From Fusarium oxysporum f. sp. lycopersici 4287 (Eukaryota > Ascomycota > Sordariomycetes > Hypocreales > Nectriaceae): a stretch of 64,000 nucleotides of DNA. The notes beneath the pieces are model-generated. The model had not been told where the DNA came from and did not search any database. It worked only from the letters and a program-made list of their open reading frames with translations. Below, piece by piece: positions 1-64,000 of this stretch (within the stretch, counting starts at the first letter, position 1; each line of letters opens with the position of its first letter). Location of the stretch: contig NC_030988.1 in assembly GCF_000149955.1 (NCBI RefSeq), forward strand, positions 4,478,380 through 4,542,379. The letters run 5' to 3'. The translations under genes were made by a program, and so were the position numbers.

Positions 1-322
1 GCTACAGGTATAAACAAGAATACAAAAGAAATATTGCAAGCTATAAACAGAGCGAAAGGTAAAGATTATATAAATACAAGGCAATTCAGGCGCCTTGGGA
101 TAAGCCTTAGTAGCCTCTACAAATGAAAGGATAATATCGGTTTGATAATGAAAGGAGCGAAAACGGAGAAGAAAAGGCTTCGTCCTTATGTTTGACCAGG
201 CACTTGTCATGGTTGTTGGTATCGTACTACGGCGGCTAGCAAAAAAACGTTTGATCTCGTAAGCTTCTTGATCCTCTGTCGCTGTTGTTGATTTTAAAAA
301 ACCGTCTGGCCATTATTTTCCA
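1..322. other. AT-rich left edge, no gene recognised
   Basis: The first 130 bases read as a short open stretch with no start, ending in TGA at about 124-126, rich in Lys, Asn and Ile. It could be the tail of a decayed transposon ORF, but I cannot match it to a family. The rest is the 3' flank of the minus-strand gene that follows. Confidence 0.3.
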
Positions 323-1927
323 TCAATGAGCCACTACCATAGAGCGAGGTGTGATTCCCAGTGGTTGCTGAAACCGTCTCATTGTGCTGAACCTGTGTTT
401 GTTTCGAGGACGCGGTGAGCCATTTGGCTCCACCCGCTGGGAGGCGTCACGATGCGCCTTGGGCCGACTCGATGATTTATATCGTGACTGGGTGCTATGT
501 CGGGAATCCGAATCAAAACCTTCGTCATCGTCGAGCAGAGGAGTCTCGACAGATTGATAGATCTTCGAACTCGGGCTCTCCTCAACCGTCATCGCCCTAA
601 ACTTGGCAACCTCATCATCAATGGGCGATGGCGACTTGGTGCGATCTCGAATCTCAAACCGCTGCCCAGGATTCATGGCCTGATAGTACCTTTTCTCATA
701 GAAAAAGGCCCACTTGAATAGCCTGTAGTCCTCGAAGGCCTTGTGATTCACTCGAGTCCTCCATTCAGGGTCATCGCGCGTCTTATACCAATAACGGTAT
801 CCGTCTTCCTTGCGGTCCAGATACGTTTGCTTAGCGGACAGATCCCTTGCCTCATAATTATTGCGCCACCATTGACGGTTCACAAATGTGACTGTCTGGT
901 CAACCCATCGAATTCCGATCAATATGGTTTGCATCCATTTGAATTTGGACGGGTTTTCTGGATCCAGCTTGCATAGAAAGTCTTCGTAGTTCAATTCGCT
1001 CCCAAACGCTGCGACGCCCAGGACGTAAGCTACGTCACGCCATTTCTTATCCGCATGTTGGGCTTGATACTTCCCACCGGTTACCGGTAGGACTTCCGCG
1101 GCATTCTCGTCGAACTTGCCGTCTTTCAAGGTTTCAATTCGTAAGATGCTTCGGCCATCAATTCTATATTCATTTAGGTATCTCGGCCTTTTCCCTTCTT
1201 TTACGAGCCCGAGCGTCGTCATGTTCTCAGGGCAAGCTTGACTGCCGACTAGATCCTTTTCGAGGTCAGGGTCGCCACCTCCATCATCTTCAGGAAAGGG
1301 AGAGGTTCTTGTTGTCGTTTGTGCCCTTGGAGAGATAGGAGCGGTTTTTGCCTCTGCAAATGGCTTAAAACTAAAGCTGTGATCTGTTTTTGCCTTTTTA
1401 GGATTGGGGTCTTCTACTGCTGGGCTGAAAGCCCTGGCATTGTTGGCTGAGTTGTCTTTATCCACTCTACGCTTGAAGAATCCAGATAAAAATGGGTTTT
1501 CGTTAGTTGGTTGATTGCCATTGATCTGACCAACGTGATTTGCATCCTTTTGCCCAGGTTGGGCTTCATTGTTCTGGGTAGCTTGATTCACATTGATTTG
1601 ACCAGGCTGTTCTCCATTGTTCTGACCAACGTCATTTGTATCCTTTTGCTCAGGTTGGGTTTCATTGTTCTGAGTAGCTTGATTCACATTGATTTGACCA
1701 GGCTGTTCTCCATTGTTCTGACCAACGTCATTTGTATCCTTTTGCCCAGGTTGGTTCTCATTGTTCTGAGTAACCTGATTTGTATCTTTTTGGCTAGGTT
1801 GACTGCCATCTGTCTGGTTAGACAAGCCAGAGTTGTTTCCTTGTTCTTGTTCAGTACCATCATCGCTATGCATCGGGACGTCGTCTTGTGGCGGTTCTTG
1901 CTTTAGTTTATCTGGTGTGGAAGTCAT
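323..1927 (-). CDS. Uncharacterised protein with 16-residue Gln/Asn-rich repeats
   Basis: A single open frame of 534 aa whose ATG is at 1927. Residues about 37-142 are imperfect 16-residue repeats of two alternating types (NQxTQNNExQPGQKDT and NDVGQNNGEQPGQINV), giving a 32-residue higher-order unit. A basic Ser/Pro linker follows. Residues about 230-420 form a compact Trp/Tyr-rich region (WRDVAYVLG, FKWMQTILIGIRWVDQ, RQWWRNNYEARD) that looks like a folded fungal domain I cannot name. The C-terminus is Ser/Arg-rich and low in complexity. I see no signal peptide or membrane segment, so it is probably cytosolic or nuclear. The repeats would allow copy-number change between strains. The function is unknown. 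Confidence 0.6.
   Translation of the reverse strand: MTSTPDKLKQEPPQDDVPMHSDDGTEQEQGNNSGLSNQTDGSQPSQKDTNQVTQNNENQPGQKDTNDVGQNNGEQPGQINVNQATQNNETQPEQKDTNDVGQNNGEQPGQINVNQATQNNEAQPGQKDANHVGQINGNQPTNENPFLSGFFKRRVDKDNSANNARAFSPAVEDPNPKKAKTDHSFSFKPFAEAKTAPISPRAQTTTRTSPFPEDDGGGDPDLEKDLVGSQACPENMTTLGLVKEGKRPRYLNEYRIDGRSILRIETLKDGKFDENAAEVLPVTGGKYQAQHADKKWRDVAYVLGVAAFGSELNYEDFLCKLDPENPSKFKWMQTILIGIRWVDQTVTFVNRQWWRNNYEARDLSAKQTYLDRKEDGYRYWYKTRDDPEWRTRVNHKAFEDYRLFKWAFFYEKRYYQAMNPGQRFEIRDRTKSPSPIDDEVAKFRAMTVEESPSSKIYQSVETPLLDDDEGFDSDSRHSTQSRYKSSSRPKAHRDASQRVEPNGSPRPRNKHRFSTMRRFQQPLGITPRSMVVAH
1502..1819 (-). repeat. 48-bp coding tandem repeats (96-bp higher-order unit)
   Basis: About six and a half copies of a 48-bp unit encode the Gln/Asn-rich repeats of the surrounding gene. 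Alternate copies are the more alike, so the array probably grew by 96-bp duplication. The length keeps the frame open. Confidence 0.7.
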
Positions 1928-2591
1928 GTTGAGGCTACAGCGTAGATATTTTCTTGCCAGCCCTGAGAATATGTGGACAACTCGTACAACTTATATACAT
2001 ATAATACTCATGCGTCAACTATACAGGAGACCTATTTTGGCCAGAAAAAAGGTACAATATTGGCTGCTTTAATTAAATTATCTAAATTCTCTCTAAATAA
2101 GTCAATTAAGGCTTGAAATTATCTACCTATAGCTACTTATAACCTGCCTATAGGTAGGTCTAAATAGGTTAATTAGGTAGGTTAAAAAAGAGGCCTAAAT
2201 TAGATGTTTAAACTAAGTACAATATTCTTTTGGTTACTGAAAAGAGGTAAAAAATAACACTAAAATCACTATTTCTAAGTAAATGAACAAAAATAAAATT
2301 TTAATATACAGTATGCAGTAAAGCATATCTTTTATATTTCATATAAATTTATTTTAATTAATTAATTACTATTTAGATAGTTACAGTATTAACGGTATAA
2401 AGTAATTTCTAAATACTCTTAAAGTTTTTCTTCAACTTTGTCCTGTCAGGTTCGAGTTCTACGTATTTTAAGTGTAGATTCTGCTTGAGGAGACTCTCAC
2501 TTACGAAGACAAACCAAGCGGTATAGGTCTGATAATTATTGATCCCCTAGAGACCAAGAAACTGTTGATCTTCATGTTCTCAATGCTTTCC
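1928..2591. other. AT-rich intergenic stretch
   Basis: No coding signal. From about 2050 to 2430 the sequence is strongly AT-rich (runs such as taattaattaatta, repeated taggtaggt). This is compatible with an old repeat altered by RIP-like C-to-T change, but no element can be recognised. Confidence 0.5.
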
Positions 2592-2864
2592 TCACGCCTT
2601 GTTCATAGCATGACATCCTTCAAGTAACCTCAACACTCCACCATAGTTTCTAGCCCTGTTAACACTCACGATCTTGTTTTCCTTGAAAACAACCATGAAG
2701 GTAGGCTGCAGCGAAAAAGCATCAGACAAGACTCTACTTTTACTCATTAAACACCTTGGGGTTGTATTTCTACAAAAAGCTACGAATGCGTAGGCAGGAG
2801 TTGCCAAATATACCGCTGCGTACATCAGCCACCTGGCGGGCTCCAACATTTTACTCTTGCCCAT
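2592..2864 (-). CDS. Small uncharacterised ORF (possible gene fragment)
   Basis: A 90-aa open frame of mixed composition with no recognisable domain. A short stretch near its end (about 2640-2675) resembles 4380-4417, where the same strand is not open, hinting at fragments of one diverged sequence. No clear splice link to the next minus-strand ORF. Probably a decayed remnant or chance ORF. Confidence 0.2.
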   Translation of the reverse strand: MGKSKMLEPARWLMYAAVYLATPAYAFVAFCRNTTPRCLMSKSRVLSDAFSLQPTFMVVFKENKIVSVNRARNYGGVLRLLEGCHAMNKA

Positions 2865-2913
2865 AGAAATTGTGGAGAAAAAGGCATTGCAAGACTGTTG
2901 GCGCTAATTGGCG

Positions 2914-3132
2914 CTAATTAGCGTTAGCCTGAAAGTGGCAATGCTCCGCAGCAAGATCCTGTTTGCCCCATAACACTGGTCCATATATTTCGACTTTTAG
3001 AGGGGCACAAAGGCCAATGAGAGGTTGAGCCTCTGCTGCTGTTTCCTCAATCAAAGCATTAAATGCGGTGGCTCGGCCACCTCCAGGATCGTATGGCAGT
3101 AAATGGTTCACGATCGCATTCCCCTTATCCAT
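2914..3132 (-). CDS. Small uncharacterised ORF
   Basis: A 72-aa open frame starting with ATG at 3132 and ending in a short GGCGCTAATT direct repeat (about 2905-2926). Internal composition ([20 protein letters not shown]) looks protein-like, but no family is recognised. It might be a 5' exon of a broken gene continuing towards 2600; I found no canonical donor to support that. Confidence 0.2.
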   Translation of the reverse strand: MDKGNAIVNHLLPYDPGGGRATAFNALIEETAAEAQPLIGLCAPLKVEIYGPVLWGKQDLAAEHCHFQANAN

Positions 3133-3220
3133 GCCGGTTGTCGATGACCTGAACTTGCACTATCTACCTACGCAACACCAGTACTCGCTGAGGACCGCAC
3201 GTACCTATTTCGTATCTATC

Positions 3221-4327
3221 ATGGAAGAAACCATTGAAGAAACCATAGTCTGTGCTCCCACTTTGGTAAGTTAAACCTGCAGTGGCTTGCAAAGTCGCTT
3301 GAAATAATTTGAACTACTCTACAACTGAATTAAGGACGTGCAGGCGAATGGCAGCTCCTGTAAAAGGAGGAAGGAATCAACTTCTATCGCCAGGTCAGTC
3401 TCTACCTATGGAGACGATAGACATGGCAAATGTGTGCCGAAGCCAAGACGCGAAGATGTCATAAAAGACGACGAATATTCTCAACAGAAAATGAGAATAG
3501 AGTATGCTCAAGACAGGAAACCGTCAGCTCTGCGTCGGTCTTCGCGGCTCTCTCAAAAAACAGAGGATCGAGAATGTCTCCCTGAGTGTTCGCCTGGCAT
3601 CGTTTTAGAGGATATCTCTGGAAGGATCCAGTGTGATAGCACCGGCGATCGTGCAGGTGCATCAGATGATGAGATTGTTTCCATTAGGGACCCACCTCAC
3701 AACCCGTCAGACAAGTGCGAGGCTACGGTTGAAGTTCTAGCACTTGAACCCCAACAGAGGGACGACAATCCCCAGATGAAAATCATTCCCCGCCTTGAAG
3801 AAGCAGAAGAAGATGGCCTAAAATGCAACCAAAGTACGATTTCTCCGACATATCACAACAAACACACTCCGAACGCCGCGAACAGCAACACGGGAAACAT
3901 ACCTGCACAATCATACGCCAGGCTCGATACAAGAGCGGTGTCCAAGAAGACTGTGGCAATCTTGGATGATATTTCTGAGCATAAGATCCCTAATGCATCT
4001 CTGTCAGTCAGGGAAAAGTCTCTCGAAGCTTCCAAGTACGAGAACGAAATGACGAAGAAAGATGCGATCTCGTCGTCGACAACAGCAAAAGCGACCTCAC
4101 TACCCGGGATCAATTCTTTTCAGCCAGACGTGTTCTTAGGCCAGAAAAGAAAACATCATATCCAGGGCCGTCGCTCAGGTATCGGTCTTAGAGAGCTCCA
4201 CGAGCGATCGCTTCAACCCTGGTCTACTTACGGAACAGCGAGATGGAAGGAGATGCAAGCGCAGATTCTGTGGGCCACAAAAGATGTTGCTCAATTAAAT
4301 ACAACTGCAGAGTGTAATCATCTATGA
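3221..4327 (+). CDS. Uncharacterised Ser/Lys-rich, probably nuclear protein
   Basis: Best model has two exons: 3221-3265 (MEETIEETIVCAPTL) and 3344-4327, joined in phase 0 across a 78-bp GTAAGT...CAG intron with a CTGAAT branch-like site. The product is about 342 aa, hydrophilic, with basic patches (CKRRKES, RRSSRLSQK, GQKRKHH) that could act as nuclear localisation signals. There is no predicted membrane segment or signal peptide and no conserved domain I can name. The C-terminal 70 residues, around GIGLRELHERSLQPWSTYG, are the most ordered part. A pattern GTAAG just after the stop leaves open a further 3' exon. Confidence 0.5.
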
Positions 4328-4949
4328 AACCACGTAAGTGTCCATGGTCAAGCTCGTAAGCGCAGTGATACGCTACTCGCCACCATGAACCCTGTTAATA
4401 CTCACAATGATTGACTTAGCGATAGGGATCAAAAACCAAAACATACATACGGATTCACGAAAGCATGCTGAAGCAAGTTTAAGCTAATCTAGTCAGGTAG
4501 ATACAATCAACTATCAATAGACTGCTGACGTCCCGTCTCTCATTTGTTGGTCATTCATTGTATCTTTGAAGCCATGCAACCCATTCTACTTTCTCCAGCT
4601 CCGAGGTCTTGTTCACCAGAGCCTTTCTGTCTAACCTTGTTGAAATCACTTCCGGAATATTGGCGTGTGGCTGAAATTTCCGCCTTAATAGAGGGCTTGC
4701 CCGTAGACGGGAGAAGATGACTGGTTGTACATCGTTGACTATTTCAGCGGTTATTGGTCTCATAGCATACGCGATCAAGTCCAAATTGAGTTGAAAGTTA
4801 AGAGAAGATCCGCATCCGTCTGCCACCTTGTCATCTGGGGTTCTTGACGCTGGAGGCCATTCCATCGGATCCATCCCATTGTATATTTATTGACCAGGGC
4901 CCCGTAGAGATTTATCCGTGGTGCCAACGTACTATCCTCACCTTTCGAC
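4328..4949. other. Intergenic, one weak minus-strand ORF
   Basis: Contains a 107-aa minus-strand open frame (4551-4874) without recognisable motifs; it could be an exon of an unknown gene but nothing supports it. The rest includes the upstream region of the secreted-protein gene at 4950. Confidence 0.25.
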
Positions 4950-5621
4950 ATGCGGTCAGCCTCGCAACTTTGGCAGACTTTCTTAGCCTACACCGTTTCT
5001 CTCTGGATATCAGATGTCTACGCTAGTCGTCTGACTTCTCGTGGCTTCGCGTTCATTACCCCCCACGCAGAGTACTCTAGCTCCGCAGGAGTCTTGGGCT
5101 GTAAGGTTGATACGAATCGTATCGCTTACTGGCCTTTGGACGTCGGATGCGATGGAATATGCGTCAAAGTCTCAAATGAGGGGCGCTTCCTTCATCTTCT
5201 ACGTATTGATAAGTCCGGAGGTGCGTATGATATTTCGTACGATGCTTGGAATTTCCTAGGTTTCGGTGCATCAGCCATCGACGACCTCCAGATCGGTGGC
5301 GGGATCCAGATGTTATACGAGATTGTCGACACATTGGAATGTCGACATTTGCTTCACGAAGGTAAACTGCCCCTGTCAGCCGCAAATAGCATGAATTATG
5401 TCTCGTCATGCTCCAGCCAACCTACGAGTTGGGTCGCACAGAATTATCAATTGTACAACATCAATGACGCCGTTTGCAAATATGGCGTCGACGAGAAATG
5501 TAGCCTAGATCTGACTATAAGTAATCAACCACGCTGTCCAAGCGTTCTAGGTAATCCTCTACAGATGGAATCAAAGGTTAAGAATATGGCGTACGGTACG
5601 GGAGAAATCGTCCCGGTGTAG
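4950..5621 (+). CDS. Predicted secreted Cys-containing fungal protein
   Basis: Single-exon ORF of 223 aa. Residues 1-25 form a signal peptide: short polar start, a hydrophobic core (LWQTFLAYTVSLWI) and a plausible cleavage after DVYA. The mature part has many well-spaced cysteines and aromatic-rich segments (IAYWPLDVGCDGICVKV, GGAYDISYDAWNFLGFG, LPLSAANSMNYVSSC, CPSVLG). The layout is of a compact extracellular disulphide-stabilised protein, and I believe it belongs to a conserved ascomycete secreted family, though I cannot name its activity. It stands alone between unknown genes. Candidate effector or wall-associated protein; function inferred only from secretion features. Confidence 0.6.
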   Translation: MRSASQLWQTFLAYTVSLWISDVYASRLTSRGFAFITPHAEYSSSAGVLGCKVDTNRIAYWPLDVGCDGICVKVSNEGRFLHLLRIDKSGGAYDISYDAWNFLGFGASAIDDLQIGGGIQMLYEIVDTLECRHLLHEGKLPLSAANSMNYVSSCSSQPTSWVAQNYQLYNINDAVCKYGVDEKCSLDLTISNQPRCPSVLGNPLQMESKVKNMAYGTGEIVPV

Positions 5622-5968
5622 ATGATTCTAGAGGCCCATGCATTGCTTTGACAGGCTGACTGGGATGCGCCATTGGAAGTTGCTGTACTTTGTTATGTCT
5701 CTTCTGTATGTGGAGGAATACTTATCTCATAGGCAAAGAGCAAGGTACAGGGTACGCAATGAGTTCAAGGAAGCCAGATATTCATATTAAATAGTGCCTG
5801 TGACAAGCTATGACTATTTAAAAAACATGAAACTACCTAGGTTTATTTCAAGAACATACTACAAATCCCCTAAAATCCATAAAACATACGTTTTTGGGAT
5901 GATTTGTTCCTTACGTGCCTATTCTCCTACTATTTACTCTCATTGAAATTGAAAGTTGTGTGTTGGAT
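5622..5968. other. Intergenic between convergent genes
   Basis: Shared 3' region of the secreted-protein gene and the minus-strand repeat protein. AT-rich in the middle, no coding signal. Confidence 0.5.
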
Positions 5969-7168
5969 CTAGCAAACGTTATCGATACATGTGCAGAGGC
6001 CCTTGAGAGGCATTTTGCCTTCCAAGACTTGTCGGCGAAAACACTCTAGATGCATTAAATGAGCGCCGCAGTCTTTCCAAACGACGTCTTCGACATCTAC
6101 CGGGCTTTTCTTATTTTCACTGCAAAATCCATCTTCGCATACTACACAGGTCCCGGTCCCGACAACGCGTTCACGGACCAACGAGTCTGTCATGATGGTA
6201 GGGAGAGCAGACTTAGGGTCGTTATTTTCCTTTTGCCTTTCAATGTCCGACATGAGGTCGATGATAGTTCTTCTGAATTTCTCATCAAATTGCTGTAAAG
6301 CCCACAAACGGATGTGTTGCGGAGAGTCATGGATGGCTGTGGCCAAAATTGTGATATCGCTTGCATAGACTACGTTCAACGCGTTACATAGGGTTTCGTC
6401 GATATCCATCTCCAAAAGTCGATGATAGACCCTAACTCGATTGGCGTAGACGGTCATCTCACCCCCCAATCCTTGGTTCGGTTGGGCTTCATCTTGCATG
6501 ATATCATGATCGCTGGCAGCAGGCATGGTATTGTAGCCATGGTCCAAGCGCTTAGCTGGTCGGTCTGACTCCAACCCGAGCTGCCCGTTCATTTCATCAA
6601 TGTTTCTCTTATTGCTGCGTGGACCGTCAACGTTATCGGCCCATGTAACACCTTGGCCATGATCCACGCGCTTAGCTGATCGGTCTGAATCAGGCTCGAC
6701 CTGTCCGCTCATTTCTTCCCTATTTCTCTTATTGTTACGTGGGCTATGCATTATAACTTCCTCTTGCATGACATGGTCATGATGCAGGCGCTTAGCTGGT
6801 CGGTCTGAATCAGGCTCGTCCTGGCCGCCCATTTCTTCTATTTTTCTCTTGTTGTTGCGTGAACTATACATGTTTGTGGTAAAGTCCGCGGAGCCGGTCC
6901 GAACGTCATTTTTCGAAAGATGTACGAAAGGGATAGATTTGCCATTCTTAACTTTCTTTTGTGCATGTGAGCCTTTTTGATCATCCGTTGAGTCTCTACT
7001 TCTTTTCATCTTGACGTGTCCTTGATTCGCGTTCTTTTTTAATTTTGTTTTAACCTTAATCACTTTGCCGTTTAACTCTTGTATATAGCTGACGCTAAAG
7101 TCAAAAAGGTCACTTCCATTTCTGGCTTTGTGGTTTTCCATGTTGTAACAAAAAACCATATCGATCAC
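5969..7168 (-). CDS. Repeat protein with C-terminal RING-like Cys/His cluster
   Basis: Open frame of up to 399 aa; the ATG at 7141 (MENHKARNGSD) may be the true start. Residues 105-224 are three 40-residue repeats of the pattern NNKRxxEEMxGQxxPDSDRxAKR, each with two basic clusters resembling nuclear localisation signals. A helical region follows (about 235-330). The last 60 residues carry Cys/His spacing like a RING or related zinc-binding fold: CVVCEDGFC, then CGAHLMHLEC, then CTC. The H-x2-H-x2-C core suggests a RING-type E3 or a degenerate version; spacing is not canonical. Probably nuclear. Substrates unknown. Confidence 0.55.
   Translation of the reverse strand: MIDMVFCYNMENHKARNGSDLFDFSVSYIQELNGKVIKVKTKLKKNANQGHVKMKRSRDSTDDQKGSHAQKKVKNGKSIPFVHLSKNDVRTGSADFTTNMYSSRNNKRKIEEMGGQDEPDSDRPAKRLHHDHVMQEEVIMHSPRNNKRNREEMSGQVEPDSDRSAKRVDHGQGVTWADNVDGPRSNKRNIDEMNGQLGLESDRPAKRLDHGYNTMPAASDHDIMQDEAQPNQGLGGEMTVYANRVRVYHRLLEMDIDETLCNALNVVYASDITILATAIHDSPQHIRLWALQQFDEKFRRTIIDLMSDIERQKENNDPKSALPTIMTDSLVRERVVGTGTCVVCEDGFCSENKKSPVDVEDVVWKDCGAHLMHLECFRRQVLEGKMPLKGLCTCIDNVC
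6497..6856 (-). repeat. Three 120-bp coding tandem repeats
   Basis: Three diverged 120-bp units encode the basic NNKR/SDRxAKR repeats of the RING-like gene. The most constant piece in DNA is the segment coding SDRxAKR, seen near 6545, 6665 and 6785. Confidence 0.7.
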
Positions 7169-8614
7169 AACCAGCTTTGCAGCCCGTTCTGGTATTACGG
7201 CAGCCTGTACTGGACTGTCTGTTCGTTAGGTATCCTGAAAACGCGTCCTTAGTCCGAATTATACACAGAGGTACGTACCAGGCCGATTCCATAGGTGCTA
7301 GATTTGACGGAATCGTCTAGCATATGAATCTACCTCTGAGAATTCATCGGGCCCCGAGACTCTGGTATGAGCCTGTGGCGAGACAGAATATGTTAAGATA
7401 CTGTAACATTCGCCTCCATTCGAATGCATACTTTAGATAAAAAGCCTTCAATAGGTTACCCATCATGTTGAGAGGTTTTTGACATAAGAGCAGGCAAGTT
7501 TGGAACAGAGTTAAACGATCAACAACTTTAACATCATTTAGCTGACTCTCATTCGCTGTACATTTTGATACATCCTTTGCATCACCTACAGAAGCCTCCG
7601 TGTCTCATCAATATTGATGCAGTTACAGAATCCCCAGTGTGACATGCCGTACTCTCTAATTTTGTCCTGGAACCATTCAGAACGCATGAGGTGAGACTTG
7701 CACTTTTCCAGACGGCGTCGAAACTTTCTATCGTGTATGCCGTCTCACTTAAGCGGTACTTGATACTGCTACATGAGTCTCCAGGGTTTCTAACTATCTC
7801 TACTGTACAAAGCAGAGCCTTTATGCCATCTGGGTTGAAGAGCCTTGGGACTGTGAGACCACGAGCGAACTCGCACTCTGCAAACATTGTAAGCATATCT
7901 GAACTACAGGTGTCGAAAGCATACCTAAGATCCAAATCAGATCTGGACTGGAGCGTCACCAAGCATAGTAGCTCATGCTGCTCGACTATCGACCAATCCT
8001 GCCGAAGCAAGTGCTATAGGCTCCACTTTCTGTTTGATTATTCCTCATGGTTTCTGAAGCTCGATTGGCGCCTTCATGCTGACTTGGCTCAAGTAATTAT
8101 CCTGTGTGGCTCACTATAGCAATGGGAGAAGAATCAAGTATTTGACCTCTGGAGATTTCGTCCATGACATCTAAGGTTTTTAATGCTACCATTCCAACGC
8201 TTATATGGGAGACTCTAGTTGCTTTTTAAGCCACTTAACAAAGTCTCAAGTACGACTGGGAGGTTGGTTAGATCGGTCCTCTTTGTATTTAATAGCAAGA
8301 AATTTGATTAGACGGAAACATACAATATACATCTATGTATATAGGCATCGAAACATTGGCATCCAGCACTATTTGCGGAACAGGGTCTGAAGACAAAATA
8401 TTAACCCTTCTATGTTCTAGAGAACCTACTTACTAGAAAATAATATATGTACATGTAACCGCATTTCTTATCCACACCAAGCTGGAATAAATTATATATC
8501 ATAACATTCTATTATTAGTAGGTCTGAATTGTTTTCCTTTTACCTTAATTCTACAATAATATTATGACAATGCGACCAAGTTCCTATGAGATTGTCGATT
8601 TCCACGACCTTCCT
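7169..8614. other. Intergenic region with one weak minus-strand ORF
   Basis: A 142-aa minus-strand open frame (7582-8010) overlaps a plus-strand frame of the same length; neither has recognisable motifs. From 8280 to 8570 the sequence is AT-rich with short repeats. No gene can be supported. Confidence 0.3.
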
Positions 8615-9677
8615 TTATGCCTGTCTATCATACGTTGCATGACCTGTTGAATCTGCCAGGCGACTAAACACTATCTGCGCTACATAGTGTCGGCTCTGCC
8701 TTAAATACTTCTCGGAAATAGCTGGTGGAGGTTGGCAAACGTGTTTCCAGAGAGAATTCAAAGTTTCCATCACCACAGCCTCTGTGTTATCCCCTATGGA
8801 TAGACTTCCGTATAGGATAATCTTGGCGAGCATGCAGCATGATTCGGCAATAACAGAAGGCTTGATCCCAACAAACTCTCGATGGTAAAGCGATATTTCA
8901 GACAAATAAGCTGCCATACTAGCGAGTTCCTTATTTGCAGGCTCTCCTACCAGCAAGAACTTGATACCTTGGTCAGTTGTTGGATGACCTAGTACCCAAT
9001 CTAAGGTGAAGAGGATCGATATCTCCATCTGAGCTATCATATGTTCATCAAACATGCCATTTCACAGTTCGCTTATCTCTTTGGCCGATGGACGCGCGAA
9101 ACCTTTCCCTTGGTAGGCTTTGCCGTCATATTTGGAAGCAATCCAGAGCGCGGCACTCCCAAGCAACAAGTAATATTCTTTACCAATCTGCTTTCTCGAG
9201 CAGTATCGATCGATCAGATTGACTGAAAGAAACAGAACCTGTGAAGAAAGACGAAAGTACTGGTGTGAGTGAACTACGAAATCAATGAGGCTTGACCGTA
9301 GTTGCCACGTAATTTGTATTTGCTTTTCGATCATGGAAACGCTTGGGAGGGTCACACTCTACTTGATGTTAGCTATGAAGCACTCCATATCAGCTCGTTT
9401 TGCGAATCACTACCTCCATGTGAGCGAGGTGCTGCATAATATCTTCCAGGTAGTCACCTTCCTCCCATAGCAGTATATCGGCAGAGCTAGATGCTTCCAC
9501 TTGTTCTTGATTCGTGACAGGAGAACCAGCAGTGGAAAATAGAGAATTTCCTGACTTTTCTGAAAAATCGATCATGCTTTCCTTTGCTTCTGAGCCCACT
9601 GTTACTAGCTTGACTTCCCCCATTTCTTTGTCTCTTTCCTTCGATTTTTGTTCGTGTATGTCAGTTCGGCTTTTCAT
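8615..9677 (-). pseudogene. B-type (mitotic) cyclin-like gene with an in-frame TGA
   Basis: Exon 1 is 9414-9677 and exon 2 is 8615-9358, joined in phase 0 over a 55-bp intron (GTAGTG...GCTAAC...TAG). The exon-2 frame reads as a cyclin box: QITWQLRSSLIDFVVHSH, LFLSVNLIDRYCSR, AALWIASKYD, then FDEHMIAQME and TLDWVLGHPTT, followed by a cyclin C-terminal domain. This matches Clb/cyclin B proteins that activate Cdc28/Cdk1. At 9062-9064 a TGA lies exactly in frame, at about codon 187 of 336, where mitotic cyclins have a residue just before the FDE helix. Frame and homology continue undisturbed on both sides. Either a recent nonsense mutation or an accessory, non-essential copy; a spliced-out stop would require deleting conserved residues. 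Confidence 0.7.
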
Positions 9678-10444
9678 TTTCCTGCAAGACCTTCGGCAGA
9701 GAGATTAAAATAACTTTCGCAGTCGCAGCTATGGATTGAGGATAGATGCCAAATAATATCATTGTAGTCAAAATACAACGGATTTAGAATTCCAGAAATA
9801 ACTGTCAAAGCTGACTGGAAATATACAGTACAATATTCGACACACGGAAACTGAAGCCTGTTCTGGACTTTACATGGTGGTACCTTCCCTCGCTTGCTCA
9901 AGCGATATAAACCCTCAGCTCTTGAAAAAAAAAAAAAAAAGTCTCGGGGTCTGGCCAACGTCACGTGAATGCGGGTACAGGGTAGACAACGAAGGCTCAA
10001 GAGTCAAGTGCTGTAAGACGACATCCGAATTCATCCTCACCTCAATTCATTCTCGTAGATCAGATACCTATTCAAGCATGTCTGCCAAATTTCAACTGCT
10101 GCTGATAACATCACAAGTGTCTTCAAAAGTATAGAATAAGCATTCCTAGCTGCCATTATGTAGGCTGATCTACATTGTCGATTTTGATCAACCACCAATC
10201 AAGATTGCATTCGTTAACATCAAAATAGCCAAGTAATGAATTCGGGTTATTACCGCTGTCTACGGTCTCGATTTAAGCTTTCGGCTAGTTTATGACTAGC
10301 TATTATAAATTCAAGTATTGCAATATATGCCGTTTCTTGAACTTGGCACACAATTCTGTCATCTGTCCTTTCCACATGGAGAGCTTGTCGCAGATACGAA
10401 CAGCTTCCCGCCCGTATGATGAATAGCCTTCTATATATGAAAAG
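9678..10444. other. Intergenic, with a poly-A run
   Basis: Upstream region of the cyclin-like gene and 3' flank of the membrane-protein gene. Holds a 17-base adenine run at about 9926-9942. Open frames here are low-complexity shadows; no gene supported. Confidence 0.4.
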
Positions 10445-11441
10445 CTAGTCTTGCTTCAATAACCGACGAGATTGAGGGTCTTTTTTGTCTCCACCAGCGG
10501 TTTTGTCATCCGTATACTCATCATTCGCACAGGACGCAAGCGCTAGAGGTTCATGAGCCTTAATGCTACTAAGCTCAGTCAGTCCAACCCATAAGCAGGA
10601 TTGTACTATAAGTTGATAAAGCCGTGAGGAAGATTTGACTGCCTCTCGTGATCTGCAATCTGGTTAGAGAGAAGCTTCCGATGCTTTCTGCTAAGGGGCA
10701 TACTGACCGAGATAAATGATTGGATACGGATCGATTCAAGACCATTACCAAACCAACCGCGCCAATGTAGACTGCCACTGCCACAGGAAGACCAGATGAC
10801 TCTATAGCCAAGACAGCACCTAGAAAAACAGATTGGGCGTATATGGTGGATTGAGATTGAACCTTGGTCAATCTAATTCGCTTAGATGCGAAGATAAGCA
10901 ACCGGGTATAGAGGAAAGCGTGCAGTAGTTTGACAACAGCTCCATGCAAATTGGAATCTTTGCGAACGATCGCCATGACAGCCAGTATCGGTCGTATGAT
11001 GGCGGGCGCCTGGTAAGCCGCCCGTGTCGTTTCATTGCCCCTCAATAATGGCCTGGCAAGTCTCAGAGTTGTCAAGGAATGGATCAAACACAAAATTGTG
11101 TCCATAATGTCCGGCAGGACAGTGCCCTCGGTCGCACGGAGATAGTACCTGGCCAACTCGATGACACCAGACAGTATATGCAGTGTCAAGGTAAAAATCC
11201 TTTCCTGATGCCAACTGGCACGGTAGACTGGTAGACTGCGGCGCGTATGGTATACAAAGATTAGGACGTAGACCGAGCTGATAAGGAGACGCTGAGCCCC
11301 AGCCTCCAGCAGTAAACCAGCCCATGGTAGCCATGGCTCGGTTCTGCTGTCTTCCATACTAGCGGTCATGTTCTGTATACCCTGGGGATAGTGTGATAGC
11401 GACCTGAGATGCGTGGATTTCGGTACTCTGGAGGCCGACAA
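10445..11441 (-). CDS. Multi-pass integral membrane protein
   Basis: Two exons, 10708-11441 and 10445-10652, separated by a 55-bp intron (GTCAGT...CTAACC...GCAG). Splicing replaces the unspliced C-terminus by a 65-codon open extension ending AGGDKKDPQSRRLLKQD, which supports the intron. The protein is 289-313 aa depending on start (ATG at 11441, 11369 or 11357). It has about six or seven hydrophobic helices (LLISSVYVLIFVY, LTLHILSGVIELA, DTILCLIHSLTT, AVFLGAVLAIE, VAVAVYIGAVGLVMVL). Small multi-pass proteins of this kind occur in fungal terpenoid clusters, and the neighbouring oxidase-like gene would fit, but I cannot assign a reaction or rule out a transporter. Confidence 0.55.
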
Positions 11442-13568
11442 GATCAGACTTCTCGGTTACTCTTGTCAGCAGTAGGTTAAAGCTGGGGTCAAGGCAACGA
11501 CGCTGCTACCTTCCGTTTGCGCTGTCAAATGCTCAATCTTTAGACCGTGGTTTTGAATGAAGGCTAACTTTGAGGGCAGGCATGGCAAGTAATACTTATC
11601 CTGCTTGAAATAATCACTTCCTACGTGCTGGATGGCCAAAAAAAGACGAGAGTCAAGAACCTCACCGTACTTGAGACTAATTGTACATGTGTGACTCCAC
11701 ATATCCAAACGTCCATTAAGATGGCATCATGAGGAAAAGCATTCTGATACAGATCGGTCAAAACCCGCCAAACTGGTTACTATCAGACACAATTAGCTAA
11801 AAGGGTAGATAGGGTCATAGGCTTGCACCCGGACCAGGCAGTGGCAAGTCGTAATCGCATTCCAGATACCATGTTATAGATACCTTCGCTATTTACATAC
11901 ATAAAACCTTACTGACCGATCAAGTCTATGCAGTACGGTGATCTTGCCATTAGCCAACCTTCTTATCATCACGGTTATCTTTGGTTATTATCAATAACTT
12001 TTAACTACGAATGGGATAGGCGAGAGTGATTAATTCCCTCAGGACTGTCATTACTTGAGCCTCCATTATGTGCCCAAGATGTTCGATTACGGTTCAACGG
12101 AATAGATCGTGATAATAGCTAGATGAATTGGTCGAAGACATTATGGCTTGCTGTAACTATGAGCCATATGGCTTTGATACGGGACGAACAACAACCGGGC
12201 TTGAAGGGATCAACTGTGATAAAGTAAAAAAGCCATAGTCTGCAATGCTTTAGAGGCCATATTTTGCTATGTTTTCTTTTCTTTTCTTTTCTTTTTTTTC
12301 CGCCATAGGTCCTAATACTCACATAGCCTTCACTTTAGGCCATAATTCTGAAAGCACAATTTCCGCTTGTCACCTCTGAATAGTGCAGTAAATTATCATT
12401 CTGTTCTTTGTTAACTTGTTGACAAGCCAAACTTGTTTTTTACGGCTTGCAATTACTTCAATAACTCACAACAAGTAGGCGGAAATTCCTGCCTCATGAC
12501 ATTTCGTAAATACCTCAAACAGTCTCACCTAGGACATGGCTCCTACCGAATACGAGAAGATGATAAGGGAGCAACAGTCTTGCCATCTGTTGAGCGAGAT
12601 TCTTGGTGTTATCGATGGCACAAATTTGGAATGAAACTACGGTTCAGCAAAGTCACGACGCCATTGTTCTCTAGAAAAGTAATACAAGACTTTGAGCGAT
12701 CTTCAGCACCATCACCCCATTCATTTTCAAGCCGAGAGTCATCCATAGACCAGTACAGAACAACCCATCTGCCCAGTAAATAAGGCTCCGCGTTAAGCGG
12801 CGATTCAGATTCTAGGTCGTTATACCTGACTGATATACGTTAGAGATACAACCACGAACCGTGTCCTGGGGGTTGTGTTTCTGAGAATGTTAAGCGGGAA
12901 CGAAATAATGTCACTAGAAGCATGTTGGGAGAAGGGAAAAAGAGAGAATATAGAAGGGTATCTTGGAGATTAAGGGCGCGAAACACAGATTTGTGTAACA
13001 AATTCAGCTTCATAAATGTATATACGTACAACGAACATGTCTTCATGTACAAATAAATGACTCCTACTTAGTCCCTGATTCAAGGTGCTTGTGTATGTTA
13101 TCCATTCTTGTACCTTTCATCCTTATGTGAATTTTCTACGATCAGCATATCGTTCTAAGGCCAGCTGGAACAAACCCGTTAATATTCCTGTTGGGCGCCT
13201 GGATATTTCTTATGGAGTGAGAGATGAAACTGTAACTCTTCGATACTGTATAATTATGGTAAGGATGATGATTGATATTTAAATTGTAAGTGACAAGGTG
13301 GATGAACTACTCTTGCGTATGGCAAAGACATGGCTTCTATATATTGGAGTGAAGGCACCTGATTCTTCAAAATTGCTTTTTTTCTTTTTTTTAATTCTTT
13401 TTCACTTGAATTGAATTGTATCGCTATCTCGAGACCGACGGCTTGCGGGCTGATCGAGCCGGATTCCATCAATTAATTCCTCTCGTGGTTTGTTTTCTGT
13501 TCAGATAACATAATGAGAGGGCTCTTTGTAGGCTCAGCCAATCAGCTGCTTGTCCAGCTCTTCATTCT
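11442..13568. other. Long intergenic region with short uncertain ORFs
   Basis: Holds an 80-aa minus-strand frame (11466-11708), possibly an unrecognised 5' exon of the membrane-protein gene, and a 32-codon plus-strand ORF at 12536-12634 (MAPTEYEKMIREQQSC) with a good start context but no continuation. Pyrimidine tracts lie at 12271-12300 and near 13376-13395. No gene can be supported. Confidence 0.3.
12271..12300. repeat. TTTTC pentanucleotide microsatellite
   Basis: Four to five copies of (TTTTC) followed by a T run. Simple repeat. Confidence 0.8.
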
Positions 13569-15439
13569 TCAAAGTTTCGGTTTGCATTTATCAAGACTTG
13601 CTGGGGGGGAGAAGCAAAGCAAACTTTCTGTAAAGTTCTCCCACTTCTCTTCGGATACGATCGGCGCCGTTATGTAATCGTCGATCGGATCATGATAAAG
13701 GGCCTCCGATCTAATTTGAGCTATGATTGTTTCGTACTGCTCGTCTACCAGGGGATCTTCGCATCTCACTCTGGATACGTCTTGGGCTGGTAAACGGATC
13801 AAGGCCTTGCCGGTAGATAGACGTTCGTACAGTTCCAGGACGTCCGGTGAGATCCCTGAACATTGAGCGGCCTCGTAAGCCATACGGTGACCGATCGTTT
13901 CAACCAACGGTCGGCAAAATGGAAGAATGTGCTGATTGAAAGCCTCGGTCCGATGCTTTCCGTATCCTCCAATCTCCGTAAGTCTTGCTTGAATTTCGGT
14001 CATCAACCGGTGCTCTTGCTGCGCTAAAGGCGCTAACGCGTTCTGGCAGGTTGGAAGTTGTAGTTTGCCGCCAAGGAGCTCGGAGACCAAACCTAGGAAG
14101 AGAATTTGTCAGTCATTCATTCATTGTTAAGTCAATATGGCGAATGTAAAGAAAATTTAGGTACGCACGAATACATAGTACCATCGTGTCGCCTTCGGCT
14201 ATGGAGTTCCCCTGAAAGGTCAAGTCCAGTTCACTGATCTGATTGAATGCAAAAAGGCCTCGCCATCCGCACCTCTCCGCGAGTTCCCCCAAGACCCGTG
14301 ATGCTTTGATCACTGTCGCTTTAAAGATGGTGCCAAGCGCGTGTTGCGTCGGATGGGCAGGGTCCGGGCACATGCTCACAGCCCAATGGGCGAATGCGGT
14401 CAAAACCTTGCCCTGGACCCATCCTTCGACGATAGGGCGCTGCTGAGTGCTGAAGCCGATGATTGGCATAGCCGAATGCCCATCGGGCGCCGTGATAGTT
14501 CTTCGCTCGCTGTAGAGAGAAGCTATACGTGTTCCGACTCTGATAGCCGATATGCCCATGATGGAAAGTGACAACGTTCCAACAGCAACACGCCGAATAT
14601 GGCACAGAAACTCAGCACGCTCACTCTTCGGCTTAGCGGGTGAACCAAGCAGGGCATTATAGGGCAACCGAACACGATTAAATGTCGTAATTGCATGATC
14701 CAGTGGTTTGGTACCAGGTCTCGTCGGTAATATTCGCGACGAGACGCCAGGTCGCATCGCATCTGCGTCGCTGAGAGACACAATGAAAGGCTTCACGCCT
14801 TGGCTCTTCCCTCGGACCATCAGACGGGCGAAAACAATCGCGACCCGTGGTATTCCACAGTATGGTGTTGTAGGAGGCATTACTTTTGATGCTGCTGTGG
14901 TAGGAGTATGTAACTCGAAAGAGCCATCAGCCTGCAGCGTTGCCGTGGTTTCCAGGTTGCGAGCATCTAAGCCGTGACCAATCTCCGTCAGCATGAACTC
15001 GCCACAAATTTCAAAACTCAATAGCTTTGTGAGTAAGTCTTGTAGGTCTGGACGCTCCTTGGCGAAATGGCTGAGCGTTCCTATGCAGAGGTTCACATGA
15101 ATTGCTGCGATAATGAAAGCCGTCATATCGCGAGCGGCAATCACTTCATGGACTCGTTAGACAATAACACTATGCGAAACCATCGTCTGTTAAGGCTTAC
15201 TGTCGAAATGAAAATCCCAAAACCTCTTGGTCAACTTCTCGATATCGTGCAACGTCAGATCTACCATGCGACGATCTTAGCCTAGTTCGCCGAGAAAGAT
15301 AGTTGTACGCACCGCTATGTCGACACATCAATTTGGCCCTCTCATAGTGCAACGCCACGTCTACTGGCCGTGCGGGGGGAACAACATCATAGTCGCGTTG
15401 CCAAATCTCTTGGTCGAGGATCGTCTTAGAGTGGAACAT
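13569..15439 (-). CDS. Acyl-CoA oxidase/dehydrogenase-like enzyme, copy 1
   Basis: Four exons fit splice signals and phase: 15313-15439, 15201-15260, 14169-15143 and 13569-14092, giving 561 aa. Introns are 52, 57 and 76 bp. The signature of the acyl-CoA dehydrogenase/oxidase middle domain is clear at residues about 114-129 (LTEIGHGLDARNLETT), preceded by FWDFHFD and AARDMTAF and followed by TPTTAASKVMPPTTPYCG and TRPGTKPLDHA. The family uses FAD to form the 2,3-double bond of acyl-CoA thioesters, with O2 as acceptor in oxidases. It is shorter than a typical peroxisomal oxidase (650-700 aa). The C-terminus (KCKPKL) resembles a degenerate PTS1 signal. A paralogue with the same intron positions starts at 62660. 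Likely specialised metabolism rather than core beta-oxidation (inference). Confidence 0.75.
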
Positions 15440-16471
15440 TTCTCTCAGTAAAAATTATATCAACGACTCGATGCTTTCAGAACGATGGCAGACTCTTTGT
15501 CAATATGAATGGGTTCTTCGCAGGTATGTGTTCGTTGGTTGATAATGAATCTTACGAGGTCAGCCTCCACCGGCTTTTAGTAAGTACAGGTTTCGGCAAT
15601 GTTTGACACATTCTAGGTATTGACATCATACTTGTCCAGCGCTCAAAGCTGGCGCTAAATAAACGTTCGAAAACAGACGTCGGTCGATATAGGCGCATCA
15701 GCTGTCAGATATGGGAACATGGGATAGGTTGGATGAATTCGCGATACTCATTGTCTTAGCCAATCTATGAAACGCCATTATCGGACACTCTTCCTTGGGT
15801 GGTGCATTAATGGGCGAGGATTGGCTCAAGGGGTTTCCAGTAATTTGAGCGCTTGGTAAATCAACCTGGAGCAAGATAGACTACATCGTTCAGTCCGGAA
15901 GTCTCCTTAGCCCTACCCCTAGCACGGCGCTCGGTCTTCTGAGGATTTGTCTTGCCTACGATCATCTTGCACTGGGGCAAAGATAAAAAATATCGGTAAG
16001 CTTTGCCTATGTTGGATCGTTACTGTACTGTACTGTACTGTACTGTACCGTGCCGTACTTACCAGAAATAATACAATGCAATATCAATCGGAATTGTGCC
16101 AATTTAGTCCTTAACGCAATCGACATACTGGTCTGTATTGCCGGTTGTGGTAGTCTGTTTCATATTTGCGTGGTCGTAGATCGCCTAGGATTTAGCATTA
16201 CCTTTTCATATTACTATAATTGATGCATAATTAAGCCTCATTTATTCCAGCTCTGGTGGAAATGACATTCGTTTCGGGTCAAAGATGTATGAGCTAAGCT
16301 AGATATTGTCGAAGACGAGAGGCATAAGCCCCTACCCTAAGGTCCCGGACATCTCCCAATGGTGGTTTGTACTCTTAGGAGACGACGTTTAAATTAAACT
16401 TGGACAAGTCGCTCCCTCTGTTTCTCCGTTTAAGTGTTGTTGACTCACGCCAATGCCTCTTGCGGTGTTTT
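15440..16471. other. Intergenic, upstream of the oxidase-like gene
   Basis: No coding signal. Contains the 5' region of the oxidase-like gene and a pentanucleotide repeat at 16020-16048. Confidence 0.5.
16020..16048. repeat. TACTG pentanucleotide microsatellite
   Basis: Five perfect copies of (TACTG) followed by degenerate copies. Confidence 0.85.
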
Positions 16472-17227
16472 TTATGTGCTACTTCTGACTTGCAGGCCGC
16501 TGACGTCGTTATCTGTCTCGACGCTGTTGAATTGACCAAGACGAATCGAGATCCTAATGTTCCTCCAGATGCATATCGCTGATAATACTATTAAAGTCAT
16601 GAGAACCAAGAGTTCTATGACTAGGTACGTAGCAAATCTTGCCGTAAAGCTACTGGTGTACCACACGAGAAGGCCAACCAAGATCTCGAGGACGACGAGA
16701 TCGACCAAGAACAGAGGTGTTGACGTCGCAATGAGATCGAGCCTCTGAAAACAAGGTTTTGATCGGTGAAGCGTAATCCGGAGCATTATGGCGACAATGG
16801 CGGTCATTGTGGCGCTCATCAGAATGGCGACCACGGCGGAAGATTCTTCGGTCAGGCCATCAGTTCCCGCCACGGCAAGTGCTGTAAACGTGAGCGATAT
16901 TGTGCCCAGGTTGGCTGTAAATAGCGAGATGTAGTTATAATGATGCGATAATCTTGCAAGAACATGTGTTGACGAAGGGCCCAGTTCTCTCGTTACTATC
17001 AAATCGAGGTGCTTGTCAGGCTCAGAAGATACAAAGCAGTATACTCTCGTCGGACTTACGTTGAAGCATTTCGACGTATTTTGACGATGAAGGCAGAATT
17101 TATTGCCATTGAGAATATAGGAGAGCCCAGCATACATGTATGCACTATTGTACAGTTTTGAGAATGCGTATTTTCCTCCTGCACAACAGACTTGCGCAGT
17201 GTAAAAGGCCCCACATAGTATGCACAC
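16472..17227 (-). CDS. Multi-pass membrane protein of unknown function
   Basis: An open frame of up to 251 aa. The first 55 residues are Cys-rich and probably not all coding. An optional intron (GTAAGT at about 17060 to ..GACAAG at about 17016) would join SKCFN to HLDLIVTREL in phase 0. From HLDL onward the protein looks real, with four hydrophobic helices: ISLFTANLGTISLTFTALAV, VVAILMSATMTAIVAIML, FLVDLVVLEILVGLLVW and YLVIELLVLMTLIVLSAIC, then a short polar tail. The pattern LDLIATSTPLFLVDL between helices is reminiscent of uncharacterised fungal membrane families. Location and partners are unknown. Confidence 0.45.
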   Translation of the reverse strand: MCILCGAFYTAQVCCAGGKYAFSKLYNSAYMYAGLSYILNGNKFCLHRQNTSKCFNVSPTRVYCFVSSEPDKHLDLIVTRELGPSSTHVLARLSHHYNYISLFTANLGTISLTFTALAVAGTDGLTEESSAVVAILMSATMTAIVAIMLRITLHRSKPCFQRLDLIATSTPLFLVDLVVLEILVGLLVWYTSSFTARFATYLVIELLVLMTLIVLSAICIWRNIRISIRLGQFNSVETDNDVSGLQVRSST

Positions 17228-18460
17228 TGCATTTCCTTGGACTGTATATGCCTGTATTGCAATAGAAAGCCGCCTACTTCATCATAAAGCAGACTTGGAC
17301 TGTTTGGAGCGTGACCACTTCAGGACTAGCCCTCGTGCTTCGGTCTACTTTTGATGTATATCTCTTTTATGGCCAAAAGTGGGCTTATGCGGCAATTTGG
17401 TAGCCTAAAGCTGGTACTTGAACTGAGTAAGAGGTGGATGCTCGTACCTGAAAGCCCCACCTTATGTGTAAGAAAGAGAATGTTGTTGCAAGGAGGAAAA
17501 TATCACTGTTTACTGTCATACTGTATGATTTAATCGACTTGACGTTCACATCCCCACGATGAATTTGGGACTGACCACATCAAAGGTACAGTCCCGGCCG
17601 AAATTAGAGGCCGCTTGCCTAATTCAATAAATGTAAGATAAGCTTTCGCGCGCGGGCCGAACCGTAGCCCATCTGGCTTACGACAGTGTACAGAGCACTG
17701 CAAAAACCGTGATGCTAATCCTGTCTCCTTGTAATGCCTGTCATTATCGCATACTGTCATCAAAACTGACCAATTATGGCTCACAAATGGTAGAAGTCAT
17801 TTGATTACATGTGGACGCATCCAGAATAAGCCCTAAATTTCTGGCTCGAAATGACTTTCCAAGAGGCCAAATCGGAGCGCAGGACCTTGCTCTCCATGAC
17901 GTCATTATGGATAAGCAATCGACAACGAAGGTCAATACCTCCCCTTGAACGAGGTCTATTCTGGATGTGGAGGGATGAAGAATTATTCATCATCTCTACT
18001 GAAATGAAAAGTGCTTGAGAACTACTATAATTCGTCGGTTATTATCCGGTCTAGGTTTCAATGACTGTTATTGTTGCCCCTACGCAAGTCAATGGTTCAT
18101 CCACTCTAAAAGCAGAACTGAAATTGGCTTTAATATGGCGGCTACCACGCATGTGCGGTGTGAAAGATGAAGCATGCTCAGGAAGCATAGTCATACAGAA
18201 CAAGACGTATCTTGACGTCATCAGCGCCCGGCACATCTGCCCCACAGTCACTGCTGTGCGGTCTTGTTTGTAAAGGGTCTGAAAGTGATGACTCGCTCTT
18301 CAATCCAGGAAAGCTATAGCCTCCAGCGTTCGGCCAGATAAGGCCCGGGCTGCCGCTGCGCATGCATATATGAGAAGACCTCTCCGTCGCCTGTGACTAT
18401 ATAGACTTACTTGAAAGCTTTTTTAATAAAACGTATACATTTGTACTTGCTAGTCTGGCC
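17228..18460. other. Intergenic, no gene supported
   Basis: Several 60-85-codon frames on both strands, none with motifs or convincing composition. A TTGACGTCA-like site occurs near 18210, but I cannot tie it to a gene. Confidence 0.35.
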
Positions 18461-18763
18461 ATGAATACGATCTCGTACAAATTATGTGGCTGCGCGCAAT
18501 CTTGCCAAAGTGCCAAGGACCAGGATGCCACTGACCCTTACATTCCATACCTACCTTCGTCAACCAATACGTCGGCCGATCTAATATCATCCAGGGACGT
18601 TGGAGACGTCTGTGGCTCAGGCCCAGGTGATCAGCACTCGTGGCTCATAAGGGCCAACAGTTGTCTGATAGAATGGATCTGTCCTGATTGCAAAAATCCG
18701 GAACAAGGCCTGTTTTTCGAATGCCATCATTGTAGACGCGTAAGATGTAGTCGATGTGTGTAG
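18461..18763 (+). CDS. Small Cys-rich zinc-binding-like protein
   Basis: ATG at 18461 opens a 100-aa frame ending in paired cysteines (WICPDCKNPEQGLFFECHHC then CSRC), a zinc-ribbon-like arrangement known from short fungal proteins. Just before the stop there is a good donor (AGACGC|GTAAGA). A pyrimidine-rich stretch ending CTCGTAG near 18855 would be the acceptor; the spliced end would be a Cys-containing basic tail (about CLYCSK) stopping at TAA near 18915. Either form is possible. A further plus-strand frame at 18756-19085 is probably non-coding or an alternative exon. Confidence 0.4.
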   Translation: MNTISYKLCGCAQSCQSAKDQDATDPYIPYLPSSTNTSADLISSRDVGDVCGSGPGDQHSWLIRANSCLIEWICPDCKNPEQGLFFECHHCRRVRCSRCV

Positions 18764-19280
18764 ACTGGAGGTTACGCACGACTGGCGACCTTATATGCGT
18801 AAACCTTTACGCTGCACATTGATTTCCTTCTCTTTCTCTTTCCTTTCTCGTAGTGCTTATACTGCAGTAAGCATGCTCCGAAATCCAACAGGAGACGTCA
18901 CACCTCGCTTTAATAATCCGCCAAAAGCCCCTGCATTCTTAGATGACATACCGTCAGTATCTCTGCATCAATTTGCTTTTATATCTAGCATCGAAGAAAT
19001 TTATTCTTTACCACAAATGTTACCCTCCATCTCAATTCTACTAGACTTGGAATTCGATGAACTCATGGTTCCGAACATAGTTTGAATATATCGACGTCGA
19101 CATCTTTGATCATAGCCGCGTTCAAGAAAACTGGATTTATTTATTTATCTATAATCACCATATCCACAATAAAATCTCTCAAATTATTAGACTGGTAATG
19201 CGAAACTCCTTATACCCTCTCATTTTGTGCTATGCTGCAAAACAGTACACGCGGCACATCCAAGATGAAGATCTCCTCAA

Positions 19281-20019
19281 CTAGCGCGATGAAATATCAT
19301 CTTTCGGAAACATACTAACGTTGACTGTTCTAATGTAATCCTGGTGAATATCCCCGATTGTCAAGTTCAGCAGATCTGTGGCTTCTAAGAGCCTGTAAAA
19401 GAAATCCCGGTGATATACGGCGTCCTCCCGCTGCTGTCTGGCTTCCTGCGCGAGACGTTCGTTTTCGTATTCCAGTGTGGCGATAGTTTCTTGCAACTGC
19501 ACCCGGGTGATTGCGTCGTAGGCTGCACTCGTCTCCATCATGGAGAGCTGGTGGCTCAGTAGAGCTACGCGCTCAGTTACTTCGCCAGACTCCATTGCAT
19601 CTACATTGAATGTTGGTACGCAGAATGGTGGTGGGCTTCCTGAGCGCAGTTGACTGCCTGCCAAGTTGCTCTTGGTGAATGACACGGCATAGAAACTTCT
19701 TCCCACTTCTATACAAAGCTTTTGGTATGCTTCGGTTTCGTGGTTCTCGAGATCCTTGGAAAACAAATGGGCTACTTCCGTCGTATACATCCAAGTGTAA
19801 GCATGACTCTGCTTTGTCGTCAAACTAACTTCGGCGGGTTCTACCTTGACACCAGTTCTGCTTTCTACTATTGTCAGGCAAGCAAGTTCTGCTCTTGATG
19901 GTTATGCACTAACCAATGTGTGCTGCAAGCCTATCCCTACATCTTCGTAAGAGCAGCCCATCCTCGCTTGCTTCTTGACTCATATCGCCGGCTGCTTTAT
20001 GTAGATCGAGTCTCTGCAT
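19281..20019 (-). CDS. Uncharacterised coiled-coil protein
   Basis: Exon 1 is 19914-20019 (ATG at 20019, MQRLDLHKAAGDMSQEAS) and exon 2 is 19281-19864, joined across a 49-bp intron (GTTAGT...CTGACA...TAG). The spliced length of 690 nt is a multiple of three and gives 229 aa. The junction yields ESRTGVKVEPAEVSLTTKQS, with no stop. The N-terminal half contains a conserved-looking segment (YTTEVAHLFSKDLENHETEA, IEVGRSFYAVSF). Residues about 125-190 form a coiled coil (LQETIATLEYENERLAQEA). No signal peptide or membrane helix. Function unknown, probably nuclear or cytosolic. Confidence 0.55.
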
Positions 20020-20396
20020 CTTGAGACTGGTGGACCGATCACACTTTGCGTATACACAAGGCGTGCCTATGGATTTCTTCTATATGGTATCTTCTGATTC
20101 GGCAAAATGGCTGTGGCACAAGTCGTCTTCTTATTTAATTCATAAGATGCCATGGGAGATGAGTGTAATTGTATTGTAGGATTCCACACACAGAAGTACG
20201 AATATAGCGGTCGTTGTTATGTTACAATACACTATACATTCTCTGAGGTCCTTTAGAGTCTAATAATGAACCATGACCGTCAAATTTGGAGGTCACTTTT
20301 TGGCCGCGACTGGCAGCGCAGCTAGATCTGATCAGGCGACAAGCTTGAAAGTTCACGATTCACTATATCTGTAATCAGACTCCTGGTCGCTTGTTC
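20020..20396. other. Intergenic
   Basis: Upstream region of the coiled-coil gene and 3' flank of the next minus-strand ORF. No coding signal. Confidence 0.5.
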
Positions 20397-21034
20397 TCAA
20401 CTTCTGGCCTCATACGATCCACCAACCCTGGTATTTCGTCTTTGCGATACCAATAGCCTGCTTATGACCCTATTCTGTGTGTCCTGCACGCCCTGCATCC
20501 AAAGAACAGTAGCCTTCAGAATGTCTAGCTCCCTGCTCATTTCCTCCATTTTCTCCTCCATACTAACATTTGGACCAAATGAGTCGCATGTCGGTGCGTC
20601 GTTCAATGCTGGCTCATATTTGCTAGAAGTGGATTCGGGCTTTTGGGCTTCCGAAAGTGGACAAATTGTTTGACGGGGAGTACCGAGCGACCCATGGCTC
20701 GACGGACTGCAATAGTCAGGCAGATCATGGCAATAATCCAGATTCGATTCCTTGCTCTTTGAGCTATGACCTCCGAAGTTAAGGGGTTCTTGAAGCATTC
20801 TGATCACCAGCTGTTCCACGACGGAAAGGGCGAGACGATGCAGTCAACTTCCCAAGCGAACCAGCCATATTTATAGCCATAACCGGAGCTGCATGGACGC
20901 CGTCCAGAGCTGAGTCTCTTAGTGTTTGACGGATCAATGTGATCGCTCTCAGGAGTTCCATTTCTGGCTTCTCTACATGGAAACAGGTTCAAGATAAGAG
21001 GTGCCAGGCGGGCCACTGCTTTACTCGACAGCAT
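20397..21034 (-). CDS. Uncharacterised protein with C-terminal coiled coil (structure uncertain)
   Basis: Three overlapping minus-strand frames cover this stretch, suggesting a spliced gene. A likely first exon begins at ATG 21034 (MLSSKAVARLAPLILNLFP), the middle frame reads MELLRAITLIRQTLRDSALD, and the last frame (20397-20819) reads through a Ser-rich part to a coiled coil (EEKMEEMSRELDILKATV) and a basic end. I could not fix the splice sites. The coiled-coil tail resembles that of the gene at 27639-28240 (VEMKKLSREIRILKRLV), so the two may be distant relatives. Function unknown. Confidence 0.35.
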
Positions 21035-21348
21035 ATTCAATTGATCTCATCCCCACCCAACCATCTATCCAATGGGGTCTGGGACGCTTCAGAAGTACAA
21101 GATAGACCCTCATGCCTCTTAGCGGCGAGATCAGAATAGATTACTGCTACGTAGTTGATTTGTATACTGTTCCTCAACCCTGCGACCACTCACGGTCACC
21201 CTCTTGGTCTGTCGGTATTTCAAAGCCAAACCCTCAAGGCTTCCGGTGCAAATGGGCGTTTCTATACTGCATACGTTGTCATATACTCCACTTCTTCGCA
21301 CCGCCATGAAGCGAATCACGCTCCCGTTGTGGTGCTCGAAAGGTGTCA

Positions 21349-22275
21349 TCACGACATTGACACATACTGATCTAGGTAACGGAGCATCTAACATAAGAAG
21401 ATTGTCAGTATCACGTAAGGCAGGTGATGAATGAAACCAAGACATTCTTACTTTCTGGGGGCACTTTTTGCAGAGCACATCCACTTTATGCCTAGTCTTG
21501 TGACCTCCAAGCCAGGTAATGTAGATCATCAGGGTTTCTTCGCTATCTCCCTCGCAGCCGTCGATATGGAAAGGCTCATGTTCCCAACTACCTCGTGGAG
21601 GTTCCCATGCCAACTTTGCTGTGCGGCCTGAGGGGACAGTTCGATGGCGTTCATTCCTCCTGCCACATCCAATGCCACGCGTAGCGACCGGTGGACTTGG
21701 TTTCTTCTTCACAGACCTTGGGACTCTCTTCCGTCGCTTGGCGAGGCTTTCGAAATATTCTCTCACCAACATGTCGTCTTCAATTCTGTTTCCGAATTTC
21801 AAGGGTCAGCTAGGCAGAGCGTAGGGGCACGAAACAGGCACAACTGACTCGAGATTCGTCTGGGGCTCCCACGTCCACTCTTTGCTGCTCTCATGGCCTT
21901 GCCATTTCACTTGGAAATACACGCAGCCCTGGTATCTATCAGTGTCGTGCCAGCCTAGAATGGTAGAGGCGATGATGGCCTAAGCAAAAGCATTCGTATA
22001 ACCTAGGTCGTCCCTGAAATACGAGGAGCAGAAGGTGAATAGCCAAAGGTTTAGGTGGCGCGCTAAACGCGACGAACAAGGTAGAAAGCAAACAATCAAA
22101 ATTTAATATAGCCCTTACGTCTTCAGCAACGAAGTGATCCTGGATGGAATCCACTAAGTATCTAAATCAGATCAGTATGAATATAGCAGTCCAGGTTACA
22201 TGATTTTAGAGAAGCTGTTGACAGACGTTTCACTTACATGCCGTCATTTTCATGGTTATCATCTGTTTTAGCCAT
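21349..22275 (-). CDS. HP1-like protein (chromodomain plus chromoshadow domain)
   Basis: Five exons fit splice signals and phase: 22238-22275, 22119-22161, 21831-21979, 21452-21785 and 21349-21387. Their sum is 603 nt, or 200 aa, the size of animal HP1. Residues about 22-75 form a chromodomain (HFVAED, CVYFQVKWQGHESSKEWTWE) that in the family binds methylated H3K9. A basic hinge follows (AKRRKRVPRSVKKK). Residues about 135-200 form a chromoshadow domain (GSWEHEPFHIDGCEGDSEET, IYITWLGGHKTRHK, KCPQKMLRYLDQYV), the dimerisation module of HP1. It is diverged, so probably an accessory paralogue rather than the core heterochromatin protein. Divergent to a chromoshadow-only gene at 23591. Confidence 0.75.
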
Positions 22276-22844
22276 AATGGTCGTTTGTCCAGTTTAAAAA
22301 CACTTGAATACTGTGCTATAGAATACTTTCATCTGGATGAGAGTTGAGTAATCGGTAGGACAACACGGTATTGCAGAAAATACGATCATGAACAATAGAA
22401 AAGGTGATCATTGAGTCGAATAGAAAGAAAGAAGGAGACTATCCTGATTCTCTTAGTAAACAAATCCAAGACTGGAAGCAAAAATGGCCGTAGGATAGTA
22501 GTAGTACACCTGGATGGGAAAGGTCCCTGAATTGCCATGTGCCGATGCTTTACGTAGACAAGAGCCCCAAGCGGGCCCACAACTCGACGAGAAGATCCAC
22601 TTATAGACAATGGAAGTAAAAGACTCCCGTAGCCATTTTTGGCCGGTCTAGGTTTTCTTTGTATTCTTGTATTCAACCCTAGACTACAGCTTCTATTGAA
22701 ACATATTGCGCCGATTATATAAATATGAGCCCCATGCTGCTTCGTGCCCTGAGCCTGCCTTGCCATCTGCTTGCTTCCAATAGGCACTCCTGTGGTTGCA
22801 CGATAACAGCCAAGTTCGCGTGCGCCATCAATCCAACTCTCGCC
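22276..22844. other. Intergenic; promoter region of divergent genes
   Basis: Minus-strand frames here are shadows. A TATA-like box (TTATATAAATA at about 22715) lies about 125 bases before the small secreted-protein start. Confidence 0.4.
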
Positions 22845-23048
22845 ATGAACTTTAAAATCCTCGCGTGGAGCTTTATACTTATCCAAAGCGCTATGGCGCT
22901 GCCAATTTCCATCCATGAGCGAGAATTGTTAGCCAATCGAACAGATACAAAAGGCAAAGACCAGTGCGCGGAAGAGTTGAAATTCTCAGAAGGTACTTCG
23001 GATGCATTCAAAGCTATTGCTTGTCTTCTGCATTATTCCTCCCCTTGA
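22845..23048 (+). CDS. Small predicted secreted protein (67 aa)
   Basis: ATG at 22845 begins a clear signal peptide (MNFKILAWSFILIQSAMALP) with likely cleavage after AMA. The mature peptide is about 47 residues, contains one NxT glycosylation sequon (NRT) and two cysteines (DQCAEE, IACLL), and ends LHYSSP. A TATA-like sequence is present upstream. There is no family I recognise. It could be a small effector or a peptide-like secreted factor; alternatively a 3' exon may exist. It sits between the two HP1-type genes, and nothing indicates a link with them. Confidence 0.45.
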   Translation: MNFKILAWSFILIQSAMALPISIHERELLANRTDTKGKDQCAEELKFSEGTSDAFKAIACLLHYSSP

Positions 23049-23590
23049 ATACAGGGGATGAAGTCGCCAAATTAAGTGTCGATGCTGGAGAGAAGAAAAA
23101 GAAAAGAAAAGCTGGGAGTGAGGAATCTTTTTTGTACCAAATGGCGAATTTTGACACACAACTGATATGTACTTCGTATATTCCGAATTTGGTCTAAAAT
23201 AGAATGCTATTGCTTTGTCCTCGCCCTTACGTAAGATGTATATTCCTACCGCTCCGAGGGTCTTGTGCTTGAAGGATTCAAGGTGGGAGCACACTTAGTC
23301 GGCCACTGGTTGCGGATTCTTACACTGAAATTGGCCGTTTGTGGTCAAATACGGGATCTTTGTTCCGTTACTTGGATATTGGCTGATCAGTAGAAAATGG
23401 CCAAATTTGATCCAAAATCTTAGATCAAATAAGGCCAGGAAGATGATATAATGATTTACAATAAATACCCTTTTGCTGTAGAACTGCCGAATTCGCCACA
23501 GGTCCTTAACAACAACAAAGAAAAAACGAGCGTTCCCTCATTTTATTTGCAAGAAGCTTTCTTAATTAAGTCCCGAGGCTGTCAATCGCC
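23049..23590. other. Intergenic, upstream of the chromoshadow-only gene
   Basis: No coding signal. Short AAATTTGG-like motifs recur (about 23335-23415: gccgtttgtggtc, ggccaaatttgatcc) without clear function. Confidence 0.4.
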
Positions 23591-23910
23591 ATGAAAACTC
23601 GATTACGGAAAAGTTTCGCTACCAAGAGCGACATTACTGACGCTGGTGGCCATTCATCCACGCAAAAGAAAGGGCCCAGCATTCAATGGGATTGTGCTGA
23701 CATAGATCACATGGAATTTGACGAATCAGCAAGTACATATCACGTTTTTCTCAAATGGCCAAATGGAGATGTATCGGAACACCCGAGAGAGGAGATTTAT
23801 GACAAGTGTCCTCAACAGGTAGGTCAGAACCAATTCAGCAGCCTACGGTTACAATCTCATAGTTTCATCAGATGCTTAGATTCTACATAAGACACATCAA
23901 ATTCGTTTGA
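23591..23910 (+). CDS. Chromoshadow-domain-only HP1-like protein (88 aa)
   Basis: Exon 1 is 23591-23818 and exon 2 is 23872-23910, joined in phase 0 across a 53-bp intron (GTAGGT...CAG). The last exon is 39 nt and starts ATGCTTAGATTC, exactly paralleling the 39-nt last exon of the HP1-like gene at 21349 and placing the intron at the same codon. The protein starts with a short basic tail (MKTRLRKSFATKS); the rest is one chromoshadow domain (IQWDCADIDHMEFDE, YHVFLKWPNGDVSEHPREEI, DKCPQQMLRFYIRHIKFV). No chromodomain is encoded. In HP1 proteins this domain dimerises and recruits PxVxL ligands, so a stand-alone copy could heterodimerise with and modulate HP1 (inference). Confidence 0.7.
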
Positions 23911-24015
23911 ATGAATGGGAACTTTGAGTAATTCTGTAGTTGACACAAGCAAGTCATCTACTTTGTGGGTCAGACGCACGAAGGATAGATACAACCGTCC
24001 TTCATCATTTGACAG

Positions 24016-24102
24016 TACAATACAATATAATACAATTTATTCCGCCCGGCGGCTTGTGTTGACCGATAGAATACTATTCACTAATGCTTACATACAATGC
24101 CT
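24016..24102 (-). mobile_element. 5'-truncated LINE 3'-end fragment
   Basis: About 87 bp match, in reverse orientation, the 3' terminus of the LINE at 55804-60883: a (TATTG)-type tail followed by the AAATT, GCCGCCGGGC and CGGC...GCCGAT-like blocks. It is diverged by several substitutions, and I could not find target-site duplications, so it is an old insertion. Confidence 0.65.
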
Positions 24103-24204
24103 ACTGTAGACTCGTCAAATCATCCATACCCTAATCAGTCTCTGCCTAACATCCTATTCTCTCAATATCATTGTGTCTCCATACCATCCACAATTCGCTA
24201 TCTA

Positions 24205-25017
24205 CTATAGTGTCCTTAACTCTCTTGGAGTGCATTTTGACTCTCGATTGGGCAAGCTTGGATGATAAGGTGGTGGGCAAGCCTCGTGGCAAGATGCTTC
24301 GTGGTAAGATGGCAGGCGTACTTGGGTCAGGCCAGCTGCAGCCGTCGTTACCATTGTTGGTCCGGCAAAGCTGAGCGTTGGAAGCCGATTTGCATTCTCA
24401 AGACGACAGGAGCACCATGGGCCTTTGTGTACGTCATGTTTGCGTAAATCATGTGACTTATCCCACCATAGACATGCAGTAACCCCCATCACATTCCACT
24501 TCGACGTATCCTCAAGTAAAGGCACTTCCTGAACTTTCTCTAAGAAACCTATGACCTTTTCACAGCGGCAGCGCCCGGTATGAACCTGAGTATCCTTGAG
24601 AAATTTAAGGATATCTTCAGGTGCAAGGACTCTCCTGTCTTCAAAGGCCACCGGGTTGCCCTGGTTATCCAATACCTTGTGTCTCCTCCAGAGCCACGCA
24701 TGCCCCAGGAGTGAGATTAGCAGTCTTCGCCGAGCATAGTGTAGTCTCTGCTGTTCTTCCGGGACTTTTCGACTTGGCGAGTAAAAGAGATTGACCATAA
24801 ATGAAGATACTTTCTGCATACCTATTTTAAGGGACCCTTCATCTATCACTTTAAGAGAGAAAGAGCCATCCTTATTTAAGAAGACTGTAGAGGCAACAAG
24901 CCATGGAACAGGCTTAAGGTTTTCTAACGACTCAAGTTCTCTTATGACAGCGTCTCTCATTTCTTGAGGGCCACAGTAGATAGGCGCGCAAAACACCTTT
25001 TTGGGGAGCGGTATCAT
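24205..25017 (-). CDS. Uncharacterised protein
   Basis: Open frame of 270 aa with ordinary codon use over its first 210 residues (PWLVASTVFLNKDGSFSLKV, LISLLGHAWLWRRHKVLDNQ, RRVLAPEDILKFLKDTQ). The C-terminal 50 residues are His/Cys/Pro repeats of poor complexity and probably lie past the original end. A minus-strand frame upstream (25031-25264) may be a 5' exon, but the only donor-like sequence there is a non-canonical GC. No domain recognised. Confidence 0.4.
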   Translation of the reverse strand: MIPLPKKVFCAPIYCGPQEMRDAVIRELESLENLKPVPWLVASTVFLNKDGSFSLKVIDEGSLKIGMQKVSSFMVNLFYSPSRKVPEEQQRLHYARRRLLISLLGHAWLWRRHKVLDNQGNPVAFEDRRVLAPEDILKFLKDTQVHTGRCRCEKVIGFLEKVQEVPLLEDTSKWNVMGVTACLWWDKSHDLRKHDVHKGPWCSCRLENANRLPTLSFAGPTMVTTAAAGLTQVRLPSYHEASCHEACPPPYHPSLPNRESKCTPRELRTL

Positions 25018-25976
25018 CTCTAAAATGTAGCTACGACGAGGAGGTTAAAAAAGTATAAAGAAATATCAGTAAGCTTAAGTTCAGTAGATAACTTGCCATC
25101 TGGTCATCTGGCTCTTTATATTGAGTTTTAGGCCTGGCCAACAGCGTGCATGTCATCTGAAATATGACGACTAAAGAAACATACTGTCGCGGCCTCAACT
25201 TCCCGCATGACGGCACAATACCGCAATACATGACCTGTCTATCCTTCCCTATTCTGATTTTCAAACTTGAAATATACTACACCCACTTGCTCATTAATGC
25301 AATATGTATGCAAATTCGTTGATAGATGAATATGTCTTTCGATTAGAACTAGTCAAATCTTCTAGGAGACAGACGGTCAGAAGAAATTGGTCTCAAGAGG
25401 GGCTATTGATGGCCGAGCACAAAGGCACTCCCATGCTGTTGGGGCCGAAAGACGCCAGGGGCCGTACCTGTCGTACTAGTCATGCATGTACTAAAAATAT
25501 CAATTTGCCAACCGAACTGGCATGCGATACCTTGCATTCAAGGACGTTGCGCGTGGGATTTCGCTGCAGCAAACTACCTTGAAGAGTCGTTTAGAAAAGA
25601 AGCTAGAAGAAAAAATGAGGACCGGACTTTCGACTTGAATTTCTCTACACGTCATTTCTTAACTGCTGTTGCTGCCCAGGCGGCAAACATGTTATCATCC
25701 AACGTTGGTGCTCTAGAGTGACGTGCTTTTTTAGGCTTTTCTTTCATCTGCTACGGCTAAATCTATAATTGCCTTACGTGATTGTGCATCGCAAAGGTTA
25801 TTCATTGAACCTTTTGCACACGGTATCTTCTTTGCTTTTGAAAATGGCATCGTCGTCCTCATGTCTTTACCCTCTCCTTTCCCGAGGTTCGCAGCAGCTA
25901 CGCCCAGCGTCCGAAATTTCAAAGGCAAACTTTTTGGTTGGGCCGATGTGGCGAAATATAGAGCAGTTGGCCTGGC
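25018..25976. other. Intergenic with weak ORFs
   Basis: A plus-strand 79-aa frame at 25482-25721 (DFAAANYLEESFRKEARRKN) has protein-like composition but no start context or family. It could be a relic exon. The remainder is the promoter side of the F-box/ankyrin gene. Confidence 0.3.
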
Positions 25977-27314
25977 ATGATTTCCTCATTACCTACGGAG
26001 ATTATCTGTATGATCGCAAAGGTATGCTCGCTTGGTGGTCAGGCTTCGCTCTCACAGTCGTGCCGCATGCTCTACGGCATTTGCAAACCTATACTGTACA
26101 GAAATGACGTCATGAACCACGGATCCTCATCCGTGTTTTATGCTATCGTCCACTGCCGAGACCAGCATGATGCGTTGAGCATCCTCGCGGCTGCCAAAGA
26201 GGGAGGGGCCGATTTCACAAAATGCCAGGACACAAGGAAATCCCATCCTCTGTCCTTTTATCGCGTCGACGCAACTCTCTTCTCGCCACTTCATCTGGCC
26301 GCACGCAGAGGATTGGATGATATCGTTAGCTATCTCATCGACCAGGGTCTCGATGTCGATGACAAAGAGGGCCTGCATCTCACCCGAAAGACACCACTAA
26401 TGGAAGCGATCCTCAACCATCAAGAAACGACAGCTGTGCTGATAGTCCGGCGAGGCGCTTCGAGAGGCCTATCTCCTCCAAACTTGGAGGCATTCCAGGC
26501 AAGCATACGAGAAGGTCTGACATGCTTGGTAAGGATCATCGTGGAGCGGAACGGAGTGGATGTCAATGCCGACCTAGGATACGGATGCACTCCTTTGGTG
26601 CTGGCTGTCTGTCATAGAAAAGGACCGATGATACCGACTTTACTGGAACAGGGCGCCCGTGCGCTACCTGCGATGCGACGATTTTGCAGTGACAATGCAT
26701 TTTTATCTATTCTTTGGTTGCTAGACTCGGGCTCTTCACTTTTGCGGGGATCCCTGAAAATCGACGAGACGTCGGAGCTTATCTTTTCGATTGCCACGGA
26801 ACGGGTGTCACCATCCCAGAAGAATCAGCAGATTCTTTCTTTGGAGAGGCTTCTGAAATTACTCTGCCATGATAGACAAAGTCTTGGAAATGTCATGGTA
26901 TCTTCCGCCAGTGATTTTGAAGATTTCCTGGATGCCCTCTTGCAGACGGTATTATCCGTTGATCACACAGACACTCATCTTGCCAGTCTGTTCCAGAGCT
27001 GGGGTGCGCGAATCCATACAGGAGTTTTCCTTCAATTATGCAGGATCTTGGGTTCTTCGCTCTTCACCGAAGATATCCGGCGTTGCCTCCGTCAAAATCC
27101 TGGACTGCTTCACTGTTTCGATTTCGTGCATCATTATTCTTTGCATTGTTCAGGCCCAGCAAGAGGCTGGGCAGTCAGCTACTTTCTCAGTCGAGTGCCT
27201 AGCTACGCGATACGGCTGGTGCAAGAACTGAAACAGCATGGTCTTCCGTTAACTCGGAGAGGCGTCGAGATGTTGGACCTATCCAGTTTGGAAAACGGAA
27301 ACGCACCAGGATAG
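25977..27314 (+). CDS. F-box-like protein with ankyrin repeats
   Basis: Single-exon ORF of 445 aa. Residues 1-45 (SSLPTEIICMIAKVCSLGGQ, LSQSCRMLYGICKPILY) match the fungal F-box pattern used to bind Skp1 in SCF ubiquitin ligases. Ankyrin-type repeats follow (FSPLHLAARRGLDDIVSYLI, KTPLMEAILNHQETTAVLIV, CTPLVLAVCHRKGPMIPTLL). The C-terminal half is helical and less clear. The family is large and variable in ascomycetes; substrates cannot be predicted. Cytosolic or nuclear. Frame is intact. Confidence 0.7.
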   Translation: MISSLPTEIICMIAKVCSLGGQASLSQSCRMLYGICKPILYRNDVMNHGSSSVFYAIVHCRDQHDALSILAAAKEGGADFTKCQDTRKSHPLSFYRVDATLFSPLHLAARRGLDDIVSYLIDQGLDVDDKEGLHLTRKTPLMEAILNHQETTAVLIVRRGASRGLSPPNLEAFQASIREGLTCLVRIIVERNGVDVNADLGYGCTPLVLAVCHRKGPMIPTLLEQGARALPAMRRFCSDNAFLSILWLLDSGSSLLRGSLKIDETSELIFSIATERVSPSQKNQQILSLERLLKLLCHDRQSLGNVMVSSASDFEDFLDALLQTVLSVDHTDTHLASLFQSWGARIHTGVFLQLCRILGSSLFTEDIRRCLRQNPGLLHCFDFVHHYSLHCSGPARGWAVSYFLSRVPSYAIRLVQELKQHGLPLTRRGVEMLDLSSLENGNAPG

Positions 27315-27638
27315 GGCAGCCCAGTCTGGATTTGTGGCTTAGCGCGAAGGCAACAAACATGGCCTCTGGCGCCGAAGGAACAAATACCCGTGGACTAAGC
27401 TCAAATTTGAGAGTTGAATATTAATCGAAATACGAGATACTGACTTCTCCCCTTATCATCTGCTTACAACTTGTATAGGGGTTCAAAAGTGCCATACCAG
27501 GTGATAGCGACTCGGTTCCAACGTTAGTGGGCGCTAGAAATCGACAAGCTCGCCAAGCACTCGGAAGGATGGCAAAGCCAAAATGGGCGTCAAAGCCAAA
27601 ATCCTACACTAGGGGGTGTTGTTCGGAGAAAATAGCTG
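27315..27638. other. Intergenic between convergent genes
   Basis: No coding signal. A short near-repeat (aaagccaaaatggg, aaagccaaaatcc) lies near 27572-27604. Confidence 0.5.
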
Positions 27639-28240
27639 TCATCTGAAACTCTTCATTCCTGATGCCACAAAGCCGTCATGCTTTCTATCTACAACGACAT
27701 AAGGATAGTGACAGCACCTTCCACCAACTTCCAACGAGATGCTACTTGCCCTCATCCTCTGAATCCGTCTGAGTAATCCTGTCTTCATCCACAGTATGCT
27801 CTTCGCTAGGTGTACAAGGGATGACTTGTGAACATGATAAATGTAGGTCATCCGATTCCATTGGTGCCGTTGGCGTATTTGGTGACTTATGGTGAGTGGC
27901 AAGCTTCCAATGTATACCGGGGCCCGGATGTGTCCGTAGCGAGTATATCTGGGTTTCTTGCGCCGGCGAACAAGGCGCTTGAGTATGCGAATTTCTCTGC
28001 TCAACTTCTTCATCTCCACTGCCAACTGCAGCAACTGCGCAGGTTCAATAGAACTTTGAGAGTCTCGCAAGGCTGGGTTGAGTACAGACCTTGACCAGCA
28101 TTTTGAGTACTTTCAAGATAACCGCTAGAAGTTGGATCTGTTGCCGTTGAGCTGACATCAAAAGATCTATCGGCTTGGTCGGGACACGGATCTTCCATGA
28201 GCGAGGTCCACAGGATGTCGGATTGCTGGCTGAAACTCAT
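27639..28240 (-). CDS. Small uncharacterised basic coiled-coil protein
   Basis: Two minus-strand frames in succession suggest two exons. The first starts at ATG 28240 (MSFSQQSDILWTSLMEDP) and runs to about 28090; the second begins near 28070 and encodes a coiled coil plus a basic patch (VEMKKLSREIRILKRLVRRR). The exact junction near 28060-28100 is unclear; canonical GT...AG pairs there give an intron shorter than usual. It resembles the gene at 20397-21034 in order of features. Unknown function. Confidence 0.35.
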
Positions 28241-29522
28241 GCCGGTATGATCGTTTGTAGGCTTGATTGCGCAGAATTTCAAGTGAATAGACGTAGTGAC
28301 AGTAGATATAGTGATGGTAAAACAAGAGATGCATGGGAAACAGATCATGATCTTCTGCAGGGCCGACCGTTTGTCACCTTTTAAATAGGGCCAACCTTTT
28401 GCTGTATCTTTACACCCCCTGAGTCGAACTATCAGTATCAGCAGGATTGATCCTGCATATCAGCCCTTAGGTCGCGAGGACCTATATCCCCTTGCCTTTC
28501 CTATTACATTTCTCCCCCGCCAAGTAAGTCATGTTACTTGTATGGTGTGCTTCTACATTTGAAATTCACGCAACTACTTGAGTCACCTTCCCTTTACTAC
28601 TTGAAACATACATCCATTCCGGAACCAAGCTATCCCTAGTACCCAAGACGATACCACATCATCTCCCAGAGATTGAGGAGGCCCATGAAAACTGAAATTG
28701 GTTGAGCCTAAGAATCTTTCAGCCTGGCTCTGGTCTCGAGGCATACTTCGCTTATGGTGAGGATTCGGCTCTGCATGAGACGGCACCTAGATGGGCTATG
28801 GGGTGAGCGAGGCTTAGTGCACCTGAGGACTTGGTTCAGCATCAGAATATCATTCACGAGACAGCCAAGGATTCACAATGGTAACTGCTTGATGGGAAAG
28901 AGACAGTGGAGTCAGGCCGAGTGTTGTCCCGACCGTGGGTTTGACGCCCACTGCGGTACACCGAAGAATAATTTTTAAAGGCCTGAGAGCCTTCTTACCG
29001 GGATCCCTTGGAGCAAAGAGGTTCCTTACCGGTTATTGGAGCCCATCCATACAGCTTCATCAAGGGGGGACGTTGGGCTATTAGAAAGAAAACCTGACGG
29101 TACGATGCTGCGCCGTCGTATCCCTGGTTGATGTGGTGGGGCTTCCAATGAGATGCAGTCCTCCTCACTTGACTGTTAACTACATTCTCCTTTATCCTTC
29201 ACCTGTAATCCCACACGATGTGTTGGATGTATGGCGGACCTGTTGAAGTCATCAAATCGGGCGCCCTGGACTGTTCCATCCCCGAACGGGATTGGTGATT
29301 ACTCCTAGATCATAATCACTTCGGCCCCACCTGACCCCATCCCCGGCCCTTGCTAAGAGATTTGCTTATTCACCCAACATGTCAAGCGTACATTATACCC
29401 ATACCGGTATCTTTGTTTCCTGATTCCTGAGTAACGTGGTGAAGTACATAAATATCTATTAATACCCAGATTTCTCAAGATTTCGAGCAGTCCGGTATCT
29501 TTGCTGCTAGCAACATCTCGCA
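28241..29522. other. Intergenic, about 1.3 kb
   Basis: Short frames only, no supported gene. Contains the promoter of the three-exon gene at 29523. Confidence 0.4.
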
Positions 29523-30527
29523 ATGCCTCATACCCAAGAAAACTATCGTGTAGGTTCGCCATGCACCTACCAGCAACCTCCTTTTTTTCTACTGCCACCC
29601 ATCGAACTCCAGCAACCACAGCCCAACGCGCAAGCTTACTATCCTCAACTGATCAGCTCTCTCTATGGAAATAATCTAAGTGAGTTCGCTACGCCGTCAT
29701 GCATCGACCCTCGTTGGCTTCATGATCTCTCTTCGACAGTAGGGACGTATCGATCGGCCGCCTGCCACTTATTTCATCCTGCCGATCAAACGCAGACAGT
29801 TGGTTTCAGTTCAGACATTCCCGATATATCTACTTTCACTTTCTTCGATGCAAATGAGATTATGCCCTCGGATTTGAGGCGTTCAGGGATCAACAAGTAG
29901 GAGCTAGTCGGTCACGGCCAAGAACCTCATAAAGCTGAATGCTGACCGACCAACCTTAGATTTCATTTATCGGTAATTTCGAAGAGCCCATCCCTTATTT
30001 CCAGAGTCCCAGTGACCACGCCAAGCAGTCACGGAGAGAACTCTTTTAATACCAAGCATCTGACTTCTAACGCTACGCTCCGTGAGTACAAGAGGGGGTC
30101 GAGCACGGAAGAACCGCAAAGTACCAGGGCTCTCAAAAGGCGCAGGTTCAGTTTGCCTCATTCCGAGCTGGACGACTTCAAGCTTCCCTATTTAGGGAAT
30201 TTTCGATACGGGGATATGGACAACCGCAGAAAGGTCGCACTTGTCGACAACTCGTCCTCTTCATCACACCAGACGAACATAACAGATCAGGTGAGAGATT
30301 CCATATGCACCGCAAATGCATTAGACAGCTAATGATCAGAATATTAGGGACAAGGCGATAAGGTCGATACGTTCGCCCAGGATCCGCTGAGACCCGAAAT
30401 ACCAGCAGGAGATGCCACTTATGCCATACTTGAATTATCTAAGAGGTATCGTGTGGTCTCAAAGGAATCTATTGACATACTCTATGCGACAAAGGCTAGA
30501 GTTCCAGCGGAGACTGTCTTAAATTAA
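29523..30527 (+). CDS. Uncharacterised three-exon protein with Pro-rich N-terminus
   Basis: Exons 29523-29896, 30005-30290 and 30348-30527 join with canonical GT/AG sites (introns 108 and 57 bp, the second with a GCTAATG branch). The sum of 840 nt gives 279 aa with no stop. The N-terminal 45 residues are rich in Pro, Gln and Tyr. A basic cluster (ALKRRRFSLPHSE) follows in exon 2, suggesting nuclear import, then an Asp/Ser-rich linker. Exon 3 encodes a helical end (YAILELSKRYRVVSKESIDI). No domain recognised. The consistency of splice sites and frame makes it a real gene, of unknown function. Confidence 0.55.
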
Positions 30528-31438
30528 TGTACTTACTGCGGGTGGAGGATCTCACTTGCTTGTGGATCAGACCTGGAATGACCTTCAATTCAATTGGGTT
30601 CTTTGATGCAATGAAAGCAGTCTTCGCTTCGGGACCCTTTGAAAAAGCAACGCCACAAAGGGTTGACGTTCATTTCAATTTATATACCTCTTAATGCTAG
30701 TTTCTACCCTTTTTGGCGATTACTTGTAGAGGAAGTGAAAGTCAGGTGCCCTTCCTCAGGTCTTTAAGTCATCTAGTCATCGCACTATATATACTCAGCC
30801 TTGATCATAAGAGCGCACCAGACTAGCTGAAGCTGTACGTGCTTAAATGGGTTACCGAACACCGGGGACTTGGCTAGGCGCGTCGACAAGGACAACAAGA
30901 TCATTCGCGATAGGCAGAACTAGGGTGGCGTTCCATTCCGATATCCTCCAAAGCGGAAATCAGTACGACTCATATCAAGCAAAAGACTTGGCCGCTAGAT
31001 TTCCAATTGCTTCCGCGGGGAAGCTAGACCGGGTTTGAGAAAGGCAAAGCGAGAACACTGGAACGTGACAGTCAAGGTGTAGGAAAATATTCTCGTATGT
31101 CGAGATCACGATACTGGTAATTTCAAAATTATTATTCATCGAGAGGCAACTGAGAGATATATCTTTACCTATCTTAAAAGATTTCTTGGACTCTCGGCGG
31201 AGACAATTACCACGATCCTGCACAAATGATTGATGATAGTTAGCAAAATCGCCTTGTGCTCCTTGTGCTAGGCTCCTCTTTCGTGTTAGGTCTTGGCGTG
31301 CAGAACCGTTGTTCAGAGGTGTACAGAAGTTTCCACAAACCCCTTTTTTGTTTCCCTCTCTGTCAACCATATCTCATCAACTTAGCAGTTAAATTTCAAA
31401 GGCAAAAAAAAAGGATTGAATCGATTGTGTATTATGTG
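30528..31438. other. Intergenic, about 0.9 kb
   Basis: No supported gene; frames on both strands lack motifs. Confidence 0.4.
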
Positions 31439-31959
31439 CTATACCGCTTGACTAGTTGTGTTGTCAAACTGTTCGTTGCTTTCGGAGAATATGATCGATC
31501 GGGTCAACTCCGAAAGCACTGAGAATACATCGGTGTCTGAGAGGAACCTATTGAAGGAATCCCGCTCTGTGGCGACGTCCTCCACTTCCACGATGCTGTA
31601 AATCCTATCGTCGAGTTTCGTCCATCTTTCCTTGGCACTTCCTTGTGGTTGTGTCTCGTATCGAGCGACAATTGATTTGCGCATTTTTTCAATCGGATCT
31701 CCATCTGCAGACCTAGGTTGGAGTCCGCAGACGAGCACGGCATACTTGGAAGTCATGAAACACCCGAATCCCTCGCTCATCACTCTATGCAGGGTTTTTG
31801 CCTGCAGAGATTCTGAATTCTTCCAACCGAGATCTTTTTCGTCGTCAAACTCTAAGGATAAGTTGTCGTCGTTTTCGCGAACAAACAACACCCCTCCATG
31901 TGGTGCCCTGTAATTACCACGCAGCTGGTAACCATTGCTTTCGAGGACTGTGCTAATTG

Positions 31960-31967
31960 GTACCCAG
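31960..31967. repeat. Target-site duplication of the hAT element, left copy
   Basis: GTACCCAG, identical to 34582-34589 on the other side of the transposon. Confidence 0.85.
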
Positions 31968-34581
31968 TAGGGATGGGCACGTGCATAATACACATGTGTA
32001 TTAAGCTGCTTTTTATTATAACGAAGCAGCATTTTATTCCTAATAAAAAGCGCGCTTTTTATTGCAATATTACGACCCATTTATGAAGCTGCCCATGGGC
32101 CATATCATACAAACAACCAAGCAAAATTAGGTCAATTTTTCCCCCGCTCCTTCGCTCTCTGACCCATCTTCGACCTCAAGTGTGTCCACCACTGTCTCTT
32201 CTCCGTCGGAGGCGGGTTGGTGAGTGAACTCGCCGACAACAGCGTCAACTTCCAGATTTGATGCGCAATGAATTTCCATATACGTATCTTCGAGTGTAAG
32301 CCAACCGTCTTCTGTCAAATCTTCCCAGCTGACCACCGTAGAATGATCATTGCGATGATCAAGAGGTTGATTCTGAGACTGCGTTATCCTCTCTAGCACC
32401 CGTTCGTTCATGTAGATGAACGCCAACTTGTCAGCGTTGGCTGGTGTGAGTCTGTTGCGTGCCTTGCTGTGGAGGAAGTTAACTGCCGAGAATGATCTCT
32501 CTGAGGGAACTGAATTGGCTATGGTTCCAAAGATCCGGACTGCAAGTGCAGCCAGCTTGCTGCCTTGGTTATCAAGAAGCATCCAAGCATCTAATGGAGT
32601 CCATTCTTTTGAATAGACTAAGCCTCCTGCAGCAAACCGGCCGCCCGATTGTGCTCGGAAGTGGTTAAATTCTCGAACAATATTGATGTAGTCAGCAGGA
32701 TTGACTGCTGACTTAAAGAACTGCAGCACTTTCATCATCAGCTGTTCTTCAAGCTTAGTCCCGACTGTGTCAGGCCGTAATGCAAATCCCGCATAATGAA
32801 TATCATATGTCTGTTTATCCATACGGTTTAACCATACGGAATACAGCTCGCTGAAATTCACGTCTTGATGTTGCTGAGACTCGTCAAGTGCTTTCCATTC
32901 TGCTTTAATCTCCAGCCAACGAGGAATCACATGGCCGATGTGAGCCCGATCGGCTTCTGAGGCACGCTGACGACTGTTGACAGGCTTAATTATGGCCAAA
33001 ACAGTCTCTAGGCGTATCCAGAAGTGAGGGTTATTGACAGACTCCAGCACCTTTGGAAGAAGCTCGAGAGAGCCGGAGGCTAGCTCTGCCCTTACGTCAG
33101 GACGGCGAGCGTATGCTTGGAGAGGCTCTTTACAGCGTAAAACTGACTGTAAAGCATTGAACTGACTGCCCCAGCGTGTGATTACACTAAAGCGAGCAGT
33201 CAGCTATAGCTAGGAGTCAGAAAAACTGAAAGACGCACGCAGATAAAAACGCCTTATGGTGGCCCCAAGCTGCCTTTTGTGCTTCTCTCAATCGAGCCAA
33301 CTGCAGTTTCGACTTCTTGAAGAAGGTGACAATTAATGTAGCGCTTTTGAATGCCTCCTCAAAGAACGGCTGCTCTAGGATGTCCTTGATGAGTAGCTGT
33401 AGCCCATGTGAATCGCAGAGGGAAAAGAAGCAATGTTGGAATTCCTTTCTTGCTGCCAAATGCACATGAGCTTTCCTCATCACGCTATCCGTATCTGTGC
33501 AAAACGAGTTAATTCGCAAGAAGTTGCCCTTGCAAATTATCTCCAGCTCAGGATACAAAAGATCGATGTAGTGCTCAGCCGTGTGTTGAATCTGTCCTGT
33601 ATCAAACGTCTTCCAGTAGAACGCCGTACCATTTGCCACCTGTATCGAGATATTGATAATTCGATGACTTGTGATGTTGTCTGAGGCGTCAAAGATTACG
33701 TTGATATGTTCTGCTTGGTCGAGGATAGCCTGGACTTGATTGTGGTACTGAGAATAAGTCGGGGCTAGCAGCCGCTGTACTCGGCGACGAGACGGTGGTT
33801 GCCAGGCAGTGTTTAGCTTGCTCAACAGAATCCGCATTCGTTTGGACTCAAAGAGGTTAAATGGACGGCCATCAGCAAAAATTGCTATAGCAGCAAGCTC
33901 ATCAAGCATCTGCTTAAAGGTCTTGTCCACTACAGGAAAGTGATGAGTAAGTTGAGGCTGCTGAGACTGTTGCTGCCTTTTGTAATTGGGACAATGGCGA
34001 AGTAAGTGCTTCTTCTGACGAGTAGTGCCCTTGGTTATCTCGTGGCCGCAGTGCTTGCACTTGACTCTAGAGTTCTTGAAACCCGAACTAGCGTCGGAGG
34101 CAAGCGTGATAAATTCTCGGTGGACCTGGTGATCGGCTGGCCTTCCAGGGGTTCTGGGCATTGTAGAAGACACACGGAGGGTCTGAAGGTAGTGGGGAGT
34201 CGAATTGAGAAGTTTCAGGGGGATACATCGACAGACGGTTGAAGGCTGTGGAGAAAAGGAGGTCGGAAAAGGACTTATATTGTTCCTATGCACTAAACCT
34301 ATTATAGAAGGCGCTAAGCCTAAGATAGAAGAGGAAATGTCGCAGGGTAGGCATTAGTAATCTAGCTATATGCTTTAAGTAACTGTGCGGGATGGAATAC
34401 CCCGCACAAGAGAAAACTTAAGACATCAATCAACACATTTGCTGCTGCTCATCATATTCACTCTAACCCTTTAAGCACGCTCAGTGCGACAGGAAATAAT
34501 GCATACAAAGCGCGTCTTGCTTTAAATATTTAATGCAAAAAGCGCATTTTATGTAATGATGCAGCATTAAATCCATCTCTA
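31968..34581 (-). mobile_element. hAT-superfamily DNA transposon, apparently complete
   Basis: The element is 2,614 bp. It is flanked by a perfect 8-bp duplication GTACCCAG (31960-31967 and 34582-34589), the size typical of hAT elements. Its ends are short imperfect inverted repeats (TAGGGATGG at the left and TAGAGATGG read inward from the right). It encodes one transposase with a single intron and no inactivating change visible, so it may be active or was so very recently. Confidence 0.85.
32127..34161 (-). CDS. hAT transposase
   Basis: Exon 1 is 33239-34161 (ATG 34161, MPRTPGRPADHQ; an upstream ATG at 34293 adds 44 residues) and exon 2 is 32127-33186. A 52-bp intron (GTGCGT...GCTGAC...TAG) joins FLSA to VITRWGSQFNALQ in frame, giving about 660 aa. 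An N-terminal BED-type zinc finger is visible (CKHCGHEITKGT...HLLRHC). The RNase H-like core lies in the middle (VIFDASDN, CDSHGLQLLIKDI). The C-terminus carries the hAT dimerisation signature (SVPSERSFSAVNFLHSKARN). The enzyme cuts and pastes the element. All parts of the family appear present, and the TGA at 33217 is inside the intron. Confidence 0.85.
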
Positions 34582-34589
34582 GTACCCAG
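34582..34589. repeat. Target-site duplication of the hAT element, right copy
   Basis: GTACCCAG, identical to 31960-31967. Confidence 0.85.
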
Positions 34590-34786
34590 TCGTTCTTTCG
34601 GGGAATGATGATTCTGAGAGGAGGGCGCTTTAGACGCTCCGGAAAGGCTTTTTCGCCACTAACGAACGCCGAAAGCGTCCAAAAACCATCGACGATAGCG
34701 TTCGATTCGTCTAGCGCCTTTCTGAGGGCGCTTGGGTCACTAACATAACGTTCCAATGGGTCGAATGCGTTTACGCTCTCGCTCAT

Positions 34787-35068
34787 TTTCGGATAATGCT
34801 GAATAGTTTCGTGGGAAATCTTAGGCAAAATTTTATTGTGGTCGATGGTCTCAATGAAAGCTAGTATTGTGTATGTAATATGTTGGCCTTTATCGGAAGA
34901 AGTTTTTTTTTTTTTGCCCCGCTCCATATCTCTCCGATTGGAGCTCGCCCCTCGACTGGGTGACCCACCATGAGATTACAGGACGAATCGATTGACGGTC
35001 TGATGTGGGGCAGCTGTAGGAGGTCATAATTATGATGAGATGTAATCAACTCCCCTCTCAGGCCTTTA
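34787..35068. other. Intergenic with a poly-T run
   Basis: Promoter side of the disrupted host gene; a run of about 15 T lies near 34902-34916. Confidence 0.4.
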
Positions 35069-35966
35069 TCAATCTGGATTTACTACCCTCAATGTCTTCC
35101 CGTCTTGGGGACGCATCACCATTCTCCGTACCTTTAAAACTTCCGTATGAAAGAGGAGCTCGTGGCGTTGGAACTCGTACGTACTCAGGAGGCTGCACAT
35201 CACCGCCTTCATCTCAGCCTCAGATATGTTATGTTATGTTATGTATATTTTTCGTCCGGGGGGCCGTAGGCATCTCAGCCTCAGAGACTTTGCGACTAAT
35301 AAAGTCTAGGGTAAGGCGCTTCAACCAACAAAGTGCCTCAACGGTTGTGGCGTTGGGTCGACCACTTGCGTTCGTTTCCTTCCAACATTCACCCAGACAT
35401 AATGATATTGTCCAAATTACAGGGACCAAAGTCTTGATGGATTGTACTGAAAAAGCCAAAGCTAACGCGCTGGAGCTGTAGTCGTGCTGGCTACTTTGAT
35501 CAAGCAACAAGCCAAGCCGGAGGGTTCTGCCTATCAAGGAGTGCGCCTGTGATGGCTTAGCGCAGTTTCCGACGTAAGTTTTGGGGCAGTCGAAAGCCAT
35601 GCGCTGCAACGCGCCCCTTTCGGCAATCGACAATCTCTCCGACCCAAAGGGGAAGAAGTAGCGAACGACAGGGCCATACTGATGATGCCAGAGTCGTTGT
35701 GGAGTCCCGTATTCTTGTGTGATGACGTCGAAAAACTGGCCCCAGAGAGGGAATCCAGGAACCGTAGGGATATGGCGAAGCTCTGATACGTAGCGTGGAA
35801 AGATCCAGCTCAGCCAGACCACGAGATGCACGAATAATGCAAAGGTCCACGAGGCGATGAGGATGGGTAATAATTGGCACTGTAACTGATGGGACGTGAG
35901 GAGCGCGTACGCTGTGCTTGAAGCGAGGAAACAAGGCAAAGGCGACTCCAACAACAGTTCGGTCAT
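35069..35966 (-). pseudogene. Cytochrome P450 relic with internal deletion and LINE scrap
   Basis: The N-terminal part (ATG probably 35966; the frame is open up to 36200) has membrane-anchor helices followed by P450 hallmarks: RHIPTVPGFPLWGQFFDVIT, HHQYGPVVRYFFPFGSE and ALALAFSVQSIKTLVPVIW. The reading then jumps from LTLDFI straight to RKVSEAEM, which belongs after the haem cysteine near the P450 C-terminus. About 200 residues are therefore missing, including the I-helix, ExxR and Cys ligand. The C-terminal piece continues past 35225 to the TGA at 35069-35071. It is also interrupted by a 46-bp LINE end with a 15-bp duplication. The gene cannot make a functional P450. It is divergent to the intact P450 at 36753. 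Confidence 0.7.
35225..35270 (-). mobile_element. 46-bp LINE 3'-end insertion with 15-bp TSD
   Basis: Between two perfect copies of catctcagcctcaga (35210-35224 and 35271-35285) lies a 46-bp insert. Read on the minus strand it is a GC-rich piece followed by (ACATA) tail repeats. This is how a severely 5'-truncated LINE looks. The tail unit differs from that of the LINE at 55.8 kb, so it is another family. With its duplication it adds 61 bp, which shifts the frame of the P450 relic. Confidence 0.7.
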
Positions 35967-36752
35967 AGCGGACGGAAACAGATGCGGCTGACCTGAAGCG
36001 GTAAGTAGGTGGGTAAGTAGGTATAGGACCAAGAGGATATCAGAGATGGTAACTTGTGCAGTCGTTAGGTATGGTCCTGCTACCTTCGGGGAGACCTCGT
36101 TTTTCGTTGTAGCAGATGATGCAGAGGTGAGGTGAAGTAGATTACTGGAAACTACAAACAATATGCGAGTGATACTGTAATGCGCAGTATAGTGTTCCAC
36201 AGTGACAGCTAGCTGAATAATCTGATAGCTCGCATAGCCAAGATAGGTGAACTCTGCCTTGCCAGCCCGTATTGGCCGGTTCTCCCTGTTCAGCCAAGAG
36301 TCAGAATACTGGGCAGCGGCAGCAGCACTAGCAGCAACATTATCTATAATGGATTCTGCGACACAGTTGGTAAGCTAGTAAATATCGCTAAGGTGGCCAC
36401 TAATAACCACTAACACGGCCGTTTTCCCCCAGCTTTCATCTCAAATAGTACTGTCTTGCCCCTTAGACCTGCTAAATAAGCCTGCGTCACCCAATATTCT
36501 ATGAGCCCCATGCAGCTTATCCAAACGCGATTGTTCCGAGACAACAGTATAGTAATAGTCCTCTGAGACACCATATCTGAACACCTGGTACCCACGGACT
36601 GTAAAGCGTTCGGTCACAATCCTGCAGTATTCCTCATTGCCCGCCCCCCCCCCCGGGCCTATCCAGACGCTGGGACTTCACCTGCCAGGCAGGACTCTGT
36701 CAAGTGTCGGCGCGATTGTCCTTAGTGCCGCCACTTCCATTGCAATACGGTT

Positions 36753-38760
36753 ATGGAGAGCTTCCTTGGTTCGCTGATGAAGCATGTACCTCCTAGCCTA
36801 GATCACGCCGTGACCTATATGGCTTTTCTTCTTTTGCCTATTCTCCTCCTTTTACTAGGTACAATATACACTCGACTTCAATCCAGACCACATTCTCATA
36901 ACGATGACTCGACGAAAGCCCCTCCCCAGCCTTCGTGGGGGCTTCAGGGGCTAGGCCATCTACTCTCTCTCACTCTGCAGCCAGAGAGTTTCTTGACACG
37001 CCTCACGTATGTTGGAGACCCCCTTCTGCAGACTTATTCAACTTCGTATTACTGGATCCACCGTTGCTTGCCGGCTTTGACGGTCGTTGCATCACCGCAT
37101 CGCTAACTGAACTGCGCATCAGCCACGAATTGCGGGGAGCTCCAGCTTATATTCCGCTCATCGGTCGGGAGATATACTTGGCGGTGCCTGGAAAACAGAT
37201 CGAAGGACTGTTCAGACGGAGTAGTAGTCTGGTGCCGACGCCCAGTTTATTCGATGCTCTGACCATTTTCTTCGGCTTATCCGGCCGTGATATCCACATC
37301 TTCAACCATGACCGTATTTCCGCCTACGAGGCCAGTGTAGGATTCTACACGGATCATCCAGATGTCTCCCGGCGTATCATGGAGCACCAGAGACAAGACT
37401 TTGCTCATTATCTTCAAGGGCGAAATCTAGTGTTTGTGATGGAGAGATTCAAGAAGAATTTGGCGTCAGAGCTATCCGCAGCATCGGAGGTCAGACACGA
37501 TTGGGGCCGTATTCCTGATCTCTTCAGCTTCCTATCAAATCTCATCCTTAGAGCTAATGTAGAAGCCTTGTATGGAGAGCATCTCCTCAGAATTTGTCCA
37601 ACTTTCTGCCAGGACTTTTGGAACTTCTACAAAGCATTTCCGAACATCTCCAAAGGTCTGCCGCGATGGTTGGTACCGTCAAGCTACCAGGCGCGTGACG
37701 AGATGCACAAAAACTTCGATCGTTGGCGCACCTGGTGTAGCGAAAATTACAACTGGGATAATGACGGGCTTCGCGATATCGAGTACGAGCCTATTTGGGG
37801 GACCCAATACGTCGGCAAGATGATTCAGCGCCACGAGGCTCTCGGGCTCAGCAACAACGGAGTAGCTGTGGTGATGCTGGGATATTTTTTCGTGTACGTC
37901 CATGTTCACTCCCTCTCTCGCTCAACCTTTGCTCTACTCTTCCGCCACGAGGGATGCAGAAGCGAGAAGCGACCGAGAGATCGCTGCTTACCCAATACAG
38001 TGCTATGGCAAACACCGTTCCCGCAGCTTTGTGGATGATCGTGCACATCCTACTTGATGCAAGTCTGCTCCGTCGGGTTCGCCACCAGATCAGCCCTGCC
38101 TTTCAATCCACAGAGGTTGGAGAGCAACCAGATATCAAAGTACTGATGAAGGATCCCCTCCTCAACTCTATCTACTACGAAACACTCCGGTTGCGTGTTG
38201 CAAGTACCGTTGGTCGCACATCCCTCGACGACCAGTTGTGTCTCGCTGGAGGCTGGAAGGTCAAGGCGGGTGTACCCGTCATGTTCACTGGCTGGCTTGC
38301 GGGACTGGATGTGTCATGCTGGAACACGGGCCAGGATCTGTCAAGTGGCAAGCCTCAGCATCCTCTGGAAGCTTTCTGGGCTGAGAGGTTTCTCGATTGT
38401 CCAGGCAGCTCCAGTATCAGCGGCCCGGCGAAAAAGAAGCGCGTTCAACCCGCACGAGAATCTCCACAAAGGCCAACAACACATATGGGGGCGGAAGATG
38501 CGCGCTCCAGAGCCTCCGTTGCTGGCTTGCGGGGACATTTCTTCCCTTTTGGAGGAGGAGCATTCCGCTGTCCGGGCGAGACGTTGGCTAAGCAGGTCAT
38601 CTTCGCCTCGGTCGCCATGGTGTTGCAGAGTTATGACCTGAGGCTTATCGATCCAGAGGAGGCCAGAAAGATAGAGCGTGGTCACCGGGAACTGCCATTT
38701 GGTCTCCATAGTTTTGACAGGCCTGTTCCGGTCGAGATTTGCAAGTTATCTGAGACATAG
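36753..38760 (+). CDS. Cytochrome P450, CYP7/CYP8-like
   Basis: Exons 36753-37006, 37123-37893 and 38001-38760 join in phase (introns 116 bp with GCTAACTG branch, and 107 bp) to give 594 aa. The N-terminal helix (about residues 20-40, AFLLLPILLLLLG) anchors it to the ER. A proline-rich hinge follows (APPQPSW). The ExxR motif is E402-R405 (YYETLRLR). The haem loop is FFPFGGGAFRCPG with Cys about 532. The I-helix (about residues 330-355) has AMANTVPAALW, lacking the usual acid-Thr pair; this resembles CYP7/CYP8 enzymes, so an atypical oxygen chemistry or isomerase-like role is possible. It lies near an HMGR-like gene and a P450 relic, suggesting terpenoid or sterol-like metabolism (inference). 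Confidence 0.8.
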
Positions 38761-41009
38761 AAAACTTTTGCCTATGTATCGCGTGAATCTAAAACTAAAC
38801 AGCTTGTTAGACGGAGCAAAAGTCAAAGACGGTTGTCTGGGGTCCGAGCCGCCTGCGCGAAACTCACGTAGAGATGAGGAAGGTTCACCACGTCGATGTG
38901 CTAAGTCAATTTCCTGTCGCCAATTGCTAGAAATTTATTAGTAGTTAGTTCTAATAACAACACGATATACTCAAGCAGGATCGATGGCTTGAAACTGTAT
39001 CATGAGACCCCCATGCATGAATGAATTGTATTGCCATCTCTGAAATCGCCCCTGCGTGCTGTCAAGCCTAGATTATCTCATTGTTCTTTGCTCTGACCAA
39101 TTACAGCATTTATTGTATGCAGCTCATCCGCTTCTTACCACTTCGAGCTTAGAGGATGCATGCTGACCGGACTAAAGCCTCCGGGGAAACCGTCAGAAAA
39201 CCATCTAACCATGCCAAAACAGGACATTATCCAATCAGACTCTTTCGTACAGGAACCCTACTCAGCTCTAGGGTAATCAGCTTGCTAATTCTCTCTTTTG
39301 CAACTTCGTAGGCTCAAAATATGGTCTAGCAATATAAAAGGCTTGGGAAGATGGGACGTTGATTGGTTGGAAAGGGTTAGAAATGATTAACATTGGCCTG
39401 TCGCAGCTTTTCACGTTTTACCATCTGTTTCAACAATAGGTGGCCAAGAGCGAGATAATGGAGTAAGGGGAATAGGTAAAAGTCAGAAACTCAGAAACGA
39501 TAAAATCTTATGTGTCACGCTGAATCACTCTACCTCTCAATCATGCTACTGTACACACATTCCAATTTGATATTGCTTAAGGGCACAAACGCGACTTCAT
39601 GCCACCACCTTGGCTTTAGTCACCTGGCGATTGTTACAATTCACTGCACCCAATCTCCTAGGACACATCATATCTCTCAAGGGCAACCTAGGGTAAGCTG
39701 GCAGCTAGGGTATAGCGAGACAAGAAGGTGATTCGGCAGGTTATGATTATGCACAAAGACATGAAGAAACATCCAAATCGGCTCTGAAACCTCGGATTTG
39801 TTGATGACTCAGATACTTCTGGACCTTTCTCGCCACTGTGTCGCGAGACATGCGTATCCATCTGTCTGACCTATCGCTTCGACCTGGGGATCTCCATCTC
39901 CGGGCACCACTAGGCGATGAGGTTCAGTCATAGAATAATCATTCTTTTGTCAGGTCATCCGAACCACGGATTCAGCATCAAGTGTATAGCCATATGAATC
40001 GTCAGTCGGGGAGAAACTGTGGGCTCCAGAATCGCTACTTGAGAAGATATGCCCGGTGGAGCTATGCACTAGCCCATCATGGTCCGATAGAGGTGAACGA
40101 TTAGGACAAAGATTTGAGGATGAGGCGCACTTGCTGCAACGTAGCGACTCGTTGGACCTTCCAATATGGTTCTCTTCTGATGGCGTTCCATGTTGTATGT
40201 TAGAGCCGTGTAGCTTCCATTGTGACCGTGCTAAGATGTCACATTCCAGACAGTACGCAGACCAGCGTGGAATGAGGCGTGAATCTGTTCCTACTAAAGA
40301 CATGAAACTCATATAAGCTTCGTAGTTGAACTATGTACTAATGCTCTAGGGCAGCCATTGGACTCTTATAGCATCTCAACTTCAGGCTCGCGATGATAAC
40401 TGCCGTTACAGTTGGCCTGTCTAGGCCGTCGTCTCGGTTGCTGGGCTTGGGCAGGGTACGAGCCATCCACAACTTCACAATGCCGATGCAGAAGAAACAA
40501 AACCGATAGGTCTACGCTCCTAACTGCAACTCGACTCGAAAACCGACGTACATCCTCGATCTAGTTTATCATAGACTTAAAAGTCATGAACGGTATTGCG
40601 GAGCCTAGGTGTGAATGCTTTGGTGGAGCGCTTGCTGCGCTTTCTCATACAGAATCGCAATGTATCAGTCCCTAGCGGCCAAATATGCTAAGAAAGCCAG
40701 GTGCGGTCTCACGCTTCATGATCGTCTTCCTTATTCAATATAGTTCTTCCTCAATTCATAACAGGCTGTATATTACTCTCCTTCAGACAAATCTAGACGA
40801 TTACGTGATAGAAGGTCTAAAGTTGGCCGATGTAGACGTTAGGCTAGGCATGGTACACAGGCAAGTGACGGCAATATCAGAGTTCTTTTCTATCGAAAAG
40901 AACAGATATACTGTACTTGACTCCCCCTCCTCGATCTGGATAACTCGATATCTCTCCAGGGAATATCAATCATCACTTTAAAAGAAGCTTTTGCCTCGAG
41001 AACACCGCT
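38761..41009. other. Long intergenic region, about 2.2 kb
   Basis: No convincing gene. A minus-strand frame at 39950-40312 (120 aa, with CLEC and CSKC pairs, Ser-rich) might be a small zinc-binding protein but lacks other support. A plus-strand frame at 40685-40981 has no motif. Contains the promoter of the HMGR-like gene. Confidence 0.35.
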
Positions 41010-42170
41010 ATGGCTCCTGATTCACGCGACAAGGCCCAGGTTTTGCATGATTTAGCGGACAGGTTCAACCATGCCGCAGACTTGCAATCAGGGAACCTGG
41101 AAAACGTGCGTATCGAGAATTGCATAGGGTTCTGCAAAGTTCCGCTTGGCATTGCAGGCCCGTTACGCTTAGCCGGAACACCGGTGCTCGACGATATCTA
41201 TGCCCCTTTAGCCACATACGAAGCTACCCTTATCGCCAGCTACTCTAGAGGATGCAAGGCCTTTAATGCCTCTGGCGGCATACATATTGAAACTCTGAGC
41301 AATGGCATGTCTCGCGGTCCTGTCTTCGTTTTCCAAAATCCGAGGCGGGCAGTCATCTTTGCCCAAGCGCTACCGGGTATGCAGAACGCATTCGCTAGGT
41401 GGGCAGAAGCGACTAGCAAGCATCATGTTAGGCTCAAGACTATCGAACCTTCCATCATCGGTTCGCAGGTTCATCTTTTGTGCACCTATAGCTGTGGGAG
41501 CGCGGCGGGACAGAACATGGTCACCAAAGCCACACAGTACGCCTGTGAGATGTTGCGAGAGTCATTCGCCGATCAATACAACATCTTGGACTTTTTCATT
41601 GAAGGTCAGCTAGCTTCCGACAAAAAACCCTCCTGGGGAAACGTGAAGAAGGCTCGTGGTGTTGAGACTTTAGTCTGGGGAACGATTTCACGGGAAGTCT
41701 GTCAGAAGATCCTCGGCTGCACCACCGAGCGCCTCTACATGGCCCAGAAGACTCTCAAAGAAGGCGGGATCAGGAACGGTCAGTTTGGTTCCAACATAAA
41801 CACGGTCAATATCATCGCAGCCATGTTCATTGCGACCGGTCAGGACACTGCCAGCACCGCCGAAGCATCCTGGAGCCATCTGACCTCGGAACTTGACCCT
41901 AAGACTGGTGCGCTTTGCATGAGCCTCTATTTCCCGTCCCTGCCTGTAGGCACTGTCGGAGGCGGTACAGGATACCCGATGCAGAAAGAGGCTCTCAAGA
42001 TGCTGCGATGTGACGGAGACGGGCCAGACCAGAAGGAACGGCTGGCCGGGCTCATTGCAGCGTTCAGTCTTGCACTCGACGTCAGCACAAGCTCAGCTGT
42101 CGCGAACGACACCTTTACTGCCAGTCATATGAGGCTTGCTCGTGGAGAAACGCCGCAACCGCATTTGTGA
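41010..42170 (+). CDS. HMG-CoA-reductase-like enzyme, catalytic domain only
   Basis: Single-exon ORF of 386 aa without the membrane anchor of normal fungal HMGR. The fold and all four catalytic positions of the family are visible: Glu36 in IENCIGFCKVPLGIAGPL, Lys in ASDKKPSWGN (about 205), Asp in ATGQDTA (about 277) and His in TASHM near the end. The glycine-rich motif VGTVGGGTGYPMQKEAL is also present. However, the usual GDAMGMN cofactor/substrate loop reads GSAAGQN here. The family reduces HMG-CoA to mevalonate with two NADPH. A soluble, diverged copy near P450 genes may boost mevalonate for a secondary pathway, confer statin tolerance, or have lost activity. No upstream exon is convincing. 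Confidence 0.8.
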   Translation: MAPDSRDKAQVLHDLADRFNHAADLQSGNLENVRIENCIGFCKVPLGIAGPLRLAGTPVLDDIYAPLATYEATLIASYSRGCKAFNASGGIHIETLSNGMSRGPVFVFQNPRRAVIFAQALPGMQNAFARWAEATSKHHVRLKTIEPSIIGSQVHLLCTYSCGSAAGQNMVTKATQYACEMLRESFADQYNILDFFIEGQLASDKKPSWGNVKKARGVETLVWGTISREVCQKILGCTTERLYMAQKTLKEGGIRNGQFGSNINTVNIIAAMFIATGQDTASTAEASWSHLTSELDPKTGALCMSLYFPSLPVGTVGGGTGYPMQKEALKMLRCDGDGPDQKERLAGLIAAFSLALDVSTSSAVANDTFTASHMRLARGETPQPHL

Positions 42171-42685
42171 TTGAACATCGCTATTGTCCTATGTATTTTG
42201 AGATTAGGACAGCAATATCGCTTGGTCAGTCCAATAATATATATATGTAACTAGAGAAAGTGAGTTTTTTGCAGCAGATAAATCGGCAGCTGTGACTGGA
42301 CTTCCCCTTTCTTAGCCGCCTTCTTCTCCTTCTATGTCGAGTAACGAGTGCGTGGTATAAGCTTTCTTTCATTCTCTATATTTTAGCCTCTTGACCCTTT
42401 CATATCTCGCAACCTGAAGCTAGTTCGCGAGCTATAAAGGGGGCTACGCATCGACTCATGTTGAGGTCGGCTCTCTGCAGTACCTGGACAAGCTTATGGA
42501 GACACTAGCAGTAAATGAAAGAAAAGAGAGGTGGATCGTTGCGATAATGATTATTCTGCATCACACACTATCATATAAATACATATCGGAAAATACTAGC
42601 CCCAGACTGATATAGTAAATAGGCAGAGTATGAGCGACTTGCAGATTGGCTCGCTCGCGCCCAACCTCTTCAACAGTGAAGAATC
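42171..42685. other. Intergenic between convergent genes
   Basis: No coding signal; 3' flanks of the HMGR-like gene and the next minus-strand gene. A short TATATATAT run lies near 42236. Confidence 0.5.
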
Positions 42686-44181
42686 TCAAGTAACCCAATT
42701 GATTCGGAATTGTCCCTTATGCACAGAAGTCAGAAGGGCCACTAGATCCACAGTCTTGTATATATGGCCATCCTTAGGTAGGAATGCTAGGATTCCACTT
42801 TCTGACTGTACGAAAAGCAGAGACTCTCCCTGCACGACTTGTACCTCGACCTTTGAGGTTTCTCTCGGATAAGCTTCGAAGTCAAATGTAAGCAGAATCA
42901 TCGCAAGATCCGGCAGCTTGATCGTTGCATCGCGGTGCTGACCCGCCAAAGTGACATTTCCTTCCGCTACCTTGAAAGGGTCTTCGCCACGATTGAAACA
43001 TAAGATCCATCTTGCAAGACTGAAAAAGCCATTCTCTTCCAGTTTGTAGAATGAGAAAGAGATTGATTGGGATGTGTGAGTCGGAACAGCAACAAAATTG
43101 CGAAAGAGATGCGAACTATCTAGCACATATGCAGCGGACTTCCCGAGCGTGTTGTTCGCGCAAAGGGAAGTGGTGGACATGGTTATTTTGGGTGTACGGA
43201 CCCGCTGGAGGATTTGTGCCTGGCGGATATCCTGTCGGAGAAGGGGAAGGGAGACATACTGCTTGTACAACACAGTCGATCTTGGCTGCTACGCCTGGCT
43301 CATCAACAAGACGACGAAGCAGGTTGAAGGATGCCCCTTCAGTAAGCATGGCGCCTTCTGCGGCCATAATCCGTTCCGCCAAATGACGGAAATCAAGACA
43401 GCCTACATCGATGCTGGAGTTCTGCAGCTTCTCATCGGCTTCTTTGATACGGTTTTTGTACCATTGCCTGATCTCTTCCTGCCTTTAGAGACGAGGCAGG
43501 TTCATGAAACCATAGAATTCACTGATCTCTTCCGGAGTGCGGTTGAACAGCTGTTCTTGGGCGTGACACTTGAGATTCACAGGACTCGTATCAGACAGTG
43601 CATCCATATCCACCAGGATGGTTACTTTGGCCTGGCTTCGAGATGTTCCTGGCAGTTCGTTGAGGCACCTTGCGAGGTCCCTGGCCATGAGTGAAGCATG
43701 TAGCTCTGAGTCCAGGCGCCTGGCCATGAGTGAATCATGTAGCTTTGCGTCCTCTAATGAGCTTTTGGAGGGCTTGACTGCCATACTCAACTAGTTGTAG
43801 TTTCCAGCTTTAGCCAACAGAACTAACTCGAAAGGACGGAAAAATAAAAGCTTCGAAACTTACCAAAGCCCGGTCTTCTTCGCTGAGGTTTGTGACCTGG
43901 CTTATAGCCTGCTCTGTCAACAAGCCATTTAGGCGAATCTTGAGGGGATTTCCGAGTTCAGGGAAGTGACGCTTGAGTAACCTGTCCAATTGTTTTTGGT
44001 CATCAGGTTCCAAAATTGCCAGGCTAAAGTCAACAGGCCGAGGCTCAAATATGATAACCAATTCGACGTCAGGCGCGTTTTTTGCCCATTGTAATAGAAG
44101 CATAAATGCTGCTATGTTGTCGGCATCCGGGGCGTCATTGCGGACTATCACCAGCTTCTTGGTGCCTCGTTGGGCAGTCAT
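42686..44181 (-). pseudogene. Three-exon gene, possibly nucleoside-hydrolase-like, with in-frame TAA
   Basis: Exons are 43864-44181, 43260-43790 and 42686-43204, joined in phase 0 over 73-bp and 55-bp introns (GTAAGT...CTAG and GTATGT...CCAG). The total is 456 codons. The start (KKLVIVRNDAPDADNIAAFM) recalls the Asp-rich N-terminal motif of inosine/uridine nucleoside hydrolases, though I am unsure. Exon 2 contains a tandem 13-residue duplication (LHDSLMAR / LHASLMAR). At 43485-43487 an in-frame TAA (codon about 208) breaks the frame after FMNLPRL, while coding-like sequence resumes at once (RQEEIRQWYKNRIKEADEKL) to the end. A CAA-to-TAA change, as made by RIP, would explain it. No canonical intron removes it. 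Confidence 0.5.
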
Positions 44182-45592
44182 TTTGGCGTTTGAGTGAGGA
44201 GCGAAGGAAGAATGGAATGGCCGAAGCGATGGCAGGATAGGTATCTAGTTGAAGGTGAAGAAGGCTATGTACATGAGCCCGAGGAAAGCATTCCTACGCC
44301 ATATATATAGTAAAAGATCGTGCAGATCCTCTGATTCAGGCCTCCACATTTTCGATGGCTCAGCTGTGATTCAGATCTGGCTTGTGATATGCCTTAGCGA
44401 TGGTGTTGACCTCAGCCACTGGTCCGAGATTACGGCCCACATGGCCCAGTTTGAAATCAGGGTCCAAATGTATCCGGACGTCCGAGGGTGTGCTCTCTTG
44501 AACCTCATTTACTACAATACCTCATCTGCTCGTCAATTCACCAAATGTTTTCGTAAATAGTTACAGGCCCTGAGATCAATCTGCCTCTACCGCAACCGTC
44601 ATCGTCATCTTCGCAGCACTGAAGAGGAAGTCATGGAACAGACCAAGATCATACTTGTCGCGGTTGTCGCCATTCTTTTTTGGGCCGCTCATGCATTTCT
44701 CCTAGTCTGCATACTCCTCAAGCGCACCTTTTGTAGATGGCACGAGCGCATGTCTCTCTCTAGCACTCTGTTAGCTCGTCGCACTGTTGCTACTACGCCT
44801 GGCAGCGCTCTTTGCGCCTTCATCATCTCGTTTACCTAGAAAGAACCAAAGAAGTGGATAAAAACTTCGTCTCAATCTACACATGGGTACTTTGCTCGCT
44901 TATGCGGACATAAAGGTTCCAAGGCGGGAAGTCCTTCAAGAACATGGGATATGGAGGCCCAAATCTGGACCATAGCAGGATCTTTGTCGACCGTCCAGCA
45001 TAGCAGCAGCCGCGAGGCAGTGGAACCGTATGACAACACGAGGATGAGCAATAGGAATCACGTTCACCTAGGAAGTGATATGTACCTCAGCAATAGAACA
45101 AGTCAACTGTCGGCACAGCCAAGTGGTATACAACACCATGGACTCGCTTGCTGAGTATCTAGAGGCCGCAGGGAACAGAATTTTCCAGCTTCCAATACCA
45201 GGTGCGCCACCGTCTGTCTACAAAGTCTCATCTTAACGGAGCAGCGTCCATACTAGGACTCTTCAAGCATCAACCCCATCCTACATGTTGAGCACAGGGC
45301 CGACTCAAATGACGTATGGGTTGTACGAGCTTCATGCCTGATATTTCGTGCCCCACCTTGGAACACCTGAGATGCGCGTAACTCAAGCCGATGAGATAAC
45401 CGGAATATCCATGCATGATGAGTTATATATTGTCGTTTAAGGGTTACTCTCACAGTAAATAGTATCAAGAAACGATATCAAAATATATAACAGAGAAAAA
45501 TGAGGAAGGGAAAGCAATATATCACATTCTCTCAAATGGCTATTCTTACTGGTGTCGACTAAGGCTAGCCTTCGTGAAGACACCCGTAATGG
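44182..45592. other. Intergenic, about 1.4 kb, few weak ORFs
   Basis: Apart from the short membrane ORF at 44633, plus-strand frames here have no motif. Nothing else supported. Confidence 0.35.
44633..44839 (+). CDS. Small single-pass membrane ORF (68 aa)
   Basis: ATG at 44633 is followed by a strong hydrophobic helix (IILVAVVAILFWAAHAFLLV), a Cys pair and a basic tail. It could be a small membrane protein or the 5' exon of a longer gene. No homologue recognised. Confidence 0.3.
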   Translation: MEQTKIILVAVVAILFWAAHAFLLVCILLKRTFCRWHERMSLSSTLLARRTVATTPGSALCAFIISFT

Positions 45593-45605
45593 TGGTGATG
45601 CTACA

Positions 45606-45867
45606 ATACAATACAATTTATTACGCCCGGCGGCTTATTTTGGCCGATAGGGCACTAATCACTAATGCTTACGTACATTGCCTGATTTTCGTCCTCTTCT
45701 CCCCGAGCCCATGCTGTGCTACACGTTGCTCAATCTGTGTCCGCGATTCCTAGAGCCCAAACTGTACCTTGCTTTTCACCATATGAATTGAAATAGGTTT
45801 CCTCAAGCCCATAATGCGCCTGTTCCTCGATTGTGCTTTTCCTTCTACCCTATTGCTCCCTGCGTCA
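45606..45867 (-). mobile_element. 5'-truncated LINE copy with 13-bp TSD
   Basis: These 262 bp match, in reverse orientation, the 3' untranslated end of the LINE at 55.8-60.9 kb (from the ACGCAGGGAGCAATAGGG block to the TTGTA tail), with few differences. They are bounded by tggtgatgctaca at 45593-45605 and 45868-45880, a perfect 13-bp target duplication. A typical dead-on-arrival retroposition product, relatively young. Confidence 0.85.
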
Positions 45868-45880
45868 TGGTGATGCTACA

Positions 45881-46225
45881 GTGGGGTGCGGGTTCAGCGT
45901 CAGTAATCTGTCATTGTAAATTTACTGAGAATAGCCAAAAATGGACTAAACGTGGCGCATGCACAGTGTACCAGCAGCCCCAATACGATCCCTGCCCTCC
46001 CTTAGCACTAACAGCACAAAAATGCTTGGAAACTCGGGCATCAATGGCCCCGTCTAATGACCAACTTCATTCATCCCGGTTTCTATTTCTGACAACCTAT
46101 TTTTACCTAATGATTATATGTTTATATGCACCCCATTCACAAATACAGAAAATACTCGTTGATTACTATGGCAGCTAGTTCGGTATACACTACGGCGGAT
46201 ATAGACCTTCAAGTAGAAATGGAGA
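45881..46225 (-). other. 3' flank of NLR A shared with NLR B
   Basis: Read on the minus strand, roughly 150 bases next to the LINE fragment (about 45881-46030) match the stretch just upstream of the full LINE at about 55640-55795, including gctgaacccgcacccc and actgtgcatgcgccac. The match shows that the downstream flanks of the two NLR genes share ancestry. Confidence 0.55.
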
Positions 46226-48430
46226 TCAATCAAAGCCCCAACTCTTATGGGATCCCCATTTACGAAAGCGCCCAACCTTCCCGCGCATAACCTCTCGTAA
46301 CGATCTATCCCGCAGCTTTCCTTCTTCCGATTCGTGAACTTGCGTGACCGCCAAAGACTGGGCTGGTTCTATAAGATACGGTAATTGTTGTAGCGCCTCC
46401 CGTGTGGAGGCGAGGTATGCCACGCTCTGCATTGTATCCGGATGGTTTTCTCCAAGCACAAGGCAGCGAAGGTGGAAGGCGGTTTGGTGAAGCTGAAAGG
46501 CTTCGTCATATCGGCCCTGCTGATGGTACGTCGCCGCGAGGTCCGCCATGCTGCTGATCGTATCTGGATGCTTCCCCCGAAGCACCCCTCGTCGCATTTC
46601 TAGTACTTCTTGGCAAATGTTTTCGGCCTCGGCATAACGGCCCTGCTGATGGTACGTCGTCGCAAGGTCCGCCATGCTCCTGATCGTATTTGGATGCTTC
46701 TCTCCAAGCACCTCTCGTCGCATTTCTAGTACTTCTCGGCAAATGCTTTGAGCCTCATCATATCGGCCCTGCACATGGTATGTCGCTGCAAGGTCCGCCA
46801 TGCTTCTGATCGTATGTGCATGCTTTTCTCCAAGCACCTTCCGTCGAAGTTCTAATGCCCTTTTATCAACCGGCTCTTTCTCCCTCCACCGTTCTCGATC
46901 GTAAAGAAAATCCGATACTCTCTGGAATAAAGTTGCTGTCTCGATCTCCGTCCTGCTCACCTCCGCCCACTCCCCTACTCGTACAGCATGCGTCACATAC
47001 TCCTCGCATTGTGCCCATGAAGTTGGTTGCGATGGCGGAAAAAGATCATCTACTATCTGTAGAGCTATGCCAGAATAGTATGCTTCGCTGTTCTCCGGTT
47101 CATTTACTGCACCTGGCGCCTTGCCCGTGGTCGTCTCTACCGAGCTGCTTATCCTCAACCCAAATCGTACGGCTTCTTGCACAAGCTTATGCATCTCATA
47201 ACTTCGCCTGCTATCCTCCTTCCGACGTAGGCCAAGGAAAGAAAATTCGGTCAGACGGGTGACTGCTTCTAGAACCTCAAGCTCCGTAGCCTCTCCAGTT
47301 GACCTCTCGCCGCCAATGTTGTATCGACTAGCAGCTGCCGCCATCAATTCTTGCGTTATGTCCTGACTATCCAGATACGCAATCACATGGAGAATGCCGT
47401 ACGACATCTCGCTCTCCGCTCGAATTCGCTCCGTCGAGATCCTCCAAGTCTCAAGCACGCTGTTCGATACCTCTGGCCGTCGGTGTCGGTCCGTGCCGCT
47501 CATTCTTAGCACTTCCCATCGGGTCTTGCCCTGCCTGAGGAGGTCTAGGTACTTCTCGGCTGACATTGACATACGCCTCATGTATACGCCGCCTTGCGAG
47601 ATCGCTAAGGGTAAGCATCGTAACTCCTCCAATAGAGCGTCCACACTTGCCTCCCTCAAAGTCGACGGCTCATCTCTAGCTACTGCGAGAAGCGTCGTCG
47701 CCTCATCTATAACCATAGATCGCACCTCGATACCGCGACGCGATCCAACGAGCGTGCCGGCGATACGCGCATCTCGACTCGTCCATAACACCGTCCCTTG
47801 CGATGTGCAAGGTACATATCTGTATAGATTCTGGTTCTCGTTCGATCCTTCTCCCTTGAATTGTCGGCCCACTCCAAACAACCTCAGGTTATCAGCGTTG
47901 TCGAGGACCAGCAGCCATTTCGGCCGCCTTTCGATCTCATTGCGCACTGCATCGAGCAGATCCGTCCCGTCAAGCTGCTCGTCGACCCCGAGCTTCTTGC
48001 CGATCGTCTTATAATCGGCTAGAAAAGTCGTCTCACTGTCGGCATGCACCCAAAATACGCTGCATTCCTCGTCGGCGTCGCATCGTCGATATGCGTAATC
48101 TAGCGCGATCTGTGTCTTGCTTGGTTCGTTCCTCTGTTAGCCCTTTCGCTACACCGTAGTGTGCCGAGTGGAGACCTACCCTGATCCTCCCAAGCCCCAA
48201 AGCGCAGCGCTACGGGATCCCGGCGTCGGTGGCAAAAGCTTATCTAGTCTGTCGATGAAATGCCGACGATGGACCAGATCCTCGTTGCGGGGATACGGAA
48301 TGACGCGAACGACTTCGGCATGGGCCGCTGGGTGGGGCAAGTGGTAATGGATATCCCCCTGGTTAATTCTGGCATTGTCGCCAAATCGGCTGCAAGTGAC
48401 GCCGCGTCGGTGGAACGCTGGCTGATCCAT
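46226..48430 (-). CDS. NLR A: amyloid-type motif, NB-ARC, TPR
   Basis: Exons 48180-48430 and 46226-48119 join over a 60-bp intron inside the P-loop, restoring GLGGSGKTQIALDYAY (Walker A); the total is 714 aa. Residues 15-30 (RFGDNARINQGDIHYH) form a short Gly/Asn motif in place of a large effector domain. It resembles NLR-associated amyloid motifs and a repeat in the adjacent HELL-like protein. The NB-ARC domain follows: WLLVLDNADN (Walker B), VLWTSRDARIAG (RNBS-B-like), LPLAISQGGVYMRRM (GLPL-like) and MHKLVQEAVR (MHD-like). The C-terminus has three 42-residue kinesin-light-chain-type TPRs and a partial fourth. Fungal NLRs of this build sense non-self and trigger regulated cell death. Divergent to the effector-like gene at 48622. 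Confidence 0.85.
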
Positions 48431-48621
48431 TTTGTTGCTAATTATTTTACAGCACCAATCTTCTGGAAGTCGCCAAATTTGTACAGTCTCACGTCCGGAG
48501 AGGGGTAGCAATAAGGCTGAGAACGTGACGAGACACAGCCTCACTGATTGGTTAAAGACAGAGCGCATTGCCATCAGATGACCATAATCGTACTTTTACC
48601 TACCACCAACAGACTACAACA

Positions 48622-49997
48622 ATGGTACTCACCTCTCGGCCTAGCTCTGATATAGGCTTCATTCGCTGATTTTTATCGCGCAGGCAGAGGCAATAGGAGC
48701 AGCGGCTAGCATCATCGGCATTATCGGTGCGGCATTTACTGTCATCCAGGAGATTCGAAGCGCGCGGGGCAGGGTCCAAGGCACATCCGAGACGCTGGAT
48801 AATATGTCTAAGCATCTGGACGCTATCGATGAATCACTTGGTCTTGTTCGCGAGGAAGAAAAGCTGCAAACGGCCAGGGTCGAACTGCAGGTGAAGGCCA
48901 TCACCAACATTGCCACTGAGCTTAGATCATTCCTGGATAACCTTGCTGCCAGGCAACGAGAGAAGGCCGTGTCACAGTTCTTCCACGCCCTTAAGTCGGG
49001 CGACAAGGACGACAAAAAGTTGCAAGGCATCCTGGACCAGCTTGACCGGGCTCGTAATGAGCTCGGGTTGCGGATCTCGGTGGCTCAAGTCGGCTTGTTG
49101 GGAAACCTCCAAGACGGCTTTCGAGTTGCATTCGGCGTTCTCGAGCAGACAAACACTAGGGTCAACAAAGTGCTCGGGATCAACTTGGCTCTTCTGGATA
49201 TTGTGAAGAACCGAGCGCTGCAGCAGACAGGTCAGACATATATGTTAGTGATCGCACAAAACAGACCTACTGACGAGATTTCATAGCGGATGGATTCATA
49301 CCAGTTAATGTTGCTGACATACTAGCGATGGGAATGTCCGCCCCCGATAATACGACGAGCATGAGCAGCTCCAACGAGGTGAGGGAAACAAATATTTATG
49401 GCAATGTGACGCTTGGTCAGGCCCGAATAATGACGGGCAATATTGGGGTAGAAGGTTGGCAGAAAATGGCAGGTCGCAAGACGACGATTGCCAACAATCA
49501 GTTCGGTCACGACGTCCGAATCATCACTGGTGACATGGGAGGGGAGGCGGCGAGGGGCTTCAACGATTCCTTCTGGAAGTGAGATTATTAAAGTCTACGT
49601 TCGAGCATTGCTATTGAACCCGTTACCACTAGTCATTTCCATCCGGAACTACTGTATCAGCATCGATCGCCCTGAACTATTCACAACGATAACTTTCTCC
49701 ATGAGAAGACCACTGTCTCCGCAAAGCAGTGATTGCATAAGGTGCCGCAATAAATGCTCATAGAGAAAGGGATTCCACAGCGGTGCCCTCGAACTTAAGA
49801 TAATCCAGGTAAGTCTCGAATTTTGGAATATGTAGCAGTATCGCTGTAAAATCACCTAGAAAGGCGCTGACGAACCAAGTATGCAGGCAGGTCAAAGTCA
49901 TTCAACCGAGCGTGGCGTTGCGGACAACTTATTGGGAGATAGAGTTTGGATCAACCAAGGTGATGTGGGAGGAAACATGACATTTGGGCCTACGTGA
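48622..49997 (+). CDS. HeLo/HELL-like effector with three C-terminal amyloid-type motifs
   Basis: Proposed exons are 48622-48624 (the ATG alone), 48684-49230, 49326-49578, 49766-49808 and 49887-49997; all junctions are GT/AG and in phase, total 957 nt, 318 aa. The N-terminus (MAEAIGAAASIIGIIGAAFT) is hydrophobic with a glycine zipper, followed by a helical bundle to about residue 180, as in HeLo/HELL/SesA domains that permeabilise membranes. The C-terminal 110 residues hold three motifs: 206-224 (NIYGNVTLGQARIMTGNIG), 240-256 (NNQFGHDVRIITGDMGG) and 295-311 (DNLLGDRVWINQGDVGG). These resemble the N-terminal motif of the neighbouring NLRs, as in NLR/effector amyloid pairs. The tail after exon 3 is less certain; without it the protein stops at 49582. 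Confidence 0.7.
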
Positions 49998-50339
49998 AGC
50001 GTCTGATTTGACAGTTCCCTGAGGTCCGTTGTTGACTGTATATTCCGGTCAAAGTATGGCTTCGTCGAGAAGGTACGCCATTCCCTTCATGCAGTGATTA
50101 TCTAGGGCTGAGTGTGGCTGAAGTCGGGCGTGTGGCTGGTTAAAGTGGTTTAGGTTCGTCATCCTGTCATCCTGTGATCATGTCATCCTGTCACCCTAGC
50201 ACCTGGCCCCGCCTTTATGAGTAATATTTAGCCTTGTAACTCAGGCTCACATACTTACACAAGCCAGGGTAGTTTGGGACCGACCACTTCTTTGTGTTTC
50301 CACTTTTCCCTCTTTTGTCTCGTTACCAACATCCAGGAG
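49998..50339. other. Intergenic with short CATCCTGT repeats
   Basis: Four degenerate copies of catcctgt lie at about 50160-50200 (tcatcctgtcatcctgtgat). No gene. Confidence 0.5.
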
Positions 50340-50605
50340 CCATAACCTGTGACGAGGCTGGCGTGAAGCTGGAGATGACAGCACCGTACACGCCCGACAC
50401 TAACCCGATTGAAGAGTACTTTGCTGAGATGAAGGCTTATGTGAAGCTGCGGTGGGATGAGCACATCAGTCTCATCCAGAGAGATTTTGGATCCTATGTC
50501 AGGTCATGCGTGCAAACTGTAGGGGAACACAGGCGAGCGCTGAGGGACACTTTCGTAATGCAGGACTGGCGGTTGAGCAACCTCTGTAGAGGCACGAGCC
50601 ACTAG
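50340..50605 (+). pseudogene. Fragment of a Tc1/mariner-type DDE transposase
   Basis: The stretch encodes EAGVKLEMTAPYTPDTNPIE and EYFAEMKAYVKLRW, the C-terminal catalytic block (PYSPDLNPIE-like) of DDE transposases of fungal Tc1/mariner elements, then runs to a stop. Everything upstream of the block, including the first catalytic Asp, is missing and no inverted repeats are seen. An old fragment. Confidence 0.65.
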
Positions 50606-50713
50606 ACCTTAGAGACCACGCTAGACATTGTTTGTAGTTTAAGCTAGAGGGAAAGGAAATAAGGTGTGAGGCATAAAGCATGGGAGAGAAAACAAAATAT
50701 GATCATCATTCTG

Positions 50714-52072
50714 CTACCCTAGAGCTTCCTCAATCCAACGTGGCACATCATTCATGAACGAAAGCGCAACCCCCAATTGAACTCCTCTGTCGGTGTAAAA
50801 CTCAGCACCTACTTCAGAGTGGACATGCCTAAGATCGAGGCATGCCTCTCTTGTGATTTCGTAAGCACATCGAATGTTTTGCTGCCAACGAGGGCTATCC
50901 ACTTGATCCTGTTGCCATTCGTGGTATCTTTCTAGAGCCTGGTTTCTCCGCATGGGGATGACAAGGTCGATCGGTCGCTGCCGAGTCGCCACCGACCCCT
51001 GCACTTCTCCCCGCGCTTCAGCATTGGACTCGTTAAAAATCTCACCCTGATGCTGACCAGGATGACCAGGACAGGTGACGTTGATATTAATTGGAGACGA
51101 ACTGTCAGATCTCTTACGCTTTAGCCTTCTTCGCTCCGAGCTCTCCTCTTCATTCTTGTAGATCACCTGGCGGATGTTTTCAGGCACGTCATCGTGCGTC
51201 CTCAGCAGATTTCCTTCCTCAGCAAAGTCAACAAGCATGCTCAGGATGTTAGTATCGAGCTTGTAGTGCTTCTTGCTCTCCGGATCACGCCAGCAATAGA
51301 ACTGCGAGTTCACGCAAGGGACACCGGTGCAGTGCAGAAGCTCGTAGACTTCTTTCCACACGGGACGAGAGCCCGTCGACTCTTCCTGATCAGCAAGCAG
51401 TTGGTCTCTGGCAATGAGCTGTCGGCCTGTAGCCCCACGGCCGCGACTCCGGATAGTCGCAGCTGCCGGCTGCATGACCTCTTTATAAACAAAAGAGATA
51501 TAAATTCTTAGCTTATTACCTTCACGGAAGAGAGGAGCCCAGCCTCTCAGCTTATCTTCTATCGTCCTTTAGTCCACAACGAGGCCATCAAAGCGCTTCC
51601 TCATGTTACGTTCACTACGTTTCTCTACGCTCACAATAACGGTTGTCTCATCAGATTCGTACCTCGGCTCGGGAAGTTTGTCCTTAACGGTCGTCGCTAA
51701 GTCGAGGCTTAGAAACTTGTCCCAGTAGGCACCGGGGGCAAGGGTCAGATTCTCCTCCGTGATCTCGACCAGCTTGGACAGTCTGCCCTTCTTAAGCTGA
51801 AGCTTCCATTCGATATCGTAGTGAATGCACGTTGGATCGTCTTCGTCGTCTCGGAAGTTGGGGTCCCAATCACTTAGCCCAAGCAATGGCAGGCGTCTGT
51901 CTTGGAGAGGGGTGCCATAAGCGCGCGGAGTTTCGCAGGTCCGAAATGGCGGAGTTCGGCCATCAAGGTCAAACTCGCCATCCAAAGAGAAGGGGCTGTC
52001 GTTGGCACGGCGAGGATCGTAATCTGGCGCATACATGTCAGGCGAGAAGGAACATCGAGGAGGCAAACTCAT
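50714..52072 (-). pseudogene. Uncharacterised repeat-family protein gene with in-frame TAA
   Basis: ATG at 52072 (MSLPPRCSFSPDMYAP). One frame runs from there to 50714, interrupted only by a TAA at 51569-51571. The first part includes RRLPLLGLSDWDPN and CIHYDIEWKLQLKKGRLSKL. After the stop it continues RTIEDKLRGWAPLFREGN, then a basic RGRGATGRQL segment, WKEVYELLHCTGVPC, WRDPESKKHYKLDTNIL and a nuclear-type basic patch (RRRLKRKRSDSSS). I recall a dispersed ascomycete family of this type with Trp at the stop position (VVDW), often in variable regions; TGG to TAA fits two G-to-A changes as in RIP. Function unknown. Confidence 0.5.
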
Positions 52073-52548
52073 GGCGACGGCTGGCAGCGAGAAGGTGAGG
52101 AAGGACACTGGGCGAGACGAGGGGCAACCAGTAGGTGGGCAGGCCATTGCCAACAAAGAACAAAGGACACATTTCCTTCACGGTTGCCTAGAACACGTGA
52201 CCATAAGCTCATCAGCAGGATGGAATGTTCAGACCTTGACTCAGGGCAACGGCGTGTTAAACGTTGGGGAAGAACCAACGGTGCGGCAAAAGTACAGTAT
52301 CGAAATTGTTTTATTATTAGTACATATGGGTTCAAGCTGAAGACCCCGACACCTTAGACGAGATATGGTCATGCGCCTTGAAGCCAGGGCGAACAAAATC
52401 GAAGATGATGCGATGACGTAGGATCACGTGAGCGGCTGAAGTAAGGAATGTTGGTCTTTCAGCTTTCTGTGCTTTGTGCAATTGCAAACAATGCCAGAAC
52501 CCCTCCTGTAAAGGTCCGTGGACCGATTGCAATTAAATCGACATCAGG
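52073..52548. other. Promoter region between divergent genes
   Basis: About 470 bases between the minus-strand gene and NLR B. No coding signal I trust. Confidence 0.4.
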
Positions 52549-55324
52549 ATGCCAGCACATTCACCGCATGAGCAACGCGAGGTCAGCCATAACCAGTTCC
52601 GCGACCATACTGTCATCCACCAGGGAAACGTTCAAGGGAACGTCTACTACGGCGCGCCCCACCCGGCGGCCCGCGCCGAAGTCGTCCGCGTCATTCCATA
52701 TCCCCGCAACGAGGATCTGGTCCATCGACGGGATCTCATCGACAGACTAGATAAGCTTTTGCCATCGACGCTGGGATTGCGCAGTGCCGCGCTCTGGGGC
52801 CTAGGAGGATCGGGGTAGGTGTCCGCTTTCGGCATGGTACGATTGTCGCGAACGGGCTAACAGAGGAATGAATCAAGCAAGACACAGATCGCGCTAGACT
52901 ACGCATATCGACGATGTGACGCCGACGACGACTGCTACGTATTTTGGGTGCATGCCGACAGCGAAGCGACTTTCCTAGCCGATTATAAGACGATTGGCAA
53001 GAAGCTCGGGATCGACGAGCGGCTTGATGGGACAGACCTGCTCGATGCAGTGCGCAACGGGATTGAAGCTCGATCGAAATGGCTGATGATCCTCGATAAC
53101 GCCGACAACCTGAGGTTATTTGGAGTGGGTCAAGTGAAAGGGGAAGGGATGGCCGAGAACCTATATAAATACATTCCTCATGCATTGCAAGGGACGGTGC
53201 TGTGGACAAGTCGAGACGCGCACATTGCAGGCACGCTTGTTGGAGCGCGACGTGGTGTCGAGGTGCAGTCCATGGCTGTAGATGAGGCAACAACACTTCT
53301 CGCAAGGGTCCGAGATGAGCCAATAAGTACAGAGCAGGCAGTGGAGGAGGCAGGAGTGGATGCTCTTCTGCAGGAACTACAGTGCCTCCCGTTGGCGATC
53401 TCACAAGCCGGCGCATACATGCGGCGGATGTCGATGACAGCCGAACAGTATCTGGATCTCCTCAGACAAGGCAAGACCCGATGGGAGGTGCTGAAGGTGA
53501 GCGATGCCGATCGACATCGACGACCGGAGGTATCGAACAGTGTGCTTGAGACGTGGAGGATCTCGATAGAGCGGATCCGAGTGGAGAGCGAGACATCATA
53601 CCGGATATTACACGTGGTTGCGTATGTGGACTGTCAAGACATACCTCACGAGCTAGTAGCAGCGACGGCTCGTCGATACGATAAAGAGGATGAAGAGGAT
53701 GTCATTTCAACCGGACAAGTCTCAGACCTTGAGGTTTTGGAAGCAGCCACACGCCTGACAGAGTTTTCTTTCCTCAGCCTTCGCCAGACAGAGGATAGTG
53801 GGAGAAGGTACGAGATGCACAAGCTTGTGCAAGAGGCTATACGATATGGGCTGAGGGTGAGAGGCTCTGTAGCAACAACCATTGGCAATGCATTGAGGGC
53901 AGACGAGGGGCCAAAAGAGGATGAGGGATACTACTGTGGCAAGGCGCTGCAGGTAGTGGGCGACCTCTTCCCGTCATCAGAACCTACTACATGGGCACGA
54001 TGCGAGGAGTACCTGACGCATGCCATTCAAGTAGGGGAGTGGGCGGAGGTAGGCGGGACAGAGACGGAGACAGCAAATTTACTTCAGAGAGTATCATACT
54101 TTCTTTATGAACGAGGTCGGTGGAGAGAGAAAGAGCCGGTAAACAGTCGGGCTTGGGGTCTGCGACGAGAGGTGCTCGGGGAGAAGCATCCTGATACAAT
54201 CGACAGCATGGCAGACCTCGCGGCGACATACCATGCGCAGGGTCGATATGAGGAGGCCGAAGGGCATCTACCAAGAAGTACTAGAACTCCGACGAGAGGT
54301 GCTCGAGGAGAAGCATCCTGATACGATCAGCAGCATGGCAGATCTCGCGGCGACATACCATGCGCAGGGTCGATATGAGGAGCCCGAAGGCATCTACCAA
54401 GAAGTACTAGAACTCCGACGAGAGGTGCTCGAGGAGAAGCATCCTGATACGATCAGCAGCATGGCGTCACTCGCGACGATATACCATGCTCAGGGTCGAT
54501 ATGAGGAGGCTGAGAAACTGAAAGATAAAGTACTGGAACTCCGACGAGAGGTGCTTGGGGAGAAGCATCCTGATACGATCAGCAGCATGGCGGAACTCGC
54601 GGCGACATACCATGCTCAGGGTCGATATGAGGAGGCTGAGAAACTGAAAGATAAAGTACTGGAACTCCGACGAGATGTGCTCAGGGAGAAGCATCCTGAT
54701 ACGATCAGCAGCATGGCGTCACTCGCGACGATATACCATGCGCAGGGCCGATATGAGGAGGCCGAAGGCTTCTACCAAGAAGTATTAGACCTCCAACGAG
54801 ATGTGCTCGGGGAGAAGCATCCAGATACGATCAGCAGCATGGCGGAACTCGCGGCGACGTACCATAATCAGGGCCGATATGAGGAGGCCGAAGGCATCTA
54901 CCAAGAAGTATTAGACCTCCAACGAGAGGTGCTCGGGGAGAAGCATCCAGATACGATCAGCAGCATGGCGGAACTCGCGGCGACGTACCATAATCAGGGC
55001 CGATATGAGAAGGCTGAGAAACTGAAAGATAAAGTACTGGAACTCCGACGAGATGTGCTCGGGGAGAAGCATCCAGATACGATCAGCAGCATGGCGGAAC
55101 TCGCGGCGACGTACCATAATCAGGGCCGATATGAGGAGGCCGAAGGCATCTACCAAGAAGTATTAGACCTCCAACGAGAGGTGCTTGGGGCGAAGCATCC
55201 AGATACAATACAGAGTATGGAGTATCTTGCCTCAATCCAGGAGGCTCTACAGCAGCTACCAAGTCTCAGAGTCAGTCCAGTCTCTAACAATCACAAAAGC
55301 GGACGAAAAGGAAGCCGAGTCTAA
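52549..55324 (+). pseudogene. NLR B: amyloid-type motif, NB-ARC, long TPR array, 1-nt frameshift
   Basis: Exon 1 is 52549-52814 and exon 2 starts at 52878; the 63-bp intron again splits the P-loop. Residues 15-35 carry the motif NQFRDHTVIHQGNVQGNVYY. The NB-ARC domain is closely related to NLR A (WLMILDNADN, VLWTSRDAHIAG, LPLAISQAGAYMRRM, MHKLVQEAIR). The TPR array has eight 42-residue units and a partial ninth. In the first unit, at 54262-54264, the run GAAGGGCATC has one G more than all sister units (GAAGGCATC); this shifts the frame and ends the protein at 54321. The downstream array (54270-55324) is completely open in the other frame. So it is a one-base frameshift in a repetitive tract: real, strain-specific, or an assembly error. 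Confidence 0.8.
54166..55250 (+). repeat. 126-bp TPR-coding tandem array
   Basis: Eight full units of 126 bp plus a partial one, each encoding REVLGEKHPDTISSMAELAA and the helix GRYEEAEG/K. Units are nearly identical in DNA. Two linker versions alternate irregularly (GIYQEVLELR and KLKDKVLELR), as do SMASLATIY and SMAELAATY, which points to shuffling by recombination. Confidence 0.85.
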
Positions 55325-55791
55325 GACAGGGCTCAGACCTCTGTGGAATGATCTACGTAAGACAACTGACAAGTTTTGTAAGTCGAGGTTCTTACGATCG
55401 CAGCAGGGGCCTTGACGAGTCTCTCCATTCCTACCTGATCGTCCTCACTTAGATTCATTTGACTCGGGGTAACAGATGGGAATTGATTAGCATTCTCTGT
55501 ACAGTATTGTAGTTTTTCTTGGAATGATGCATAAGTATTATTGCGGATGACTATGGCTTCAGGTCAAAAGTGGGCGTTGTGATAATTTAGAATGGTAATC
55601 TGGAGCAAATTAGCCTCTGGATAAGTTAAAATGTCACCTGTAGAGGGTACGTACATGCTGTTATTGCTAGCTGACGACAGGGAGTATATCGGCTTCAGCT
55701 GTTTACTGTGCATGCGCCACATCTAAGCCTCTTTCGGACATTCTTAAGAAAACTTCAATAAAAGATTACTGACGCTGAACCCGCACCCCAC
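55325..55791 (+). other. 3' flank of NLR B, shared with NLR A
   Basis: No coding signal. The last 150 bases match the minus strand next to the truncated LINE at 45.9 kb. The LINE inserts right at the end of this shared flank. Confidence 0.5.
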
Positions 55792-55811
55792 TGTATATAT
55801 TTTAGCTAGAT

Positions 55812-56666
55812 ATGCTGAACAAGACTGAAACACCACGGTCGTCGGTTCAATCGTATGCAGACGCAGCCAGGATGACATCCACCAGCATGTCCAGTCAATC
55901 TTCATCTGCAGCCCGATCGGCAACTCCAGAACCGGTGTTCTGCACAGTCGACACATCCAGAGTTCCTGAAGACCATCTTGGAGACGCTACACCAACAATG
56001 ATTCGCAAGACCGTGGAGCAGGAGATGCGACAGTCAAGTGACCAACCTCACTGGCGATGCGTCGCAGTGACCAGAGATGGACGGAATGCCAACCGCCTCA
56101 GGATTATAGGTAGGAACGAAGAAGAAATACAGAAGATCAAGACTATCCTTGAAACCAGGAAAGCTCCAGGTGCAAGAGTCCTTCGGGACCAACTATATCC
56201 TATCAAAGTTGATAGCATGAATCGTATGGCCGTCTTTGACCAGGCGTTTAACATCCTCCCTGGAGCAATAGAAGCCTTAAACCAGGAGAATGAAGTCCAG
56301 ATTGCCAAGGTAGCCTGGCTGAGCCGGAAGGCCAACCCCAAGTCATATGGATCCATGGTGGTGTACCTCACTAAGAGCAGCGACGCCAAGAGACTACTGC
56401 AGGAACACTACTTTCTCGTCGCAGGTGAATCGGCATATACGAGTGTATTTGAGCAGACTACTGGACCGGAACAATGCTATAACTGCCAAGAGCTCGGCCA
56501 CAAAGCATACGCATGCAGCAAGCCTCGAGTATGTGCAAGGTGCGCCGCTGAGGGTCATCATCATAGTGAGTGCCAGGCGCAGATACCAAAGTGCGTCCTC
56601 TGCAGTGGTCCGCATGAGTCATTCAGTAGAAATTGCCTGAAACTCCACCCCAGGCGGCATGAGTAA
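55812..56666 (+). CDS. LINE ORF1 (gag-like, zinc knuckles)
   Basis: 284 aa. The N-terminus is Ser/Thr-rich, and the middle resembles an RNA-binding fold. The C-terminus has three CCHC-type knuckles ([28 protein letters not shown] and [15 protein letters not shown]). It would coat the element RNA as the LINE ribonucleoprotein. Its TAA overlaps the ORF2 start by 8 bases (56659-56666), as expected for translational coupling. The frame is intact. Confidence 0.85.
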
Positions 56667-59600
56667 GTTGTTCCGGGTGATGCAACTGAATGTGAGAAAG
56701 CAGGATGCGGTGCACGAAAGCCTTATGAACGATAAGAATCTTCGAGAATACACAGCGATCGCGATCCAAGAGCCTCAGGCACACCAGAAGGACGGCAAGC
56801 TACTGACGATTCCTATGAGACATCCGAGATGGGTCAAGATGGTCCCGACTGTTTGGAGGGAGGGAAGATGGCCGATCCGAAGCATGTTATGGGTGAACAA
56901 GGATGTGGAGGCGGAGCAGATACCGATACAGACGGCAGATATGACGGCAGCCATCTTGCGACTTCCTGGACGCCTAGTACTGGTTGTGTCCGTTTACGTA
57001 CCGGGACGAGACGATGAGGCGTTGCAAGGTACCTGCAACCTGCTGCATCAGGTCATTTCAGGCACAAGAAGACAAGCCGGTGGGCTGGTGGATGTGGTAA
57101 TTGTTGGAGACTTCAACCGACACGACCAATTATGGGGAGGAGATGAGATATCCTTGACGAGGCAAGGCGAAGCGGATCAGATCATCAGCCTTATGACTGA
57201 GTTTGATCTAACGAGCCTGCTTCCAAGGGGGACGAAGACGTGGAGTGGCGGAGATTTCGAGACAACAGTCGACCTGGTCCTTGCTTCGGCAGACCTAGCG
57301 ACCTCGACTGTCAAGTGTATGATACACGGCACAGAGCACGGATCCGATCATCGTGCTATCGAGACGGAGTTCGATGTCTCTGTTCCGATGCCGCAAGCCC
57401 AGGAGCGACTTTTGCTCAAGAACGCACCATGGAAGAAGATCAACGCCCGGATTGCCGAGGCGTTAGAGTCCATTCCGGAACAAGGCACCGTACAGCAGAA
57501 GACTGACAGGCTTATGACAGTGGTGCTGGAGGCAGTCCGCGCGCTAACACCCAGAGCTAAGCCGTCACCATACGCAAAGCGTTGGTGGACCTCAGACCTC
57601 ACGCAACTTCGGCAGATATACACACACTGGAGGAACCGTGCCAGAGCATCGAGACGTGCGGGACGAGCATGCGAGGAGCTTGAGGACACGGCGAGAGGAG
57701 CAGCAAAGCAGTACCATGATGCCATCAGACAGCAGAAAAAGACGCATTGGAACGAGTTTTTAGCCGATAACGACAACATATGGAAGGCAGCAAAGTATCT
57801 CAAGTCCGGAGACGATACAGCATTTGGCAAAGTACCCCAACTCACGAGGGTCGACGGCACACGTACGACCAACAATATCGAACAGGCCGAGGAGATGTTA
57901 GTCACGTTCTTCCCTCCATTGCCGCAGCACATCGAGGTGGAAGGGGATCGACCCCAGCGCGGATCTGCTGTCGTCATGCCAAATATCACTATGGAGGAGG
58001 TAGAGCGACAGCTTTTCGCGGCGAAATCATGGAAAGCACCCGGCGAAGATGGGCTACCAATCGCAGTCTGGAAACAGATCTGGCCTTCTGTCAAGCACCG
58101 AGTCTTCTCACTTTTTCGTGCTTCGTTGGAAGATGGCGTGCTGCCGGATCAATGGAGACATGCCAAGATCATTCCTCTGAAGAAACCAAACAAGGAAAAC
58201 TATTCGATCGCGAAGGCATGGAGGCCCATCTCGCTTCTATCTACCCTGGGCAAAATACTAGAGGCGGTCGTCGCAGAAAGGATCTCGCATGCTGTTGAAA
58301 CACACGGATTACTGCCAACAAATCACTTTGGAGCTCGTAAACAACGTTCCGCTGAGCAGGCTTTGATGCTGCTGCAAGAGCAGATCTACGCCGCCTGGCG
58401 AGGTCGATGGATCCTTAGCCTGGTGAGCTTTGACGTCAAAGGAGCTTACAACGGGGTGTGCAAAGAGAGACTCATCCAAAGACTGAGAGCAAGGGGCATA
58501 CCAGAGGATCTACTTCGCTGGATCGAAGCTTTTTGCTCGGATCGCACAGCGACTATTCAGGTCAACGGACAGACATCCGAGAAGCGAGAGTTGCCACAAG
58601 CCGGGTTGCCGCAGGGCTCCCCTCTGTCCCCGATCCTGTTCCTCTTCTTCAACGCGGACCTTGTCCAGCAACGCATCGATTGTTATGGGGGAGCGATAGC
58701 GTTTGTGGATGACTTAAACTGCGTGGGTGACAGGTCCAACCGCAGAAAGTACCCACAAGAGGGGATCAAAGGGATCATTAAGAAAGCTCTAGACTGGGAG
58801 AGAAGAAGTGGCGCGACGTTCGAGACAGAAAAGGACGGCGATCATACACTTCACGCGGAAAGCATACAAGTCCGACGAGGAACCTTTCGCGATCAGGGGA
58901 CAGCTCATTCGGCCCAAGTCTCAGGTCAAGGTTCTGGGAATGATCATGGATGCCGGCCTCAAATATAAAGAGCACATTGCACGGGCAGCGGCTAAGGGAT
59001 TGAACGCTGCGATGGAGCTGCAAAGGCTCAGGGGTCTTACTCCGAGGACAGCGAGGCAGTTGTTCGCAGCCACGGTGGCCCCGGTCGTGGACTACGCCTC
59101 AAACGTATGGATGCATGCATGCAGGTATAGAAGAGCCAGCCCTATCAACCGGGTTCAGAGGATTGGGGCAAATGCAATCGTGGGGACATTCCTCACAGTG
59201 GCTACAAGCGTAGCAGAAGCAGAGGCACATATCGCCAGTGTACATGAGCGGTTCTGGAAACGGGCCATCAAGATGTGGACTGATCTACATACCCTTCCGA
59301 CAACCAACCCTCTCCGAAGCTCTACATCTCGCATTCGAAAGTTCAGAAGATACAATCGCTCGCCATTCTACGAGGTAGCAGTGGCACTCAATGAGATCCC
59401 GATGGAAGAACTAGAAACGATCAACCCTTTCACGTTGGCACCCTGGGTAGAACGGGTGCAGACTATAGTAGATGATGGGGATAGTTTAGGGACAACACAA
59501 GCAGATCTAGGATGGGCGGTACGGGCAGCAGTGAGCAGTTCGGCGCGGAATGGGGTAGTCGGAGTTGGCGGGGTCATCGAGATCCCCACCTCGGTGCGAG

Positions 59601-60433
59601 GAGGACCGAAGCTTGAGCGCTTTTCCTTCACGCTCGGCATGAGGACGGAGCAGAACCCATTTTCCGGACAACTAGCAGCGATGGCTTACGCTTTGAGACA
59701 CTTACCCGACCTTGAGTATCGAAGCGTGGCACTGTTGGCGAGCAACAAAGCCGCCGTGCTCACAGTCCGAAACCCTCGCCAGCAGTCCGGTCAAGAGTAT
59801 GTTAAATGCATATATGATTCCATCAATGTATTGAGGGTCAAAGGAAACGTGGTGGCTGTCATATGGATGCCCACCAGTGCTGAACACAGGCTCCTGAAAA
59901 TGGCTAAGAAAGAGGCGCGAAGTGCGAGCCAAGACGGTGCCGTCCCGGCTCAGAAGTTTCCCCAAATGCGATCGACGACCCTGAATATAGCCCGATCGAG
60001 CCAGCGTGCAAACCAACGGCTACCAGACAATGTTGGGAAGTTTTCGAAGAAGGTTGATGCTGCGCTCCCGGGTAAGCACACTCGATTGCTCTATGATGGC
60101 TTGTCACGGAGAGAAGCCAGCGTGCTAGCACAACTTAGGACAGGCATGGCCAGATTAAATGGATACCTCTTCCGGATCAGCATAGCAGCGTCACAGAAAT
60201 GCGCATGCGGACAAGCGACAGAGACAGTAGAGCACTTTCTCTTTCGATGCACGAAATGGACAGCGCACAGGACTGAGATGCTGCAGTGCACGGAGACATC
60301 GAGAGGAAACCTCTCGTTCTACCTAGGAGGAAAGTCACCATCAGATGACGCAAAGTGGACGCCAAACATGCAGGCAGTCCATGCAACTATACGATTTACA
60401 ATGGCCACAGGCCGACTCGACACACAATACTGA
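56659..60433 (+). pseudogene. LINE ORF2 (endonuclease, reverse transcriptase, RNase H-like), frameshifted
   Basis: The first frame (56659-58968) encodes an APE-type endonuclease ([38 protein letters not shown]) and the reverse transcriptase ([28 protein letters not shown], and AFVDDLN at the FADD catalytic site, where Val replaces Ala). At 58831-58834 one extra G (GAAAAGGACG) shifts the frame. The second frame carries on from about 58835 to 60433 with the thumb, an RNase H-like region of weak match (VVGVGGVI, NPFSGQLAAMAYAL) and a C-terminal CCHC (CACGQATETVEHFLFRC). With one indel and no stops, this copy decayed recently. Confidence 0.8.
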
Positions 60434-60895
60434 AACCAGATTGCAAGAATCTCACCTACTTACTCTTACTAACTTACTTACACTAAACACCCAACACCCA
60501 ACACCCCGTCTCATACAAGCGGACGTCGCTTCAGCCGCCGTAGATAGGACGTTGAACACTTGAAGAATAGCCTTCAAGCTAGTTCGCTGGCTATACTAGT
60601 AAATCAGGGGAAAACGCAGGGAGCAATAGGGTAGAAGGAAAAGCACAATCGAGGAACAGGCGCATTATGGGCTTGAGGAGACCTATTTCAATTCATATGG
60701 TGAAAAGCAAGGTACAGTCTGGGCTTTAGGAAATGCGGACACAGATTGAGCAACGTGTAGCACAGCATGGGCTTGGAGAGGCGAGGACGAAAACTAAGCA
60801 ATGTACGTACGAATTAGTGACTAGTGCCCTATCGGCCAAAATAAGCCGCCGGGCGTAATAAATTGTATTGTATTGTATTGTATTGTATATATTTT

Positions 60896-61238
60896 GTCTA
60901 ACGACCCTAACTTCTATAAGACCATCGCGTGGTTCAGATTCAGCTTTACTCCGATGGGAAGTGCAATAGTATATTGCTACACCTTGTTATGTGCCCTACA
61001 ATACCACATCACCTTACAAACCGCCTTGCACGGATAGTCCTGTTTAATACCTTACATCACTCCAGAGACGAAATCGGACGCCTGCAGCATTCGAATACTA
61101 CTTAACCAAGGGGCATTTTCCCTTTCTGCTTGAACCCCAAACGACATGACACTCTTCTCACACCTAAGGAAGACCGATGGCGGTATAGAGTAGAAGATTG
61201 TATAGTAACAACCACAAAACACCTGAGCATCAAAGGCC
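60896..61238. other. Intergenic, right flank of the LINE
   Basis: No coding signal on the plus strand; promoter region of the 2EXR gene. Confidence 0.4.
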
Positions 61239-61985
61239 ATGTCGTTCCATCTCTTTCCCCTTCTACCGCTCGAATTGCGAGTGCAGATATGGGGGATCGC
61301 TCTGCGGAGTGCGGCCATGTCAGTTGTCTCCCTTAGCTTGGACACCATCTGCTCCTCGAAAAGCGGATTATCCTGTGCTTCTGAGACAGTTCGGCAACCT
61401 GGGTCATATCGTATTGCGCTATCATGCAAAGAGGCCTTAGCTGAATGGGAGAGAACCACAAGTCTCTTCTCGGAGTGGGCCTCTGTCAGGTTCTGCGTAT
61501 CTCGAACCATCTTCTTGCTGCTTGACCTAGTGCAGCTGAAGTCTAACTCAGTGAGCGAGACGCTTCTATTCACAGGCAGGATTTCGTGTATCCAGCATGT
61601 CGCTTTCTTTGCAGAATCAGGAATCAACCTGATAGAAGTCCTGACGATCCTCACCAATCTCAATCATCTAGAGACCATCTTCATAATTGTTCCGCAATGC
61701 CCTGTCAAAGATATGCCATCTGTAGATCGCCACAGGATCCAGTCAACAGCACAGTTTTTGGCCAATCTGACGACTGAGTCACCTCCGACTACAGGTTGTA
61801 TCGTGACTGAACCAGTCGACCTTTATCTAGAAGGCAGCTTTCCCGATCCCAAATTCGAAGCGTTCTATACCGGCGTCAATGCTCCTTCCGTAGAACTTGT
61901 AATGTCACGGTGTAGCAAAGACTGTCAACACGACCGGAAACCTGCCAAATGGTCGGTTGGTTGCTCTCTGCTTGACTGTACATGA
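61239..61985 (+). CDS. 2EXR-domain protein
   Basis: Open frame of 248 aa. The start (FHLFPLLPLELRVQIWGIAL) is the 2EXR signature (F-x2-F-x-x-LPxELRxxIW), named for two ExR sites; this large fungal family has no known biochemical role. The following regions (YRIALSCKEALAEWERTT, IQHVAFFAESGINLIEVL, LNHLETIFIIVPQCP) fit family members. The end near 61985 is Cys-rich. Usual family proteins are 250-450 aa, so a 3' exon may be missing. Common in gene-poor, variable regions. Confidence 0.6.
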   Translation: MSFHLFPLLPLELRVQIWGIALRSAAMSVVSLSLDTICSSKSGLSCASETVRQPGSYRIALSCKEALAEWERTTSLFSEWASVRFCVSRTIFLLLDLVQLKSNSVSETLLFTGRISCIQHVAFFAESGINLIEVLTILTNLNHLETIFIIVPQCPVKDMPSVDRHRIQSTAQFLANLTTESPPTTGCIVTEPVDLYLEGSFPDPKFEAFYTGVNAPSVELVMSRCSKDCQHDRKPAKWSVGCSLLDCT

Positions 61986-62659
61986 TATAGATACCTTGTC
62001 TCTGCACAAAGTGGCGTCGTTCGTTATTACATCCTTGTATCACCGAGGGTCGGGCGTAAGTGGATGCAAGCTGGGCATAGTCCTATGGTAACAAGCATAG
62101 GTTTCATGGGCCACTGTGAATCCTGCATTTGTCAGGTCAGTGATGCTTTTCAGTTTCGAGGAGCAGAACTTACGACTGGACAGTTTCCATAGACCGAGGT
62201 AAAGATATACCCGAATAGATATCCCTTGGAACTAAGATCCATAAGTCAGCTCAGGAGAAACATTGTGTAGCACAAATATCGGGCATTCTCTTGGCCAAAA
62301 CCGTGTATAATTTCGCCATTGTATCCTGGAAGCGTCCACGACGCTTGCTTCTTACAGGCAGAGAGCCATACACCGTATACTGTGCTCCCTCCCTACTTGC
62401 CAGCACAGTAGGCCGATTTGAAATATTCCCCGTTCTGGAAGATGTCCATTTCAACAGCGTTCAAATTCGAGGGCTGTTTCTCTGCTTTCCAAATGATCCC
62501 GTAAACAATCCAACAATGGCTCTGTCATTTTCTTTAAAGGCAACTAGACAGCTTAGAAGCTCCTCCAATGTCTCGCAATATTGACTGTATATCACTCCCC
62601 TACTTACAGAACGTCAAGAGGAATCACCGCAAAGCCATCGAGAAGATCATCATATCAGC
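61986..62659. other. Intergenic, upstream of the second oxidase-like gene
   Basis: Frames at 62251-62584 on both strands mirror each other and carry no motif. Otherwise empty. Confidence 0.35.
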
Positions 62660-64000
62660 ATGTTCCAATCCAAGCCGATCCTTAGCCAGGACATCTGGCG
62701 CAGCGACCGTGACATTGTGGCGTCTACTTCCAGACGAGATGTAGCCCTGCACTACGAGCGGGCAAGGTCGATATTCCGTCATAGTGGTACGTCCGAAGCC
62801 TTTATTGGAGAGCGTCACTAAACAGTTTGGCAGGTCTGTCACAACAGGATATTGAGAATCTAACCCCGAAATTCTGGGATTTCCAATTCGATTGTAAGTC
62901 TGGCAGATCTGAGCGCATACCTGTAGCATACTGATCAAGGCAATGGAGTGATTGCTGCTCGCGACATGACGGCCTTCATCATCGTAGCGATACAGGTAAA
63001 CCTATGTATAAGGACACTTTGTTCCTTCGTCAAAGGGCGACCCGACCTACAAGACTTGGTTGATAAGCTCCTGAACTTTGATATCTGCGGTGGATTTATG
63101 CTGACCGAAGCCGATCATGGTTTGGACGCTCGTAACTTGGAAACGACGGTCACACTACTGCCTGATGGCTCCTACGATCTACATACCCCCCACGTAGGAG
63201 CTTCAAAGGCAATGCCTCTGACAACGCCCTACTGTGGCATGCCTCGCATAGCTATAGTATTTGCTCGTCTCTTAGTTGACGGGAAAAGCCATGGCGTGAA
63301 GCCCTTCCTCGTTTGTCTCAGCGACGCTTGCGGACTGCGGCCTGGAGTTACATCACGTATTCTGCCCACACGGCCGGGTACGAAACCGTTGTACCACTCT
63401 CTGACGGCATTTAACCATGTCGATTTGCCCTTCAGTGCTCTGCTCGGCTCATCCTCAGAACCGGAAAACGATCGTCTTGATTTTCTACGCCAGATTTGGC
63501 GGGTGTCAGCTGGAACGCTGTCCCTCTCTATAATGGGCATCTCCGCCATCAAGGTTGGAACGCGTGTAGCTGCTGTCTACATCGAGCGAAGGACAATCAC
63601 GGCACCCGATGGGCCTGTACCCGGAGAGATCATGAGCTTCAGCACCCAGCAGCGTCCAATTGTCGAAGGATGGGTGCAAGGCAAGGTCTTGCATGCATTC
63701 GCTCGTTGGACCATAGGGATGCGCCCTAATCTTAGCGATGCGACGCAGCACGCGCTTGCCGCAATTTTCAAGGCGACAGTAATGAAAGCCTCCCAAATCT
63801 TGAGACCCCTCACCGAAAGGTGCGGGTGGCAGGGCCTCTGTGCATATAATCAAATAAGCGAGCTAGATTCAACATTACAGGGAATCTCGATTGCCGAAGG
63901 AGACACACTACTGTTGTGCATTCGTATGTGCTGAGCTGATTTTTACCTGCTGACATTATCTTGACAACTGACGATTTATTTCCTAGATTTTATGTCAGAG
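62660..64000 (+). CDS. Acyl-CoA oxidase/dehydrogenase-like enzyme, copy 2 (partial)
   Basis: Exons 62660-62786, 62834-62893, 62949-63923 and the first 14 bases of a fourth exon (from 63987) are visible; the gene runs off the window. Exon sizes 127, 60 and 975 bp are identical to copy 1 at 13569-15439. The protein starts MFQSKPILSQDIWRSD and has the same motifs (FWDFQFD, AARDMTAF, LTEADHGLDARNLETT, TRPGTKPLYH). In the signature loop copy 2 has ADHG where copy 1 has IGHG. No stop or frameshift is seen. It is the inverted paralogue of copy 1, 47 kb away, so one duplication with inversion explains both. Confidence 0.8.

Follow-up and report, generated by a model that had tools for sequence, protein, structure and literature searches.

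The locus at positions 46,226–55,324 of the window (64,000 nucleotides of contig NC_030988.1 from Fusarium oxysporum f. sp. lycopersici 4287) is probably an NLR/HELL amyloid signalosome of the fungal type, in which two receptors, NLR-A and NLR-B, form a recurrent fork onto one effector. The initial annotation had proposed such a module with one effector to two receptors; the likeness of the receptor heads to the second effector repeat, seven triads and a HELL/SesA-like effector domain support this by sequence, and the effector with three motifs was not retained. Receptor A is adjacent to the effector and divergently oriented, receptor B lies on the opposite side, and each has one short N-terminal motif (r0). 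A ligand bound by the TPRs of A or B would cause oligomerization of that receptor, the clustered heads would nucleate a beta-arch stack, and the stack would template the effector motifs r1 and r2. The helical bundle, once freed, would attack the membrane and cause cell death, both receptors feeding the same effector. Gene structures, motif homology, recurrent linkage and the likely domain class come from the sequences, and amyloid formation, templating and cell death at this locus are inferred. Against the signalosome reading, clustering of NLRs is in itself frequent in fungi (PMC12258605, excerpt).

Genes of the locus

Table 1. Features of the locus (positions in the window)
Feature	Position	Strand	Details
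NLR-A, NB-ARC/TPR receptor, 714 aa	46226..48430	-	exon 1 48430-48180, intron 60 bp, exon 2 48119-46226; identical to FOXG_16268 (P0082)
r0 head of NLR-A, residues 7-27, HRRGVTCSRFGDNARINQGDI	48350..48412	-	class A heads vs r2 profile
Effector, 281 aa	48622..49582	+	exons 48622-48624, 48684-49230, 49287-49582; identical to FOXG_16109 (P0001)
Putative HELL/SesA-like helical domain, most of effector residues 2-184	48684..49230	+	SesA matches, modelled helical bundle
Effector motif r1, residues 216-236	49382..49444	+	alignment of relatives; weak head match
Effector motif r2, residues 247-267	49475..49537	+	r2 profile locates NLR heads in 88/112
C-terminal diglycine/aromatic tail, GGEAARGFNDSFWK	49538..49579	+	FW plus one residue in 27/30 aligned proteins
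Solo r0-like 38-codon ORF	49881..49997	+	holds GDRVWINQGDV; resembles lone receptor head
Tc1-like DDE transposase remnant	50348..50605	+	DDE_3 E 0.0094, below cut-off; 87% identical to transposase part of P0003
NLR-B, NB-ARC/TPR receptor	52549..55324	+	exon 1 52549-52814, exon 2 from 52878; reading frame disrupted within TPR array
r0 head of NLR-B, residues 8-28, EQREVSHNQFRDHTVIHQGNV	52570..52632	+	class B heads vs r2 profile

The two NB-ARC/TPR genes opening with F-[GR]-D-x-x-x-I-x-Q-G-[DN] that had been noted earlier were both recovered (Table 1). Each has a short intron at the P-loop (GLGGSGKT), and the NB-ARC domain is followed by TPRs, as in fungal NLRs. NLR-A matched the TPR and DUF7779 profiles and, weakly, NB-ARC. 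TPR_10 was found at 9e-44 in NLR-A and at 4.9e-98 in the tail piece of NLR-B; the NB-ARC profile was weak on the exon-2 pieces (0.0051 and 6e-5, below cut-off). The class A and class B receptors are 84% identical in the nucleotide-binding part vs 34% in the head, the difference between the classes being confined to the 38-residue head.

The exon model of the middle gene exactly reproduces the annotated protein FOXG_16109 (281 aa). That a gene with a helical domain and related motifs lies between the NLRs was correct, except that the motifs number two instead of three. The three-motif effector was rejected because the stop codon is at 49,580–49,582 and relatives terminate at or near the same point: FW plus one residue forms the C-terminus in 27 of the 30 aligned relatives (FOXG_16109 included), and the other three end a few residues from it. 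The string GDRVWINQGDV, taken for the third motif, sits in the separate 38-codon ORF. This ORF scores 26.8 with the B-head profile and 15.0 with the r2 profile, values reached by none of 2000 shuffles for either; no NLR body was found downstream of it.

The effector domain is likely a HELL/SesA-like helical bundle and may be an MLKL-like bundle of four helices, judging from profile matches and models. PF17107 (SesA) and PF17111 matched the effector below cut-off (E 0.014 and 0.081); among the 30 relatives they matched 24 (best 5.1e-5) and 13 (best 0.0022), respectively, at E ≤ 10. The N-terminal domain is a helical bundle in the predicted structures. Foldseek with two effector models yielded nothing at E ≤ 0.001, which counts against the signalosome reading. 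MLKL and plant CC domains were among the VIA-align 2 matches listed, and none of the 50 listed was a HET-s HeLo structure; unrelated helical bundles scored as high as MLKL, a further point against that reading. Searching the PDB by sequence with the alignment of effectors listed 12 weak matches, neither HET-s nor HELLF being among them. No Rfam family matched in the window at gathering thresholds.

Effector repeats and the class of the motif

Proteins with HRAMs carry two repeats of about 21 aa at the effector C-terminus, separated by a loop of 6–18 aa (PMC4518210). The same layout was found in FOXG_16109, where r1 and r2 are separated by 10 aa, and a single r0 is located at the N-terminus of the adjacent NLR. 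Gly19 is present in 22 of 23 A heads and 45 of 47 B heads and is invariant in both repeats (G234, G265). From the HRAM core (positions 5, 8, 10, 16 and 18), only 5, 16 and mostly 10 fit, r1 having T at position 10. Position 8 is occupied by N or S; at position 18 the effector has T, and the heads have L/Q/M or Q. Neither position is hydrophobic, and both count against the signalosome reading. Hydrophobicity of the HRAM core holds "in general", and HRAM4 carries Q at position 18 (PMC4518210). At position 15, where HRAMs prefer a positive charge, R is found in r1, r2 and A heads, and mostly V in B heads.

In a published tally F. oxysporum has 22 HRAM1 and 3 HRAM2 (PMC4518210, Table 1). At E ≤ 10, the HET-s models PF11558 and PF17108 matched neither the whole effector nor its tail, nor the receptor heads, and a genome search with them did not retrieve this locus; the HRAM1 pair of the same genome, used as a control, was matched at 2e-21 and 1.1e-12. 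The PP and sigma models PF17046 and PF17106 gave no match at E ≤ 10, the positive control covering the HET-s models only. The suggested comparison with motif profiles, done here with the Pfam HET-s, PP and sigma models, gave no match to any of them. A class distinct from these types had been proposed as possible, which agrees with the missing matches. Since the whole layout is kept, we read the motif as most likely a diverged HRAM-like one, the comparison with HRAM being made by the layout rule and the Pfam HET-s models. We found no paper on the motif strings or FOXG_16268. Given that the motif escapes the Pfam amyloid-motif models, catalogues of fungal signaling amyloids may be incomplete even in a species as much studied as this.

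The loop and tail of the effector are strongly conserved among the aligned relatives, whereas HRAM loops were reported to be unconserved (PMC4518210), and the tail is predicted to form strand-strand-helix twice. Both observations would fit a non-amyloid interaction, in which the tail would fold into a small tandem module that the head binds as a partner peptide or folds along with. We consider this quite improbable, as the tail part of the models is of low confidence (pLDDT below 65 in most blocks) and the spacing, Gly19 and aromatic tail are as in HRAM proteins of known beta-solenoid.

Receptor heads, linkage and known systems

By profile comparison, the likeness between the heads and r2 is beyond chance, and that between the heads and r1 is weak. 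Of 112 NLRs, 88 had the best window of a profile built from r2 alone at the N-terminus (chance expectation about 5; 1–11 in five control windows). The other 24 had it elsewhere, which counts against the signalosome reading. With this profile, 17 of 20 class A heads and 43 of 47 class B heads beat 200 shuffles. The r1 profile located the heads in 27 of 112 NLRs and beat the shuffles in five, another point against that reading. So is the r2 match in 13 of 18 Trichoderma heads: none of the 79 effector matches is named Trichoderma, hence the head likeness is not specific to effector-bearing species.

Position 20, which seals the core, is Asp in all 23 A heads and in r2 of 29 of 30 effectors; it is Asn in 43 of 47 B heads and in r1 of 26 of the 29 readable effectors (30 examined). 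The heads may mirror the two repeats, A like r2 and B like r1; position 20 aside, r1 fits neither head well. With such mirroring, a mixed A/B nucleus would imitate the r1/r2 stack. It is decidedly doubtful that the motif is an unrecorded family of amyloid signaling motif and that A and B, which share their bodies but not their heads, serve one effector together as matched partners. If true, the mixed nucleus would be a heteromeric or AND-type receptor, position 20 being the single basis for this.

Linkage was counted from locus tags in incomplete neighbor lists, so the counts are lower bounds. Receptor A adjoins at least 11 of 26 tagged Fusarium effectors, and the full A-effector-B triad is present at at least seven Fusarium loci; this order of three genes is thus also found in Fusarium strains other than 4287. 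For 15 of the 26 a class A neighbor is not listed, which counts against the signalosome reading, the lists being incomplete. A has the neighboring tag in all 11 loci with any linkage, and B is up to four tags off. B also exists apart from this effector: around the B-type heads of C1 and C15 there is no effector match. Hence A could be the sole cognate receptor and B a paralogue kept close by duplication and recombination, with another effector or none. This is rather unlikely, considering that the fit of B heads to r2 is no worse than that of A heads (median z 6.2 vs 5.3) and that B flanks the effector opposite A in at least seven of the 11 loci. When A and B within a locus were tested for conversion, one triad out of six gave a positive result (FOCG, an identical stretch of 264 residues); in the other five, the identical stretches of 30–56 residues were not above the 21–81 seen between loci.

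Several described systems resemble the proposed signalosome. FNT1/HELLF of Podospora anserina (HRAM5) also has an adjacent NLR and HELL effector, with two HRAM repeats in the effector and one in the NLR (PMC7889193 and PMC7885112, excerpts); it has one receptor instead of two, and was compared by layout. NWD2/HET-S (HRAM1) shares the overall logic, an r0 resembling r2, two repeats and the aromatic tail, but has a NACHT/WD receptor and a HeLo domain, and the HET-s Pfam models miss this locus. PNT1 of P. anserina is an NB-ARC/TPR protein adjoining a HELL effector (PMC7885112, excerpt); PNT1/HELLP(/SBP) differs in its single PP motif and, in Chaetomium globosum, in having one receptor to two effectors. 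The GDQN pair of F. oxysporum Fo5176 combines an NLR with a SesA-domain effector in the same species and represents a recently added motif family, but its pattern NxxxGxQYxxxGxGDQNxVSxxxxQxN is unlike this motif and one receptor is described (PMC12261475, excerpt). In het-eN/sesA/sesB (sigma) of the Fusarium relative Nectria haematococca, an NLR is paired with a SesA-type effector (PMC3321046, excerpt); the motif is different, there are two effectors to one receptor, and the sigma model misses this locus.

The literature describes amyloid-signaling clusters as a single NLR accompanied by one effector or by several (PMC7889193, excerpt). Loquet and Saupe named the activation of one effector through different NLRs as a possible advantage (PMC5485727, excerpt), and among open-licence PMC papers we found this proposal and no described two-NLR/one-effector amyloid locus. 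The recurrent triad would be a natural test of this proposal, and of the divergence that amyloid heads can tolerate while still templating one effector.

Copies of the locus in the genome

The locus is present in three near-identical copies (about 99% identity). The effector is intact in all three, NLR-A is intact and of equal length in all three, and the solo ORF is identical in each. NLR-B is disrupted in the TPR array in the present copy (569 aa from the ATG), has 737 aa on C3, and is intact (903 aa) on C6, so that two of its three copies are frame-broken. These breaks, the triplication and the nearby transposase remnant and LINE would be expected if this copy were decaying within a transposon-rich block and the fork no longer worked. 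We hold such decay to be improbable: NLR-A and the effector are intact throughout, one NLR-B is intact, and frame breaks within near-identical repeats could stem from assembly errors.

P0003 joins the effector to a transposase, but a genuine fusion was rejected; its annotation more likely, if not provably, ran across the transposon remnant.

Organization and copies of the locus

In silico evidence supports well the assignment of this locus to NLR/effector amyloid signalling. Its motif is HRAM-like but diverged, and its layout of two receptors and one effector recurs; we infer its mechanism from the analogy to NWD2/HET-S and FNT1/HELLF. NLR-A and the effector (281 aa) are transcribed divergently, with start codons 191 bp apart, and are 100% identical to FOXG_16268 and FOXG_16109 of F. 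oxysporum f. sp. lycopersici 4287, respectively. Exon 1 of the effector consists of the ATG only. In the protein, a variable linker joins the helical domain to the C-terminal module, which is formed by motif r1, a 10-residue loop, motif r2 and an aromatic tail.

The locus is present three times in the genome: at 4.53 Mb (the window) and 1.66 Mb of contig C3, and at 2.79 Mb of contig C6. Across the 9.9 and 9.8 kb compared, the other two copies match the window at 99.2% and 99.0% identity. All three carry an identical effector, and NLR-A has 714 aa in each. The NLR-B frame is broken within the TPR array of the window copy (569 aa from the ATG) and also breaks in the C3 copy at 1.66 Mb (737 aa); in the C6 copy it is open for 903 aa.

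Features of the locus, of the surrounding window and of other loci in the same genome
Feature	Position	Strand	Remarks
NLR-A	46226-48430	-	
Effector	48622-49582	+	
DDE transposase remnant			between effector and NLR-B
Solo-motif ORF	49881-49997	+	38 codons; between effector and NLR-B
Uncharacterised gene	50714-52177	-	between effector and NLR-B; two ORFs in the same frame, with a single stop or an intron between them; 50714-51568 matches no Pfam family at E <= 1
NLR-B	from 52549	+	
LINE-like retroelement	55806-60430	+	3' of NLR-B
Probable hAT-type transposon ORFs	31442-34353	-	DUF659 (E 3.8e-12) in 33220-34353
HMG-CoA reductase-like ORF	40944-42167	+	E 1e-86
Terminal ORF 1	14116-15156	-	
Terminal ORF 2	62927-63931	+	
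Canonical HRAM1 pair	C12:1782500-1790500		effector HeLo 9.6e-53, PF11558 2e-21; NLR head PF17108 1.1e-12
Related divergent pair	C9:84500-94000		282-aa effector-like ORF adjoining P-loop NTPase ORF
B-type-head NLR exon	C1:5987185		
B-type-head NLR exon	C15:1693468		

Receptor heads and effector motifs

Further, the short N-terminal motif of a receptor is referred to as its head, and NLRs with NLR-A-type and NLR-B-type heads as classes A and B. The r2 profile comprised 21 columns from 27 effectors, three of the 30 aligned relatives being left out for gaps; the r1 profile was built from 30 sequences. Both were scanned over 112 of the 120 listed NLRs (the other eight had no M start, or 550 aa or fewer). 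The heads resemble r2, because the r2 profile picks heads whereas the r1 profile hardly does. For r2, 88 of the 112 NLRs had their best window among residues 1–60 (about 5.4 expected), and 80 scored above all 100 shuffles; the respective numbers for r1 were 27 and 5. Five control windows of the effector gave 1 to 11 NLRs with an N-terminal best window and 0 to 2 above shuffles. When the 20 class A and 47 class B heads were compared with 200 shuffles (the remaining 45 NLRs having no class), r2 scores exceeded all shuffles in 17/20 and 43/47, and r1 scores in 0/20 and 1/47.

Head-to-r2 likeness is reported for HRAM1 and HRAM4 (PMC4518210). With our r2 profile, neither the head nor the effector tail of the canonical HRAM1 pair on contig C12 rises above background (z 0.06 and −1.4). 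The motif has the HRAM layout, with the core pattern broken at positions 8 and 18. At E <= 10, neither the effector (whole or tail) nor the heads matched PF11558, PF17108, PF17046 or PF17106, in a scan where HMMER filters discard most matches above about 0.1; the C12 pair served as a positive control for PF11558 (effector) and PF17108 (head) and was recovered. We label the motif HRAM-like and do not assign it to HRAM.

In the divergent pair on contig C9, the effector-like ORF is 28% identical to the effector and has PigL_N/SesA matches near 1e-4. The adjoining NTPase, NACHT-like by eye, has the N-terminus INFGNHARLHQGN, which reaches z 2.1 with the r2 profile, some shuffles scoring as high.

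With the r2 profile the solo motif, first read as a third effector motif, reaches 15.0 (medians 7.2 for A heads and 9.3 for B heads); its scores are 26.8 with the B-head profile and 14.9 with the A-head profile. None of 2000 shuffles reached any of these scores; 38 of 2000 reached its r1 score. No NLR body follows downstream, and the ORF may be what is left of a third receptor, or a solitary amyloid peptide. That it is identical in all three genomic copies perhaps reflects just recent duplication.

Linkage and comparison of heads with bodies

Among 79 effector matches, 26 Fusarium entries bear positional locus tags. A class A NLR has a neighbouring tag number in at least 11 of them (FOCG_17619, FRV6_08856, ACKAV7_001921, FOQG_18566, BFJ70_g17223, AU210_016180, FDENT_1168, NW760_012662, AU210_016216, FAUST_9266 and FOXG_16268). 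In at least seven of those 11 loci a class B NLR lies 1–4 tag numbers off on the opposite side of the effector (FOCG_17622, FRV6_08858, ACKAV7_001926, FOQG_18568, BFJ70_g17220, AU210_016178 and FDENT_1166). These counts are lower bounds, the NLRs compared being 120 of 814 plus 52 in a second list; for the remaining 15 effectors, no class A NLR had a neighbouring number among the NLRs listed. A further triad is that of the window, where the order comes directly from the DNA. For the tagged loci, tag order stands in for gene order; strands were read in this genome only, and the linkage was seen within Fusarium only. Of 18 Trichoderma NLRs, 13 have heads that match r2, and no Trichoderma-named entry occurs among the 79 effector matches; thus the head class is wider than the range of this effector.

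Heads and bodies were compared in six triads, a seventh having been found later. Over the first 38 residues, identity is 34% between the A and B receptors from a single locus, as against 81% (A-A) and 89% (B-B) between loci. Mean identity is 84–85% at residues 39–330 and 67–71% at residues 331–500 in every comparison. Hence the class difference sits in the head, the bodies not being separated by class. A and B of the FOCG triad share 264 consecutive identical residues in the TPRs; for the remaining five triads, the longest shared stretch (30–56) is not above that between loci (21–81). Repeat exchange within and between genes is known for fungal NLRs (PMC4986451).

Related bodies with other N-termini occur in NLRs P0139 (Madurella fahalii), P0157, P0190 and P0197, which start with a head that looks like HRAM1 (EEQARVQVGN) or with a PNP_UDP, HeLo or SesA domain taken from precomputed assignments. 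Such variation points to head swapping on one receptor body. The exons on contigs C1 and C15 carry B-type heads (75% identical) and have no effector matches nearby; they may belong to orphan receptors, which could then act on an effector in trans.

Other elements of the window

The LINE-like element contains a zinc-knuckle-looking ORF followed by endonuclease and reverse transcriptase (RVT_1 1.4e-24). The strong HMG-CoA reductase match lies within a transposon-rich stretch. The two terminal ORFs have nearly the same first 40 residues, and one of them weakly matches the acyl-CoA dehydrogenase middle domain (5e-5, below cut-off); by sequence they appear to be one gene repeated at both window ends.
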